DNA of 64,000 bases from Acidobacteriota bacterium (lineage in GTDB: Bacteria; Acidobacteriota; Terriglobia; Bryobacterales; Bryobacteraceae). The stretch lies in the NCBI GenBank assembly GCA_025350695.1, contig JANXXI010000247.1, forward strand, positions 1 through 64,000. Direction: 5' to 3'. Position 1 is the stretch's first letter; every line of letters begins with the position of its first letter. Positions 1-64,000 of the stretch are shown here, piece after piece. The notes beneath the pieces were generated by a model. The model made no database searches, was not told the origin of the DNA, and saw only the letters and a program-made list of their open reading frames with translations. Position numbers and translations under genes: made by a program.

Positions 1-136
1 GCGGCAGTTAGCGAAAGGCAAAAAATTGAGAATGCCACGAGTGCTCTCATGAAATAAATGCGAATGATAATAACTCCCTTGGTTCCAGACTACGAAACTA
101 TGAGGCAGTGCCGCAACGCTTCGGTTCCGCGATAGA

Positions 137-1651
137 ATGGCGGCAATGCCAACTATCACCCGCCGACAATTCCTGGCCTCCGTCGCCCTCCCGCTTGCGG
201 CTCAAATACCGAAGCGCCCTAACATTTTATTCATCATGGTGGATGAGATGCGATGGGATGCCATGGGGGTGGAAAATCATCCAATAGTTAAGACGCCGAA
301 TCTGGATAAGCTTGCCGCCGAAGGGACCCGCTTCACTAATGCCTATACGGTTTCCCCGGTCTGCTGCCCTGCGCGCGCTTCCGTATTCACAGGCCGCTAT
401 GCCCACGTTCACGGCGTCACCTCGAACGGCGTTCCGGCCAACAACGGCGAGATTTTTCTTCCTTCCATCTTGAAGCACCACGGCTATCACACGGCCATTG
501 CCGGCAAGCTGCACTACACGCCCGCGCGGTTCGATTATGGCTTCGATCAATTCTGGAGCTTCTCCTCAGAGGGCCCGACGCCGGAGCTTGGTTACAACGC
601 CTACTTGAGGAAGAAGCACGGCTCGCCCGCCAAGTGGCCTCGTGTCGAGGGCACTTGCCCATGGCCTGACGATCCCCTCGGCAAAGACGTTGGCCTGTTT
701 AAATACCCGGAAGAGGATTTCGAAACCGATTGGATCACCGCACGGTCAATCGACTACTTGCGAAGCCGCAAAAGCGCAAACCAGCCGTTCTTCCTTTTCA
801 CCAGCTACCTGAAGCCGCATTCGCCATCCGTCGAGCCGGAACCATACTTCAGCTTGTACGATCCGCAAAAGATGCCTATTCCGAAACTAGTGCCCAACGC
901 CAAGGAAATTCGCGCGTCTCAAAAAGGCCAGCAGCGGCGGCACCATGTGGATAACGAAGAGATGATGCGCGTGATGAGCGCCAAATACTACGGCGCAATT
1001 ACGCATGTGGATCATCACGTCGGAAAACTGCTGGGCGAATTGGAATCGCTGAACCTGGCCGACGACACAATCGTTTTGTTTACTGCCGATCACGGCAACA
1101 TGCTGGGCGATCACGGTCGCTGGTTCAAGGGTGTCCAGTATGAAGGCTCGTCGCATGTGCCGCTGCTTTGGCGCGGGCTGAAGGGCGCCTCGGAAAATGG
1201 CGGTAGGGTGAATTCGAAGGTGATCGAAAATACCGATCTGGCGCCAACCATTCTTGAATCAGCTGGCCTCGAGGTTCCGCAAGGCATGCAGGGTAAGAGC
1301 TTTCTGAAGCTAGCGCGGGGCAGAGATCCGAAGTGGAAAGATCGTTGCTATTCGCAACTGCGGGCCGGCATGGTGTTGCGGGATGGGTACAAGCTGATCG
1401 ACAACAGCTTGGATGGAACCGGGCCGTGGGAGCTTTATCATTTGCCATCGGACCGAAAAGAGGATCGAAATTTGGTGGACGATGTCAAGCAGAAGAACCG
1501 AGTGGTGGCGTTCAAACAGGAGTTGGCCGTGTTTCGCAAGGACAAGCCTGCACCGGTGAAAATTGCCGGGATGAAAATGCCGGCGTATGCCACCATCAGC
1601 GATAAGGAACGGGCGGAGGCGGTGCGGAACGCTCCCGAGGATAATAATTGA
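137..1651 (+). CDS. Sulfatase (type I, formylglycine-dependent), probably exported
   Basis: 504 aa ORF; RPNILFIMVDEMRWDAMG metal-binding start, VCCPARASVFTGRY (CxPxR sulfatase signature), HTAIAGKLH; N-terminal TRRQFLAS resembles a Tat signal. Confidence 0.92.
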   Translation: MAAMPTITRRQFLASVALPLAAQIPKRPNILFIMVDEMRWDAMGVENHPIVKTPNLDKLAAEGTRFTNAYTVSPVCCPARASVFTGRYAHVHGVTSNGVPANNGEIFLPSILKHHGYHTAIAGKLHYTPARFDYGFDQFWSFSSEGPTPELGYNAYLRKKHGSPAKWPRVEGTCPWPDDPLGKDVGLFKYPEEDFETDWITARSIDYLRSRKSANQPFFLFTSYLKPHSPSVEPEPYFSLYDPQKMPIPKLVPNAKEIRASQKGQQRRHHVDNEEMMRVMSAKYYGAITHVDHHVGKLLGELESLNLADDTIVLFTADHGNMLGDHGRWFKGVQYEGSSHVPLLWRGLKGASENGGRVNSKVIENTDLAPTILESAGLEVPQGMQGKSFLKLARGRDPKWKDRCYSQLRAGMVLRDGYKLIDNSLDGTGPWELYHLPSDRKEDRNLVDDVKQKNRVVAFKQELAVFRKDKPAPVKIAGMKMPAYATISDKERAEAVRNAPEDNN

Positions 1652-1653
1652 CG

Positions 1654-2649
1654 CTACGGCGCGGCTTCAAGAACCGCTGCGCCAATCTGTCCGTTGAGCC
1701 CTTCGGCGGGCAAGGCACGATCCCCACCACCGAACCAGAGGCGCAACTTGCCATTTTCAAGCAGCACCGTAGCGTCGCAAACAACTTGCCAGTTCCAGCC
1801 TGCTTGGCCGGCAAATGGCTCGCCGGTATAACGGAGCCACTTCACGCCATTCCGAGAGAACGCGAGGCCCATGCGCCGATGTTCCCTCTTATCGCGGCCG
1901 GTGTACAACATCCAGTAATAACCGTGCGATGCCCAAACGGCGGGCTCCCCAAGGCCCACTTCATCGAATGCGCCAGCCTCTCCCAATTCCAAAATCGGAT
2001 TGGCGATGAGCCGCTTCCAGTGAACTCCATCGGTCGAAACAGCCACGCCTAGCCGCTGCCTTCGCGCCCGGTCCTGACCTAGAAAGTAAAGATAGAGCGA
2101 GCCCCCAGCCTCGATCACATAGGGATCACCCACGCCCCGTTCATCCCAGCTTTCGTAGGGCCCAACGGTCAACACCGGTTCGTTATTCTTCGTCCAATGA
2201 ATGGCGTCGGTGGACCGGGCGAGCCCGATCTGTGGCGGCGAGCCGGCCTGATAGTAGTAGAGAAGCTCGCCATTACGTTCGATGACCGCACCATTGGCCG
2301 CGATGTAAGAGCCTTCCCAAGTGGCTGGTCCGGGCGACAGAACTTTCCCCTTCTTCGTCCAATCCGCGCCATCGGATGAAGTAGCAAGACCCGTGTGCCA
2401 AGTCTTGCCATCGTAACCTGAATATAGGTTTATATAGGACGACCCACGCCGGAGGACCGAAGGATTGAGCGCATCGGATGCGTCAAATTCTCCACTTTTC
2501 CCACGAAGCAGGACTGGCTCAGCCTTCAGGCTTACGCTCCACTTGGGCAGAGGGCCACCCGGCTGCTGAGGCAGTTCGAACGTGGAGTAAGGAGCGCAGC
2601 TCGAAAGAAGGAGCAACCCGCAGCACGAGATCCAGAACTTCCAATTCAT
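1654..2649 (-). CDS. Lipoprotein with five-bladed beta-propeller (glycosyl hydrolase 43/32-like)
   Basis: Lipobox-like CGLLLLSSCAPYS; repeated SxDGxxWxK motifs (SSDGADWTKKG, STDAIHWTKNN, STDGVHWKRL). Confidence 0.75.
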   Translation of the reverse strand: MNWKFWISCCGLLLLSSCAPYSTFELPQQPGGPLPKWSVSLKAEPVLLRGKSGEFDASDALNPSVLRRGSSYINLYSGYDGKTWHTGLATSSDGADWTKKGKVLSPGPATWEGSYIAANGAVIERNGELLYYYQAGSPPQIGLARSTDAIHWTKNNEPVLTVGPYESWDERGVGDPYVIEAGGSLYLYFLGQDRARRQRLGVAVSTDGVHWKRLIANPILELGEAGAFDEVGLGEPAVWASHGYYWMLYTGRDKREHRRMGLAFSRNGVKWLRYTGEPFAGQAGWNWQVVCDATVLLENGKLRLWFGGGDRALPAEGLNGQIGAAVLEAAP

Positions 2650-3824
2650 ATCGGAATGCGAACGCGCACGCCAGAGCCTTTGCCTGGTTGCGATTCGAGC
2701 AACATCTCACCGTTCAAGCCACGCACCCGCCGCCGAATCGACTCCGGTCCCAAGCGCAGCAACTCAAGCTCTTCCAGTGAATAAGTCCCAGCAAATGGAA
2801 ACCCGGTGCCATCATCAGCCACCGACAGTTCAAAGAACCCATCCTGCTTCCCAATTGCCACCGTCACGCGAGACGCCTTGGAATGCTTTTGTACATTATG
2901 CAAGGATTCCCGCACAATCTGCAAAATTTCTCGCGCTGTTTGCGGGTCGGGCGTCGAATCAGAAGTCACGCCCAGCATGGTCGCCGAGATGCCGCTCTCT
3001 TTTTCAAAGCCTTCAACCAGTTTGCGGATCGATGGAGCAAGGCCCGCTCCGTCGATCTCGACCGGCCGCATGCTGCGCACCCAGGCGCGCAACTCGGTTG
3101 ACTGCGACTTCGTCAGTTCCTGCACTTGCTTCAATTCCTCGGCCGCCAAGCGTGGGTCGCGCTCGAGTATTTTGCGCACAACCTCAAGCCGCATCTGGAT
3201 CCCGACGAAACTTTGTAGCGGCCCGTCGTGGAAATCCGCCGCGATGCGTTGCCGCTCCGCTTCCCGCGCATGCACCGCCTCACCGCGCGACATCTGAGCC
3301 TGCAACGATGCGGCTTTCAATCGATCTTCGAGATTCTTCTGCTGTAAGGAAACGATGATCACGGCCATGCCGCTAACGAGAAGCGCCGGCGAAAGGACAA
3401 CCGTTTCTACCGGCCGGAAGACGAATAGGAAGCCGCAGGCGATCATCACCACCACAATCACTTCCCGGGCCGTGTGCTCAAGGGCGGCGGACAACAAAAC
3501 ATAGAGGTAAAATAGGCTCGTCAACCCGATGTTATACGGCGTCTGCAGGTTGCAGCACAGCAGGAAAAATATCGTGTCCACCAGCAAACCCAACTGGCGG
3601 AATCCGGCCTTGTCGAGGGACTTCAGGAAAATGGACCCGACGGCGTAAGCGAAGTAGACACCCCAAAGCAGCGGAGCGATGGCGGCTACTTTCCCGGGTG
3701 CGGCGCCTAACGATGCTAACAGGCACAAGCCAGCTAAAATAGCTCTCGATGCCGCGAGCCATACCCTCCACTGGTTGATGTTCACGCCTGCCGTTTGCGC
3801 TGGCTGTTTGGACAGATTTATCAT
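2646..3824 (-). CDS. Sensor histidine kinase (HisKA_3/NarX type) with N-terminal membrane segments
   Basis: DFHDGPLQSFVGIQMRLE H-box; HATPase motifs IVRESLHNVQKHSKASRV and VADDGTGF; hydrophobic N-terminal half; start overlaps the downstream lipoprotein frame boundary by 4 nt. Confidence 0.88.
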   Translation of the reverse strand: MINLSKQPAQTAGVNINQWRVWLAASRAILAGLCLLASLGAAPGKVAAIAPLLWGVYFAYAVGSIFLKSLDKAGFRQLGLLVDTIFFLLCCNLQTPYNIGLTSLFYLYVLLSAALEHTAREVIVVVMIACGFLFVFRPVETVVLSPALLVSGMAVIIVSLQQKNLEDRLKAASLQAQMSRGEAVHAREAERQRIAADFHDGPLQSFVGIQMRLEVVRKILERDPRLAAEELKQVQELTKSQSTELRAWVRSMRPVEIDGAGLAPSIRKLVEGFEKESGISATMLGVTSDSTPDPQTAREILQIVRESLHNVQKHSKASRVTVAIGKQDGFFELSVADDGTGFPFAGTYSLEELELLRLGPESIRRRVRGLNGEMLLESQPGKGSGVRVRIPI

Positions 3825-3846
3825 CCTTCTTTATGTGCGCGGCTGT

Positions 3847-4380
3847 TTACCTGCGATAGAGGTAAAGTGTGTGGCTTCGTCCTTCTCCGTCATCATCTAT
3901 ATGCTTGGTCTTTTCCGGAGTCCAGCCAGCAATCTCAAAATCGTGGGCCACAATGCGCGTGCCTTTCTTCAAATGCTTTTCAAGCAGGGGCCGGACCTTA
4001 TCGTTCGAGATGGGTAACAAATACACTGTGATCAAGTTGGCCGAACTGTAATCCTGAACCATGATATCGCCATGAATGATGTTGGCCAGTTTGTCCAGCT
4101 TCAGCCGTTTGATCCGTTCCGTGCTTTGCAGCCACAAATCCTTATCAAACTCAACCCCAGTGGAAACAGCCTTGTATTTTTCGGCAGCCATGAGCACAAT
4201 CCGGCCATCACCGCTGCCAAGATCGAACATCCTCTCGCCCTTCTTTAGTTCCCCGAATTCGAGCATCTTCTCGACAATCACTTCGGGGGTCGGGTAATAG
4301 GGCGCAAGCTTCTCCACATCCTTCTTGTCCTGGGCCACCAGCCCGGATGCGAAGAACACTAGGAATAGTAGATTTTTCAT
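3847..4380 (-). CDS. Class I SAM-dependent methyltransferase with apparent signal peptide
   Basis: MFDLGSGDGRIV SAM-binding motif I; TGVEFDKDL; likely start MKNLLFLVFFASGLVAQ (ATG at 4380), a typical signal sequence. Confidence 0.8.
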   Translation of the reverse strand: MKNLLFLVFFASGLVAQDKKDVEKLAPYYPTPEVIVEKMLEFGELKKGERMFDLGSGDGRIVLMAAEKYKAVSTGVEFDKDLWLQSTERIKRLKLDKLANIIHGDIMVQDYSSANLITVYLLPISNDKVRPLLEKHLKKGTRIVAHDFEIAGWTPEKTKHIDDDGEGRSHTLYLYRR

Positions 4381-4463
4381 AGGAATCTCCTCGGCTCTTA
4401 AGACGCGGCGCATCGTCCTATAGATTCTAACTAATTGATGTTATGGATTGTTGACAAAAAGGA

Positions 4464-6422
4464 CTACTGTTCCAGATAAATCCGTACACGGTTGCTTTCT
4501 GCGCGGCCAGTCTCAAGATAAAGTTCGGCAGGCCCGGCGTTGACCACCGATGGCAGCGTAACTTCAACTAAATAGAAGCCAACGATTCCAGGAGCCAGTG
4601 TCGCCTTTGTAACATCGAGGGGCACGCGGTCAAGAAACACTCGGACTGGAGCCATCACTTTGGGAGGAGCATTCAACGGAGCGGCTACACCAGCTGGCCA
4701 ATCGGGTGTTACCCGGCCCAATCCGGCTGCCAGAATTTGAATGCGCGTGCCGGCCCGGGCAGGCTGCATGAGATCCAACAACACACCCGAATCGGCATTA
4801 AGCACCATCGGGGTGCCATCCCTATCCACAAAAACAGCAGGAGAGGTAGGCTCAAGCAACATACCAATTTCTGTCCTGCCCTTCGACGTCTCCAGTTGCA
4901 AGGAAACGGTCGTGCCAGTCAATTGGAAGGGCAATTGAATCTGGGATTCGCCGGCTGAACGAGCAAGCACGGGGCTGATTTGATCCCCTGCCCTGGCTTG
5001 ATCGACGCTTGCGCCAATAATGCTAATCAGCGAACCGGGGGCGGCGGGACGAAGGCTACCGTCAGCCGCCGAAACCGCGCGGAGCTGGCGAAGCCGATGC
5101 GGAGCCATGGTGGCGTAAACCCCCCAACCGTCAAGGGCTACATAAAGTTGATTACCAGCCGGATCTAACTTGACGTCGCTCGCTCCGGGCTCTGGAAGGT
5201 TACCGCCGATGCGCGTCCATTGCTTAGCAGCTCCAGCCGGGTCGGCGCCAGTCAATTCCAAATAAGTGAAGTGCACGCCCTCGTTCGAGGCGGCATAGAC
5301 AGCACCAGTCGATTGATCGAACGTGACTCCCCGAATGCGTGAGGCATTCAGGTCGCCGGTAATTTCTTCCCAGAACGAGCCGCCCGTCCAGGTGCGCCAC
5401 ACCGCGCCTTTAACCCCGCCGGAGATTACGGCAACGGCCCGTCGAGGGTCACGCGAGTCGATCGCAAAGGCTTCCACCCGGCCTGCGCCAGTAGCTTGGG
5501 CAGGTAACCAGTCCACTCCACGGTTTAGAGAAACGAACAACCGTCCATCAAGAGACCCTGCGTAAAGCGTGTCTCCCACAGTCTGGGCTGTGGTGATGAT
5601 TCCGCCCAGTTTCGATTGGGCTAAGCGAACTAAGGCTGATTCCTGTGAATTGGGTGCATCCGCGGCTGGCCGCCAGGAAAGCTTTTCGCCCGGCCGCCAT
5701 TCCACAGGCAGGTTGGTAAAGGTTCCGCCCTGTTCTCGTACTTTTAGTTCCAGGCGCAATCCGCTGGGACCGTTAGGCGTTGCAAGAATGCGTCGAACCG
5801 CTAGATTCGGCAAGCCGGCATTTAGGCTCAACCAAGTTTTGCCGCCGTCAACCGAGCGCCAAACGCCCGTCGCGGTTCCGGCCACAATTTCATCATCTTC
5901 TTTAGGAGAAACAGCTAAGTCAAACACTTCGCCGCCGAGGATCGATTGGCCTTTATAGGAAGTTACGTTCTGCCAACCTTCGCCCCCGTTTTCCGATCGC
6001 CACACGTGGAGTCCGGCAGCGTAAGCTTTATTGGCTCTAGTGAACTGCGCGGCAGTCATACGCGAACCGATGGGCACGCGCTTGGTTTGGACATTAGGAT
6101 TGGTGGTAGGAGCCACATCTTTTGGAGCCAGTTGCCAACCTTCCAGATCTTCGGTGACGTACACCGCACCGGATGGCATGCGGGCGAAAATCTTCACTCC
6201 CTCGGCATCGAACCAAACCCGGTCAACAGCTCCTGAGGCCGGACCAGAGAGGGATAAATCAATGGCCGAATTGCCGATGCGCCGCCAGTCGGAATTGAGC
6301 AACGGTTGGGCAATAGCCGCTCCCGACAATAAGAGGTAGAGCCCCTGTGTCGCCCAAAGTTTCCGTACTGTGGAATTTTGACCCATTCTCTCAGTCTTCA
6401 TTCTAACCCTTAATATCGGCAT
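4464..6422 (-). CDS. BNR/sialidase-type beta-propeller protein with TIGR03437-like C-terminal domain
   Basis: WRSVDGGKTWLSLNAG and VSLNRGVDWLPAQ repeats; C-terminus APGSLISIIGAS...AAGLGRVTPDWPAGVAAP...LAPGIVGFYLVEVTLP matches the Solibacter-type TIGR03437 pattern. Confidence 0.8.
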   Translation of the reverse strand: MPILRVRMKTERMGQNSTVRKLWATQGLYLLLSGAAIAQPLLNSDWRRIGNSAIDLSLSGPASGAVDRVWFDAEGVKIFARMPSGAVYVTEDLEGWQLAPKDVAPTTNPNVQTKRVPIGSRMTAAQFTRANKAYAAGLHVWRSENGGEGWQNVTSYKGQSILGGEVFDLAVSPKEDDEIVAGTATGVWRSVDGGKTWLSLNAGLPNLAVRRILATPNGPSGLRLELKVREQGGTFTNLPVEWRPGEKLSWRPAADAPNSQESALVRLAQSKLGGIITTAQTVGDTLYAGSLDGRLFVSLNRGVDWLPAQATGAGRVEAFAIDSRDPRRAVAVISGGVKGAVWRTWTGGSFWEEITGDLNASRIRGVTFDQSTGAVYAASNEGVHFTYLELTGADPAGAAKQWTRIGGNLPEPGASDVKLDPAGNQLYVALDGWGVYATMAPHRLRQLRAVSAADGSLRPAAPGSLISIIGASVDQARAGDQISPVLARSAGESQIQLPFQLTGTTVSLQLETSKGRTEIGMLLEPTSPAVFVDRDGTPMVLNADSGVLLDLMQPARAGTRIQILAAGLGRVTPDWPAGVAAPLNAPPKVMAPVRVFLDRVPLDVTKATLAPGIVGFYLVEVTLPSVVNAGPAELYLETGRAESNRVRIYLEQ

Positions 6423-6584
6423 TTGGCGCCGGAAACTGTTGATATCACATTGAGAATTTTCAATTTCGTACCAAGAAACTTCCGACGGCCTGTGACTTGC
6501 ACTGCAATTTCGTGTACACTGGCCTTTTGGTTCGTGTTATTTTGGCCGATAGTCTAATAGGCGCGCAAGACGCTTTTACTGATC

Positions 6585-7397
6585 ATGCTTAGGGGAATCA
6601 AATTCGGATTCGCGGTGCTAGGGGTAATAGCCAGCACGCTATCGCAGTCCTATGCCCAGTCTTACAACCCCTTTGCGGACCGGGCAGGTAAGCTGGTTGA
6701 AGCCACGGGCAGCATCTCTGTATTAAGAGACGGTAACGCCTGGGCTCTCAATATCGGTGATTCTGTTCAGGTGCGGCAAACTATCGTGACCGGGCCGGAC
6801 GGCTATGGCAAGTTCCAGGTTAGCGACGGGTCCACGTTTGAAGTTTTCCCCAACTCACGCGGCGTGTTCCGGGTTAACCCTAGCTCTCCCAAAGACTTAC
6901 TGGATCTCTATCTGGGCAAAGTGAAGGTCCACATTGAAAAAATGATGGGTGGGCGGGCAAATCCGAATAACGTTAACACCCCGACTGCCATCATTTCCGT
7001 ACGTGGTACAACCTTTTTTGTAGAGGCAACCGAAGATACGACGCAAGTCGGCGTGGAAGAAGGCGTAGTGGACGTAACCCACGTTGTCTTCCATTCAACG
7101 GTCACGTTGAAAGACGGCGATGCGATAACCGTATACAAGAACCAGTCGTTGGCAAAAGCATCCAAGGATGTTGGCGGTTTTGTGAATGCCGCGATTAATA
7201 AGCTGGCGGAAATCGCCCAGCAAATTGGACCACGGATTGGCCGTGGCGGAACCTCTGGTCCTGGCAGTGTACCCACGGCAAACGGTGGCAACGGAGCGCC
7301 TGCTGACAAGGGCAAGCCTCCCACGGAAACGCCGACTACACCAGTGCCCCCTCCGCCTCCTCCGTCACTTCCACCGCCGCCCCCACCGGCTAAGTAG
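6585..7397 (+). CDS. Exported FecR-domain protein with proline-rich C-terminus
   Basis: Signal peptide; LVEATGSISVLRDGNAWALNIGDSVQVRQTIVTGPDGYGKFQVSDGSTFEVFPNSRG and TAIISVRGTTFFVEATEDTTQVGVEEGVVDV are FecR-like; tail VPPPPPPSLPPPPPPAK. Confidence 0.82.
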   Translation: MLRGIKFGFAVLGVIASTLSQSYAQSYNPFADRAGKLVEATGSISVLRDGNAWALNIGDSVQVRQTIVTGPDGYGKFQVSDGSTFEVFPNSRGVFRVNPSSPKDLLDLYLGKVKVHIEKMMGGRANPNNVNTPTAIISVRGTTFFVEATEDTTQVGVEEGVVDVTHVVFHSTVTLKDGDAITVYKNQSLAKASKDVGGFVNAAINKLAEIAQQIGPRIGRGGTSGPGSVPTANGGNGAPADKGKPPTETPTTPVPPPPPPSLPPPPPPAK

Positions 7398-7462
7398 AGT
7401 GCGCCTCAGGGAATTCGGATCCAGATGAGTGCGTGACAGCCGCGTCAGCAAGAATACCAGAT

Positions 7463-7769
7463 ACACTTATCCCTCCCTGGCGAAATTAGAGTTTCCGGTC
7501 GATTGGCGCTTCCTCCCTCTACGCTGCCAACCATAACAGCGTCGCCTATACATATAGGCTCGATCTTGGGGTTCCCCAACCCTTGGAACGCTTTGGGTCT
7601 TTCGTGCTTCCCGACCGGTTACCAATAAAATGGATACCTCGAGGACTTACCGTTAGAAGTTTGCTGGCCAGCAAAGTTGTCTTCTATTAAAAACATACCG
7701 CACGGGAAAAGCTGTTCGACTGGCGGAAGCGGGTAAGTGGTTTGTTATGAGTCAAAGAAAGTTGGAAAA
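7463..7769 (+). repeat. Copy A of a ~310 bp interspersed repeat (second copy 29377..29692)
   Basis: Long shared blocks with 29377..29692: GAGTTTCCGGTCGATTGGCGC, GCCAACCATAAC, GGAACGCTTTGGGTCTTTCGTGCTT, TTTGCTGGCCAGCAAA, TAAGTGGTTTGTT. Confidence 0.85.
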
Positions 7770-7939
7770 CGTTGGAGATTCGGAAAGTTGCTACGGCGCA
7801 ATGCTCGGAGCCTTTCAGCCTTTACTGCCCAAGCCCGCCAACGACGCACGCTCATCACGTCCATCCGTTCGCCGTCGAAGCGGATCTGCTTCACCGCCTT
7901 CCCCTTGGCCGATTCCCGTTTCAGATAGGCGTCTTGTCT

Positions 7940-8851
7940 AGCGAACCGGAAAGTGCAAGTCTGCCATCTGGACTAAAAACCACGCTATACACACTATCGG
8001 AATGGCCTTCCAAAATACCCACCAGTGCCCCGTTCCGTAAGTCCCAAAGCCGAATTGTATTGTCTAACGAACCGGAAAGAGCCAGTCCGCCATCAGGGCT
8101 AAAAGAGACGGCGCGAACGGTCCCGGAGTGGCCTTCGAAGATTTTCAATAGTTGACCAGTCCGCAAATCCCAGAGCCGTACCTAATGGTCTTGGGAGCCT
8201 CAGAGCGCCTGGCCGCCATCTGGTCCAAAAGCCAAGCAATAAACTCCACCACCACCATCGTGCCCACTAAGAGAGCGAATCCGAATGTCCCGTGGCTAAA
8301 TCATATAAATCGATAACATGGCTGCATGTGCTACCGCTTGCTACAAGATTTCTCTTAACGTCAAACGCTAATACCATTTTGCTTGTAGGTAGCCTCATTA
8401 TCGTGGAAGCTTTCGATTCTGCAATCTGCTCAATATTGGAATTCGAATTTACAGCTAGTCGACAAGCCTCCAGCAACTTCTCATACGCCCCCTTCGCTCG
8501 CCAAGCCACATAAAGAAACTGCGCCAAGCTCCCCTTGATCTCTGCACCATCGAACCGCAACGGAATAAACCGACGCTCCTTATTCAACGGGTCGCGAAAC
8601 CGGAACGTCCCCGCCTCCAACCGCGCCCAATCCGACCCAAACGCATTGGCCGACATGCACAGCACCAACACCCGGGATTGCTCCAGCCCCTCCTCGATCT
8701 TCGCCGGAATGCTCGCGCCAGGCTTTATCTCCCACTCATCGAACCAGACGCGCAGCCCGTCCTTGCGGAGTCGCTCGGCCACCTTGCGCACTGCGGCCTT
8801 GTCTTTGTTACTGTGGCTCAGGAAAACGTCGAACAGAATTGGATCAGGCAT
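7940..8851 (-). pseudogene. Decayed TIR-domain / WD40-repeat protein gene
   Basis: TIR at 8267..8851 (DVFLSHSNKDKAAVRKVAERLRKDGLRVWFDEWEIKPGASIPAKIEEGLEQSRVLVLCMSANAFGSDWARLEAG). After a frameshift near 8270..8290 the frame continues as WD40 (SGHDGGGGVYCLAFGPDGGQAL*GSQDH*VRLWDLRTGQLLKIFEGHSGTVRAVSFSPDGG), with two in-frame stops and truncation after SGSLD. Confidence 0.85.
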
Positions 8852-8897
8852 GGTAGAGGGGGGACTTTGCAGTGACGATCAAAGATTATCACAGCGG

Positions 8898-9458
8898 CTA
8901 CCCCAATCGCGGTAGGTGTTCCGGTTGCACAAGAATACGAATGGATCTGGCTTCGCCTGGAGTTCTCTCGATGAGCCCGTTACGCTGCAAAGTCTTGATC
9001 ATTTCGTGAACCGAAGGTGCGAAGACTCGAAAGTACCGTTGCATGTCCAACTCCGCGGGAGCCCGGCCATGGATCGTCGTGTAGTTGTAGATGAATGCCA
9101 GATACTGTCCCTGTTTTGCGGTAAACGGCGGCGCAATCGACGGATCGTGTTTGGGAACAGGATCTATGCTTACCTCGAAAGAGTCCTCGCCAAAGCTATC
9201 GAAGATGCGAACTTTAAGAAGGTAGACTTGTCCGCCGGCAATCAAGCGAACAGGCTTTTTTGCAGCAGTCACAAGGTTTCCTCGCAACTCTTTTGCGTCC
9301 GCGCTGCTGCTGGCGTATTTCGCGGTCCGAACATTCATGCCGTCTTTATTTGCGAAGACCCATTCGTGCCCGTCCTTGTACTCCACAGTAATGGTATGAG
9401 AACCAAATGAGAGTGCGTGCCCGCATAAACCTTCAAGTAATGTTTCCGGTCTGCCCAT
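8898..9458 (-). CDS. Hypothetical protein with C-terminal LexA-like winged helix
   Basis: 186 aa; C-terminus FTAKQGQYLAFIYNYTTIHGRAPAELDMQRYFRVFAPSVHEMIKTLQRNGLIERTPGEARSIRIL resembles the LexA DNA-binding domain; N-terminal half not recognised. Confidence 0.6.
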   Translation of the reverse strand: MGRPETLLEGLCGHALSFGSHTITVEYKDGHEWVFANKDGMNVRTAKYASSSADAKELRGNLVTAAKKPVRLIAGGQVYLLKVRIFDSFGEDSFEVSIDPVPKHDPSIAPPFTAKQGQYLAFIYNYTTIHGRAPAELDMQRYFRVFAPSVHEMIKTLQRNGLIERTPGEARSIRILVQPEHLPRLG

Positions 9459-9670
9459 GCGTGAACGGTGAAAACCTACCGCTCGTATTGTAGCTCCAAA
9501 TGGAAACGCGCCGTCGTTGCGTGGCGTAGATGCGTCAGTCGATGAACCCGCCGCAAGGAAACATCGTCGTCAAATTCACGCGCAGTTTCAAGCCAAAGTT
9601 TTCGTAGGCGCCCTATCGTGCTGGAGATTGATTCTCTCCTCGACCCGCGCCTTGCGAACGCAACCGGAGA

Positions 9671-10531
9671 TTACCGCGGCATCCAGAACGGTTCCGCTGT
9701 CGGCACAAAGCCAATTTTGACGTTCTTCACGAATGTCTTCAGCCAATCCGCGCAGTTTTCCATACCCGCTTGTTCGGACGGAATGTGTCCCATCAAGATA
9801 AGCGCCTTGCGTTTCCCTTGCGACGCCGCATCGGCCACGTACTCGATGGTTTCCCACTCCGGCACCTCGCCGATCACCAACACTTCCACGTCGTCGCGCT
9901 TCAGCATGCGCCGGTGACTAACCGGGCCGCCGGCTCCAGGAAGCATCGCTACGTGCGTTACCTTAAGATCCCGCGAACCAACCACGCGCAATACTTGAAT
10001 CTTGAACTTGCGTTTCATCTCGCCCGCCAGTGCATCTACGCTGGTTTCTGGAATCGTGAACAGCGACGGCATCGACGCATCCTGAAATTTGTTCCAGCCC
10101 AGCGCCTTCACCATTCCTTGCATGATTCCATCGGGACGCCGCATGTGCCAATGATCATGGAAACGGAACACTACCATTTTGTGATCGCGAATGAACTTGT
10201 CCTTGGCCGCCCATACAGCATCATTCTCTTGCTGAAAAACCTCCACGCCGTCCTGATGGCTGTAGAACGTCGGCTCATGAGTAATGACTAAATTCAGACC
10301 CCGCGCCGCCGCGCGTTCCAGCACATCGTAAGTGGCCATCATAGTTGTGGCTATGCCGGTGATCGGCGTATCGGGGTCGCCCGCCTTGATGGTGTCGACG
10401 GTTTGATCGCGCCACGGCACGCCCACTTCTTTCTTGATTTGTTCAATGATTTGACGGGCGGTGGGGACCTCGCGAGGCGCTTGGGCGAAGGCCAACGGGG
10501 CAACGGAAATCCAGACTAGATGTTTGAGCAT
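9671..10531 (-). CDS. NIF3-like dinuclear metal-centre protein with apparent signal peptide
   Basis: TPITGIATTMMATYDVLERAAARGLNLVITHEPTFYSHQD; C-terminal PGAGGPVSHRRMLKRDDVEVLVIGEVPEWETIEYVADAASQGKRKALILMGHIPSEQAGME; N-terminus MLKHLVWISVAPLAFAQA. Confidence 0.8.
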   Translation of the reverse strand: MLKHLVWISVAPLAFAQAPREVPTARQIIEQIKKEVGVPWRDQTVDTIKAGDPDTPITGIATTMMATYDVLERAAARGLNLVITHEPTFYSHQDGVEVFQQENDAVWAAKDKFIRDHKMVVFRFHDHWHMRRPDGIMQGMVKALGWNKFQDASMPSLFTIPETSVDALAGEMKRKFKIQVLRVVGSRDLKVTHVAMLPGAGGPVSHRRMLKRDDVEVLVIGEVPEWETIEYVADAASQGKRKALILMGHIPSEQAGMENCADWLKTFVKNVKIGFVPTAEPFWMPR

Positions 10532-10557
10532 GGCAACAACAACGATAGTTCACAGCT

Positions 10558-11301
10558 CTAGCCTTTTTCAAGCCGCTCCATTAAGCCGCGCATGAGCGGG
10601 ATGCTCAACTGTTCCCCGCGCAGACCCGCCTCCGGCTGCGCCTCCACCAACTCTTTTCTGTAATAGCCGATCAGGTTATTGCGCAACGTCTTACGCTTGT
10701 GGCTGAAGCACCGTGCAGCGAATTCGAGGAACTTTTCCTGATCGTCAATCGCATCGCGCATCACGAGACGAACCACGGCGGATTCCACTTTTGGAGGCGG
10801 TGAAAACGCTCCAGGCGGAACCTTGAACAGATATTTGGCGTCGGCATAAACTTGCGTGCGAACGGAAAGCAGGCCGTAATCGCGACTGCCAGGGTCCGCC
10901 ACCAGCCGCTCGGCCACTTCACGTTGCACCAGCAACACCGCTTCGCGCAATGCGGTGCGGGCGGCAAAAATGCGGTCAAGAATTGGGGAGGTAATGTAAT
11001 AGGGAAGGTTGCCGGCCAGCACGGCTGGACCCCATTGCGATAGATCCGTTTGCAGGACGTCGCCCGGGACAACGGTAAGCTTCACTTCGCCGGCAAAGCG
11101 CTCACCTAGCAGAGCAATCATCGCCGGGTCAATCTCAACCGCGACGACACGCTCGGCGTGGGCCAGCAGTAGCGCCGTTAAAGCGCCCCGACCGGGGCCG
11201 ATCTCAACGATCAGCTGCGGTCGGTTTGCGCACACAGCTTTGGTGATGCGCTCTAAAATTGGAGCGCTTCGCAGGAAATGTTGTCCGAGCTTTTGACCCA
11301 G
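10558..11301 (-). CDS. rsmA: 16S rRNA (adenine1518-N6/adenine1519-N6)-dimethyltransferase
   Basis: LIVEIGPGRGALTALLL, GDVLQTDL, LAGNLPYYITSPIL, FSPPPKVESAVVRL. The conserved N-terminal GQKLGQHFLRSAPILERITKAV lies upstream of the track start; the only in-frame start for it is CTG at 11301. Confidence 0.9.
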   Translation of the reverse strand: MGQKLGQHFLRSAPILERITKAVCANRPQLIVEIGPGRGALTALLLAHAERVVAVEIDPAMIALLGERFAGEVKLTVVPGDVLQTDLSQWGPAVLAGNLPYYITSPILDRIFAARTALREAVLLVQREVAERLVADPGSRDYGLLSVRTQVYADAKYLFKVPPGAFSPPPKVESAVVRLVMRDAIDDQEKFLEFAARCFSHKRKTLRNNLIGYYRKELVEAQPEAGLRGEQLSIPLMRGLMERLEKG

Positions 11302-11307
11302 TGCGCG

Positions 11308-11928
11308 TTAACCTTTCACATTCATGCAGCTATGTTGAATCGTCAACCGCAGCTTGCCTTGCGTCGGGGCTCCGAAGAAATTGGCCGGCTTGAATCTGGA
11401 AAACAGCAAATTATTTTCGATCGAACGACGCAGTACCGAATCGTGCAAAAGCACTCTGCTTTCGCCTGGCACGGAGTAACTAACCATTCGTCCCTGATCA
11501 TCCACTGTAACATCCAGCACCAGAGTAACCGAATCCAGTTTGTGCGAACCGCGCGCCAAGCCGAAGGGCCACATCTCCGCCACTTGCGCTTCCTCGTAGA
11601 AGCTTGAGGGGGAATCAAACACCGGCCGTTGGCCGGAAACCAATTGCGGAAATAAGAAGCCAAATAATACGATTGCGGAGACTATGCCGCCGGCGAATGG
11701 CAGCGCCAACGGCCGCATCAAGTTTCCGTAAAGCAAGGAAATGTGATCGGCCCAGGTATGAAGAGTTGCTGAAATAGTGCGGTGCGCCGCTGCTCGCGAG
11801 CATTCTCGCGAGGCGACCACTCTTAGTTTTGTCTGCAAATAATCCGGAACGGCGGGAGTGGGGAGTTCCCTCATCATCCTACGTACGGGGTCGTTGCCTT
11901 CGGTGTCGAAATCCTGAATGTTTCTCAT
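11308..11928 (-). CDS. Single-pass membrane protein, TonB-C-like / possible anti-sigma partner
   Basis: 206 aa; central TM ALPFAGGIVSAIVLFGFLFPQLV; C-terminal LVLDVTVDDQGRMVSYSVPGE; immediately downstream of an ECF sigma gene. Confidence 0.5.
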   Translation of the reverse strand: MRNIQDFDTEGNDPVRRMMRELPTPAVPDYLQTKLRVVASRECSRAAAHRTISATLHTWADHISLLYGNLMRPLALPFAGGIVSAIVLFGFLFPQLVSGQRPVFDSPSSFYEEAQVAEMWPFGLARGSHKLDSVTLVLDVTVDDQGRMVSYSVPGESRVLLHDSVLRRSIENNLLFSRFKPANFFGAPTQGKLRLTIQHSCMNVKG

Positions 11929-11939
11929 GGTCTCAGCCC

Positions 11940-12620
11940 TTAGCCTACTGCCTCCACCGCTGGGAACTTTTCGGTTCCGGCTGTGGACTCCTGTTCTAGC
12001 AAGATTCGTTTTAGTTGATCGCGGCCGCGTAGAATCCGGGTTTTTACAGTACCCAGTGAAACCTGCATGACCACCGCAATCTCGTCATAACTCAAGTCTT
12101 CAATGTCTCTCAGCACCACTGCTGCTTTGAAAATCGGTTTCAATTGTCCGAGGGCTTCTTCTATCCTCTGCCGCTGTTCGTGGCCCAGTGTTACATCAAA
12201 AGGACTGTACCCAGGGTCAGCTAGTTGGTCCGAGTAGGATTGCGAATCCTCGTCTTCTCCATCCAGGCACACTTCGTTCTTACGGTGCCGGCTGAACCAA
12301 CGCCGATGGTTATAGGCCTCATTCACAGCAATCCGGTAAACCCAAGTCTTCAGGCTGCAATCGCCGCGGAACTTTGCGATGTTGCGAAAAATTTTAATGA
12401 AAACATCTTGGACCACGTCGTTGGCTTCGCCCGGATCGGTCAGTAAACGGTAAATCACATTATAAACGGGCTGCGAGAACCGATTGATGAGCGTTTCGTA
12501 TGCTTGCTCGTCGCCGGCTTGCAATGCCGCGACCAGCAATTCGTCGCGCCAGGCAGGCTCTGCCTGTTCCGCCGAGTCAGCGCCGCGATATAGATTTAGG
12601 CCAAATGTAGTATCCGCCAC
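11940..12620 (-). CDS. ECF RNA polymerase sigma factor (RpoE-like)
   Basis: ANDVVQDVFIKIFRNIAKFRGDCSLKTWVYRIAVNEAYNHRRW (region 2) and DIEDLSYDEIAVVMQVSLGTVKTRILRGRDQLKRIL (region 4). Confidence 0.92.
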   Translation of the reverse strand: MADTTFGLNLYRGADSAEQAEPAWRDELLVAALQAGDEQAYETLINRFSQPVYNVIYRLLTDPGEANDVVQDVFIKIFRNIAKFRGDCSLKTWVYRIAVNEAYNHRRWFSRHRKNEVCLDGEDEDSQSYSDQLADPGYSPFDVTLGHEQRQRIEEALGQLKPIFKAAVVLRDIEDLSYDEIAVVMQVSLGTVKTRILRGRDQLKRILLEQESTAGTEKFPAVEAVG

Positions 12621-12801
12621 GACGATACCCTTTACTCACCCTATCATTATCCGTCCTAGATTTCCATGGACCTAGGTACGGGCTTAATTATATGGACACC
12701 GGTGGAGCGGGAAAAGTTTCCGAGGGGATTTCGACGGGAGAGGGTAAGGCGGTAAAAATGGGGGAAGTGCTATGCCAGCTTCCCCCCGGCTGGAGGCGAA
12801 A

Positions 12802-13278
12802 TTACTTAGGCAGGACTACTGTGTCGATGACGTGGATCACACCATTCGAGCATGCGATATCGGCCTTCACCACTTTAGCTCCGTCAACCGTTAGCGCGCC
12901 CATGGCATGCTTTAAGGTGAGCGATTGGCCGTTGACTGTGGTTGCCATGTTTAACTTCAAGGCCTGTTTAGCCATAACTTTTCCGCTGACAACGTGATAA
13001 GTGAGGATGGAGGCGAGCTTCGCCTTATTCTCGGGCCGCAGCAATTCTTCGAGCGTGCCGGCAGGCAGCTTGGCGAACGCTTCGTCGGTTGGGGCAAACA
13101 CGGTGAATGGGCCTGCGCCCTTCAATGTATCCACCAAATCGGCAGCCTTCACGGCGGCAACCAAGGTTTTGAATGAGTCGGCAGCTACTGCCGTATCGAC
13201 GATATCAGCAGCGCTGGCCGAACCTGCGCACACTACGACCATGCCCGCCAGAATGGCGAGTTTCGCTTTTTGAAACAT
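12802..13278 (-). CDS. Exported fasciclin (FAS1) domain protein
   Basis: [56 protein letters not shown]...[14 protein letters not shown]; start [10 protein letters not shown] at 13278. Confidence 0.92.
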
Positions 13279-13417
13279 GTATTGGATCTCCTTAGATTCG
13301 TGAGCTGGCGAGCCCGATTTACTCAGCGGGATCGCGATTGTCACTTAGTAAGGTAGATGCGATGGATGCAAACTGGAACTAGTATTTTTGAGGGGGCTTG
13401 AAGATCGCCTCTAATGC

Positions 13418-14275
13418 CTAGTGGCTCATTGAATAAACAATGTAATTAATTCCGATGCGATAAGCCATGCCTGCGAAGGGCTCCGGATAGTCCGGCGAAT
13501 CAGACCACTCCCAGGCATCGCCTAAATCGGAGTTGTGGCAGATGGCGACTTGAACACGCCCTTTGTCATCGTAGACCCCGCGCCAATGAGCAACCGTGCC
13601 GTCAGGGCGTTCATAAGTCCTTCCCGAATAGGTGTACTGCTTACCAGGAACTTGGACCTTTTTGTCCAAATCGTAAACGCTGTGGAATATCTGATCAGCA
13701 TCCGGTAAATCCACAACTGTACGATCAGGGAATACGCGGTTTAGGCTGGCCATGAAAACTTCCCATTCGTATTCGCCATGGAAATCGTCGACCATCAAGA
13801 AGCCGCCGCGATCAAGGTAATCCCGCAGTCGCTTGGCCTGGGAATCGTTCAGCTCCCAGTGACCAACTTCGACGGCGTAGAGCCACGGGAATTTATACAT
13901 GTCGTCGCTATCGGCATCGATGATTTCTTCAACCGAACGTGTATGGACGCGGGTCAACCGCCGCACACCTTCCAGCAAGTGGCGCTCGCCGGTGTTCGAA
14001 TCGGTACCCCAACTGCTGCGACCACCAAAGCCGCGGCCACCGCCACGCCCACCACCGCCGCCACTGAATGCCGGATAGCGCAAGCGCGCGAAGGCGAACT
14101 CAGCCTCCTCCCAGGCATCGGGCGGATCGGAATCAGCCGGGCTCTGCATTTCGCGAAAGTATTTCTGATTGCGGCGTTCGCCGGAGCCGCCGCGCTGGTA
14201 AGCGTGAATAGCGCCAAGCACCGTTAGAGCAATTACGGCCGCAAGTGGGATGCCACGGAAGGACATGAATTTCAT
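13418..14275 (-). CDS. DUF4159 domain-containing protein
   Basis: Glycine/arginine-rich linker then YKFPWLYAVEVGHWELNDSQAKRLRDYLDRGGFLMVDDFHG...PFAGMAYRIGINYIVYSMSH. Confidence 0.8.
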   Translation of the reverse strand: MKFMSFRGIPLAAVIALTVLGAIHAYQRGGSGERRNQKYFREMQSPADSDPPDAWEEAEFAFARLRYPAFSGGGGGRGGGRGFGGRSSWGTDSNTGERHLLEGVRRLTRVHTRSVEEIIDADSDDMYKFPWLYAVEVGHWELNDSQAKRLRDYLDRGGFLMVDDFHGEYEWEVFMASLNRVFPDRTVVDLPDADQIFHSVYDLDKKVQVPGKQYTYSGRTYERPDGTVAHWRGVYDDKGRVQVAICHNSDLGDAWEWSDSPDYPEPFAGMAYRIGINYIVYSMSH

Positions 14276-14599
14276 TCACGATATCACAGTGGATGCCGCG
14301 ATTTACTGCCGCTTTGTAAAGTCCTCATTAAATCGTGTAAAGCCGGTTAAAGTAGGCCGAAGCGCCTTCGGTGGGCGGCCCGCAAGGACACCCTGCTCAG
14401 GTGATGGAGACATTACGAAATTCAGTAGTCCTCGTCTGAAACTCAGATCCCCTATTCCACCGCCCTTTAAGGCACTCCTCCATTTCTACCTCGGACACCC
14501 CTTAAGAAGACGGGCGCAACACTGACGTGAACGCAAGGCTATACTAGGTGTTTAACGCTCTTCCTCCGAGTTTGAGGAGGGTTTTGGAAACTGCTCCGA

Positions 14600-17500
14600 A
14601 TGCCCATACTCGCTGCCCTTCATCATAAAACCACGTATCGCTACGACCGTCTGGTTACACTCTCACCACAGGTCATCCGCCTTCGGCCCGCGCCGCACTG
14701 CCGCACGCCGATACTCTCGTACTCGCTAAAAATCGAGCCGCGCGCCCACTTCCTCAATTGGCAGCAGGACCCACAAGGCAACTACCTCGCGCGCGCCGTT
14801 TTCACCGGACAGACCCGGGAATTTTCCGTCGAAGTCGATCTGGTGGCGGAGATGACGGTCATCAATCCTTTCGATTTTTTCCTTGAGCCTTTCGCCGAGC
14901 ATTTTCCCTTCACCTACCCGGCCGACCTAGCCAAAGAACTACTCCCATTTCTTGAAAAAATCCCGGCTGGCGAACACTTCGACAAAATGCTAGCCTCCGT
15001 CGATCTCACCTCGCGCCGCACGGGCGATTTTTTGGTCGACATCAACCAGCGCCTCTACACCGGTCTGCGCTATGTCATCCGGATGGAGCCCGGCGTTCAA
15101 ACACCCGAAGAAACGCTCCTTGCAAATAGTGGCTCTTGTCGCGATTCGGCATGGCTGCTGGTCCAACTGCTGCGCCACCTGGGCCTTGCCGCGCGCTTCG
15201 TTTCCGGCTATTTGATTCAACTGCAACCCGACATCAAACCTGTTGAAGGCCCCGAAGGTCCTAAGCAGGATTTCACCGACCTGCACGCATGGGCTGAAGT
15301 CTATCTGCCCGGCGCAGGTTGGGTTGGTCTTGATCCCACGTCGGGATTGTTCGCCGGCGAAGGCCACATCCCCGTCGCCGCCACGCCCTTCCCCTCATCC
15401 GCCGCGCCCATCTCCGGCTTAGTCGATCCCTGCACCGTTACGTTCGCTCACGAAATGTACGTCACGCGCGTCCAGCAGGAGCCGCGCGTCACCAAGCCTT
15501 ACAACGACGAGCAATGGGCCGGTGTTTTGGAACTCGGTGATCGAATCGACGCACAAATGGATGCCGACGGCATCGCGCTAACCATGGGGGGCGAACCAAC
15601 TTTCATCTCCATCGACAACATGGAAGGCGAGGAGTGGAACAGCGAAGCCCTCGGTCCGGAAAAGCGAATGCTGGCTGAAAGCCTTTTGGACAAGCTACGC
15701 GAACGCTACGCGCCTCAAGGGATGCTGCACTTCGGTTCCGGCAAATGGTATCCGGGGGAACAGCTGCCGCGTTGGGCTCTGGCTTGTTACTGGCGCAAAG
15801 ATGGCGCTCCCCTGTGGAACAACCGCGCGTTGATCGCCAACACAAAAACGGATTACGGTTTCGGCCCCGCCCAAGCGATGCAGTTCATGCGAACGCTTGC
15901 CACCCGACTGGGCATTGATCCTACATACGCCCAAGCCGCCTACGAAGACCCCGCTTACTACATGCACCGCGAAAGCGAACTGCCTGTGAACGTGGACCCG
16001 CTCGATAGCAAACTGGAAGATCCCATTGAGCGCGAACGCATCCGCCGCGTCTTTGAACGCGGCCTTAACACGCCTTCCGGTTTTGTTCTGCCCTTAAAAC
16101 GCGAATGCGGCAACAGCGGCCCTGAATGGCAAACCGGTCTGTGGCTGCTCCGCTCGCAACACCTAATCCTGATCCCCGGCGATTCGCCTGTCGGTCTGCG
16201 CCTCCCGCTCCCCAGCCTTCCCTGGGCGGCCCCAGGCGAAGGACAGACCGTCACCCAGCGTGACCCCATGAGCCCACGCGGTCCTCTGCCTCCGCCGCAA
16301 CGCCAGCCGGCCGCGCCTCCGCGCATGCAACTGAATACTGGTGGCCCACACGACAAAAAACCAGAGCTTGGCGAATCCGCAAAATGGGTGGTTCGCACCG
16401 CATTATGCGTTGAACCGCGCGAAGGCCGACTCTATGTTTTCATGCCGCCGCTTGAAGCCGCCGAAGACTACCTCGACCTTGTGGTGGAAGTCGAAGCCAC
16501 TGCCGCTGAGCTCAACCTGCCCGTTATCTTGGAAGGTTATCCGCCGCCATTCGACCCGCGCCTGGAGCAAGTGAAGGTTACCCCCGACCCCGGCGTAATC
16601 GAAGTCAACGTGCAACCCGCCGGCAGTTGGCGAGAACTGGTGAACAACACCATGTCCCTTTATGCCGATGCGCGACTATGCCGTCTGGGCTCTGAAAAAT
16701 TCATGGTGGACGGGCGGCACACCGGCACTTGCGGCGGCAACCATATCGTGATGGGCGGCGCCACGCCCGAAGCCTCGCCATTCCTGCGCCGACCCGACTT
16801 GCTGCGCAGCATGCTCGGTTATTGGCTCAATCATCCGTCGTTGTCGTATCTGTTCTCTGGCTTGTTCATCGGCCCCACCAGCCAAGCCCCTCGAATCGAT
16901 GAGACCCGCGCCGATAGCCTCTACGAACTGGAAATTGCTTTCAACCAAGTCCCCGGTCCAGAGAAGGGCGATTGCCCGCCCTGGCTTGTTGACCGTATCT
17001 TCCGTCACCTTCTAGTCGATGTAACTGGCAACACGCATCGCGCCGAGTTCTGCATCGACAAACTCTATTCACCCGATTCCGCCTCCGGCCGCCTAGGCTT
17101 GCTTGAATTGCGCGGCTTTGAAATGCCTCCCGGCCCGGAGATGAGCCTGACGCAGCAACTGCTGACCCGCGCTCTGATCGCCTGGTTCTGGCGCGAACCC
17201 TATCTTGTGCGGCCCATCGCCTGGGGCACCCAGTTGCACGATCAGTTCATGCTGCACCATTTCATCGAACAGGATTTGAACGACGTGATGGCGGACCTTG
17301 GGCGGGCCGGGTTCTATTTCGATCCGGCTTGGTACGCTTCGCAATTCCAGTTCCGCTACCCGCGCATCGGCCAAGTGAATTACCTCGGTGTTGGCATCGA
17401 ACTTCGTCAGGCTGCGGAACCATGGTATGTGCTGGGCGAAGAGCCCGGCGGCGGAGCCACGGCGCGTTATGTCGATTCGTCAGTGGAGCGCGTTGAAGTG

Positions 17501-17908
17501 AAGGTGACCGGCCTCAATGGCGATCGTTACGGGATCGCCTGCAACGGTCGCCGTGTGCCGCTGCATTCCACTGGCAAGCACGGCGAGTGGGTGGCTGGCG
17601 TAAGATATCGCGCCTGGCAGCCGCCATCGTGCCTTCACCCGACAATACCCGTTCATTCGCCGTTGGTTTTCGATTTGGTGGATACATGGGGCGGTCGATC
17701 CGTGGGTGGATGTACGTATCACGTATCACATCCCGGTGGACGCCACTATTCGACGTTCCCCATAAATGCGAATGAAGCGGAATCTCGTCGCGCGGCAAGG
17801 TTCCAGTCGTTTGGACATACTCCGGGTCCAATGAATCCGGCTTCGGAGCCCACTGATCCACGGTTCCCCATGACGCTGGATTTGCGGAAAACCAACATAC
17901 GTCCTTAA
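14600..17908 (+). CDS. Transglutaminase-family protein with DUF2126 region
   Basis: 1102 aa; N-terminal HKTTYRYDRLVTLSPQVIRLRPAPHCRTPI; core GSCRDSAWLLVQLLRHLGLAARFVSGYL and DLHAWAEVYLPGAGWVGLDPTSGL; DUF2126-like C-terminal half. Confidence 0.9.
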   Translation: MPILAALHHKTTYRYDRLVTLSPQVIRLRPAPHCRTPILSYSLKIEPRAHFLNWQQDPQGNYLARAVFTGQTREFSVEVDLVAEMTVINPFDFFLEPFAEHFPFTYPADLAKELLPFLEKIPAGEHFDKMLASVDLTSRRTGDFLVDINQRLYTGLRYVIRMEPGVQTPEETLLANSGSCRDSAWLLVQLLRHLGLAARFVSGYLIQLQPDIKPVEGPEGPKQDFTDLHAWAEVYLPGAGWVGLDPTSGLFAGEGHIPVAATPFPSSAAPISGLVDPCTVTFAHEMYVTRVQQEPRVTKPYNDEQWAGVLELGDRIDAQMDADGIALTMGGEPTFISIDNMEGEEWNSEALGPEKRMLAESLLDKLRERYAPQGMLHFGSGKWYPGEQLPRWALACYWRKDGAPLWNNRALIANTKTDYGFGPAQAMQFMRTLATRLGIDPTYAQAAYEDPAYYMHRESELPVNVDPLDSKLEDPIERERIRRVFERGLNTPSGFVLPLKRECGNSGPEWQTGLWLLRSQHLILIPGDSPVGLRLPLPSLPWAAPGEGQTVTQRDPMSPRGPLPPPQRQPAAPPRMQLNTGGPHDKKPELGESAKWVVRTALCVEPREGRLYVFMPPLEAAEDYLDLVVEVEATAAELNLPVILEGYPPPFDPRLEQVKVTPDPGVIEVNVQPAGSWRELVNNTMSLYADARLCRLGSEKFMVDGRHTGTCGGNHIVMGGATPEASPFLRRPDLLRSMLGYWLNHPSLSYLFSGLFIGPTSQAPRIDETRADSLYELEIAFNQVPGPEKGDCPPWLVDRIFRHLLVDVTGNTHRAEFCIDKLYSPDSASGRLGLLELRGFEMPPGPEMSLTQQLLTRALIAWFWREPYLVRPIAWGTQLHDQFMLHHFIEQDLNDVMADLGRAGFYFDPAWYASQFQFRYPRIGQVNYLGVGIELRQAAEPWYVLGEEPGGGATARYVDSSVERVEVKVTGLNGDRYGIACNGRRVPLHSTGKHGEWVAGVRYRAWQPPSCLHPTIPVHSPLVFDLVDTWGGRSVGGCTYHVSHPGGRHYSTFPINANEAESRRAARFQSFGHTPGPMNPASEPTDPRFPMTLDLRKTNIRP

Positions 17909-17945
17909 ATTGGATCAGGGTCGGATGACAAATTAAACTGGCGCT

Positions 17946-18460
17946 TTGAGCGCCGAGGAGACGAGAAATTCCTGCCCCGAAGCCGTCGCCGCGACCTACC
18001 TGGCATTTTGGGAACTGCTGCACTCCGATCCGGAGTCTGCCGCGCTCAGGGGAGATGTTGGTGAACTAACTCCAAGTCCTGCGCCTCAGTCGGCCCGTCG
18101 CCCGGGACTACTGAGTTATTCAGCCCTCGTTCAGGAATCAAGCTCTTAGACTGGTATGCGGAGCAAGCCGCGAACGCCAATTCCATGTTATGTTCCACCT
18201 TCGCTTTTGGCATCAATAAAGCCTTCATACCCATGTTTGAGACCTCGTTCGAGGGGCTGCGATATGCACTGCTTGATAACGACGGAAACAAGCCGGCTTG
18301 AAGCGACCGTTCTACGCTTGCGCCACATGAATTGGACCCGCTTCGCCGTCGGAAGCGCTATTCGCGTAAACTCCTTTGACAAATGGGTGAAGGAGCGTCT
18401 CACTGGACTGAATACACACGTACCGTACATTCATATCAAGTACATGCTCATCGACCCTGG
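17946..18460 (+). pseudogene. Decayed phospholipase D-like (HKD) protein gene
   Basis: Three frames join into one PLD-like protein: YLAFWELLHSDPESAALRGDVGELTPSP, then ELFSPRSGIKLLDWYAEQAANANSMLCSTFAFGINKAFIPMFETSFEGLRYALLDNDGN, then RFAVGSAIRVNSFDKWVKERLTGLNTHVPYIHIKYMLIDP (HxKx4D). At least two frameshifts and 3' truncation. Confidence 0.6.
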
Positions 18461-18754
18461 GAAGCCGCTTCGCAAATGGCACTCAGGCTCGCTGATTTCC
18501 CAAACGCTGTGCGCCTCGCTGAGCGAACCATCGGCCTTGCGCATTCAATGAGATTTTCCGAACTCGAACTCGAGGCATCCTTGGTCCTCCGTGCGGCTCA
18601 ACATAGGTCGGGAAATCGCGAAGCCGTCAGTCAATTGACCCGGCAATGCTTGGACCTTGCCACTCGCATCGGGTTCCGATCCCCCGCCGACCAGTTTGGC
18701 GCACGGCAGGATTTAAGACGCCTGTGGCTTAAGGTACCCGTTCGGCATGAGTAA
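18460..18754 (+). pseudogene. Possible 3' fragment of a helical-repeat protein gene
   Basis: WEAASQMALRLADFPNAVRLAERTIGLAHSMRFSELELEASLVLRAAQHRSGNREAVSQLTRQCLDLATRIG reads as TPR-like helices without a convincing start. Confidence 0.3.
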
Positions 18755-18914
18755 GCTTAAAGCTGAAGATCAGAATTCAGCCCTGCTCCTCGCCGTGTGC
18801 TGGTTTCGCAAGCAGACTGCCGGACGCTAAAACAGTAACCAAGTAACGCATCTCAAATTTCATTTTCTGATTTGGTCGGCCTCGTCACCAAAATGTTTCT
18901 AGCGTACCGGCGAC

Positions 18915-19859
18915 CTAAGCCTGCAATGCCGTGATGATCGCCGCGCCATAAACATCATCCGCTGAACACCCGCGCGACAGATCATTTGCCGGCTTCGCCA
19001 AGCCTTGCAAAAACGGGCCGAACGCCACACCACCAGCGAGCCGCTCCACTAACTTATAGCCGATGTTGCCACTCGCCAGATCGGGAAAGATTAACGTATT
19101 GGCATGGCCCGCCACGGTTGAGCCCGGAGCCTTACCCGCCCCCACACTCGCCATCAACGCCGCGTCAGCTTGCAGTTCGCCATCCACGTTCAATTCAGGT
19201 GCGCGCTCGCGAACAATACGAACCGCCTCGACAATTTTATCGACGAATGGGTGCTTGCCGCTGCCCTTCGTGGAAAAGCTAAGTAGCGCCACACTCGGTT
19301 CAACGTTCAGAATGCGACGCGTGCTTTCGGCCGTGGCCATGGCTATTTCCGCCAGCTCAGTCGCGCACGGGTCAATGAGGATGGCGCAATCGGCGAAGGC
19401 CAGTGCCCCATCTTTGCCGAAATTGCCATCGGGCACAATGACGAACATCACGCTTGAAACCGTCTTTACTTTGGGAGCAACGCCAATCGAAAGGATTGCC
19501 GCGCGCACTGTTTCGGCCGTTGTGTTGGCGGCCCCACCAACACTTCCATGCGCGTCACCCGCCGACACCATCAACGACGCAAAGTACAGCGGCTTCATCG
19601 AAAGCTGCCGCGCTTCAATTTCCGTCATGCCCTTAGCCCGGCGCCGTTCGTGCAACAGCCGGCCATAGCGCGCGTCCGGAGTGACGCCACTCTTTCCGAT
19701 GAGCACCGGCTCCATGAGCCGCTCGTCAATAAGACGCGCCGCGGCTTGTTGAATGCGCGGATCGTCTCCTTCAGGGAAAACGATCCGCCGTTTGGGGAGC
19801 TTGCGCAAGCTTTCAATATGACCGGACAGGAAGCGCACGGCTAGTTCGGAATTGGCCAT
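18915..19859 (-). CDS. pta: Phosphate acetyltransferase / butyryltransferase family
   Basis: RRIVFPEGDDPRIQQAAARLIDERLMEPVLIG; MVSAGDAHGSVGGA; VALLSFSTKGSGKHP; TLIFPDLASGNIGYKLVERLAGGVAFGPFLQGLAKPANDLSRGCSADDV. Confidence 0.92.
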   Translation of the reverse strand: MANSELAVRFLSGHIESLRKLPKRRIVFPEGDDPRIQQAAARLIDERLMEPVLIGKSGVTPDARYGRLLHERRRAKGMTEIEARQLSMKPLYFASLMVSAGDAHGSVGGAANTTAETVRAAILSIGVAPKVKTVSSVMFVIVPDGNFGKDGALAFADCAILIDPCATELAEIAMATAESTRRILNVEPSVALLSFSTKGSGKHPFVDKIVEAVRIVRERAPELNVDGELQADAALMASVGAGKAPGSTVAGHANTLIFPDLASGNIGYKLVERLAGGVAFGPFLQGLAKPANDLSRGCSADDVYGAAIITALQA

Positions 19860-19862
19860 CGA

Positions 19863-21116
19863 CTAGATATCCATTGTCCCTATTTCAACGTGGGAGCGAG
19901 TGCCTTCCACCACCACGATGCCCGTTTCCGTCACGTGATACAACTGGCTATCTTTCTCAAGATCGTAGCCGATCATAGCTCCGGGTGGGACGCGGACGTT
20001 CTTGTCAATGATCGCTCTCCTGATCTTGGCATGGCGGCCGATGTCCACGTTGTCGAACAAAATGGAGTCCTCAACCTCCGCGCCCGTATGGATTCTGCAA
20101 CTGGGCCCGATCACCGAATTCTTCACCATGCCACCGGAGAGAATGGATCCGGAGCAAACCACCGAATCGACGGCGTTTCCACGGCGGCCTTCGTCATCGA
20201 AAATGAATTTCGCCGGAGGATCGTCGTACCCGGCCGTGCGTAGTGGCCATTGGCGGTTGTAAAGGTTCAAGTCGGGCGACACGGCGCGCAGATCCATGTT
20301 GGCTTCATAGAACGCGTCGATTGTTCCGACATCGCGCCAATAGGGGCGCACGCTAGCCGGATCGCCAGGGATGCGATTGGTTCGGAAATCATAGGCGAAC
20401 AACTCAGACTTACCAACCAGACCTGGCAGAATATCGCGGCCGAAGTCGTGGGTGCTGTTTTCGTTTTCAGCATCGGCGTAGAGTTCCTTTAGCAGCAATC
20501 CGGTTGAGAAAACATAGTTACCCATGGAAGCGTAGACGCTAGCCGGATCGCTTGGGATGGTGGGGGCGTCTACCTTCTTTTCGTGGAACCCAAGAATTCG
20601 ACCGTCCTCAGCCGCTTCGATAACGCCGAACTCGAACGCCTGATCTTTAGGGACGGGAATGGCGGCGACGGTAGCCTGGGCGCGCTTATGTTCGTGGAAT
20701 TCGATCATTTCGCGAATGTTCATTCGGTAAATGTGATCGGCCCCGAAGATGACAACCACATGCGGGTCGGCTTGTTCAATCAAGTTTATGTTCTGATAGA
20801 TCGCGTCGGCTGTGCCGCGATACCAGGTCTCGCCCTGGGAACGCATCTGCGCCGGCACGGGGATGACGAAATGGTTCTTCAGCAGGCCACTGAATTCCCA
20901 TCCGTCTCTAAGGTGCTGTAGAAGAGACTGACTCTTAAACTGGATAAGAACATACGTGGAATAAATCCCCGAGTTCACCAGGTTGGTTAGCACAAAATCA
21001 ACGATTCTGTATCGTCCTCCGAACGGAACAGCGGGCTTGGCCCGCTCCTTAGTTAGTGGATAGAGGCGGGTCCCTTTGCCTCCGGCCAACACAAACGCCA
21101 ATACGCGAAGTTGCAT
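19863..21116 (-). CDS. glgC: Glucose-1-phosphate adenylyltransferase
   Basis: VLAFVLAGGKGTRLYPLTKERAKPAVPFGGRYRIVDFVLTNLVNSGI; WYRGTADAIYQN; VVIFGADHIYRMN; likely start at 21116. Confidence 0.96.
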   Translation of the reverse strand: MQLRVLAFVLAGGKGTRLYPLTKERAKPAVPFGGRYRIVDFVLTNLVNSGIYSTYVLIQFKSQSLLQHLRDGWEFSGLLKNHFVIPVPAQMRSQGETWYRGTADAIYQNINLIEQADPHVVVIFGADHIYRMNIREMIEFHEHKRAQATVAAIPVPKDQAFEFGVIEAAEDGRILGFHEKKVDAPTIPSDPASVYASMGNYVFSTGLLLKELYADAENENSTHDFGRDILPGLVGKSELFAYDFRTNRIPGDPASVRPYWRDVGTIDAFYEANMDLRAVSPDLNLYNRQWPLRTAGYDDPPAKFIFDDEGRRGNAVDSVVCSGSILSGGMVKNSVIGPSCRIHTGAEVEDSILFDNVDIGRHAKIRRAIIDKNVRVPPGAMIGYDLEKDSQLYHVTETGIVVVEGTRSHVEIGTMDI

Positions 21117-21252
21117 CGCTCCCTCTTTTCGAGACCAGCCCGCTTGTGTAAGCTGGGTGGCTGCATTGATATATTTGGAACAACTGCCGCACCCATTCTG
21201 CAACTTTACGGTGGCGAGAAGCAAGCGCGTCATACTGGTATGAACAAAAATC

Positions 21253-21552
21253 ATGCCGAAGAGCACTCATCGTGAACGAATCCTTCAAGAAGCCTGGATT
21301 GGCGACGCCGTTCTTTCCCTTTATGCCCGTTCGAAAATCTTGCGCGAAAGTGGACGCGTGGAAGGTCAGCGACTGGTCCTAATGACATCCAACCAATTCC
21401 TAAGCGCCTTGGGTGAGCCCAGTGAAGTAGAGGCGGAGTTGGGCCGGGCATACCAGGAGCGTGGGTTGGAATCTGCTTTTGCCTGGATCGAAGAGCGGAT
21501 AATTCCGCTATTCAATAAACAGGAAGCGAACCGGCTGCGCAAGGGGAAGTAG
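21253..21552 (+). CDS. Small RNase III-domain (Mini-III-like) protein
   Basis: 99 aa; ILQEAWIGDAVLSLYARSKIL resembles the Mini-III signature (xxYIGDAVYxLYVR). Confidence 0.5.
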   Translation: MPKSTHRERILQEAWIGDAVLSLYARSKILRESGRVEGQRLVLMTSNQFLSALGEPSEVEAELGRAYQERGLESAFAWIEERIIPLFNKQEANRLRKGK

Positions 21553-21630
21553 TCAATCGCCGGTGCTGAATTGTAACTCTCTAGGAATTTGGCCTGTCGC
21601 TGACCCCTTGTCTTCGCTACAATACGACAA

Positions 21631-22923
21631 ATGGCCTCCGCCAAGCGATCATCCAAAAAAGCGTTGGTGGAACATACCAGCCTGCCTAACGGCTTGACAA
21701 TTATTACCGAACGCATCCCCTCGGTGCGCTCGGCTTCGGTCGGTATCTGGGTAGCCTCCGGTTCCCGTCGCGAAGCTGAAGCCGAAAGCGGCATCTCGCA
21801 TTTTATTGAACATATGCTGTTCAAGGGCACCACCACGCGTTCCGCCGAACAGATTGCGCGCGAAGTGGATTCCATCGGAGGCAACCTTGATGCCTTCACG
21901 TCCCGTGAACTGGTCAGCTTCAACACGAAAGTGCTGGACGAACACATTGGCCGCGCCTGGGATGTTCTTGCCGATCTGGTCTCAAACCCCATGTTCCGCG
22001 AGGAGGACATCGCCAAGGAAAAGAGCGTCATTCTTGAGGAAATCAAGATGGACGCCGACAACCCCGAATACCTTGCCCATGAAATGTTCAGCAAGAGCTT
22101 TTGGAAAGGCCAAGCCATCGGACGTCCTATCCTGGGCAATCCGAAAACCGTCAAATCCTTCAATAAACCGCAACTAACGCAGTTCTTCGAACGCGTCTAC
22201 AATCCGAAGAATATCGTTGTCACGGCAGCGGGCCAGTTGAAGCACGACCAAATAGTGAAGATGGTGGAGAAGAGCTTCGGAGCCGTCAAGCGCAAGGGGA
22301 AGCTCAGCGATATTGAACAAGCCGCGCCACAAGCCGGCATCTCGTTTAAGGATAAGCCGTCTCTTGAGCAAGCGCACATCATCCTTGGTGTTCCTTCCTA
22401 CGCGATGCCCCACGCCCGCCGCTTCGATTGCTATGTGCTGAGCACAATCCTCGGTGGCGGCATGAGCGCCCGGCTGTTCCAGAATATCCGCGAAAAACAT
22501 GGACTGGCTTATTCCGTATTCTCCGAACTGAACATGTATCGCGATGCCGGTTGCATGGCGGTATACGCCGGCGCATCGGCCAATACGGTGCCGAAGGTAG
22601 TTGAGCTTATTCTGGCTGAATTCAAGAATCTGAAGAACGAAGTAGTCCCCCACGAAGAACTGCGCCGCGCCAAGGATAACCTTAAGGGCTCGCTAATGCT
22701 CGGCCTTGAATCGACTTCAAGCCGCATGGCCAACCTTGCCCGGCAGGAAATTTTCTTCAACCGCTTTATCAGCATGGACGAAATGCTGGATAACATTGAA
22801 GCAGTGACGGCGGAACAAGTCATGGCTGTGGCGAATCGCTTCTTGAAGAAAGAAAACATCACGCTGGCTGTCTTGGGCCCAATCGGCGACATGAAGCTCA
22901 GCCGGGCCGACTTGGCTTGCTGA
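21631..22923 (+). CDS. M16-family zinc peptidase (processing-peptidase-like)
   Basis: ISHFIEHMLFKGTTTRSAEQIAREVDSIGGNLDAFTSRE (HxxEH) and LSTILGGGMSARLFQNIREKHGLAYSV. Confidence 0.96.
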   Translation: MASAKRSSKKALVEHTSLPNGLTIITERIPSVRSASVGIWVASGSRREAEAESGISHFIEHMLFKGTTTRSAEQIAREVDSIGGNLDAFTSRELVSFNTKVLDEHIGRAWDVLADLVSNPMFREEDIAKEKSVILEEIKMDADNPEYLAHEMFSKSFWKGQAIGRPILGNPKTVKSFNKPQLTQFFERVYNPKNIVVTAAGQLKHDQIVKMVEKSFGAVKRKGKLSDIEQAAPQAGISFKDKPSLEQAHIILGVPSYAMPHARRFDCYVLSTILGGGMSARLFQNIREKHGLAYSVFSELNMYRDAGCMAVYAGASANTVPKVVELILAEFKNLKNEVVPHEELRRAKDNLKGSLMLGLESTSSRMANLARQEIFFNRFISMDEMLDNIEAVTAEQVMAVANRFLKKENITLAVLGPIGDMKLSRADLAC

Positions 22924-22927
22924 AGGT

Positions 22928-23728
22928 TTAGGTCATTAAATCGTTGATCCGCGGGTAGGTCATTACGTGGTCAAACGGTGACTCAAGCCGTCCACTCTTT
23001 AAGAACTCCGTTGTAAGAATGGCGCCGCGATCAAACAACGCTCGGGCGATGCCCGACCCCGCGCTTAGCCGCTTCACACCTAATCGGCGCAGTTCGTCAA
23101 GATCAGGCAACCCCGGCCAGGCCAACACATTCAACGGCAGCGCAATTCCCGCTACGATAGCGCGAATTTCATCGGCATCTACCACGGTCGGAACAAACAG
23201 CCCATCAGCCCCTGCCCCCCGATAACGAATGGCTCGGCCCAGCGTTACTTCCACTCGGCTTTCGCTTGGCGCCAACGAATGAAGAAACACATCCGTCCGG
23301 GCATTCACGAACAAGGCCACACCTGTCCGATCGGCAGCCCTACGCGCCCGCTCAATTTTATGGCACAGTTGATCGACCGACCCTTTTCCATCTTCAATAT
23401 TGATCCCAACTGCGCCGGCATCAATCACCCGGTGGATCGCTTGTTCCACTTCATCGAGATCCTCGGAGTACCCGCCTTCGATATCGGTCGAAACAGGCAC
23501 ATTCACGATGCGAACGATTTCCGCGACCGTCGCAGCCAGTAAGTGAGCAGGAAGGTGATGGCCATCCGCATAGCCATGAGCCCAAGCCACGCCTGCGCTT
23601 GTTGTGGCGATTGCCTTCGCGCCCAGGCTTTCAATCAACCGAGCGCTTCCCGCATCCCATGCGTTTGGGAGCACCAGCGGCTGAGCTGCGCTGTGCAATT
23701 GCCGGAAAGTGGCCGCATTGTTAGTCAT
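22928..23728 (-). CDS. Isocitrate lyase / PEP mutase superfamily protein
   Basis: LVLPNAWDAGSARLIESLGAKAIATTSAG; VPVSTDIEGGYSEDLDEV; AVGINIEDG; LFVNARTDVFL. Confidence 0.9.
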   Translation of the reverse strand: MTNNAATFRQLHSAAQPLVLPNAWDAGSARLIESLGAKAIATTSAGVAWAHGYADGHHLPAHLLAATVAEIVRIVNVPVSTDIEGGYSEDLDEVEQAIHRVIDAGAVGINIEDGKGSVDQLCHKIERARRAADRTGVALFVNARTDVFLHSLAPSESRVEVTLGRAIRYRGAGADGLFVPTVVDADEIRAIVAGIALPLNVLAWPGLPDLDELRRLGVKRLSAGSGIARALFDRGAILTTEFLKSGRLESPFDHVMTYPRINDLMT

Positions 23729-23730
23729 TG

Positions 23731-26700
23731 CTAGAACGAAACCCTCGCACCCAGCTGCACATTGCGCGGACCATTTCCCTGTCCTGTGATGCGTCCAAAA
23801 TCCGCGCTGTTCAAAGTGGTGTTCGGCCCGCCAAATAACACACGATTAAACGCGTTCGATGCGGAGGCGCGAATCTCCAAACTTGATTTTTCCGTAATCC
23901 GGAAATTCTTGAGCACTGCCAAATCCTCATTCACCGTCCAAGGCGTACGCAGGTAGGACATCTGCCGCGGGGTGTCGCCAAATGACATGTTCGCGGGCAA
24001 AGTAAATGCTGCTGGATTCAAATACGGAATCCTGCCAAGCGCCGCGGTTCCAATGTTATCGTGGCTCCAAGTCCAATCGGGGTTAATCAGCGGGATCTGA
24101 CCCGTCGTCGCTCCAGGGGCGAAATTACAGCGCTGACTCTGGCCGGCGCCGAATAAATTCTGGTTGCAACCGATGGCCAATGGTGTTCCGGAAACGTACG
24201 TTAGAATCCCCGAAACCTTCCAGTTTCCGACCACAGCTTCCGCCACGCGTGGCATGGAGCCAAGCATTTTATGACCGCGCCCAAATGGCAATTCGTACGT
24301 GAAGCTCGCCCGGAAATTGTGCGGAGTATCCTGGCTTGCCACTGCCTTGTCCGCGCGGCGGTTGTACTGGTTTTGCACCGCGCCGAGGCTGGTGCGGTTC
24401 GCGTCCTCGCCGTTGGTCGTCGAAATCAACTTCGCAAACGTGTAAGTGGTCATCATATAAAGACCTTTCGCAAAGCGGTGCTCGAAGCTGGTCTCGAGCG
24501 CATGGAAAGTGGAATGGCCGTCGTTCTGTCCGCCGGCGTTGCTGTCTACATTGGAGAATTGCGGGTACGGCCGCAAGGCTTGTTGTAACTGCAGGTTAGT
24601 CGGATAACTTGGATAAGGAAGCTTGAATCCACCAGCCGCCACGATGGGATTGTTGATCACGGAACTGATAGGGCTGCCGAGCAATGTCCCGTAAGTAGCC
24701 CAATACTTCGGGTCAAGTTGATTTTGGGCCTGCAGCCTGGAAAGAAGCTTCACCCCAACAACCCCGTGGTAGCTTGCGCGGAAAACGGAATTCGCTGTCA
24801 CCGTCCGTTCCACCGTGAATTGCCAATCCGCAAAGTATGGAGCTCGGCCCGCTTGTGGATTGAAGAAAAAGGCGGTCTGTTGAAACAAGTTGGACGTCAA
24901 CGTTTGAGGACTGCTGATAGGCGGAGTGAGATTTTTGATCTGCGTGGCGAATGCCGTTAAGCCGTCTTGCACCCTGTAGGAGATACCGTTCGAAAGGAAG
25001 TTGCCGGTTGCTCCAAATGTTCCACCAAAGCCTTGAATGCCGTTATCCGCATTTCCATCCTCGCGCGATGGCTGGAAATAGACTGCGCTTCCCGTGCGGA
25101 TCACGGTCTTCGAATTCAATTGATAGGCGAGGCCGAGCCTGGGCCCGATCGCATTCTTTCGGGTCAGTCCGAAACGCTCGGGCTGGCCGTTCACGCCGGC
25201 ATAAACCATGGAACCGAGCAGGCCACCGTAAGCTTCGGCGGGGCATGTCGGGCAGAAATTGCTGTTGTGCTTGTTGCGCTCCATCTTCGGAACCGGCAAC
25301 TCGTACCGCAGACCTAAGTTCAGAGTAAGTTTGCGAGTGACCTTGAAATCGTCCTGCATATACCAGGCAAAATAGGGCCATTGAAACGAAGTGTCGTCCG
25401 GATAGCGGAAACTGCCGCCGCTGGCCGTACCGAGCAGGAACGAAGCCAGATCGCTTCCCGAATTCGCGACATTCGGATTGCCTGTGCCCGCCGCACTAAA
25501 GCTGACTGATCCCCACGTATTGTTGTTGGAAATGCGGCGATAAATGCCCGATAGGTATTCCATGCCGAATCGGACGTTGTGCTTGCCGCGATTCCAAGCG
25601 AACTGTTCCTTCAAGTTAGTGGTGCGTTGCCGCGAATCCGTGTAGACGCTATTGCCCCATTGAACCCCATATGCGCTATAAACCGTCGAAACGCCTGGGA
25701 CCAGCTTGTTTGGATTGCCTTTAAGGTAGATCTGCTTGGCCAGGGATTCGGGGTATTGATTCACATAATCAGGAGCCTCAAGAATATGCCGGTGATTGTA
25801 GCCAACGGTAAAATGGCTGAGGAAACTGGGCGTGATCACGTAATCGTAATTGAAGCGGTGATACTCGATCAGCGACTCGCCAGGAAATCCGCTACCTGCT
25901 ATGCCTTCGTACTGATTGATACTAAGTGTGGCTGGGCTTCTGAAATGGCTGAACAAATAGCTGAAACGCTGCTTATCGCTCATTACATAGTCGCCCTTTA
26001 TGGAAGGAAGCCAGGAGCGCGAAGTTGAGTAACTGCGAGACCGGTAGTTAGCGGTCAACTTAGAAGGGTCGTCGGGTTGGGGCAACAAGCCGAGCAGCAG
26101 TTTAGCGGTAGGATCGATGCGTTCCGGGCAAAGCACATCCAGCACACCGCGGCACGACAGGCGTGGCCTGTCGGCAGCATTGGCGATGATGTTGCCGCTT
26201 GCGTCGAATGGATCGTAAAGCGCTACGGTCCGTCCGGCGGCGTCGACGTTTTTGCGGAAATCTCCAACACGAAATTCAGGAAGAGGCGAGTTGATCAACC
26301 CGGTCGATTGGCCATTTCGCGTTGAGGCCTGCTCATAAGCAAAGAAGAAGAACGCCTTGTTACGCCCGTCGAACACTTTGGGAATAACTATTGGCCCGCC
26401 CAAACTGCCACCGGGATTCCACTGCCGCACAATCGGCCTCTTTGATGGCGCGATGGTAAATCCGCGAGCATTGAATACTTCGTTTCTATTGAAGATGAAG
26501 GCGCTGCCGTGCACCGCGTTCGTTCCTGACTTGGTCACCCAATTAATGACGCCGTTCGAGGTTCGGCCATACTCGGCCGAATACGAGGAACTCTGTACCT
26601 TGAACTCCTCCATTCCCTCCACGCTGACGCCCAGCATATTCGGATCGTTGCGGCGCTCGCTTTGCGATTCGGCGCCATCCAGCTGTTCGCTCTGTCCGTC

Positions 26701-27240
26701 AAGCAGACCACCACCGATGCGCGGATTATTCGCCGGTCCAATCACTCCGGGAGTCAACACCACGAACGCAAGATTTGTCCGCAATCCGCCGCCGATAAAC
26801 AAAGGCAGGTCCCTGATGGCATTCTTCGGAATCACTTTTCCCAGATTGGTGCCTTGTAAATCGAGCAGCGGCGCGGCTGCGGTCACTTCCACGGTTTGTT
26901 CAAGCGTGCCGACCGTGAGCGCCAAGTCAACGTTAGAAATCGTGGCTACTTGTACATTGACGCCAATGACTTCCGCCTTCCGAAATCCGGCTTTGTCGGC
27001 ATTCACAGTGTATGAACCTGAGGGCAAATAAAGAACGGTGTAGATTCCATCGGGTCCGGTCTTGGTCCGTTGCGTCAAGCCTGTGTCGACGTTTTTCACT
27101 GTGATGGAGGTCCCGGGAATAGCGGCGGACCCTTGATCAGTGACGACTCCGCGAATGGTTCCTCTATCTTGAGCGAACGCGCTAAACGCGGAAAGAAGCA
27201 AGCAAACAGCTGGTGTGACCAGCCGACGGCAGTTCAACAT
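23731..27240 (-). CDS. TonB-dependent receptor-like outer membrane protein with carboxypeptidase-regulatory N-terminus (Oar-like)
   Basis: GTIRGVVTDQGSAAIPGTSITVKNVDTGLTQRTKTGPDGIYTVLYLPSGSYTVNADKAGF, plug-like region and C-terminal beta-barrel ending VQLGARVSF; GGAGG RBS upstream of ATG. Confidence 0.92.
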   Translation of the reverse strand: MLNCRRLVTPAVCLLLSAFSAFAQDRGTIRGVVTDQGSAAIPGTSITVKNVDTGLTQRTKTGPDGIYTVLYLPSGSYTVNADKAGFRKAEVIGVNVQVATISNVDLALTVGTLEQTVEVTAAAPLLDLQGTNLGKVIPKNAIRDLPLFIGGGLRTNLAFVVLTPGVIGPANNPRIGGGLLDGQSEQLDGAESQSERRNDPNMLGVSVEGMEEFKVQSSSYSAEYGRTSNGVINWVTKSGTNAVHGSAFIFNRNEVFNARGFTIAPSKRPIVRQWNPGGSLGGPIVIPKVFDGRNKAFFFFAYEQASTRNGQSTGLINSPLPEFRVGDFRKNVDAAGRTVALYDPFDASGNIIANAADRPRLSCRGVLDVLCPERIDPTAKLLLGLLPQPDDPSKLTANYRSRSYSTSRSWLPSIKGDYVMSDKQRFSYLFSHFRSPATLSINQYEGIAGSGFPGESLIEYHRFNYDYVITPSFLSHFTVGYNHRHILEAPDYVNQYPESLAKQIYLKGNPNKLVPGVSTVYSAYGVQWGNSVYTDSRQRTTNLKEQFAWNRGKHNVRFGMEYLSGIYRRISNNNTWGSVSFSAAGTGNPNVANSGSDLASFLLGTASGGSFRYPDDTSFQWPYFAWYMQDDFKVTRKLTLNLGLRYELPVPKMERNKHNSNFCPTCPAEAYGGLLGSMVYAGVNGQPERFGLTRKNAIGPRLGLAYQLNSKTVIRTGSAVYFQPSREDGNADNGIQGFGGTFGATGNFLSNGISYRVQDGLTAFATQIKNLTPPISSPQTLTSNLFQQTAFFFNPQAGRAPYFADWQFTVERTVTANSVFRASYHGVVGVKLLSRLQAQNQLDPKYWATYGTLLGSPISSVINNPIVAAGGFKLPYPSYPTNLQLQQALRPYPQFSNVDSNAGGQNDGHSTFHALETSFEHRFAKGLYMMTTYTFAKLISTTNGEDANRTSLGAVQNQYNRRADKAVASQDTPHNFRASFTYELPFGRGHKMLGSMPRVAEAVVGNWKVSGILTYVSGTPLAIGCNQNLFGAGQSQRCNFAPGATTGQIPLINPDWTWSHDNIGTAALGRIPYLNPAAFTLPANMSFGDTPRQMSYLRTPWTVNEDLAVLKNFRITEKSSLEIRASASNAFNRVLFGGPNTTLNSADFGRITGQGNGPRNVQLGARVSF

Positions 27241-27322
27241 TGACTATCCTCCATTTCAGACGATTGTGTGTATTTTATACGCTTCGGAACTAGAATGCCA
27301 TGGGGGGGGCTATAATACTCAC

Positions 27323-28420
27323 TTGATCGCATCGGAACATTCCACTTATCGGGACGCTGCAACAGGTCGGCTGGTTCACCAGATGACGACGGCTGCGGCC
27401 ATCAGCCACGCTACTTACTTTTTGCAGAGTTCCTTCACCCCGGGGGATGAGGCGATGATCTTCATCTCGAACCGAAGCGGCGCGTTTCAGCTTTTCGAGA
27501 TCAGCTCTTTTCCGCATGGCGGCATCCGTCAGCTGACCGATGGCCCTGCGATCCATGCGTTTTCCCCAGCGATTCGCGGCGATGGCCGGACCATTTACTT
27601 CGTCCGCGGCGCTGAATTGTGGGAACTCGACCGGGCCACACTGAAAGAACGCCGCATTGTGGAATTGGAAGGCGCCCAGTTGGGCGAACCGTCCCTTAGC
27701 GTTGACGGGTGGGCCGTGATGGCGATCAAGCAGCGGGGCGCAAGTGGCCTCGCAGTCGGAAAAGTGGACGGCTCGGGTTGGAGCGTCATCGCGTTTCCGC
27801 GCACGGTGATCCACCCGCAATTCCACCCTACTGAGCCGGAATGGATTGAGTTTTCAGGCGACCCGGCGCCGCGTATGCATCGCGTACGGCGTGATGGATC
27901 GAAAATGGAATGCCTGTTCGATCACGGCAACAATCACTTCATTGTTCACGAAACCTTTCTGGGCGCCAAGGGAGACTTGGTTTACACGGTCTGGCCGAAA
28001 GCGCTGCGTGTGATGGAGTGGAATACCGGACGGCATCACATAATTACCGAATTCAACGCGTGGCACATTACACCGAATCGCGCCGGGACGCAAATTCTGT
28101 GTGATACGAATCATCCCGACGAGGGTATCTTCGTGGTTAACGTCGCAACCGGTGCGCGGGAATTGGTCTGTCTATCGCAATCGAGCAATCAAGGCAGCCA
28201 GTGGCGCACCAGCCGATACGCATTGGCCGAAGACTTCGCCGCCGCGCGATCCAACGCCAAGAGTGAGGCGACATTGAGTTGGATGGAAGTTGGTACGGAT
28301 ACGGTGTATGGTCCGCAGTGGACGCATCCGCATCCGAGCTTTTCGAGTGATGAATCGAAGGCCGTTTTCGCGAGCGATAAGTCTGGCTGGCCGCAGGTTT
28401 ATGTTGTGGAATTGGGTTAA
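27323..28420 (+). CDS. Oligogalacturonate lyase-like beta-propeller (PD40/TolB-like)
   Basis: YRDAATGRLVHQMT, FISNRSGAFQLFEIS, LTDGPAIHAFSPAIRGDGRTIYFVRGAELWELD, HPHPSFSSDESKAVFASDKSGWPQVYVVEL. Start uncertain: TTG 27323 or ATG 27383. Confidence 0.7.
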   Translation: MIASEHSTYRDAATGRLVHQMTTAAAISHATYFLQSSFTPGDEAMIFISNRSGAFQLFEISSFPHGGIRQLTDGPAIHAFSPAIRGDGRTIYFVRGAELWELDRATLKERRIVELEGAQLGEPSLSVDGWAVMAIKQRGASGLAVGKVDGSGWSVIAFPRTVIHPQFHPTEPEWIEFSGDPAPRMHRVRRDGSKMECLFDHGNNHFIVHETFLGAKGDLVYTVWPKALRVMEWNTGRHHIITEFNAWHITPNRAGTQILCDTNHPDEGIFVVNVATGARELVCLSQSSNQGSQWRTSRYALAEDFAAARSNAKSEATLSWMEVGTDTVYGPQWTHPHPSFSSDESKAVFASDKSGWPQVYVVELG

Positions 28421-29295
28421 AACGAGCCGCGCATGGCCTGAAACTCAGCGACGAAGGTCCGCATGATTTGTTCGCTGACTTCGCCCCAACCGTTTTCGGC
28501 AAGAATGGGCCCGGCATCTTCGTGCGGCGCCGTTGTTGGATTGATGCAGATTCCCATCTTATTTACAATTTCATTAGCGAGTGAGACGATTTGCCCTAAT
28601 GGCACAAGGCCACCGTTGGTTAAAGGTGGGAAATGGTGCGTCTCCGCCGCCATCTGAATTGGCTTGGGCAGATTCCAGCGTTGTAGAATGAGCCCTGCTA
28701 GTTCGGCATGAGAAAACCCCAGCACTTCCTGTTCACAGCGCCAACCCGGCAAGCCGGTTTCAAGCGCCATTTGCTGAATCATTTCGTACTGGGGCGTTAG
28801 GCCGACGGCGATTACTAATCGGCCAATGTCGTGCATGAGCCCAGCGACAAAAGCGCCTTCCCCGAATTCCGAAGCGCGGTAAAGCGCTAGTTGATCGGCC
28901 ATAATGGCGGTGGCCGCCGAATGGAGGTTGTAACGCGAAGTGGACCAACTCTTGGGCATACGGACACGCGAAAAGATGCGTAGAACCGAAAGGCCGAGAG
29001 CCAAATTCCTCAACTTCGAGATACCAAGCACCGCAATGGCGTGCCGGACACTCGACACCGTTCCGCGAATTCCGTAGGCGGATGAATTTACCGTGCGCAG
29101 CAACTGGCCGGCGATGATCGCGTCTTTTTCAATCCAGTCGGCCAATTCCGATACACTGACGTTCTCTTTAGAGAGACTTTCCATCAGTTTGGCGAACACG
29201 GGGGAAAACGGCGGCAGTTGCCGAAGGCTCTCCAGCGCTTTCTCCTTATAAAGAGATGTCTTTTCGGAACTGACGGGCTCGGCAAGAGTCATCAT
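28417..29295 (-). CDS. HDOD domain protein
   Basis: LPPFSPVFAKLMESLSKENVSVSELADWIEKDAIIAGQLLRTVNSSAYGIRGTVSSVRHAIAVLGISKLRNLAL. Confidence 0.92.
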   Translation of the reverse strand: MMTLAEPVSSEKTSLYKEKALESLRQLPPFSPVFAKLMESLSKENVSVSELADWIEKDAIIAGQLLRTVNSSAYGIRGTVSSVRHAIAVLGISKLRNLALGLSVLRIFSRVRMPKSWSTSRYNLHSAATAIMADQLALYRASEFGEGAFVAGLMHDIGRLVIAVGLTPQYEMIQQMALETGLPGWRCEQEVLGFSHAELAGLILQRWNLPKPIQMAAETHHFPPLTNGGLVPLGQIVSLANEIVNKMGICINPTTAPHEDAGPILAENGWGEVSEQIMRTFVAEFQAMRGSF

Positions 29296-29376
29296 GGGGG
29301 GCTTATCGGTTGGGAACGGGACGGATTGTAGTTTTTTTGGAGCTAACTAATTTCGCTGGAGGGCGTCCGTTGAGAC

Positions 29377-29692
29377 ACACTTATCCCACCCTGGCGAAAA
29401 AAGAGTTTCCGGTCGATTGGCGCCTCCTCCCTCTGCGCCGCCAACCATAACGGCGTTGCCTATACTTATAGGCTCGTTCCTTGGGTTCCCCAAACCTTTG
29501 GAACGCTTTGGGTCTTTCGTGCTTTTCGACCGGTCCTCTTTACTGCTAATTGGACTACCGCGCGGACTTCATCCGTAGAAGGTTTGCTGGCCAGCAAAAT
29601 AATCTTCTGGTTCAAACATAGCGCATGGAACAAGCGGTTCGGCGGACGGAATTGAGTAAGTGGTTTGTTTTGAATGAAAGAGAGTTGGAAAG
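29377..29692 (+). repeat. Copy B of a ~310 bp interspersed repeat (see 7463..7769)
   Basis: Aligns by eye across its length to 7463..7769; both keep GCCTATA-NN-TATAGGC and GGTTCCCC...GGAACGC inverted repeats. Confidence 0.85.
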
Positions 29693-29926
29693 GGCTTGTG
29701 ACCCGGGAAATCGGGAGTTCAGGCTTTATTAACCGGGAAACATAATTGCCGCCTTTCGGCGAAACCAAGCTGCTAGCGGTTACCGACAGGGGCAGGACTT
29801 GAAATTGGCCAAGAAATCGCCACGAAGAGGCTTGCCCAGTCTCGTGAACGGCCTAACCTTTTGTAGTCACTATGCGCTGGCACGCTAAATTGTCAGAATG
29901 CGGTCTTGGTTTTCGTGTCCCACATC

Positions 29927-30559
29927 TCAACCCGCAAAACAGATCCAGTTGCCATCCGGATCCCGCACGATGAATGCCGGTCCTCTCCATGCCTCTTTCC
30001 TCAAGGGCTGGACAAACCCTACATCCGCCGCTTTGTATTCCGCGAAGAGATCCTTTACATTGTCGACGGCCACGAAAGCCGAAAGCACACCTCCCTCACG
30101 CTCCCGAAAGGCTGGCGCAAAAGCCGGTTCATGAACGAATCGAAGGTGAATGCAAGCACCATCCCGGATCACCGATCCGTAGAACGGCGGATTGCCATGC
30201 AGGAAGTCAATCACGAAGCCGAGCTTGTCACGATAAAACTCAGCGGAAACCTGCACATTCGATACGAACACGACCGGTATGGCCCGTTTGAGCACCGGAT
30301 TCGCCGGAGTGGGACTGGCCTTTCCCGGAGCAGTATTGATCCCCGCCTTCAGTTCCGCCCAACTCGCATAGCCTGCCTCCAATGCAATGACCTCTTGCCC
30401 CTCACTGAGGCGAAACTTTCGCGCCAGGATCTGAACATCGGTCAACTCACTATAGCGGGGCAGTTGTCTGATTCGTCCGCCCACAGAATAGTTGCCTTCC
30501 AGATGCCAGCGCACGAGTAGTTTTGCTTGCTTCTTAAGATTGTTTAAGTTCATGAGCAC
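29927..30559 (-). CDS. VOC/glyoxalase-family protein with N-terminal helical domain
   Basis: AIPVVFVSNVQVSAEFYRDKLGFVIDFLHGNPPFYGSVIRDGACIHLRF...AFIVRDPDGNWICF; N-terminal LKKQAKLLVRWHLEGNYSVGGRIRQLPRY. Confidence 0.88.
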   Translation of the reverse strand: MLMNLNNLKKQAKLLVRWHLEGNYSVGGRIRQLPRYSELTDVQILARKFRLSEGQEVIALEAGYASWAELKAGINTAPGKASPTPANPVLKRAIPVVFVSNVQVSAEFYRDKLGFVIDFLHGNPPFYGSVIRDGACIHLRFVHEPAFAPAFREREGGVLSAFVAVDNVKDLFAEYKAADVGFVQPLRKEAWRGPAFIVRDPDGNWICFAG

Positions 30560-30843
30560 ACCTCCAGTAGAAATGCTGTAGGCGGGCTTTGCCCTATCGG
30601 CTAATCGCGCCGGTGCGCCCTACGACGTACTCTTAAAAAGTATGATGCCGAACCTCATTGTGTCAACCCGACCGAAGAGACCCTCACCAACATCGCATCC
30701 CTAAGTTAGCGGAACGGTAAGCAGGGATTCCACCCATTACTAAGCAATCGCGTAAATCCCACATTTTCATGTCGTGCACCCCTGGACAGTACCGGCAACT
30801 ACTTTACTCATGGTTGTGTTCTTAAGGGGTATAATCCGAAGTC

Positions 30844-31890
30844 ATGCCATCGCATCCGTTCAGCATCGGAATCACGTCCGACTTCTATACCGAGGCCAAG
30901 GGTAAGTTTGAAGATATTGTCGAAGCCAAATTCGGTGGATTGCCGAACCTTAGGGTGGAACCGCTTCCCGAACGGTCCGGCAACGTGGCGCAACTAGACG
31001 ACATCGATAAGCATGACGCCATTTTCGCTTTGGCTACCAAGTTCACTGCCGCCAGCGTCACCGGTGCAAAACGCCTTGCTCTGATTTCGCGCTGGGGCGT
31101 TGGTTACGACATGATTGACGTGCCCGCTATCACGCAGGCCGGCATAGCGCTGGCGATCACTCCAGGCGCCGTCCGCAGGCCCGTGGCTGAAGCCATTCTC
31201 GCATTGCTCTTCGCGCTGACCACTAATCTGGTAGGTCAAGACAAACTCGTCCGCCAAGGAAAATGGCGCGGACAACTTCCGGCTCTGGGACGAAATTTCA
31301 AAGGCCGCACGCTGGGCTCGCTCGGATGCGGCAACATCGCCGGCGAACTTTTTCGCATGTCCTGTTCGCTGGGTTTCGGCCGTATGATTGCGCACGATCC
31401 GTTCCTCAAAGCGGGGCAAGCCATGCTGCTAGGCGTTGAACTGGTGACGCTTGAAGAACTGTTTGACCAAAGCGATTACCTGTCCATCAACATTCCACTT
31501 TCTGATGCCACTCGCGGCTTGGTTGGCCGTTCGCTGTTGTCGCGCATGAAGTCCACCGCCTACCTCATCAACACCGCGCGTGGTCCGATCGTCAACGAAG
31601 CGGAATTGATTGATGCTCTGGAACAGCGGACCATTGCCGGCGCAGGCCTCGATGTTTTCGAAGAAGAGCCGCTCCCGGCTGCGAGCAAGTTGCGAGAGAT
31701 CGACAACGTGATCCTAGCCCCGCACGGTTTGGCATGGACCGAAGAATTGGCACGAGACAACAGCATGGAGGCGTGCGACAATATTCTTGCTCTAGCGGGC
31801 GGCCATCCGCCGGGACCCGTGGTAAATCGCGAAGTGTTATCGCACCCTACGTTCCTCAAGAAACTGGAACAATTTCGGAGAGAGAAATGA
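30844..31890 (+). CDS. D-isomer-specific 2-hydroxyacid dehydrogenase
   Basis: LISRWGVGYDMIDVPAITQAGIALAITPGA; GRTLGSLGCGNIAGELFRM; TAYLINTARGPIVNEAELIDALE; AGLDVFEEEPLP. Confidence 0.92.
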   Translation: MPSHPFSIGITSDFYTEAKGKFEDIVEAKFGGLPNLRVEPLPERSGNVAQLDDIDKHDAIFALATKFTAASVTGAKRLALISRWGVGYDMIDVPAITQAGIALAITPGAVRRPVAEAILALLFALTTNLVGQDKLVRQGKWRGQLPALGRNFKGRTLGSLGCGNIAGELFRMSCSLGFGRMIAHDPFLKAGQAMLLGVELVTLEELFDQSDYLSINIPLSDATRGLVGRSLLSRMKSTAYLINTARGPIVNEAELIDALEQRTIAGAGLDVFEEEPLPAASKLREIDNVILAPHGLAWTEELARDNSMEACDNILALAGGHPPGPVVNREVLSHPTFLKKLEQFRREK

Positions 31891-32669
31891 ACAATAGATT
31901 CCGTGAAGTGGTGGCCGCCGGCAAGATCCCGGTGGGCCACATGGTTTGGGAATTCGCCACTCGCGGCATAGCCAAGATTATTGAATCGGCCGACGTTGAT
32001 TTCGCCATTTACGACATGGAGCACTCGGCGTTTGATGTCGACAAAGTGGCTGACTTGCTTGCCTGGGCGAAAGCTTGTAACTTCAGCCCCTTCGTCCGTG
32101 TCCCCGTGTGCGATTACCAGTTCATGGCCAGAATCATGGACGCCGGAGCCATGGGTATCATGGTGGGAAATGTGAAGAATGCCGAAGAGGCAACCCGCAT
32201 TGTGCAGTCGGTAAAATTCGCGCCGATGGGGAACCGTGGCGTGGGCCTTGGCTCCGCGCATACGGATTACATGGCGCCGGATCCCCAAAAGTATTTCCGG
32301 GAAATCAACAAGAAATCGGTGATCATTTGCCAGATCGAATCGCAAGAGGGCGTGGACAGCGCCGAGGCTATCGCGGCCATTGATGGCGTGGATATCCTTT
32401 GGGTGGGTCACTTCGATTTATCGACATCCTTGGGAATTCCGGGGCAATTCGACGACTCCCGATTCAAGGCAGCGATCAAACGAACGGTGGCCGCCGCACG
32501 GAAGCATGGCAAGCTGTTGGGGATTCAACCAGGAACACCTAAGCAATTGCAGGATTGGCTTAAGGCCGGATTCAACGTAATATCCTGGGGTGCCGACTCC
32601 GCGGTTTATCGTGCGGCGCTTGTGAATAGCGTTAACTTGGTCCGGGAGAAGACTGCTAAATCAAAATGA
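31887..32669 (+). CDS. HpcH/HpaI aldolase family protein
   Basis: MVWEFATRGIAKIIESADVDFAIYDMEHSAFD; PVCDYQFMARIMDAGAMGIMVGNVKNAEEA; ICQIESQEGVDSAEAIAAIDGVDILWVGHFDLSTSLGIPGQ; ATG overlaps the upstream TGA (ATGA). Confidence 0.92.
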   Translation: MNNRFREVVAAGKIPVGHMVWEFATRGIAKIIESADVDFAIYDMEHSAFDVDKVADLLAWAKACNFSPFVRVPVCDYQFMARIMDAGAMGIMVGNVKNAEEATRIVQSVKFAPMGNRGVGLGSAHTDYMAPDPQKYFREINKKSVIICQIESQEGVDSAEAIAAIDGVDILWVGHFDLSTSLGIPGQFDDSRFKAAIKRTVAAARKHGKLLGIQPGTPKQLQDWLKAGFNVISWGADSAVYRAALVNSVNLVREKTAKSK

Positions 32670-32721
32670 AACCGATAGTACCGGAGGAGAAAAAGTACTA
32701 TACTAACTGTAAGTCTTTCTC

Positions 32722-33381
32722 ATGACACCTCTTCCCACCCCCATAAGAGCTGATTCGCTTTCGAGACAGGTTTTCGGAATTCTCAAAGAGGCAGTGTTTG
32801 ACGGTAAATTTCAACAGGGCGAGTTGATCGCGGAAATCAAGATCGCCAAATGGTTGAATGTAAGTCAAGCGACGGTGCGCGAAGCGTTGGTTCTGTTAGA
32901 GCAAAACGGCTTGGTGGTTCGGCAGAAGAACCGCAAGACCCAGGTTAACCGGCTGACCACCGACGAAGTCAGGGACAGAGTCGCGATGCGGGTTGCTTTG
33001 GAGCCGCTTGCCGCACTGAAGGCGTCGAAGGTGATGAGTAGCGAGGATCTGGAAAAGCTTGGTCGCCTGGCGGAACAAATGCCTGCGGGAGACGAAGGAA
33101 ACAGACTGAGTTCCACGCTGGCCGATTTGGAGTTTCATCGCTACCTGTGGGAAAAGACCGGAAGCCCCATCCTTGCCCGGACGCTAGAACAACTTACTAC
33201 GCCGCTTTTTGCATTCGTCGAGCCGGATCTGCCGGAGACCCAATCGCGGCACTTACTGCTTGTTGAAACATTGCGCATTCGGGACAGTGAGTTGATTACC
33301 GACAGGGTTCGCAGCCATATTGAAGAAGCATACCGATCCTTCCTGCAGCCAGAAGCGGGGCGCGCAGCCAAAACCGCCTAG
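32722..33381 (+). CDS. GntR-family transcriptional regulator (FCD type)
   Basis: AVFDGKFQQGELIAEIKIAKWLNVSQATVREALVLLEQNGLVVRQKNRKTQVNRLTTDEVRD; helical C-terminal domain. Confidence 0.93.
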   Translation: MTPLPTPIRADSLSRQVFGILKEAVFDGKFQQGELIAEIKIAKWLNVSQATVREALVLLEQNGLVVRQKNRKTQVNRLTTDEVRDRVAMRVALEPLAALKASKVMSSEDLEKLGRLAEQMPAGDEGNRLSSTLADLEFHRYLWEKTGSPILARTLEQLTTPLFAFVEPDLPETQSRHLLLVETLRIRDSELITDRVRSHIEEAYRSFLQPEAGRAAKTA

Positions 33382-33396
33382 AACGGGAGTTTGTTG

Positions 33397-33504
33397 AAAA
33401 ATGGGAACTGACGGAACAGACAGCCTTTTTTCGCAAGTTACTCTTTAAAAATCAATCGCTTGCGATGGCGAAAAAAGATGTCAGTTTCGTTAGTCCCCAT
33501 TTTC
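33397..33504 (+). repeat. Palindromic interspersed element, copy 1
   Basis: GAAAAATGGGAACTGACGGAACAGACAGCCTTTTTTCGC ... GCGATGGCGAAAAAAGATGTCAGTTTCGTTAGTCCCCATTTTC; arms are imperfect inverted repeats. Confidence 0.92.
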
Positions 33505-33551
33505 GGACGACCGTCGCGGGAAGTTGCAACGGCCGCCTTTAATCGGGCCTA

Positions 33552-34334
33552 TTACTTAACGAGCACCTTCACGTTGTCCATATCCACATTGGTTGTGCTC
33601 TCTGTTGAGACAGCCATTGCCGTGTAGAACAGAGTGTTGCCCTGAATGACATTGTTGTTGGAAAGTTTGTTCAAGGCGATCGCCGTTGGGTAACCGCGGA
33701 TAACGTTGCCCTTCACTAAGTCGCCTTGCGGACCTGCGGTGTCAGTGTCGGTTGGGTTGTAGCAGATGCCCAGTGCGCCGTTTGTCATGGCGGTCAGAGT
33801 GTTGCCCTCAATGCGGTTGCCAAAGCTACGGCCGCCACGAACGAAGATTCCCAACCCGACGTTATAAAGCATGTTGTTCACCACTGCCACATTCCTAGAC
33901 TGCACGATCATGACGCCAATTTCCGGCGGAGGCGCGCTGACGGCAATTGCCGTGCCGCGGATTACCAAGCCCTCCAGGCGTACGTTCGCTGAATTGTTGA
34001 CAATTACAGCCATGGCGCAATTGGTGATGTGGCCGTTTCGAATCATTACGTTCTGTGCGCCATTAATGCGAATTCCAACGCCACGCAGACCGCCCGGGCA
34101 TAGAATTTCCTGGCCGTTCAAATCGATTGTAACGCTGCTGGCAGTAACAGTGATTCCGTCACCTCCGGCGCCTGCGAACAATGGCGCCGAGACGACGTAC
34201 GACCCGCTTGCATCGATCATGTTTAAGGCCGAAGCAATCGTCCGCACGTCTGCCCGTTGGGCAAAGATAGCCGATCCACCCAATGCAGCCACAACTGTGG
34301 CGCGTCTAATCCATTTCGAGATTTTCGAACTCAT
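33552..34334 (-). CDS. Exported right-handed parallel beta-helix repeat protein
   Basis: Repeated N/V/I rungs: ITVTASSVTIDLNGQEILCPGG, GVGIRINGAQNVMIRNGHITNC, NNVIQGNTLFY. Confidence 0.85.
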   Translation of the reverse strand: MSSKISKWIRRATVVAALGGSAIFAQRADVRTIASALNMIDASGSYVVSAPLFAGAGGDGITVTASSVTIDLNGQEILCPGGLRGVGIRINGAQNVMIRNGHITNCAMAVIVNNSANVRLEGLVIRGTAIAVSAPPPEIGVMIVQSRNVAVVNNMLYNVGLGIFVRGGRSFGNRIEGNTLTAMTNGALGICYNPTDTDTAGPQGDLVKGNVIRGYPTAIALNKLSNNNVIQGNTLFYTAMAVSTESTTNVDMDNVKVLVK

Positions 34335-34447
34335 TTGATTTCTCTCCAGTAAGTAACTTTAAGACTGTTTGGAGAGGCGCCTTCCGCTTCGTAAGTAGCA
34401 AATTTTAGGTCAATCCCCCTCATGAACTGCGATAATAATTCCTGCCC

Positions 34448-35104
34448 ATGCGCACGACAGTTTTGCTTCTATTGTTTCCCACATTTCTTTCGGCGCAGGC
34501 GCATTACTTTGCCGGTGCGGCGATTGGCGTCACGACTCTTTCGGCCGATGGCAAGACGGCGATTACTTCCTCAGGCTCAAGCGTTTCGTTATATAAGCCG
34601 GAAAATGGCTTCACCGCGCACTTACTGGCTGGCAGGCATCTTACCGACTATTTCTCCATTCAGGGCAGCTACACGACCAACGCAAATGCTCTGACACTTA
34701 CTTCGCTTGCAACTTCAAGCGGAGGCGAATTGGTGTATGAGCAGGCGCGCTCCAGCCGTCAACATCTGTTCGGCGGCGATGTCATGCTTTACTTCCGAAA
34801 CCGCTCCAGCGTATTCCGGCCATATCTATCGGTGGGCGGCGGTGTAGATCATTTCACGAGCAGGGCGGAGCGGGTGACGGTACAAAAAGGCGCGTTGCGT
34901 ATTCCGCCGGCGACCCTTGCCGCGACCAAGCCTTTCTTGCGCGTAGCCGTGGGTATCGACGCGCGGATCGCCAAAGGCTGGTACCTGCGCTACACCTTTT
35001 CGGAATCCATCCTAAAGAACCCGATCAGCGCGCAACTCACGCCGCCGGCAAGCCGCAGCCTGGCGGCTTTCCAAAGCTTGTTCGGCATCGTCAAGCAGTT
35101 CTAA
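34448..35104 (+). CDS. Outer-membrane beta-barrel protein (OmpA/OmpW-like)
   Basis: Signal peptide; alternating amphipathic strands; VFRPYLSVGGGVDHF, AVGIDARIAKGWYLRYTFSE. Confidence 0.75.
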   Translation: MRTTVLLLLFPTFLSAQAHYFAGAAIGVTTLSADGKTAITSSGSSVSLYKPENGFTAHLLAGRHLTDYFSIQGSYTTNANALTLTSLATSSGGELVYEQARSSRQHLFGGDVMLYFRNRSSVFRPYLSVGGGVDHFTSRAERVTVQKGALRIPPATLAATKPFLRVAVGIDARIAKGWYLRYTFSESILKNPISAQLTPPASRSLAAFQSLFGIVKQF

Positions 35105-35107
35105 GAT

Positions 35108-35437
35108 TTACTTCTGAAACTCCGCATAAGGGCAGTTGGGCCAAAACACCGGCGCGTGTTCCACTCCCTCGCCTAAGACACGAGCGTGGCAAATCTTGCA
35201 ATACTGATACTCTTGCAACGACTTCACAGGCACCGCCGCCATGATCTGCTCGAACACGCAGAGTTCGCGGCCTTGCGCTTTCGATTCGCCCAGTTGCACC
35301 AGCGGCCCGGTCAATTCCTGCGTCGCGATCATCTTTGAGTAAAGCTGTGACTTCAAGCGCGAAGAGGCGGCAGGCAGTTCGGCATCTGAACTTTGTTCCC
35401 AAATATCATCGACGAATTGTTCCGGATCCGAATTCAT
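35108..35437 (-). CDS. Small Cys-rich protein, possible regulator of the upstream ECF sigma factor
   Basis: 109 aa; C-terminal CKICHARVLGEGVEHAPVFWPNCPYAEFQK; translationally coupled (4 nt overlap) to the sigma gene. Confidence 0.5.
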   Translation of the reverse strand: MNSDPEQFVDDIWEQSSDAELPAASSRLKSQLYSKMIATQELTGPLVQLGESKAQGRELCVFEQIMAAVPVKSLQEYQYCKICHARVLGEGVEHAPVFWPNCPYAEFQK

Positions 35438-36018
35438 TTTGCCTCCTTTGCCTTAGCTGGCGTCGCGCCTTCTCTATCTATCCACTTTCGCCGGAACTGC
35501 TCCCGCGCCCGATGCAGCAGCCTTTCAACCGCTTTTTCGCTGCGGCTGGTCAGTTGGGCCATTTCACTTGCGTTTCGATGCTCCCAGTATCGCCAACGGA
35601 GCACTAGGCCGTAATGTTCTGGTAACTCGGCCAAGATTTCCCAAGTCCAGCGGTGCTGCATCTCCCCGGTAAGGCGTAATTCCTGATTGAGGCCCGGATC
35701 TTGAATGCCATCATCATCCGGTAGGTCCACCAGTGATTCTCTCAACCGGCGGCGATAGTGGTCTTCCACCTTATGTTTGGCGATTCCCAGCAGCCAGGAT
35801 TTCAGCGGCGAATCTCCGCGATAGTTTTGAAGGCTTTGCCACGCGGCGAGGAACACTTCCTGGGCGAGGTCATCCACCAGATCCACACGCGGCAACAGAC
35901 GCGAGCGCAAGTACTTCGCCACCGGATCGGCGTAGCGGCCGATGAATTCAGCTGTTGCCTTCCGATCCCGGGATAGCACTTCGCGCGCCAAGTCCAGGTC
36001 TGTATAGACGTTGGGCAT
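35434..36018 (-). CDS. ECF RNA polymerase sigma factor
   Basis: VDLVDDLAQEVFLAAWQSLQNYRGDSPLKSWLLGIAKHKVEDHYRRR; SEMAQLTSRSEKAVERLLHRAREQFRRKW; likely start MPNVYTD at 36018. Confidence 0.9.
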   Translation of the reverse strand: MPNVYTDLDLAREVLSRDRKATAEFIGRYADPVAKYLRSRLLPRVDLVDDLAQEVFLAAWQSLQNYRGDSPLKSWLLGIAKHKVEDHYRRRLRESLVDLPDDDGIQDPGLNQELRLTGEMQHRWTWEILAELPEHYGLVLRWRYWEHRNASEMAQLTSRSEKAVERLLHRAREQFRRKWIDREGATPAKAKEAK

Positions 36019-36242
36019 AGCTACCGGTTTTTCGCTCAGGATCTGCAATTGTTTCCTTATTGTCCCAAAATCCCTTGGCTTGATCTCGGTGAGTGCGTCG
36101 CGAGCCGGACGAAAATCCCCCTGTGGCAAAGGATTGACGACCTGTATAGTGCCCTATCGATCAAGGAATTGAGGAGTTCTTGACGTCCGTCGGGTATTCT
36201 TATACGATACCTAGACCGAAGTTTATTAAGGAGTCTACAGTT

Positions 36243-39200
36243 ATGCTCGTTATCTGGCCTCGCCCTATTCTTGCGTCCCTTTTTTGGTGCACGGTCACCT
36301 TAGCCGGCCTTAACGCTCAGGGCGTGACCGGCCAGATTTCCGGCGGCGTCACCGATCAAGTTGGAGCCTCCATTGCAGGTGCGAACGTCAAGTTGACGCA
36401 CGACCTGACTTTACAAGTTAAGAGCTTTACTACAGAAGAAAACGGCTCCTTCCTATTTACCAATTTGGTTCCTGGCGAATATACCGTAAGTATTGAAGTT
36501 GCCGGGTTCAAGCAATACAAGCAACAAGCCATCAGGGTGAGCACTGAAGATCGCGTTACTCTTGGGCAAATTAAGATGAGCGTAGGGGATGTTACGAGCA
36601 CTATACAGGTGATCGCCGAATCCTCGCGCGTATCCACGGAAACTTCCGACCGGTCCATTTTAATTGACCGTCAGCAGATTGAAGACACGCCAATCAGCGG
36701 TCGCGATTACCTTGGCATTTTGCGCTCCTTGCCGGGCGTTCAGATGGTTTCCACCAGCGACATGCCGGGCTGGTTCAACACGCAGGACCAAATTGTAAAT
36801 GGCGGCCAGAGCGGTCAATTCGTTGTGACACTGGATGGTGTGGTCAGTCAGGACAGTGGCGCTCCACGCACCGGCGGTTATCTTGCGCCCAACATTGACG
36901 CCATCGGCGAAGTGAAGGTGATGACCTCCAATTACACGGCGGAATCTGGAGCCCGCTCGGGTGGGCAGATGAATGTTTCCATCAGGAGCGGAACCAATCA
37001 ATTCCATGGGTCGGCGTATTACTTCTGGCGGCACGAAATGCTATCGGCCAACGAGTTTTTCAACAACAAGAATTTCACACTGGTGAATGGTGTTCCGACG
37101 GCTTTAGCCAAGCCCCGCTATCGCTTTCAAAACCCGGGCGGCACTATCGGAGGCCCCCTTTACATTCCGGGTCTGAATTTCAATAAGAGCCGCACTCGCT
37201 TGTTTTTCTTTTTCTCGGAAGACTTCCTCCACACGATCACGACCGGGGGTGTCAATAGCTATAACATGCCGACGAAGCTGGAGCGTCTCGGCGATTTTTC
37301 GGAAACAGTGACCACGACGGGCCTGAAGATTTCAATTAAGGATCCCGAGGCCGGCGGAACAGTGTTTCCCGGTAACATCATTCCATCAAGCCGCCTCAGT
37401 CCTATTGGTAGCGCAATGATGAACCTGTTCCCTTTGCCCAACACGACCGATCCAACAGGCCGGCGTGGATTCAACACTCAGTTTCAGTTCAATCGGGAAC
37501 GTCCGCGTGAGGACCGAATTTTGAAGTTGGACATTAACATTGGACCAAGGACAACTTCTTACTTACGACTGATTCAGGATTTCCAGGCCGACCGCGGGGT
37601 GGGCGCCACGCTTAACGGCGGTGGCGGATGGGGGCAGTTTGCCAGCAATTACGACATCCAATCGGCTGGCGCGGTTTACACCGTCATCCATACCTTCCGG
37701 GCCAATCTGATCAACGAAGCATCGGCCGGCGTCAACCGCGGTACGCAGAGCACTTATGCCGCCGATCTAAACAAATTCAAAGCAGTGAATGACCTTTCGG
37801 CGTTGAAAGGGCCTGACGGCAAACCGGTTACGCTACCACGCTTCTTTAATGCCAATTACTTGAACATTCTTCCCAACATCAGTTTCGGATCGAATGGAGC
37901 CCAATCGGCAGGACAGGGGGCCACCGCGCCTCCTGGCTTCAGCTTCGATAGCCGTTGGCCTTTCCATGGCACCGATCAGCTAACAAATATCACGGACAAC
38001 CTAACCTGGATTAAGAAGAATCATACTGTCAAAGCCGGTCTATACTTTGAACACAATTCCCGCAATGTCAGCGTCTATTCCACTTATAACGCCGCCGGGT
38101 CTTATTGGTTCGGGTCTGACACGGCGAACCCGTACGACACAGGATATCCTTTCTCAAACATGATGCATGGCACGGTGCAAGCCTACGGCGAGGACAACGG
38201 CAAGCTGGTCAACCATTCGCGCTACAACCAGGTGGAATGGTTTGTGCAGGATACTTGGAAGGTAAACCGGCGACTTACTTTGGACTTAGGGATTCGCTTC
38301 CAAAAAGTACAGCCGACTTACGCACAAGGCGCCACACTGGGGCTGTTCGACGGAAAGTCATATGATGGCAATAAGTCCGGTCAGTTGCTTTTCCCCGCCC
38401 TGGTTGACGGGCAAAAGGTTGCGCTGAATCCGAAGACGGGCGCTACCTACCTGTTCGCGCGATCTACGTCCTTCGACCCGGCCTCTTATCCAACTAATGG
38501 TCTTCCCTATTCGGGTATCGTCCAGTACAACAGCAAATTCTTCAACACCCCTCCAGTGCTTTACGGGCCTCGCCTTGGCTTTGCTTGGGACGTATTTGGT
38601 AGAGGTAAAACGGCGGTTCGCGGCGGTTTTGGAATCTTCTATGGAAGGGCGTACGGCGTGGATACGATTGGCGCGACAAGTTCAGGCGTAGGGCCAATGG
38701 CGGCCCCACCGGCGTTCCGGGCTCCAATTTACTACAACACCAATTTCAGCAACCTGCTTTCCACTCAAGGATTTTACGGATCGCAAAATGTAAATGGCGG
38801 ATCACAAGATTACAAGAACCCCACCACTTACAACTGGAGCTTCGGCATTCAGCAGGATCTGCGCAAGGGGGTAATTCTTGACGTTTCTTACGTCGGCAAT
38901 GTGTTCCACCATGGGTTCGGCTCGGCGAATGATGCGAATGCCGTGGCGCCCTACACCACTTGGACGCCCGATGGCGGGGCCAACAAACTGTATCTGGATC
39001 CGACTAGCGCAAGCAACGGCACGGCGGCATTCTACGCCGCCAACTTGATCCGCTCTCAGAATAAGTACACAGGCTACGGATCGATCGCCACTTACACCAG
39101 CCTTGGCGAGTCTTCTTACAACGCGCTGCAGACCCAGATCAACAAGCGGTTCAATCGGCGATATCAGTTTAGCGCCAACTACACCTGGTCGAAGACCATC

Positions 39201-39863
39201 ATCTTTGCGCATCAACAATGGGTGGATGACAATTTAACCAAGAACGTGATCAACCGGCCGCATGCCGTGAATCTGAACTTCGGCTACGACATCCCCAAGG
39301 GTAGCCGCATGTGGTCGAACTGGTTTACCAAGGGGGTGCTGGATGGTTGGCGTTTCAATGGTGTTGGCGCATTCTTCAGCGGCACGCCATTCACGGTGGC
39401 ATGCACGGCCACCGCCCCGCCAATCGGTTATTGGACAGGCACGCCAACGGGCGGTGTTCCGTTCCGCTGCCAGATGAACGGCCCGCTGTGGCGCACCGAC
39501 GACGGTAAGGCTCCGGGGATCATTGACCAACGGCTCTACTATCCGCTCAATGCGGCCAGTTTCAGCCTTCCCGGCATCCGTTCGCTGGGAATTGGCAACA
39601 CGCCCCCGACTTTGACGTACGGACCGGGTGTGGAAAATATGGATCTGTCCCTGTCGAAGAGCTTCAAGGTGGCGGAACGAAAGACGCTTGAGTTCCGCGC
39701 CGAAGCGTTCAACACGTTTAACCATTTCAACCCATCGAATCCGAATTCGTCGTTGACCTTCAACTTCAATAGTGGGGTACAGACCAATGCTGCGTTCGGG
39801 CAGATTACGGGGACCTCGCATGTGGCGCGGCGCATGGCGGCGTCGCTTAAGTTCCGGTTCTAG
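36243..39863 (+). CDS. TonB-dependent receptor-like outer membrane protein (Oar-like)
   Basis: GQISGGVTDQVGASIAGANVKLTHDLTLQVKSFTTEENGSFLFTNLVPGEYTVSIEVAGFKQY; ends AASLKFRF; signal-like start MLVIWPRP. Confidence 0.92.
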   Translation: MLVIWPRPILASLFWCTVTLAGLNAQGVTGQISGGVTDQVGASIAGANVKLTHDLTLQVKSFTTEENGSFLFTNLVPGEYTVSIEVAGFKQYKQQAIRVSTEDRVTLGQIKMSVGDVTSTIQVIAESSRVSTETSDRSILIDRQQIEDTPISGRDYLGILRSLPGVQMVSTSDMPGWFNTQDQIVNGGQSGQFVVTLDGVVSQDSGAPRTGGYLAPNIDAIGEVKVMTSNYTAESGARSGGQMNVSIRSGTNQFHGSAYYFWRHEMLSANEFFNNKNFTLVNGVPTALAKPRYRFQNPGGTIGGPLYIPGLNFNKSRTRLFFFFSEDFLHTITTGGVNSYNMPTKLERLGDFSETVTTTGLKISIKDPEAGGTVFPGNIIPSSRLSPIGSAMMNLFPLPNTTDPTGRRGFNTQFQFNRERPREDRILKLDINIGPRTTSYLRLIQDFQADRGVGATLNGGGGWGQFASNYDIQSAGAVYTVIHTFRANLINEASAGVNRGTQSTYAADLNKFKAVNDLSALKGPDGKPVTLPRFFNANYLNILPNISFGSNGAQSAGQGATAPPGFSFDSRWPFHGTDQLTNITDNLTWIKKNHTVKAGLYFEHNSRNVSVYSTYNAAGSYWFGSDTANPYDTGYPFSNMMHGTVQAYGEDNGKLVNHSRYNQVEWFVQDTWKVNRRLTLDLGIRFQKVQPTYAQGATLGLFDGKSYDGNKSGQLLFPALVDGQKVALNPKTGATYLFARSTSFDPASYPTNGLPYSGIVQYNSKFFNTPPVLYGPRLGFAWDVFGRGKTAVRGGFGIFYGRAYGVDTIGATSSGVGPMAAPPAFRAPIYYNTNFSNLLSTQGFYGSQNVNGGSQDYKNPTTYNWSFGIQQDLRKGVILDVSYVGNVFHHGFGSANDANAVAPYTTWTPDGGANKLYLDPTSASNGTAAFYAANLIRSQNKYTGYGSIATYTSLGESSYNALQTQINKRFNRRYQFSANYTWSKTIIFAHQQWVDDNLTKNVINRPHAVNLNFGYDIPKGSRMWSNWFTKGVLDGWRFNGVGAFFSGTPFTVACTATAPPIGYWTGTPTGGVPFRCQMNGPLWRTDDGKAPGIIDQRLYYPLNAASFSLPGIRSLGIGNTPPTLTYGPGVENMDLSLSKSFKVAERKTLEFRAEAFNTFNHFNPSNPNSSLTFNFNSGVQTNAAFGQITGTSHVARRMAASLKFRF

Positions 39864-39867
39864 TGTC

Positions 39868-39976
39868 GAAAAACGGGGACTGACGGAACAGACAGCCTTT
39901 TTTCGCACGTCACCTCCATAAAACTCAATCCTTGCGATGGCGAAAAAAGATGTCAGTTTCGTCAGTCCCCGTTTTC
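39868..39976 (+). repeat. Palindromic interspersed element, copy 2
   Basis: GAAAAACGGGGACTGACGGAACAGACAGCCTTTTTTCGC ... GCGATGGCGAAAAAAGATGTCAGTTTCGTCAGTCCCCGTTTTC. Confidence 0.94.
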
Positions 39977-39993
39977 CCGCTTCCGCAGTCCGT

Positions 39994-42753
39994 TTACCTG
40001 ATCCAAATATCGCGGAACGCTATTGGCGAACCCGGGTACGATTGGATCCCGATGAAGCCTCCGGAAACTCCACGCTCCGCGTCTGTGTTGTCGAAGACGG
40101 TAGTCAGTTGCGATGCGCCAGACTCCGTGTCAGTCAACCTCACTTCATAGTGATTGCCCGCCACCACGATGTCATACTGCATCCACACGCCAGGCCTTGT
40201 GGCAGGACCGGGAGTGTAGGCCTGAACTTGTACGTCGCGGCCTCCGGTATGGGTGATTAGATCTCCGGCCGGGATCTTGTAAATGGCCCCAGTGCGATTC
40301 TTGTAAAGACCATCGGGCTCGGGCCTCCGACCGTAATAATCTTTGTTGACATCGCCACGAGCGTTGTCGTCAATCTGGACTTCAAAACCGGAGAAGACAG
40401 CGCTCCAAGCGGGATTTGGGCCAAGAGCGGCTCCCTCGGCGTTCGCCCGCGTCCGTAATGCGGCCGGCAGTCTGCGTAACGGATCGCGGAAGCGGACAAA
40501 GACCCCGCTGTTGCAGTTGGCCGCATCGAACACGCGGAATTGTAACCGCAAGTGGAAATCATCGAATGCCTGCGGCGCATAGTAGAGCAGTGAAAAATCG
40601 GACGAGCCATAGCTTGCTAGTTCTCCGTTCAAGAACGCAAAGCTTTGCCCGCTGTTGGCGGCCCCAGCCAAGCGCCATTTCTTGAATGAGGCGGCTGTGC
40701 CGTCAAACAAAGCAGTGAACCCTTGCGCCACGGCATTAGCAACCTCCGCTTTTGGCAACACGTTCGACTGCAGCAAATCCGCCGTCCGCCGGGAAAGGGC
40801 AACTCCCGTCAGCATCGGATTTGGAGAGCCCAGGCTGGGAAATAACGCCGGAGCATTCACATAACAGTTTGTTGTATCGTGAATGCGGCCGAACTCGTTT
40901 GTCACCGAAGTCGCGGCATCGCTTCCCATCCAAAGTGTGCCCGCGTCGTGATGAGTACTTCCTTCCGCATCGCGCCGGTCATCATAGGGATGCTGCGCCT
41001 GCAACTGCGCCGCCGTGGTCCCGGCCGGCATCGGAACAGTTTTTCCTTCCTTGGTCCCAAGGATGTCGAAGGGCAAACCGTTCGCGAAGATCAACGCAAC
41101 CTCGTCCGCTAACGCATCCATGGCGTTCCAGGTCAGTTTGTCGATTTCCGATTGTGGCGTCACGCTTGTTCTTGTTTTGATATCGGCCAGAGACACCTCG
41201 GCGATGGCGCGGCCGTCTTCAGTTTTGGACGGAGACAAACGCACAAAGCTATCCGGATTATTCGGGGTCATTTCGCCAATACCTCGTAGCGTGATAACGA
41301 CGTGCGTGTCGGTGGCCGTCAGCATGGAGTCCAATTGCTCTGTGTCGGGTATCTTCTTGAAGAGTTCGGCCTCTGAATCCTGCCCTAACTTGCCCAGCCC
41401 GGAGGCCGTGATCTGCAAATGGAAGAAGCGATCCTCGCCGCCGACATTCGCTTTGCCCTTGACGAACAGCGCCGAGGCCTGCAGAGAAGTCCGCGTGGAA
41501 GTGGGCAGAGAACTCAGCGACGAAGTGGGAATGCGGATAGAGAGGTTAGACCGTAAATGGGCCACCAAGTTTTTTCCCATCCGGCTTGCGGCGCGGCCCG
41601 CCAGCGAGTCTTTGAATGTGTTGATCGCCAGGCGCGTACTTTCGATGGCCCCCAAGGCAACCACAACCGTGCTTTGATGACCGTTGGACGACGGCGCAAG
41701 CATGATCAGTTCTTCCTGACCTCCGCTGTCTTTAACTCGCACGCCGGTAACACGCACCCAGTTGTCGGCTTGTGTTTCCGTCACTAGATCCAGCACTCGT
41801 ACTATTGGAACGATCATGATACGCTTGCGTGCGTCGGCCAGCGCGTCTGTGCCATCGGCTTCCCCGGCGGCAACCCGAGCCACTTTGATTAACTCAGGAA
41901 CGGAACTGAATTTGTTGGAAGGGAACAGACCCGGTTCAGCACGTGCCAGCACCGCCAGCGGAGCCTCCAACTTGAGTAGATTCAAAAGGTCGCGGCGCGA
42001 CGTTACATCGGTGGATTTAAGCCCCAGCAATTCTCGAAGGCGGCTGTCGCTCAAGCCCGGGCTGGCCGTGGTGGTAGTGGTGGATCCGCCGCTAGCACCC
42101 GCCGCCATGACCAGATCGCCAACGGCTTCCAAGCTCGCGTAGCGCACTGCGGGATGATCTGGCAGCGCGGCCAGAGCGACAGCGTGAGGCGCCGCGATGG
42201 GAGAAGAGAGCCCATCAAAGAGTTGCCTCCGCAGAGCCGTATGAAGCCGTCCGTAAATAAAATCATTGCTGGCGGTAGCTCCTATTTGATCGCTAGACTG
42301 CCGGAAGTAGGCGTCCTTTAGCGCAGCAACAACCGACGCCGGCCAGTTCTTGAACTCCGCGTTCAGCATTTCCGGGGACCAGCCTCCCCACGCCAACGAC
42401 CTGCCGCCAATAGCAAACATCAATCCTGCATAGCCAAGAGCCGGGTGACTATCCCACGGAGCGCGAAACCCAGGTGCGCCACCTTGGAATGGCATGTTTT
42501 GGACATGCTCAGGAAGGGCGAACGGGCCGGATTCAAGAACAAGGATCCGGCGGCTGTGGGTGGCGTCATTGAGAAATAGTCTAGAGGCGGCAACGGCTCC
42601 AAATGTTCCTCCGCCGATGACAATCACGTCGAATTCGCGTGATTTTCCGGCGATTATAATTTTGGTGCTATCGATCGCTTCTTGCAATGTGTTGCAGAGG
42701 AATCGGCCCATATTGTCGAGCGAAAAGCTCGTCGTCTCAGCTTGCAGTCCCAT
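39994..42753 (-). CDS. GMC oxidoreductase fused to C-terminal DUF1080 (3-keto-disaccharide hydrolase) domain
   Basis: FDVIVIGGGTFGAVAASRL (FAD-binding), FAIGGRSLAWGGWSPE, EGSTHHDAGTLWMGSDAATSVTNEFGRIHDTTNCYVNAPALFPSLGSPNPMLTGVALSRRTAD (GMC C-terminal); then FTALFDGTAASFKKWRLAG...FAFLNGELASYGSSDFSLLYYAPQAFDDFHLRLQFRVFDAANCNSGVFVRFRDP...GFIGIQSYPGSPIAFRDIWIR (DUF1080). Confidence 0.9.
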   Translation of the reverse strand: MGLQAETTSFSLDNMGRFLCNTLQEAIDSTKIIIAGKSREFDVIVIGGGTFGAVAASRLFLNDATHSRRILVLESGPFALPEHVQNMPFQGGAPGFRAPWDSHPALGYAGLMFAIGGRSLAWGGWSPEMLNAEFKNWPASVVAALKDAYFRQSSDQIGATASNDFIYGRLHTALRRQLFDGLSSPIAAPHAVALAALPDHPAVRYASLEAVGDLVMAAGASGGSTTTTTASPGLSDSRLRELLGLKSTDVTSRRDLLNLLKLEAPLAVLARAEPGLFPSNKFSSVPELIKVARVAAGEADGTDALADARKRIMIVPIVRVLDLVTETQADNWVRVTGVRVKDSGGQEELIMLAPSSNGHQSTVVVALGAIESTRLAINTFKDSLAGRAASRMGKNLVAHLRSNLSIRIPTSSLSSLPTSTRTSLQASALFVKGKANVGGEDRFFHLQITASGLGKLGQDSEAELFKKIPDTEQLDSMLTATDTHVVITLRGIGEMTPNNPDSFVRLSPSKTEDGRAIAEVSLADIKTRTSVTPQSEIDKLTWNAMDALADEVALIFANGLPFDILGTKEGKTVPMPAGTTAAQLQAQHPYDDRRDAEGSTHHDAGTLWMGSDAATSVTNEFGRIHDTTNCYVNAPALFPSLGSPNPMLTGVALSRRTADLLQSNVLPKAEVANAVAQGFTALFDGTAASFKKWRLAGAANSGQSFAFLNGELASYGSSDFSLLYYAPQAFDDFHLRLQFRVFDAANCNSGVFVRFRDPLRRLPAALRTRANAEGAALGPNPAWSAVFSGFEVQIDDNARGDVNKDYYGRRPEPDGLYKNRTGAIYKIPAGDLITHTGGRDVQVQAYTPGPATRPGVWMQYDIVVAGNHYEVRLTDTESGASQLTTVFDNTDAERGVSGGFIGIQSYPGSPIAFRDIWIR

Positions 42754-43113
42754 ACGTAATAGACCTCCTGTATTAGGTGCTCCACACGTATATCACAGAT
42801 AATCGCCGTACGAAAGCCCCGCATTTGGGGGGTGAGCTTTGAGATTTTCCGAATGGATGAATTGGAATGTTCCAAAATTCGCGTGTAAGTGGAGACGCCG
42901 TACCCTACTTCTTGAACAGCCGCGCTGTAACCTGTTTGTGGATGCGACTGCTGAAGAAAGTGCAAAACTGAGGACGAGGCCGAAAAGATGTTCCTGCAAG
43001 GGCAACCAGGCGGTGGATACCTTCGAACTTTTGTCCGGTTGTGCGGCAAGCGTAGTCGCTGTTGGGTCAATGGAAAGGCGCGTGGACCATTCCGGCTCAT
43101 CCGCCTTTTCATG

Positions 43114-43223
43114 GAAAAACGGGGACTGACGGAACAGACAGCTTTTTTTCGCAAATTACCTTTCAGAAAAATCAACCGCTTGCGATAGCGAAAAAAGATG
43201 TCAGTTTCGTCAGTCCCCGTTTT
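43114..43223 (+). repeat. Palindromic interspersed element, copy 3
   Basis: GAAAAACGGGGACTGACGGAACAGACAGCTTTTTTTCGC ... GCGATAGCGAAAAAAGATGTCAGTTTCGTCAGTCCCCGTTTT. Confidence 0.94.
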
Positions 43224-43239
43224 GCACGAACTACCGCAG

Positions 43240-46200
43240 CTAGAAATCTACGCGGAGAGCGAACTGGAACACTCGCGGATTTCCCTGCGTTCCAGTAAAC
43301 TTCCCGAACGTGGAGGGCGGTACCGGGGCTGTACCGCCAGGCGTTTGCGAAGTGAATGGATCGCGAACCAGGCCGAAGGTCGAAATGCCGGTGAAGTGTT
43401 GCGTATTGGTCACATTGAACGCTTCCGTGCGGAAGGTCAGCTTGATCTTCTCAGTGATAGTAAAGCTCTTGTACAGGCCTAGATCGATGTTGAACAAACT
43501 CGGAAGGCGCAACACATTGCGGTTTCCGTATTCACCCGGATTTGCGTTGCGATAGCTTTGGTAGGCATAGGTTGGATCGCTGAACAGGTTGGGGTCTCCG
43601 GTGCGGGTTGGGTTCGCTTTTAATTCGCGAATCGCTACACCGTTAGACTGCGAGTTGAAGTTCGTTGCCCATTGACTGGAATCGAACGGCTGGCCGGAAG
43701 GTAGTCCGGACGCCCAGCGGAAGATACCAGTTGAGGTCCAGCCGCCCAGGATTGCCTGTTCCACGCGATTGGCGTTGCCGAAGAACATCTTGCCCTTACC
43801 GGACGGCAGTTCGTACAGGAAGTTCATGTTGACGTTGTGGCGGATGTCGAAATTCGAATTGGCGCGGTTGACGTTCAGATCGAACGGATTCTGCACGAAC
43901 GGGGAACCGAAGTTGCCAGTCACACTCGTATTTTGCGCACCAGAGGCGATGTCGATTGAGTGCCCGGTGGTGTAGTTCAGATCGAACGAGACTCCTTTTT
44001 CCAAACGCTTGCGAAACGAGAATTGCGCCGAGTGGAAGTCGGAGGTACCCAGCGTGGAGAATGTGGTAAGGGCGCCGTATTGAGGTTGGTAGAACAGTGG
44101 ATTGGAAGTGGGACCGCGGAGATCCCATATGTCTTGAACCGTTGTGTAGTCGGTGGTGTTGTTGCCGCCCACTACCGTGCGCGCGATGCGGCGGTAAGCG
44201 GCTTGCGTTGCAGTCAGACTCACCGTCTGACCTAGGAAAGTCGCGTTGCCTGCCAACTTCGGCAGCATGTTTTCAAAGAAAGGAATGTTACCTACCGCGG
44301 TGATCGGCGTGACCTTATCACGCAGGTCGATCAATTGCCGAATGGAGGTGTACCAATCGGCGCCAGACTTCGGATCCTTGATGTTATTCGGAGTCATCAC
44401 GTCACGGCTAAGGAGCAGCGAGCGCGCGATGCGTCCGACATAGGCGGCTTCAAACGAGAATCCACGCCCCAGTTCCCGGGCTGCGCTGATATTAAATGCA
44501 TGGTTGTAGGGCGTGGTCAGCTTGTCGTCGAGAGACGATTGGATGCGTCGGCTGGAATCCGCGGGCTGGCCGGAAGGAAACGCCAGGCTGGATGGAATGA
44601 TAAGTTTGGGTAAGTTGCGTATCTCCTGATTTAGGCCAGTAAACAAAGGGGGAAGATTCGTCGTTGTATTGAAAGTATTCGCCGAAATCCCGGCTGCGGA
44701 AGTGAATCCGATGGCGTTGACGGCATCGAAGTTGACAGCCAGCGCGCTACCAATACGGTCGTACACTATGCGGTATCCGCCGCGCAGCACCATCTTCTTC
44801 GAGAACTGCCAGGCAGCTGAAATCGACGGGGCAAAATTGTTCCAATCCTGGGAATAGAAGCCAGGCTTACCGTTCGCCTTTCCCGAGTAGTCCAGAGTGA
44901 GCAACCCATTGTAGGGGACGCCACTAGCGGAACCGGCAACACGTTGGTCAAAAAAAGTGCTGAGGCTGGTGGTTGGGGCAACCTGATAACCAGTGGCCTC
45001 GTAAACCGGGGTGGACGTGGACCAACGGACACCAGCATTAATGGTGATGGTGGGACGAATGCGCCACGAATCCTGGATATAACCCTCATACTCCTCGGTC
45101 TTAAAGTTACGCGCGACGCCTGTTCCTGGAGCCTGCACCTTACCGCTGCGATCATAGACGAGGTTGGCGGTGTATTGAGGAAGGCGTCCTATCAACGCCC
45201 CCAGGGCATCGCGGGTATTAATCGCCGACCTTGATGCGAGGTTCGGGAAAATATTATTCCCAGCGGCATCGAGATACAGGCTATCTCCCGAGCCCTCGTA
45301 GAAGGATGGGTTTGTTGTTAACGCGTCGTAGGAGGCGCTGTATGCATTCCTGTTGTTGGAGATCCAGCGAAAATTGACGCCAGCCTGAACGGTATGCTTA
45401 CCCTTGCTCCACGAAATGTCGTCCACGATGTTATGAACCGGCGTCGTGCGCACTCTGGCGCGTGAGAAGTTCAAGGGTTGGAAGACGAAGCGGAAAACGA
45501 CCGAGTTCTGATTCGAATCTCCGCCCGTGGTGATTGCGTCACGAGTTATGCCGTAGCGGAATGAATTAATAAGGTTGGGCGAAACCGTCCATGATTCGCT
45601 GACGGCGAGACCGCGCGGATGGGCCCAGGTCTGCACCTGCGCCGTGTCTGGGAAGCGGGAAGTGCCGGTGGAAACATCGTTCTGGTAGTTACCGCGGACG
45701 TTGAGGTTGTGTTTCGAGTTCAGAATATAGTCAACGCGAGCCGTTGCCGTTGCTTGCCTCACAGGGGTTGAGGAATTGAAACGGAGGCCGCTTGTATTCA
45801 ACCCGTCGCCCACGGTGGTGTCATTCGCGGAATACTTCGCCGCGGCAGCCGCAAGAATGCCGATAGTGGCGTTGTTCGTTCCCGGGTCCACTTTGTTCGA
45901 CGCCAGATAGGCGGAACTGATCTGAGCACGGTTCAGGCAGGTAACACCGGAAGGAGTGCCTGCCGGGCAACTGGGGTCGCTCGCGCCATTCGCCGAAAAA
46001 TACCGCACGATACCCTGGCCCAGCGACGGTAGCGGAACCTGGTTGACCACAACCGAGCCCTTTGCTTCACGGAACTGTTCATAGTTGAAAAAGAAGAAGA
46101 TCTTGTCTTTCTTGATCGGACCGCCGATGGACCCGCCAAAGTTGTTGCGCAGCAGCTTGGGCCGCTCAACGCCGGCCTTGTTACTAAACCAATCATTGGC

Positions 46201-46977
46201 GCTGGTCTTAGTGTTGCGGTGATATTCGTACAGGGAACCATTGAACTGGTTGCTGCCGGACTTAGTAAGCAGGGCGATTTGGGCGCCTGACGAACGGCCT
46301 TGATCGGCGTTCGGGTTTGTGGTGGTCACGCGAAATTCCTGGAGGGAATCGGGGGTGACTCGCAAGACACTGAAAAAAGTGTTTCCAGAACGGGCATCGC
46401 CGCCGTACTGGTCCTGATCGTTCACATCGACGCCGTCAAGGGTAACGTTAGCTTGATCGAACCGTCCACCATTCACCGAACCGCCGGCGGTCACACCGGG
46501 CTGTAGCGAGAGCAAGCCCACAACATTGCGGGCGCTAAGCGGCAGGTCGCGAACTTGGGTCGAATTGAATGCGTTGCCGATGGTGGCGTCGGTTGTGTTG
46601 ACAACGGAGGCCTGAGCGTTTACCACCAATATTTCGTTGACTGAGCCGACTTCGGAAAACTTCATGGTGATGCTCTGCGAAGTGTTCACCAGCACGTCGA
46701 GACTCTTGCTGATGAGCGCCTTGAAACCGGTCATCTCAACCTTGAGATCGTAAAGTCCAGCCTGCAGTTGAGGGAAGGAAAATGCTCCGGTGGCGTCGCT
46801 GGTATCTGTTCGAATTGTGTTGGTGGCGCGGCTGGTGAGAGTCACCTTGGCGCCAGGAACAACCGCGTCCGTCGGATCGACTACTTTACCCGAAAGCGAC
46901 GTGCTGGTTTGCGCGAAACTTAGTGAGTTAAAGGCCAGCAAGAATATGGTTAATGCCGCGCTGATTGAAGACTTCAT
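43240..46977 (-). CDS. TonB-dependent receptor-like outer membrane protein (Oar-like)
   Basis: TSLSGKVVDPTDAVVPGAKVTLTSRATNTIRTDTSDATGAFSFPQLQAGLYDLKVEMTGFKA; C-terminus FQFALRVDF. Confidence 0.92.
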   Translation of the reverse strand: MKSSISAALTIFLLAFNSLSFAQTSTSLSGKVVDPTDAVVPGAKVTLTSRATNTIRTDTSDATGAFSFPQLQAGLYDLKVEMTGFKALISKSLDVLVNTSQSITMKFSEVGSVNEILVVNAQASVVNTTDATIGNAFNSTQVRDLPLSARNVVGLLSLQPGVTAGGSVNGGRFDQANVTLDGVDVNDQDQYGGDARSGNTFFSVLRVTPDSLQEFRVTTTNPNADQGRSSGAQIALLTKSGSNQFNGSLYEYHRNTKTSANDWFSNKAGVERPKLLRNNFGGSIGGPIKKDKIFFFFNYEQFREAKGSVVVNQVPLPSLGQGIVRYFSANGASDPSCPAGTPSGVTCLNRAQISSAYLASNKVDPGTNNATIGILAAAAAKYSANDTTVGDGLNTSGLRFNSSTPVRQATATARVDYILNSKHNLNVRGNYQNDVSTGTSRFPDTAQVQTWAHPRGLAVSESWTVSPNLINSFRYGITRDAITTGGDSNQNSVVFRFVFQPLNFSRARVRTTPVHNIVDDISWSKGKHTVQAGVNFRWISNNRNAYSASYDALTTNPSFYEGSGDSLYLDAAGNNIFPNLASRSAINTRDALGALIGRLPQYTANLVYDRSGKVQAPGTGVARNFKTEEYEGYIQDSWRIRPTITINAGVRWSTSTPVYEATGYQVAPTTSLSTFFDQRVAGSASGVPYNGLLTLDYSGKANGKPGFYSQDWNNFAPSISAAWQFSKKMVLRGGYRIVYDRIGSALAVNFDAVNAIGFTSAAGISANTFNTTTNLPPLFTGLNQEIRNLPKLIIPSSLAFPSGQPADSSRRIQSSLDDKLTTPYNHAFNISAARELGRGFSFEAAYVGRIARSLLLSRDVMTPNNIKDPKSGADWYTSIRQLIDLRDKVTPITAVGNIPFFENMLPKLAGNATFLGQTVSLTATQAAYRRIARTVVGGNNTTDYTTVQDIWDLRGPTSNPLFYQPQYGALTTFSTLGTSDFHSAQFSFRKRLEKGVSFDLNYTTGHSIDIASGAQNTSVTGNFGSPFVQNPFDLNVNRANSNFDIRHNVNMNFLYELPSGKGKMFFGNANRVEQAILGGWTSTGIFRWASGLPSGQPFDSSQWATNFNSQSNGVAIRELKANPTRTGDPNLFSDPTYAYQSYRNANPGEYGNRNVLRLPSLFNIDLGLYKSFTITEKIKLTFRTEAFNVTNTQHFTGISTFGLVRDPFTSQTPGGTAPVPPSTFGKFTGTQGNPRVFQFALRVDF

Positions 46978-47402
46978 TTCAAATTTCCCCTCATTGTTAA
47001 ACCCTGGTTTTCAGCCGGGTACGTTGATAGTAATGTTGAGAGAAGGAGAGTGAAGTGAGGCGGCGGACGGCCGTCGAACGCTCGAAAACGTGGAGCAAGA
47101 ACTGAAGCTTCACCATTGCAACCCCTTTCCCAATTGGTCCCGAACGTCGCTGCAAGATCTTCCGGCCAAATGGAATCAAAGCGCGGAAGCAGTTTTATAG
47201 ATATTCACAGATCTGAAACGGGAAGTCAAGGTTTAGTCTTCGGGATGCATTTCAACAAGGCGCTTGTCCGCAGTCCAATCCATGCCTTCAATCTTCGTGT
47301 TTGAGACCAGCTTCGCCATGGGTTTTATCGCCGCGCCGCTGTTATTGTGGGGTGAATGCATGGCTTATATGAATCTGAGACCTTAACAACAAGGAGGCAG
47401 CC

Positions 47403-47594
47403 ATGATGTTTCTTGTTCTTCTCTTAATTCCACCGGCGACATTATGCGTCCTCGCCTGGTTCACTTTCAGCAAATTCCGCCAAGCCAAACGCGGCGAAGC
47501 GGAGATGGCTGCGGCTGGCGCATGGATGGCGTTGACCGGCATTCTCATTCTTGCCTACGGCTATTGCTGGGCAACGCTCCGCATCGGCGGGTAA
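47403..47594 (+). CDS. Small two-TM membrane protein
   Basis: 63 aa MMFLVLLLIPPATLCVLAWFTFSKFRQAKRGEAEMAAAGAWMALTGILILAYGYCWATLRIGG; AAGGAGG RBS just upstream. Confidence 0.55.
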   Translation: MMFLVLLLIPPATLCVLAWFTFSKFRQAKRGEAEMAAAGAWMALTGILILAYGYCWATLRIGG

Positions 47595-48076
47595 GCACAG
47601 CAAGGAAGGAGAAACGTGTTTGTAATACTTTGGATAACCATACCGCGGCGCTTTTGGGCTTGATAGTCGTGCTAACTAACCGCATCAACTCGCGAGAAAA
47701 GCAGTTGCTGTGGCGAGGTTGGCTGATGGCTTGCATCGCACTGCCCTTCTTAGTAGTAGGAGTGTGTGGTGGGCTGATGGAAGTATGGTCAATATATAGG
47801 CTCAAATAGGTCATACCCATCCGCACGTTGAGGAAGATAAATATTTCTGATTCTTCGGCTAGGCACATCGGTTTCGCTCGCTTTAGCAGTGTGTTCTTCT
47901 TCGCTATCATTTCCCAGCGTAGTGATCTAAACGAAAGACGTATCTGGTGGCTGGGCATACTGATGGGCCTAATCGCCTTCTCCTCCTTGCTCTTTCGAAC
48001 TTGCATTAACATCGCGAATTTTATTTCTCTAGCGAAGTAAGTGGATCATGCATAGCTGATCCTATAAAGTAATGTA

Positions 48077-50197
48077 GTGACCCGACTCGCCGCCTTCATC
48101 CTACTGGCTACTACCGCTCTTGCCCAATCCGATTGGCCCACCTTCGGTAACGACCCCGGCGCCATGCGCTACTCTCCCCTGCGTCAAATCAACACCTCGA
48201 ACGTCACCCGCCTTCAACCCGCCTGGACATTTCGCACCGGCAAACCAGGCTCCGAAGCCGTTCCGCTCGTCATCAACGGAATACTATACGTCAACGCACC
48301 GGACGGGGTCTATGCGCTCGTCCCTGAAACCGGCGAGCTGCTGTGGAAGCACGCCGCCGCGCCTATCGCGCTTCGGGGTCTGGCTTACTGGCCGGGCTCG
48401 GCCAACATTCACCCGCGAGTGTTCACCGGTAATGGCCCCTATCTATTAGCGCTAGACGTCACCACAGGCAAACCCGCGCCAGGCTTCGGGAATGAGGGCC
48501 GCGTCGATCTAAAAAAGGGTGTGCTCGGCGATTTGAAAGATGGCCGCTACGCCCTGCAATCCCCACCGGCCATCTTCGGTGACGTTGTCATCACTGGCTC
48601 AAGTAACGGCGAAGGTTCACCCACGCTCGGACTCTATGGCGACATTCGCGGATGGGACGCTAAGTCCGGTAAGCTGCTCTGGACATTCCATACCGTGCCC
48701 CGGCCAGGCGAACCTGGGGCCGAAACATGGCCCACCGATGGCTGGAAAAATCGCTCCGGCACCAACGTCTGGGGCTTCTTCACGGTCGATGTGAAACGCG
48801 GCATCGTCTACGCCCCGCTCGGCTCGCCCACTTCCGATTTCTATGGCAAGGATCGTATCGGCGACAACCTGTATGGCAACTCGCTAGTTGCGCTCGACGC
48901 CCGCACCGGCGCAAAGAAGTGGCATCAACAGTTGGTGCATCACGACATTTGGGATTACGATCTAGCCGCACCTCCGGCCTTATTCGACATTCGCCGCAAT
49001 GGCCGCATCATCCCCGCCGTGGCACAAATCACCAAGATGGGCCTGCTCTTCGTCTTCGATCGCGTCACCGGCGCGCCCATCTACGGCATGGAAGAACGCG
49101 AAGTGCCTCAAACCATCGTGCCCGGCGAAGTCACCGCGAAAACGCAGCCCTTCCCCATGAAGCCGCCGCCGCTTGGCAAGAACACATTTCGCATGGAAGA
49201 GATGTACAACTTGACGCCGGAACATGCACGTTTTTGCAAGGATTTGTTTGAAACAAATCAGATGAAAATTGGCGGCCCCTACACGCCGTTACCCCTTGAA
49301 GGGAACGCGTTGCTTTTTCCCAGCACACTAGGCGGTGGCAACTGGGGAGGCGTTTCGGTCGACCCAACTCTTGGCCGCCTATTCGTAAATATCATGCACG
49401 TGGGCCAATGGGGACACATGGAAAAGCGCGGCGCCGATTATGTGAGGACGTCTGCCTACGGAAACTACGCGCGGTTCTGGAATCGCGAAACACGCGTGCC
49501 TTGCCAAAATCCGCCCTTCGGGGAAATGGTTGCGGTTGATCTCGCCACGGGCGACATTGCCTGGCGCGCGCCGCTCGGCCACATCGATTCGCTGGAAGTG
49601 ATCGGCGTGCGCGACACCGGCACGGTGAGTCTCGGTGGCAGCCTCGCCACGGCTGGAAGTCTTGTGTTCATCGGAGCCACCAACGATGCCCGCTTCCGCG
49701 CCTATGATTCGAAGGTTGGCAAAGCGCTTTGGGAAGTTAAGCTGGAGGCGAACGCGCATTCGAGCCCTGTCACTTATATGGGTCGCGATGGCCGTCAATA
49801 CATTGTGCTGATGGCCGCCGGCGGGGGAGCTTTCTTCGGCGGCGCACCCAGCAACACGCTTGTCGCTTTTGCTCTTCCCGACGCACCACGCAAGCCGCTC
49901 CCCCTGGCGGTATCAAAGGCAGTAGCAGCGGCAGCGGAAGCCCGTCGCGGCGAACCGAAAGTAGGAGCCTTCACGCCACTTGCATTGGCCTCCGGCGATG
50001 CCAAAGCTCTAGTCGAAAAAACCTGCGGAACAGGTTGCCATGCAATTGAAGTCGTAACAAGTCAACGTATGAGCCAGACGGATTGGGACGGAGTTGTTCA
50101 AAACATGGTGGCGCGCGGCGCACAAGCTTCGGACGCTGAGGTCAAAGCGATCGTGGAATATTTGGGCAAGACGCTTGGCAAGAGCGAAGGAAAGTAG
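48077..50197 (+). CDS. PQQ-dependent dehydrogenase with C-terminal cytochrome c-like haem motif
   Basis: DWPTFGNDPGAMRYSPLRQINTSNVTRLQPAWTFRTG; GDIRGWDAKSGKLLWTFHTVPRPGEPG; C-terminal VEKTCGTGCHAIEVV (CxxCH). Confidence 0.92.
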   Translation: MTRLAAFILLATTALAQSDWPTFGNDPGAMRYSPLRQINTSNVTRLQPAWTFRTGKPGSEAVPLVINGILYVNAPDGVYALVPETGELLWKHAAAPIALRGLAYWPGSANIHPRVFTGNGPYLLALDVTTGKPAPGFGNEGRVDLKKGVLGDLKDGRYALQSPPAIFGDVVITGSSNGEGSPTLGLYGDIRGWDAKSGKLLWTFHTVPRPGEPGAETWPTDGWKNRSGTNVWGFFTVDVKRGIVYAPLGSPTSDFYGKDRIGDNLYGNSLVALDARTGAKKWHQQLVHHDIWDYDLAAPPALFDIRRNGRIIPAVAQITKMGLLFVFDRVTGAPIYGMEEREVPQTIVPGEVTAKTQPFPMKPPPLGKNTFRMEEMYNLTPEHARFCKDLFETNQMKIGGPYTPLPLEGNALLFPSTLGGGNWGGVSVDPTLGRLFVNIMHVGQWGHMEKRGADYVRTSAYGNYARFWNRETRVPCQNPPFGEMVAVDLATGDIAWRAPLGHIDSLEVIGVRDTGTVSLGGSLATAGSLVFIGATNDARFRAYDSKVGKALWEVKLEANAHSSPVTYMGRDGRQYIVLMAAGGGAFFGGAPSNTLVAFALPDAPRKPLPLAVSKAVAAAAEARRGEPKVGAFTPLALASGDAKALVEKTCGTGCHAIEVVTSQRMSQTDWDGVVQNMVARGAQASDAEVKAIVEYLGKTLGKSEGK

Positions 50198-50308
50198 AAG
50201 GCGGGATTAGACTCAAAAGTCTCTCCCAGCAACCCCACACATCAAGATCATTTTCCTTCAATAAATTCGCATGAGCTATAATAAAGCGCACGTGATGGCG
50301 ATATTTTA

Positions 50309-52660
50309 ATGACGTCAGGACGCTGGCAACAGATCAAAGTAATCTTCGAAGGAGCAATGGATCTTGGCCCGGATCAACGGGCGCGGTTCGTGAGCCAGCA
50401 GTGTGGGGGTGACGAAGAGCTGCAGCGCGATGTAGAAGCGATGCTTTCTTCCGACGCATCCGGCGCCAGCACGCAGTTCAAAAGCCCGCTGGCAAAAGTA
50501 GCTGCCCTGATGGCCGCTGAGGCCGTGCTCGCCGAGACACCAATCAAGGCGCCCGAACATACAACGCTCAAAAATCGATATAAGATCCTCCGCGAGCTTG
50601 GGCGCGGTGGCATGAGCGTTGTTTACTATGCGCACGATTTGCAGTTGCTCGACAAGCCGGTAGTAGTCAAAGTTTTGCTCGACAAGACTAACGCCGACCC
50701 CTACATGCGCCAAAAATTTCAACAGGAAATGGAGGCTTTGGCCCGTATCGATCATCCCGACGTGGTGGGTGTCTTGGATTATGGCCTAAACGCCGAAGGC
50801 CTGCAGTTTTTGGTGATGCAGTTCATTGACGGCACAACCCTGCGGGACGCCATCAAGCCTGGGGGCATGGAGATGAAACGCGTCGTTGACCTGATCAGTA
50901 AAGTTGCCGAGGCTCTTTCGAGCGCCCACGCGAAAGGAGTGTGGCATCGTGACTTGAAGCCGGAAAATGTCATGCTTCAAAGAATCGGCCGCGAAGAGCA
51001 TGTGAAAGTAATCGACTTTGGAATTGCCGGTATTCAGAATTCTCAGTTCGGCGGAGAAGACTCAAAAATCGCCGGCACCATGACCTATATGGCTCCGGAG
51101 CAGTTCGCCGGGCATGCTTGCGCGGCCAGTGATACCTACGCGCTGGGTGTGGTGGCCTTCGAGTTATTAACCGGAGAAAAGCCGTTTCCTCCCAATTCCT
51201 TGGTCCATCTAGCCGCCGAAGACAAAACCACGGCAACCAAGCTTGAAACGTTACGACAGGATGTGCCGGAAGGATTGAGGCGCGCGGTGTTGAAGGCCAT
51301 GGCCTTCCGGGCTGACCAGCGGCAGGCGGAGATTGGAGAATTCGGAGAGGATTTGCAGCGGGCGTTCGCTAGCGATGCGGAAACACAAGTACGAAGAACG
51401 ACGGCCACGCCGGGCGGCCTGGAAATCGCCCACGTGCTTTTCACTGATCTGGTTGGTTATTCCTTGCTTTCGATGGACGATCAGAAAGAATACTTAGCCC
51501 AGTTTCAAACGATCGTACGAGGGTCCGGGCAGTTTCGCGAAGCCGATGCCGCGGGGAATTTGATTAACCTGCCCACTGGCGATGGCATGGCTCTGGCGTT
51601 TTTTGGCGATCCTTCCGCGCCTGCGAAGTGCGCTCTGGAAATCGCCGAGGCACTAAAGACGCAGCCCCACTTGAAGTTGCGCATGGGCATCCACAGCGGC
51701 CCCGTGTACCGTGTCGCCGACATGAACGCGAATGCCAACGTGTCCGGTGGTGGCATCAACATGGCGCAACGAGTGATGGATTCGGGCGACTCCGGTCACA
51801 TCCTGCTCTCACGCAATGTGGCCGATGTGCTGGAGCAGTTGCGGGGCTGGAGCGAGAGCCTAACCGACTTGGGTTTTCACGAAGTGAAGCATGGATTGAA
51901 GGTCCATTTTTACAATTTGTGCAAGGATGGGTTGGGAAATCCGGCGCTACCTCGCAAGCTGGCCCTAACCAAAGTCCCGCCCAAGCCTGTTTCCGTTAAG
52001 ACGCTAATAATTGCGGCTGGTCTCACAGTGGCGCTAGTCTTGGGTCTGGGCAGTTACGTCGCTTGGGACAAAGCGGCGTCACAGAAAGCGGCGCAAAGAG
52101 CTGCGGCGGAGGCGGCGGAGGCGGCCAAGCCCAAGCACATCCTTCGGTACTTCGTGATGGTGTACAAGGTTCGCGACAAGGTGGTTGTTAAGCAACCCAG
52201 CCGTCTTGCGGGCGAGCGGATTTTCGACGAGGATAATCAAATCCGCTTCACTTTTAGTAACCCGGAACCTGGGCACTTGTACATACTGAACGAAGGGCCG
52301 AATTCGACGAACGAAAAGCCGGATTTAAACTGCCTGGGTGTGGAAAAACTCCGGGCCGGTCAGGAATTTAATGTGCCGTCTAAGGGTCTTATCGTTTTCG
52401 ACAAAGAGCAAGGCAGGGAGAAGCTCTGGCTGGTCTGGTCCCCTACTCCCTTGGATAGAATGGATGCGCTCGAGCGGTGGAGAACGTCCGAATATTTAGG
52501 ACATGTGGGCGATCTGGCGCAGGCAAAGGACGTCCTGAGTTATTTGAAAAATGCGAAACAGGCGGACAAGAGCGAAGAAGAGAGCGAGCAGGGACCAAGA
52601 ACTCTGCTGAAGTCTCCAACCGACGTATTGGTGAGACTAATCCCATTGGATCACCTATAG
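50309..52660 (+). CDS. Ser/Thr protein kinase fused to class III nucleotidyl cyclase domain, TM and DUF4384-like C-terminal region
   Basis: Kinase LGRGGMSVVYYAHD, HRDLKPENVML, VIDFGIAG, MAPEQ; cyclase HVLFTDLVGYSLLS, LPTGDGMALAFFGD, RMGIHSGPVYRV, GGGINMAQRVM; TM LIIAAGLTVALVLGLGSYVAW. Confidence 0.93.
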   Translation: MTSGRWQQIKVIFEGAMDLGPDQRARFVSQQCGGDEELQRDVEAMLSSDASGASTQFKSPLAKVAALMAAEAVLAETPIKAPEHTTLKNRYKILRELGRGGMSVVYYAHDLQLLDKPVVVKVLLDKTNADPYMRQKFQQEMEALARIDHPDVVGVLDYGLNAEGLQFLVMQFIDGTTLRDAIKPGGMEMKRVVDLISKVAEALSSAHAKGVWHRDLKPENVMLQRIGREEHVKVIDFGIAGIQNSQFGGEDSKIAGTMTYMAPEQFAGHACAASDTYALGVVAFELLTGEKPFPPNSLVHLAAEDKTTATKLETLRQDVPEGLRRAVLKAMAFRADQRQAEIGEFGEDLQRAFASDAETQVRRTTATPGGLEIAHVLFTDLVGYSLLSMDDQKEYLAQFQTIVRGSGQFREADAAGNLINLPTGDGMALAFFGDPSAPAKCALEIAEALKTQPHLKLRMGIHSGPVYRVADMNANANVSGGGINMAQRVMDSGDSGHILLSRNVADVLEQLRGWSESLTDLGFHEVKHGLKVHFYNLCKDGLGNPALPRKLALTKVPPKPVSVKTLIIAAGLTVALVLGLGSYVAWDKAASQKAAQRAAAEAAEAAKPKHILRYFVMVYKVRDKVVVKQPSRLAGERIFDEDNQIRFTFSNPEPGHLYILNEGPNSTNEKPDLNCLGVEKLRAGQEFNVPSKGLIVFDKEQGREKLWLVWSPTPLDRMDALERWRTSEYLGHVGDLAQAKDVLSYLKNAKQADKSEEESEQGPRTLLKSPTDVLVRLIPLDHL

Positions 52661-52713
52661 CCACGAATTGTTGACCCACTTTCTTGCTCGTTTACGCATA
52701 CAAGGACAAGCGT

Positions 52714-53586
52714 ATGATTGTAAAATACTCAGCACATTTAGCGTTGGCCGCGTCACTAGCAGCCGCCCCGCAGGAAGCCCCGGAAATGGTCACCCGTCAA
52801 CTTTGGGACGCCAGCCTTATTGAACACCGTCCTGCCGCTAAACCGGCGCCAGGGACGAAGAACGTGACGCCGGTAAAAGGGCAAACCACGCCGGTGAAAC
52901 CGAGCGCACCAGTGAAGGGAACGCTGGTGGGTGTCACCGTGTGGAGTTTCCGTGCCAGCAAACCGGCCGATACTCGTGAAGTTCGCGCCCTAGTCCACGA
53001 AGGAGATGACGACGTAGAGTTGACCCCGGAACGCGTGGCCGCCGACCAGCCTCTGGCCCAAGGGCAGAAGTTGCGGATTGGCATTGAAGTGTCGAAAGCA
53101 GGGTACCTTTACGTGATCGACCGTGACGAATATGCCGACGGATCGAAAGGGGATCCCTTCCTGATCTTCCCCGCCAGAAACATCATGGGCGGCAACAATA
53201 AGGTGGGGCCAGGCATGCTGGTGGAAATCCCCGCCGCCAGCGATAGGGTGCCTTACTTCACCATGAAGAGGTCGAAGCCGAATCAAACCAAAGAAGTGTT
53301 GACGATTTTAATCAGCCCCACCCCGATCCCTGGATTGACGGTGGCAGGCCGCCAGCAGTTGGACGAAAAGCAACTCGCCGATTGGGAGAAGCAATGGCGT
53401 GTGAAGTCGTATCAATTGGGGGACGCCAAGACTCAAGGGCAAACCTACACAGTGGCCGAAAAGCAGGCCGCCAGTGGGGCGAAGCCGTTGAGCAAGGATG
53501 ACCCGCTGCCTCAGTTGATGTATCGCCTTGACACTAGGACGGGTGAAGCGGGCATGATGGATTTGCCGTTGCGGATTGCCAAGTAG
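52714..53586 (+). CDS. Exported DUF4384-like protein
   Basis: Signal-like start; VTVWSFRASKPADTREVRALVHE...LRIGIEVSKAGYLYVIDRDEYADGSKGDPFLIFPARNIMGGNNKVGPGMLVEIP...KEVLTILISPTP. Confidence 0.65.
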   Translation: MIVKYSAHLALAASLAAAPQEAPEMVTRQLWDASLIEHRPAAKPAPGTKNVTPVKGQTTPVKPSAPVKGTLVGVTVWSFRASKPADTREVRALVHEGDDDVELTPERVAADQPLAQGQKLRIGIEVSKAGYLYVIDRDEYADGSKGDPFLIFPARNIMGGNNKVGPGMLVEIPAASDRVPYFTMKRSKPNQTKEVLTILISPTPIPGLTVAGRQQLDEKQLADWEKQWRVKSYQLGDAKTQGQTYTVAEKQAASGAKPLSKDDPLPQLMYRLDTRTGEAGMMDLPLRIAK

Positions 53587-53609
53587 CAGGCATTATTGTG
53601 AACCGTGCG

Positions 53610-53705
53610 GAGCGAAACGAATCCACCGCTCCAGATGATGTAACACTTGGACAGCAAAGTAGGCGACACGCGAATGCTGGACCTGCCCCTGCGATCGCAA
53701 AGTAA
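53610..53705 (+). pseudogene. 3' remnant of a second copy of the DUF4384-like gene
   Basis: Translated SETNPPLQMM*HLDSKVGDTRMLDLPLR aligns to the intact gene end SKDDPLPQLMYRLDTRTGEAGMMDLPLRIAK*; contains one stop and about a 1 nt deletion before the terminal IAK*. Confidence 0.75.
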
Positions 53706-53819
53706 GGCCTACTCGCAGTCGGCGGGTGGCCCAAGAACGCCTTGCCCAGGAGAAGGAGCGAATTAGGAAACTCGCGCTGCTCCGTGACTTCCGCCTTGCC
53801 GTCCAAGGCCCTCTAGACG

Positions 53820-54251
53820 CTACCGTCCGGAGCTTCCAAATCCTCCATCGCCCCGGACAGAATCCGCTAATTCGCCTTCGTCCCACTCCACCGCTTCATA
53901 CTTGGCAATAACCATCTGCGCGATACGATCGCCCTTCTTCACGGTGTAACTCTGCTTGCCCAAATTGAGTAGGATCACCCGTATCTCGCCCCGATAACCA
54001 GGATCGATCGTCGCTGGTGAGTTAGGCAGCGTGATCGCCTGCTTCAACGCCAAGCCGCTACGCGGACGCAGTTGGCATTCGTAACCTGATGGGATCTCGA
54101 CGGAAAGTCCGGTCGGCACAAGCACCGGAACGTTCGGTTCCAGCGTAACTTCGGCCGTTGAGCAGATGTCCATGCCGGCGTCCTCGAGTGGTCCGTGTGC
54201 ATACTGCGGAAGTACGGCGTCGGCCGAAATGCGTTTGATTTTGATTTGCAT
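53820..54251 (-). CDS. dut: Deoxyuridine 5'-triphosphate nucleotidohydrolase
   Basis: DAGMDICSTAEVTLEPNVPVLVPTGLSVEIPSGYECQLRPRSGLALKQAITLPNSPATIDPGYRGEIRVILLNLG...GDRIAQMVIAKYEAVEW...RGDGGFGSSGR. Confidence 0.97.
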   Translation of the reverse strand: MQIKIKRISADAVLPQYAHGPLEDAGMDICSTAEVTLEPNVPVLVPTGLSVEIPSGYECQLRPRSGLALKQAITLPNSPATIDPGYRGEIRVILLNLGKQSYTVKKGDRIAQMVIAKYEAVEWDEGELADSVRGDGGFGSSGR

Positions 54252-54311
54252 GTTGACGAACCTGTTACCTTAGCACGATGAGTGTAGATTATGCGAACCT
54301 GTTAGATTACC

Positions 54312-55742
54312 ATGCCGCACACTCCAGGGCGCGTCGTTACTGTCGCCCCAATGCCTCCTGAAAAATCCGCCTACGCCTTGGCCCGTTATAGCCGCTCTCC
54401 CGATTCGATTGTGGACTCGGTGGAGTGGGTTCGCACGCACGATTCATCCAAGTTTCTGGATAGTTTCTATTTTCAATACGGCCATGCGTCAATTGCCGAC
54501 CTGGGCCACTTGGTTGTGTGCTTTGAAGGCGTGTCGGAACTGGCGGCGACTGAGATTGAGGACGAGCAGTTGTGGGACGGCCAGGCCAAATCATCGCGTT
54601 ATCAGGATTTCGGTTCGTCCGGTTTTATCATTCCGACCGAGCTTGATGCGCCAAATGAGGCTGCATACCTGAAGGCTGGGCAAACGTTGCTTGACTCCTA
54701 TAAGCATATTCATGAACGGTCGCTGGAACATTTGAAGGAGAAGCTCCCGCGGCCTGATGCGATGAAGCCCGACGCGTACTTGCGCAACATCACGGCGCGT
54801 GCGTTCGACGTGGCGCGATATGTGCTTTTTTGGGGCATTCCGACAAATGTTGGACAGGTGACCAGCATCCGCACGCTGGAACGTCAGGTGCGCCGCATGA
54901 AGGCTTCCGAGTTCGGCGAAGTTCGCGAGTTAGGGCAGAGCTTGGCCGACGCTTGTGCGGCGGAGCCCGGCGTTATGTGGGACAAGGACGGCAGCCGCGA
55001 GGCGCTTGCTCCGACGCTAGCCAAGTACGTCGATCCGGACTCGCATCTGATCGATTCGCAGCAAGCGCTGGCGCAATGGGCCGCGCAGAATCTTCCCGCC
55101 CGGTTGGGTGTTGAGTACGGGGATGTGGATCTGCTGAAGCCTTCTGACACGCCAGCCGATATCGTCGCGACGCTGCTGTATACGGTGACCGACCGGCCCT
55201 TGCGCGAGTTGTATGAATGGGCGCGCGGAGTGGGTGCTGCGGTCAGAGAGGAAGTGATTAGCGTGGCGTTGCAATCGCGGACACGGGAAGAGTTATTGCG
55301 TGGATTCCGCGGCGGGCTGTACTGTTACGACATTGTGATGGACATCGGAGCGTATCGGGATTTTCATCGGCATCGGCGTTGTCAGCAGTATCGGCAGGCG
55401 TATAACGGTAGCCTTGGGTATGAAACTCCGGCGGCGATCACCGAAGCGGGTTTGACGGGAGCTTATGATGCCACGATGAAGGTGGCGTGGACGGCGATGA
55501 GTGGTTTGCCGCATCCGGCCGCGCAGTATTTGCTGCCGTTCGGGGCTCGTTCTCGTTTCCTGTTCAAGATGGATTTCGCGGAAGCGGAATACATCTCGAA
55601 GTTACGGAGCGGAGTGAAGGGGCATTTCAGTTACCGGAACATCGCTTGGCGGATGAAGGAAGAGATGGAGAAGGTGGAGCCCGAGTTAGGCAAGCTGATT
55701 AAGGCCACGCCGCCGTGGGTGGAAGATCCTCTAGTGCGTTGA
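54312..55742 (+). CDS. thyX: FAD-dependent thymidylate synthase, long form with two ThyX-like halves
   Basis: N-half FYFQYGHASIADLGHLVVCFEGVSELAATEIEDEQLWDGQAKSSRYQDF; C-half DIVMDIGAYRDFHRHRRCQQYRQAYNGSLGYETP retains RHR. Confidence 0.85.
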   Translation: MPHTPGRVVTVAPMPPEKSAYALARYSRSPDSIVDSVEWVRTHDSSKFLDSFYFQYGHASIADLGHLVVCFEGVSELAATEIEDEQLWDGQAKSSRYQDFGSSGFIIPTELDAPNEAAYLKAGQTLLDSYKHIHERSLEHLKEKLPRPDAMKPDAYLRNITARAFDVARYVLFWGIPTNVGQVTSIRTLERQVRRMKASEFGEVRELGQSLADACAAEPGVMWDKDGSREALAPTLAKYVDPDSHLIDSQQALAQWAAQNLPARLGVEYGDVDLLKPSDTPADIVATLLYTVTDRPLRELYEWARGVGAAVREEVISVALQSRTREELLRGFRGGLYCYDIVMDIGAYRDFHRHRRCQQYRQAYNGSLGYETPAAITEAGLTGAYDATMKVAWTAMSGLPHPAAQYLLPFGARSRFLFKMDFAEAEYISKLRSGVKGHFSYRNIAWRMKEEMEKVEPELGKLIKATPPWVEDPLVR

Positions 55743-55806
55743 GACGTCATAAAGTCTTCAGCATATTCTTGAACCTCGAAGCCCGAAGCGTTCATTAACG
55801 TGACCC

Positions 55807-56991
55807 CTACCGCACCCGCTCAGCCCAACGTAAATCTCCGAAACGGTAGGCGAGTGTGCGGGTATCCGTGCTTGATCCAAGCTTCGACGGAACCACGGAG
55901 CGCGATGCTGTCAATTTCAGCGTCAAGCACTTGCCCTGCAAATGACCCGGCACATTGAACTCCACCTCAAAAGGACCCCAGTCGGGCGAGATGCGTCCCA
56001 ACTCCAAACCCTGCGCTTCGACGACGATTGTCTGTCCCGCCAGACGATTACTCATCTGGATGTTCTCTCCGCGAAAAAGGAGTTTGCCTTTCCCTTCGGG
56101 AATCATATAGTGCAAAACGTTCGAGGCCCAGCCATCGCGAAAAAGTCCGCCGGAATAAGCGTAGGCTCGATCAATCAGCATACGGCACACTTGGGAAAGC
56201 CGCCGTGCCGCCACTTCGCCAAAGGGGCCGGGGAGACAGCGCTTCACCATCGGACACCAGATCTTTTCGTAGGTATCCAAGCCGTAAAAAGTGTAAGCCG
56301 GCGGGAATCGTCTTTCGCTTTGGCGGCGGATCAGTTGGCCTAGTTCGTCAAATCGTTTGGCGCCGCCGGTGAAACTTTTCGCGTCGTCATATTCGCGGAT
56401 TGCGCCCATCTCAACCGGAATGTAAGTCAATCCGAACCGCTTGCCCAGCCGCACCAGAATGTCCCAATCCATCCCGTAATGCAATGACTCGTCCAGCAAA
56501 CCCACTTCATGGATTGCGTCGCGCCGGAAGAAGACTGTTTGCTGCAGAATGTAGTCGAGCGAATGAGTAAGCTTCCACAGGTTGAAGGGCTCAGTGAAAG
56601 GGAACTTACTTTTCACCTTACCTTCCTTATCAATCTGAAAGCCCTCGCCGTAAATCGCGCCTGTCCGTGGATGCTCCTCGAAAGCTTTAACGGCTGTGCT
56701 GACCGCTCCGGGAAGGTAGATATCGTCTGAATTTAGCCAAGCCACAATAATGCCTTTCGCCATGCGGAACCCTTTGTTGATGGCGTCCGATTGGCCCCGG
56801 TCTTTTTCTGAAATCCAAGTCAGCCTATCTGCATAGGGCTTCACAACCTCCGCTGTATGGTCGGTGGACGCGCCGTCCATGATGATGTATTCAATGTTTG
56901 GATAATCCTGCGAAAGAACACTTTCAATGGTGGCTTGGATAAACTGGCCCTGGTTATAAGAGGGCGTGATGACGGTGACCAGAGGCTTCAA
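55807..56991 (-). CDS. Glycosyltransferase family 2
   Basis: LVTVITPSYNQGQFIQATIESVLSQDYPNIEYIIMDGASTDHTAEVVKPY; probable TTG start at 56991 overlapping the upstream TGA. Confidence 0.9.
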   Translation of the reverse strand: MKPLVTVITPSYNQGQFIQATIESVLSQDYPNIEYIIMDGASTDHTAEVVKPYADRLTWISEKDRGQSDAINKGFRMAKGIIVAWLNSDDIYLPGAVSTAVKAFEEHPRTGAIYGEGFQIDKEGKVKSKFPFTEPFNLWKLTHSLDYILQQTVFFRRDAIHEVGLLDESLHYGMDWDILVRLGKRFGLTYIPVEMGAIREYDDAKSFTGGAKRFDELGQLIRRQSERRFPPAYTFYGLDTYEKIWCPMVKRCLPGPFGEVAARRLSQVCRMLIDRAYAYSGGLFRDGWASNVLHYMIPEGKGKLLFRGENIQMSNRLAGQTIVVEAQGLELGRISPDWGPFEVEFNVPGHLQGKCLTLKLTASRSVVPSKLGSSTDTRTLAYRFGDLRWAERVR

Positions 56992-59300
56992 ACGATCTCC
57001 GCCGGTTCCATCTCTATCCTGTCGATGATGCAAGACAGTTTGCGGCGGTCTTCGCTGGACGGTCGCCAAGTGCGGTTGGCTTCAATCTCCAAGCGGCAGC
57101 GCTGGCCACGCGCTGAATCCGGGCAATCCATTGCAAGGTCAAAGGGTCCGGGCGCGAGTGACGATTGCTTTAGAACCGCCCCGTTAAGCTTGACGGTTAA
57201 CCGTAGACGCAAAGGCGCGTTATGTTGGCCCGTGATTCGTAATCGTTTAGCTGACTTACTCACTTCGATTGGCCGCTGGTAGCACTTCGAAATCCAGCCG
57301 TCATCCCACCGGCCGTCAAACGATCCGAACACTCCAGTACTCTTCCGCCATTCATTCAGATAACGGCCAACGTTGCGCCGGTTATAGTAACTCCCTAGGG
57401 CCAGGCCCAAGCCGTGGGATATCAATGTTGGTTTAGATCGATCGAAGAACTGATCCTTGCGATCCATTAAGTAACATGCGTATCCATTCACCCATTGAAA
57501 GGGCACATAACCGTAATGCGCTTTCACTGAACTTAAGATTTCCTGGTACACCCGGCGGCGGTTGGCCAGGGTTTTGTTATCCATATACATGCGCGAAGTG
57601 GCTAGATAGTCGTCCACTTTGTAGACTGGATAAAGCCGCGCAATGCGCATCCACAATTCGTAATCCAGGGCGAAATGGAGTTGCGTATTGATCATGCCGG
57701 CGGCGCCAAACGCATCGTAATTCATGAATGCCGCGGGCTGGCAAATGTAGCATTGTTCGCTCAACGTTTCAAGATCGAAGGGATTAGTGGGGTAACGATC
57801 AATGACCTTGCCATCCTGGTGGACGTGATAGGCTTCGCCATAAATCAAACCAGCATTGGGTTTATCGCGAAAGTGTTTAGCGATGGAAGCAAGCGCTCCG
57901 GGCAGGTACGTATCGTCCGCGTTAAGGAATGTGAAAATGCCGCCTGTTGTTGCATGCCAGCCTTTATTTACCGCATCGCCTTGCCCCTTGTCTTTCTCTG
58001 ATTTCCAACGGAGACGGCCTTCGTACTTCTTTAGGATCTCAACCGTGTTGTCCTTCGATCCTCCGTCCATCACAACGTAATCCAGATGCGGATAGTCTTG
58101 CGATAGGATACTTTCGATCGTTTCTTCCAAATACTGGCCCATATTGTAAGTGGGTGTGACAATTCCGAACTTAGGCCATTCCTTAATAGTGATTACAGGC
58201 CGACGCACGAAGTCAGGACTAGTAATTCGATTAAACGCAGCCTTGGTCTTTTGGTAAGCAATATCCCAGGAAAACGCATCGGCGCGCGCGCGCCCTTTTT
58301 CGATCAACGCCTGCCGCAGCGGCTGGTCTTCAAGCACGGCGCGCATGCCTTCAGCTATGGACTCGGGGTTTAGCGGATCAACCAGTAAGGCCGCCTCGCC
58401 GGCCACTTCAAGAGTGCTACCCAGGTTGGATGCGATCACGGGGATCCGGCTGTGAAACGCCTCCAGTAGCGGAATCCCAAAGCCTTCAAACTTGGTGGCG
58501 AACAGCAAGGCGCGCGCGTTGCGATATAGATCGACGACTACTTCGCGCGGCACATGGCCGAGCATTCGGACACGATCCTTAAGCCCCAGCGTGGCCGCCA
58601 TCTTTTCAATTGCTTCGGCGCCGGTGGATGGAGCCCCGGTTAGAACTAGATGCACCTCCGGATGGGTTTTGGTCAACATCTGAAAAGCCTTCAAGACATT
58701 AGCGTGATTTTTGTGAGGCCAGTAGTTGGCTGGAAAATAGAAATAATTTTCCGGCAATCGCAGTGCTGAGAATTGCCTGGTTGGGGGCGCAGGCTGGCGG
58801 CGAAACTCTTCGTCAACGTCAAGCGGTATAACTTCAATACGATCGGCGGCGGCGCCATATTTATCCATGATCGTGAGCTTTGCGTCTTCAGAAAGAGTGA
58901 AAAGCACGTCCGCATGAGCCGCAGTTGGACGATAGGTTTGATTGCGCCAGTTCAGCACAGCTTCGTCGAAAAAATCAGGATAGAACTCGTGCTGAACGTC
59001 GGGCATCATGACAGCGCTGGGGATATTGACGAACACCGGTTCCAACACAAGCAGTGGGCAGAAAAATAAATCGAAGTCGCGTTGCGTCAGCGTTTCGACC
59101 ATTTTAGCCACGGCATTTTCGTGTCCAATCTTGATTAGCTCCGCGTTAGGCGCGAACTCGTGTACATGAGCCGACTCTTCAGCTTGGACGAAAATAGTTA
59201 GCAATTCGGAATCAAGACGGGAAAGAATATTGCGGACATAATTTTCCATTCCGCCGATTTTGCCCTTGTAATACTGACGAAGATTGACGGCTATGCGCAT
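56988..59300 (-). CDS. Glycosyltransferase family 4 / family 2 fusion
   Basis: GT4: YFYFPANYWPHKNHANVLKAFQ, RVRMLGHVPREVVVDLYRNARALLFATKFEGFGIPLLEAFHSRIPVIASN; GT2: KFGIVTPTYNMGQYLEETIESILSQDYPHLDYVVMDGGSKDNTVEIL. Confidence 0.92.
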   Translation of the reverse strand: MRIAVNLRQYYKGKIGGMENYVRNILSRLDSELLTIFVQAEESAHVHEFAPNAELIKIGHENAVAKMVETLTQRDFDLFFCPLLVLEPVFVNIPSAVMMPDVQHEFYPDFFDEAVLNWRNQTYRPTAAHADVLFTLSEDAKLTIMDKYGAAADRIEVIPLDVDEEFRRQPAPPTRQFSALRLPENYFYFPANYWPHKNHANVLKAFQMLTKTHPEVHLVLTGAPSTGAEAIEKMAATLGLKDRVRMLGHVPREVVVDLYRNARALLFATKFEGFGIPLLEAFHSRIPVIASNLGSTLEVAGEAALLVDPLNPESIAEGMRAVLEDQPLRQALIEKGRARADAFSWDIAYQKTKAAFNRITSPDFVRRPVITIKEWPKFGIVTPTYNMGQYLEETIESILSQDYPHLDYVVMDGGSKDNTVEILKKYEGRLRWKSEKDKGQGDAVNKGWHATTGGIFTFLNADDTYLPGALASIAKHFRDKPNAGLIYGEAYHVHQDGKVIDRYPTNPFDLETLSEQCYICQPAAFMNYDAFGAAGMINTQLHFALDYELWMRIARLYPVYKVDDYLATSRMYMDNKTLANRRRVYQEILSSVKAHYGYVPFQWVNGYACYLMDRKDQFFDRSKPTLISHGLGLALGSYYNRRNVGRYLNEWRKSTGVFGSFDGRWDDGWISKCYQRPIEVSKSAKRLRITGQHNAPLRLRLTVKLNGAVLKQSSLAPGPFDLAMDCPDSARGQRCRLEIEANRTWRPSSEDRRKLSCIIDRIEMEPAEIV

Positions 59301-59355
59301 TTGTTCCAGGGGGCCGGTGCTAATAACCGAATGTAACAGACTGCTTTGCCGTCGA

Positions 59356-61077
59356 TCAACTTTTCGAGCCGGCGCGCTTTGAAGCCCACCAGCGTTTCAA
59401 GTAGTCCAGTAGACCTTCCTGGCGAAACTTTGCAAGCTCCGCATGGGACTTTGCGAGCTCCGGACCGACCACCGCGAGATCCGCCAAATTAGCCTGTTCC
59501 CGCTGGCCAGCCGCCTCTAGTTGACGTCGTGCTTCAGCCAGTCCTTCGCTCAGGATATTGACCTGGGCGTTGCTTTGTTCAAACTTTGCGTTGGCTTGAA
59601 GCATCTGGGAAACGGTTTTCCGAAGCGCCTGATCGGTTTCATTAGCGCGCTGCTTGTCGCGAATCAACTTTTGGCGAAGAGCTAATTCCAAGTCATCGTA
59701 CCCCTTGACGCTAACGCCCGCGGCTGGTAGGAACGCGCGCAAGGCGCCGTCTACCGATTGTAGGGCCTTCATTTGCTGAGCAAGCATTTGCTGTAACTTG
59801 GTTTGCTGCTGATCCTCCTGTTCTATCGGCGATAAGGGAAGCAACAAATCGCCGTGCAGCTCCACCGCCGCCGCTACACGCTCCCGCCGTTCCCTCTGGA
59901 TGCGATGGTAAGCTTCCGCCGTTTCCTTAAGCAGAGTCTGGCGCTCGGCTTGCGCTTGAACTTCAATCACGGACGCTGGCGCCACTGGGCCTGATGCGCG
60001 ATCAAACGCTTGACGCACCACTTCAACCGGCAGAGTTTCAAGACAGTATGCATGACCGAATGCGCAATCCCAGCGGCAACCGAAACAACCCATTGGCTGG
60101 ACGACACCTACTGATCCTTGTCCCCACGGCGCGTAGTGCGGCCAAGTGCCGCCTCCGAAAACGACGACGCCTGGAACGCCGTAGGCTTGGGCCAAATGGG
60201 CTGGCCCGGTATCGTTACCGAAATAAAGCCGCGCGTGCGCCAGCAAGACGGAAAGTTGGCTCATGGCGTTCGACGAACCTGTGAAAATGCGGATATGGCG
60301 GGCGTCAGCTCCGAAAGCTTCCTTGAATTGTTCAAGAGTTGGACGCTCCCTTTCTTCCCCGGTCAGAAGTAACTTCGCATCTTCGCCCAAGCGACCGGCA
60401 AGAACAGCCGCGTAATGGGCCGGATCCCATCTCTTGACCAATGTGCTGGCGGCGCCGCTTGGGAAACAGGCGATGTACTTGCCGGGCTCGATTCCAAGGG
60501 CGCGAAACAGTTCAGTGTCAACTAAAGGCTTCGGCCAAGGTGTGATGTCGGAAGGTGTGCCACCCAAGTGACGCAAGAGAGCTGAGTAACGTTCGTTTTC
60601 GTGCGTTCCATGCGTCTGGGTTGGACAATCCAAGTTTCTTGGCGCGCCGCCGAAATCCCGAATGAGCAGCGTTAACAAGCCGTGAGGGGGGCTGGATGCC
60701 GTAAGTCCAAAAGCGTCACAATCAGACAAAATTGAAATGAGGAACCAGCTAAGCCAACTAGGTTCCAGGTCGGCCGCGATAAAAATGGTGGGGTGAAGAT
60801 CGCGAAGTACCTCCGTTAACTTTTGCAGCTTCAGGCGCAGAGCCGCAGTGGGAACAGTCTGCTGATGCGGCTCAAAATCGAGCGTCAAAACATCGAGGGG
60901 TGGACTTGGAAAAAGGGCAGGCAGGTGCGCGAAAGGCTGTCGAACGAGCAGAACAATGCGGTTCGTTGGGAATCGTTTAATCAGGCCTTCTACTAGCCTG
61001 GAAGCCAACACTAAGTCGCCGAGTCCGCCAGTGTGGACGACCAGAATAGGCGCAATGGTATTTTTAGAAATGATCAA
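59356..61077 (-). CDS. Glycosyltransferase family 9 (heptosyltransferase-like) with C-terminal coiled coil
   Basis: ILVVHTGGLGDLVLASRLVEGL; ARLYFGNDTGPAHLAQAYGVPGVVVFGGG; long Q/A/E-rich helical C-terminus. Confidence 0.88.
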   Translation of the reverse strand: MIISKNTIAPILVVHTGGLGDLVLASRLVEGLIKRFPTNRIVLLVRQPFAHLPALFPSPPLDVLTLDFEPHQQTVPTAALRLKLQKLTEVLRDLHPTIFIAADLEPSWLSWFLISILSDCDAFGLTASSPPHGLLTLLIRDFGGAPRNLDCPTQTHGTHENERYSALLRHLGGTPSDITPWPKPLVDTELFRALGIEPGKYIACFPSGAASTLVKRWDPAHYAAVLAGRLGEDAKLLLTGEERERPTLEQFKEAFGADARHIRIFTGSSNAMSQLSVLLAHARLYFGNDTGPAHLAQAYGVPGVVVFGGGTWPHYAPWGQGSVGVVQPMGCFGCRWDCAFGHAYCLETLPVEVVRQAFDRASGPVAPASVIEVQAQAERQTLLKETAEAYHRIQRERRERVAAAVELHGDLLLPLSPIEQEDQQQTKLQQMLAQQMKALQSVDGALRAFLPAAGVSVKGYDDLELALRQKLIRDKQRANETDQALRKTVSQMLQANAKFEQSNAQVNILSEGLAEARRQLEAAGQREQANLADLAVVGPELAKSHAELAKFRQEGLLDYLKRWWASKRAGSKS

Positions 61078-61107
61078 TTGAAACGTCAGTATAACGCGAG
61101 AGTAGCC

Positions 61108-62034
61108 TTACTGGCTCAGTGCAACCTGTTCCACCTTGTACCCTCGCCCAGCCAGCAACCGGGCCACACCCTCTCTACCAACCAAATGTCCGGCGCCAAC
61201 TACAACAAACCCTCGGCCTTTACTCTTCAGTAATGTTTCCGCCGCATCCGCCATAGCCGGATTGCGCCCGTCCAGCATGATCTTGCGCATGTTTTCAGAA
61301 CCGGCCATGGTCTTTTTCATCCAGGAATCCATGGCGTCCGCATCCCCACTCATCCACAGGTCCCGCATGGTTTGGAACATGTCTTTTAGGTTGCCCATCT
61401 GCGATAGCGCCGACCCTAGCGATTCTTCCTGAAGGCTTCCTTCAAGGCTGGAAAGTATTTTAAATTGGAACTCCGCGCCTTCGATTTCGAGGATACGTTT
61501 GGTGGGGGTCTTTGCCGCCAATTCAAGGAAATGCTGATCGATGCCATATTTCGGGTCCATGCCATTCTTCATCATCGCCATGGCGGGCAGCATTACGGAC
61601 AGCAGCCAGGGCTTCATTTTCCCTAATGGCGCGCAGGCCATGGCCAACAGCTCGCATGCCTTTTCCATTTGCACTTTGGTTTCGTCGTTGACGTGGTTCC
61701 AAAGAGTATCGTCGCCTTCGTACATCCCCTTCATCATGAAAGCCTGGATCTTTTGTTGGTCTATGTGCGTGATGTCTGCTTCCACGGCCAGCGTAGTCGA
61801 TTCCGCAAAGGCCGCTTCGATTTCTTTCGCTAGCGGATACATCTCTTTGTTACCAGCGTGAATCGAACCGAGCAAGTACACTACGTTGTCTTTGTTCGAT
61901 ACTTTCCAAAACATCGCCTTTTTCGTAGGTGTGGGCTTCTGTTGCGCGGCGAGGTTTGGGACGCTGAGGAGTTGTATGACCATCAGCCCAACGAGGCCGA
62001 TCAGTTGGGCGGTTTTTTTATGGATTGGTTTCAT
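61108..62034 (-). CDS. TraB/GumN family protein
   Basis: MFWKVSNKDNVVYLLGSIHAGNKEMYPLAKEIEAAFAESTTLAVEADI; GRGFVVVGAGHLVGREGVARLLAGRGYKVEQV. Confidence 0.92.
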   Translation of the reverse strand: MKPIHKKTAQLIGLVGLMVIQLLSVPNLAAQQKPTPTKKAMFWKVSNKDNVVYLLGSIHAGNKEMYPLAKEIEAAFAESTTLAVEADITHIDQQKIQAFMMKGMYEGDDTLWNHVNDETKVQMEKACELLAMACAPLGKMKPWLLSVMLPAMAMMKNGMDPKYGIDQHFLELAAKTPTKRILEIEGAEFQFKILSSLEGSLQEESLGSALSQMGNLKDMFQTMRDLWMSGDADAMDSWMKKTMAGSENMRKIMLDGRNPAMADAAETLLKSKGRGFVVVGAGHLVGREGVARLLAGRGYKVEQVALSQ

Positions 62035-62193
62035 TTCATCTTATTTTAATATGCAAAAGGAAAAGAAATCGTCCGGTCAGCAAACGGGAACGCTGGCGTC
62101 TCCCGCTAATATGCGATAAGCTTTCACAATTGATTATCCCGATCAAGGCTTATTACAGCGGCGAAACTGAATTTGAATCCGAAGGAATCAACT

Positions 62194-63999
62194 ATGCATT
62201 GCGAGAAGACTCGACAGGAATGGCCAAAATTAAGCGAGCTAAGCGGATACACCGAATTACAGCGCCGCACCGTGTTGCGCCCGCACCGGGAAAAGGGCTT
62301 CTCCTCCCTTAATCAAAATGAAATCGATCTTCGTAACGCCCTGGACACTGAACTTGAAGCGCTTACCATTCTCGAACTCGATGCCGAAATAGGTAGCGAC
62401 GTTGATTTTACGGAACTTAATTGCTTCAATAATCTTTTCTTCAAATCCCCCGCATTTGCTCAATACCTCAGTTCCTACCTTTTCTTTGGCGTTCGATTTG
62501 CGCTTTCCAGGGAAACGATTAAGGCCCCGGCGCCGCGGCCGGAGCTACCTTCGCAAACAACTGATGAGTGGAACGAACGGCCAGTGGCTCTTCCTTTTCC
62601 ACCAGTGCCTTCTAAGTTAGTGGCAGCGCACCAAACGCTCAAAAATTATCAAGAGTTGGCATCGAACCAAACAAAGGAGGCCGAGCTCTTTCTAGACGGA
62701 TTCGTCGATTTCGTCAGGCCCCGCGATTTCGAGTTGTGGTTAAATGGCTTAATCCCAGACACCGGGAATTGTGTTCAATTGCGTAATCAGATCCTGGTTT
62801 GGGCAGGGTCTCGAGTCGTCTTCTACAAAACTCTGGAGCAATCCCAGCCATGGCAGAATGAAATTCGGAAGGCCCTCGAGACCGGGATCCGATCGGCGTC
62901 GGCTGAAGCTGAACCCGAGCAGGCCAGGATAGAGAAAGAGTGGAAAGTTACCAACCCGTTGGCTGCCCGCTTCGGTGTTGCCGATTTTTATTTTTTGGCT
63001 AGACTCTTGCGCGCCGAAGTTTCAAGCGAAGGACAGGTTCATTACACGGGCTCATCCTGGCTTCGCATGATAGCGATGCAATCGGAGCCCGCCGACAGCC
63101 AAATTCTACGGAATGAAGAAATACTCAGAGCGGTCTTTGATTTTGCATGCGACTTGATCCAAAACTCCGTGGAAATAGCTGTAACTTTGGAAAGGAAGAA
63201 AACTAAGGAGAAACGAAGAGAAGACATCAGTTTGATGGAAGGAGAAACCACCTGGCGGTTCACTCAGGATCAGGAAACTGAAGACATTCGCAGGCAGCGC
63301 AAAATTCGGAGCTACAAACAGGAGCTTGAAGACGGCCCGCGTCCCAATTTGCGTACTCCCGCCGACCCCAGAGGCAGTGAGTACATTTGGAGCAACCGTA
63401 TCTACACCGGCGAGTATGAATCCAACCTGCTTGGACTCGCATTCTCCGGTGGAGGCATCCGCAGCGCCACTATCGGCCTTGGTGTTTTGGAGCGGCTGCG
63501 TGAGCTGGACATACTCCGCAACATCGACTATCTTTCAACGGTATCCGGGGGCGGCTATATCGGAGCGTGGCTGCTTGGCAACGTGCGGCGTACGCGCTAC
63601 TGGCTAGGACAGCTTACAAATTGGGACGAATCCATCGGGCAGCTTCGCGACTATTCCAAATATTTGGCCCCGAAGGATGGAGTTCTAAGCGCTGACAGAT
63701 GGTCCATTTGGGGCACTTGGATTCGCAACACCTTGCTGATCCAGCTAACGGCGGTGATCGGGTTGTGGACACTGTTGATCGCCGCTATTCTATCGAAGAC
63801 CCTATTCGATCTGCCTCTTCTGTCAAATCCGGTGAAAGCGGAGAGAACAGGCGTTTTGGCGTCTCTGATCGATCTACTTCCATCCTCGCTTCAAGCTTAT
63901 CTATTGGGCTGGCCCCAGTTGTCGAATTTATTGAAGCACTCGGAAAACAGTGTTTGCACATACCTTCCGGGTCTGGCTCCCTTTTGGATGAAAACCTCG
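62194..63999 (+). CDS. Patatin-like phospholipase domain protein (partial, runs off window end)
   Basis: Continuous frame from ATG 62194 (GAAGGAA RBS) to the window end; LLGLAFSGGGIRSATIGLGVLERLRELDILRNIDYLSTVSGGGYIGAWLLG; later hydrophobic segment LLIQLTAVIGLWTLLIAAIL. Not in the ORF track because no stop occurs in the window. Confidence 0.88.
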   Translation, partial: MHCEKTRQEWPKLSELSGYTELQRRTVLRPHREKGFSSLNQNEIDLRNALDTELEALTILELDAEIGSDVDFTELNCFNNLFFKSPAFAQYLSSYLFFGVRFALSRETIKAPAPRPELPSQTTDEWNERPVALPFPPVPSKLVAAHQTLKNYQELASNQTKEAELFLDGFVDFVRPRDFELWLNGLIPDTGNCVQLRNQILVWAGSRVVFYKTLEQSQPWQNEIRKALETGIRSASAEAEPEQARIEKEWKVTNPLAARFGVADFYFLARLLRAEVSSEGQVHYTGSSWLRMIAMQSEPADSQILRNEEILRAVFDFACDLIQNSVEIAVTLERKKTKEKRREDISLMEGETTWRFTQDQETEDIRRQRKIRSYKQELEDGPRPNLRTPADPRGSEYIWSNRIYTGEYESNLLGLAFSGGGIRSATIGLGVLERLRELDILRNIDYLSTVSGGGYIGAWLLGNVRRTRYWLGQLTNWDESIGQLRDYSKYLAPKDGVLSADRWSIWGTWIRNTLLIQLTAVIGLWTLLIAAILSKTLFDLPLLSNPVKAERTGVLASLIDLLPSSLQAYLLGWPQLSNLLKHSENSVCTYLPGLAPFWMKTS

Positions 64000-64000
64000 T

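Follow-up and report, generated by a model that had tools for sequence, protein, structure and literature searches.

The fusion gene and its two domains

The window, a stretch of 64,000 nucleotides from contig JANXXI010000247.1 of an Acidobacteriota bacterium (Bryobacteraceae), contains on its minus strand an intact open reading frame at 39994–42753 that encodes 919 amino acids and ends in a stop codon. Residues 1–664 (40762–42753, minus strand) were assigned to a GMC flavoenzyme half from Pfam GMC_oxred_C and Foldseek matches, and residues 678–919 (39997–40722, minus strand) to a DUF1080 (PF06439) domain, a concanavalin-like jelly roll, from Pfam, AlphaFold and Foldseek. Between them lies an inter-domain linker of about residues 656–679 (40717–40788, minus strand), placed from the interval between R655 and L682. 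The FAD dinucleotide-binding motif, read from the sequence as DVIVIGGGTFGAVAASRL, occupies residues 42–59 (42577–42630, minus strand), and its core IGGGTFGA (46–53) is conserved in the family.

The original prediction of one uninterrupted frame with a GMC domain followed by DUF1080, for which no strand had been named, was borne out, as both Pfam domains score above their cut-offs: GMC_oxred_C at residues 528–653 (E 7.6e-13, above the curated cut-off) and 3keto-disac_hyd, PF06439, at 678–919 (E 1.6e-25, 90.7 bits against a gathering cut-off of 26.8). The motifs that it quoted, IGGGTFGAVAASRL (46–59), THHDAGTLWMG (600–610) and SPNPML (643–648), were all found. No match to Pfam GMC_oxred_N was obtained in the 919-residue frame up to E 1; the N-terminal half of the GMC part is divergent, and only the dinucleotide-binding motif is recognisable in it. 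Since the fold comparison spans whole GMC enzymes, membership in the GMC family rests on the fold and on the C-terminal domain. The same genome contains 34 PF06439 matches, indicating that the C-terminal family is common there and that the fusion is the unusual part. A promoter and terminator scan gave no signal exceeding that of shuffled sequences.

Distribution and conservation of the fusion

A GTDB scan yielded 80 loci, and searches of plasmids and phyla brought up additional fusions from Rhizobium, Nostoc and other Acidobacteriota. The search for this architecture elsewhere, one of the checks proposed with the original prediction, recovered from public genomes and plasmids 56 single-frame fusions that span both halves, a set that includes MAG contigs and a few near-duplicates (the same-genus orthologue is counted twice). 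They come from about ten phyla: Acidobacteriota, Nitrospirota, Pseudomonadota (Nitrosospira, Nitrosovibrio, Nitrobacter, Bradyrhizobium, Rhizobium and Microvirga), Actinomycetota, Bacteroidota, Verrucomicrobiota, Planctomycetota, Myxococcota, Cyanobacteriota and Rokubacteria. The same-genus orthologue is of equal length and 76% identical to the window protein. That orthologue, together with the 56 homologues that carry both domains in one frame, makes it extremely improbable that the gene is a chance fusion or an annotation artefact in which two genes were read as one; nothing was found in favour of this reading, and we rejected it. The open literature that we searched contained no published account of a GMC–DUF1080 fusion; it is a real and widespread architecture, undescribed in that literature.

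No variation was seen among the 56 fusions at H602, N645, E791, Q793, D795, W857 and Q904; N748 and Y825 are kept in 55, and the glycines G47, G49 and G52 of the FAD motif are at least 90% conserved. Comparison of the window gene with its same-genus orthologue, a pair in which synonymous sites are near saturation, gave nonsynonymous differences of 0.154 for the GMC half, 0.118 for the DUF1080 half and 0.30 for the linker; divergence in the linker is roughly double that of the halves. The low nonsynonymous change in the two halves indicates that both are maintained by purifying selection. Across the family, 19 to 41 residues separate the conserved R655 and L682.

A quick tree placed relatives that consist of the GMC half only among the fusions, which suggests, with limited support and several long branches, that the fusion arose early and was lost or regained afterwards. 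In the flanks of these GMC-half-only relatives we found no DUF1080 gene that could be a split counterpart. Broken or shortened copies of the fusion were also observed on an Azospirillum plasmid (locus L046, 8031–8831), in genome G217 (L049, 7930–10620) and in an Acidobacteria MAG (L070, 1526–4243).

Predicted catalytic residues and reaction

A family profile of the GMC half matched HMF oxidase, glucose dehydrogenase, pyranose oxidase, fructose dehydrogenase and the C-glycoside 3-oxidase PsG3Ox in the PDB. Foldseek aligned the AlphaFold model of this half (pLDDT 82, pTM 0.85, some loops of low confidence) best with pyranose oxidase 9fl2 (8e-20), fructose dehydrogenase, DaCGO1 (8qve, a C-glucosyl oxidoreductase) and FAD-glucose dehydrogenase; the best PDB matches of the model are all sugar-oxidising GMC enzymes, at moderate TM-scores (target-normalised, about 0.6). 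Profile alignment to 7qf8 identified H602 (40948–40950, minus strand) as the predicted catalytic base, equivalent to H440 of PsG3Ox, and N645 (40819–40821, minus strand) as the predicted second catalytic residue, equivalent to N484. Alanine mutants of H440 and N484 are inactive, and both residues are essential for the oxidation of glycosides at C3 (PMC10646112). The Foldseek matches and the correspondence of this pair support the GMC half as a sugar oxidoreductase. The substrate and the oxidised carbon are not fixed by these data, because identity to the structural matches is only about 15% and GMC_oxred_N is undetected; relatives oxidise C1, C2, C3 or C5. Bacterial pyranose oxidases and C-glycoside 3-oxidases (the Oscillatoria enzyme 9fl2, DaCGO1 and PsG3Ox) have the GMC fold, the FAD motif and the co-positioned His/Asn pair in common with the fusion, to which are added a conserved N-terminal extension (T8..D13..GR17) and the C-terminal DUF1080 domain.

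The DUF1080 half was modelled with a pLDDT of 94.6, and Foldseek ranked solved DUF1080 proteins first and lectins next. Pfam and AlphaFold, the means by which the prediction was to be checked, agree on a GMC and a DUF1080 fold. A single-sequence PDB search with this half returned nothing useful, whereas a profile search succeeded. The Foldseek matches of the model include 8v31, titled 3-keto-2-hydroxy-glucal hydratase, so that the family label "hydrolase" also takes in the hydration of an elimination product. The invariant E791-x-Q793-x-D795 motif (EVQID; 40369–40383, minus strand) contains an E-x-Q that is also found in solved DUF1080 proteins. The latter, as compared here, carry a histidine in the motif LQxH; chain 9fbe_B has asparagine at this position and otherwise matches chains 3osd, 8rr2 and 8tda. 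Judged from these sequences, 9fbe_B appears to be a catalytic-residue mutant, and the LQxH histidine is probably catalytic.

In the window protein this position is occupied by Tyr906 (40036–40038, minus strand). Among the fusions, 32 of the 56 have histidine at 906 and 24 have tyrosine, and the window protein sits in a supported clade of 20 in which all have tyrosine. Residue 603, which adjoins the catalytic H602, changes from Glu to Asp together with the change from His to Tyr at 906. The 29 further DUF1080 domains compared from this genome never have tyrosine there; most have histidine. The original prediction, which depended on a C-terminus with the DUF1080 active site, is upheld by the PF06439 match, the jelly roll and the E-x-Q, but not by the LQxH histidine; by sequence the window copy is a member of PF06439, which does not imply activity. 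Because Tyr906 occupies the position changed to asparagine in 9fbe_B, it should not be taken for granted that this copy cleaves its substrate.

On balance we give an even chance to the reading that the fusion is a cytoplasmic, FAD-dependent, two-domain carbohydrate enzyme in which the GMC domain oxidises the substrate and the tethered DUF1080 domain handles the keto-sugar. The GMC half would oxidise a sugar or glycoside at a secondary hydroxyl, with transfer of hydride to FAD and H602 and N645 as the catalytic pair, and the keto-sugar would then be passed to the tethered DUF1080 domain. In the histidine clades the keto-glycoside would undergo elimination or hydration in this domain, so that oxidation and cleavage follow each other on one chain; in the Tyr906 clade of the window protein, where the domain is under selection and keeps E-x-Q, cleavage may be altered or perhaps reduced to binding. 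The analysis itself establishes the architecture, its conservation, the two folds, the change at residue 906 and the neighbourhoods; we infer a sugar as the substrate, C3 as the site of oxidation and the hand-over between domains, as well as any link to chromate.

The oxidise-then-cleave activity of the original prediction gains from the two genuine, fused and co-conserved domains, from sugar oxidisers as the nearest relatives of the GMC half, from the PsG3Ox-like catalytic pair and from the retained E-x-Q; it loses through Tyr906 in the window copy and through the variety of carbons that the relatives oxidise. Given a real, conserved fusion and sugar-oxidising GMC matches, this activity is plausible for the family, and it is a reasonable reading for the histidine clade.

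Several known systems resemble parts of this scheme. In the use of lactose by Caulobacter, a LacABC-type dehydrogenase and a DUF1080 protein were proposed to cooperate as separate proteins (PMC9007349). As in the fusion, an FAD sugar dehydrogenase is paired with a DUF1080 protein; the Caulobacter proteins, however, are separate and periplasmic and have partner subunits, whereas the fusion is a single chain with no signal peptide. The PF06439 proteins of the Bacteroides type (3osd, 8rr2, 8tda) and the Alistipes AL2 hydratase (8v31) share fold and E-x-Q with the fusion; the window clade differs from them by its tyrosine for the LQxH histidine, by its fusion to a putative oxidase and by not being exported. 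The Agrobacterium GlycDH and AtOGE eliminase, PuCGE and the levoglucosan pathway follow a logic resembling that proposed here, C3 oxidation followed by beta-elimination, but their eliminases have a fold unrelated to DUF1080 (AtOGE is a Mn2+ TIM barrel) and the proteins are separate.

A somewhat unlikely alternative is that the GMC half is the sole enzyme and that the DUF1080 domain of the window clade is a non-catalytic module that binds or positions sugar, like lectins of the same fold. Tyrosine in place of the LQxH histidine throughout the clade, the rank of lectins directly after DUF1080 proteins in the structural search and the persistence of some relatives as a GMC half alone all point this way, but E791, Q793, Y825 and W857 are conserved, the DUF1080 half changes no faster than the GMC half, and the majority of the fusions retain the histidine.

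Gene neighbourhoods and a possible link to chromate resistance

The window gene is flanked by two genes for OMP_b-brl_4 (Oar-type) outer-membrane proteins, and such genes lie in the window at 23734–27240, 36180–39860 and 43243–46977. The original prediction had taken TonB-like receptors on both sides as a sign of glycan uptake. The two Oar-type genes are present, but their support for uptake is lost, since at least 65 such genes occur in the genome (65 of 194 candidates scored), the receptor genes do not adjoin the same-genus orthologue and the window protein has no signal peptide. We therefore rejected a glycan-uptake locus of the TonB/Sus type. An exported enzyme was likewise rejected, because 54 of 55 homologues lack a hydrophobic N-terminal stretch; in the single homologue with one, the stretch seems to stem from readthrough into sequence ahead of the conserved start.

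Other genes of the window were also recorded. The plus-strand gene at 48077–50194, near the fusion, likely encodes a quinohaemoprotein alcohol or sugar dehydrogenase: its product has the propeller of a PQQ-type dehydrogenase (E 9e-188) and, towards the C-terminus, a CxxxCH/CxxCH-like haem motif (CGTGCH). A 783-residue frame at 50309–52657 (plus strand) combines a Ser/Thr kinase with a guanylate/adenylate cyclase-like domain (Pkinase E 9e-39, Guanylate_cyc E 4e-5), and at 30844–33378 (plus strand) a 2-hydroxyacid dehydrogenase, an HpcH/HpaI aldolase and a GntR/FCD regulator lie side by side in a compact acid-catabolism operon.

In the family as a whole, the genes that turn up repeatedly near the fusion are ChrA, ChrB and DUF1259, the last of which we take to be the LppY/LpqO-type family that includes chrL of Arthrobacter FB24. 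DUF1259 is the directly adjoining gene on the same strand in five loci (L062, L067, L073, L075 and L093), and chr genes are found close to the fusion in two of the closest relatives (L053 and L070). In Rhizobium, Bradyrhizobium and two MAGs the fusion directly adjoins a TreZ-like GH13 gene (−27 to +8 bp), an arrangement that speaks for a carbohydrate enzyme. In Nostoc (L045) a gene weakly matching DyP-type peroxidases ends about 40 bp upstream of the fusion, which would fit production of H2O2. The original prediction did not foresee the recurrent chr and GH13 neighbours; none of the ChrA, ChrB, DUF1259, GH13 and DyP partners adjoins the window gene.

Further neighbours were noted at single groups of loci. 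A DUF6209 gene adjoins the fusion on the same strand in four loci of the tyrosine clade (L055, L056, L058 and L064). On both the Nostoc and the Azospirillum plasmid, M4 metallopeptidase genes occur in the vicinity of the fusion or of what remains of it; the coordinates of the neighbouring frames there are 6210–7883 and 2564–3733 in L045 and 8891–10576 in L046. In the Nitrosospira loci L056, L076 and L080 a CusA-like RND metal-efflux gene, identified by eye, is found about 4 kb from the fusion.

The number of ChrB_C matches in the 32 fusion-bearing genomes (about 203 Mb) is 31, of which 10, in 8 genomes of varied phyla, fall within the 0.60 Mb of the fusion loci, against 0.09 expected. This enrichment, the adjoining DUF1259 genes and the position of the two close relatives would agree with the fusion being an accessory enzyme of chromate-resistance determinants, whose flavin half supplies reducing power or alters a stress-relevant metabolite, comparable to ChrJ of FB24. 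In that strain chrJ, chrK and chrL are required for a high level of chromate resistance (PMC2751784). The FB24 determinant (chrJ, chrK, chrL, chrA, chrB) resembles the fusion neighbours ChrA, ChrB and DUF1259, and a YncE/YVTN-type propeller among the recurrent neighbours resembles its WD40 protein ChrK; ChrJ, however, is a malate:quinone oxidoreductase and not a GMC–DUF1080 protein, and the window has no such neighbours. We consider this role improbable, since most fusion loci have no chr genes within 8 kb and shared mobile resistance islands can produce such linkage. Linkage to chrA/chrB is seen for many homologues but not for the window copy, near which no chr gene was recognised in the window; ChrB had no match in its genome or in the same-genus relative, and ChrA is present on another contig. 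An own-genome chr operon was rejected on these grounds.

A simple scavenger of glycans would not be expected in chemolithoautotrophic nitrifiers or with chr genes recurring nearby, and this weighs against the two-domain carbohydrate reading. A more elaborate reading, which we hold to be doubtful, is that of a self-contained oxidoreductive glycosidase, a single polypeptide that would oxidise a glycoside and hand the keto-intermediate to its own eliminase/hydratase domain, and that was recruited into chromate-stress operons in many bacteria, including nitrifiers, with the window clade using tyrosine for histidine in a changed reaction. In the literature examined, oxidise-then-eliminate cleavage of glycosides is known only from multi-protein pathways. 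A natural single-chain version, if true, would be a compact enzyme against glycosides that resist ordinary glycosidases and would allow a direct test of keto-sugar channelling, and the strongly enriched linkage to chromate genes together with the autotrophic nitrifier hosts points to a physiological role beyond sugar scavenging.
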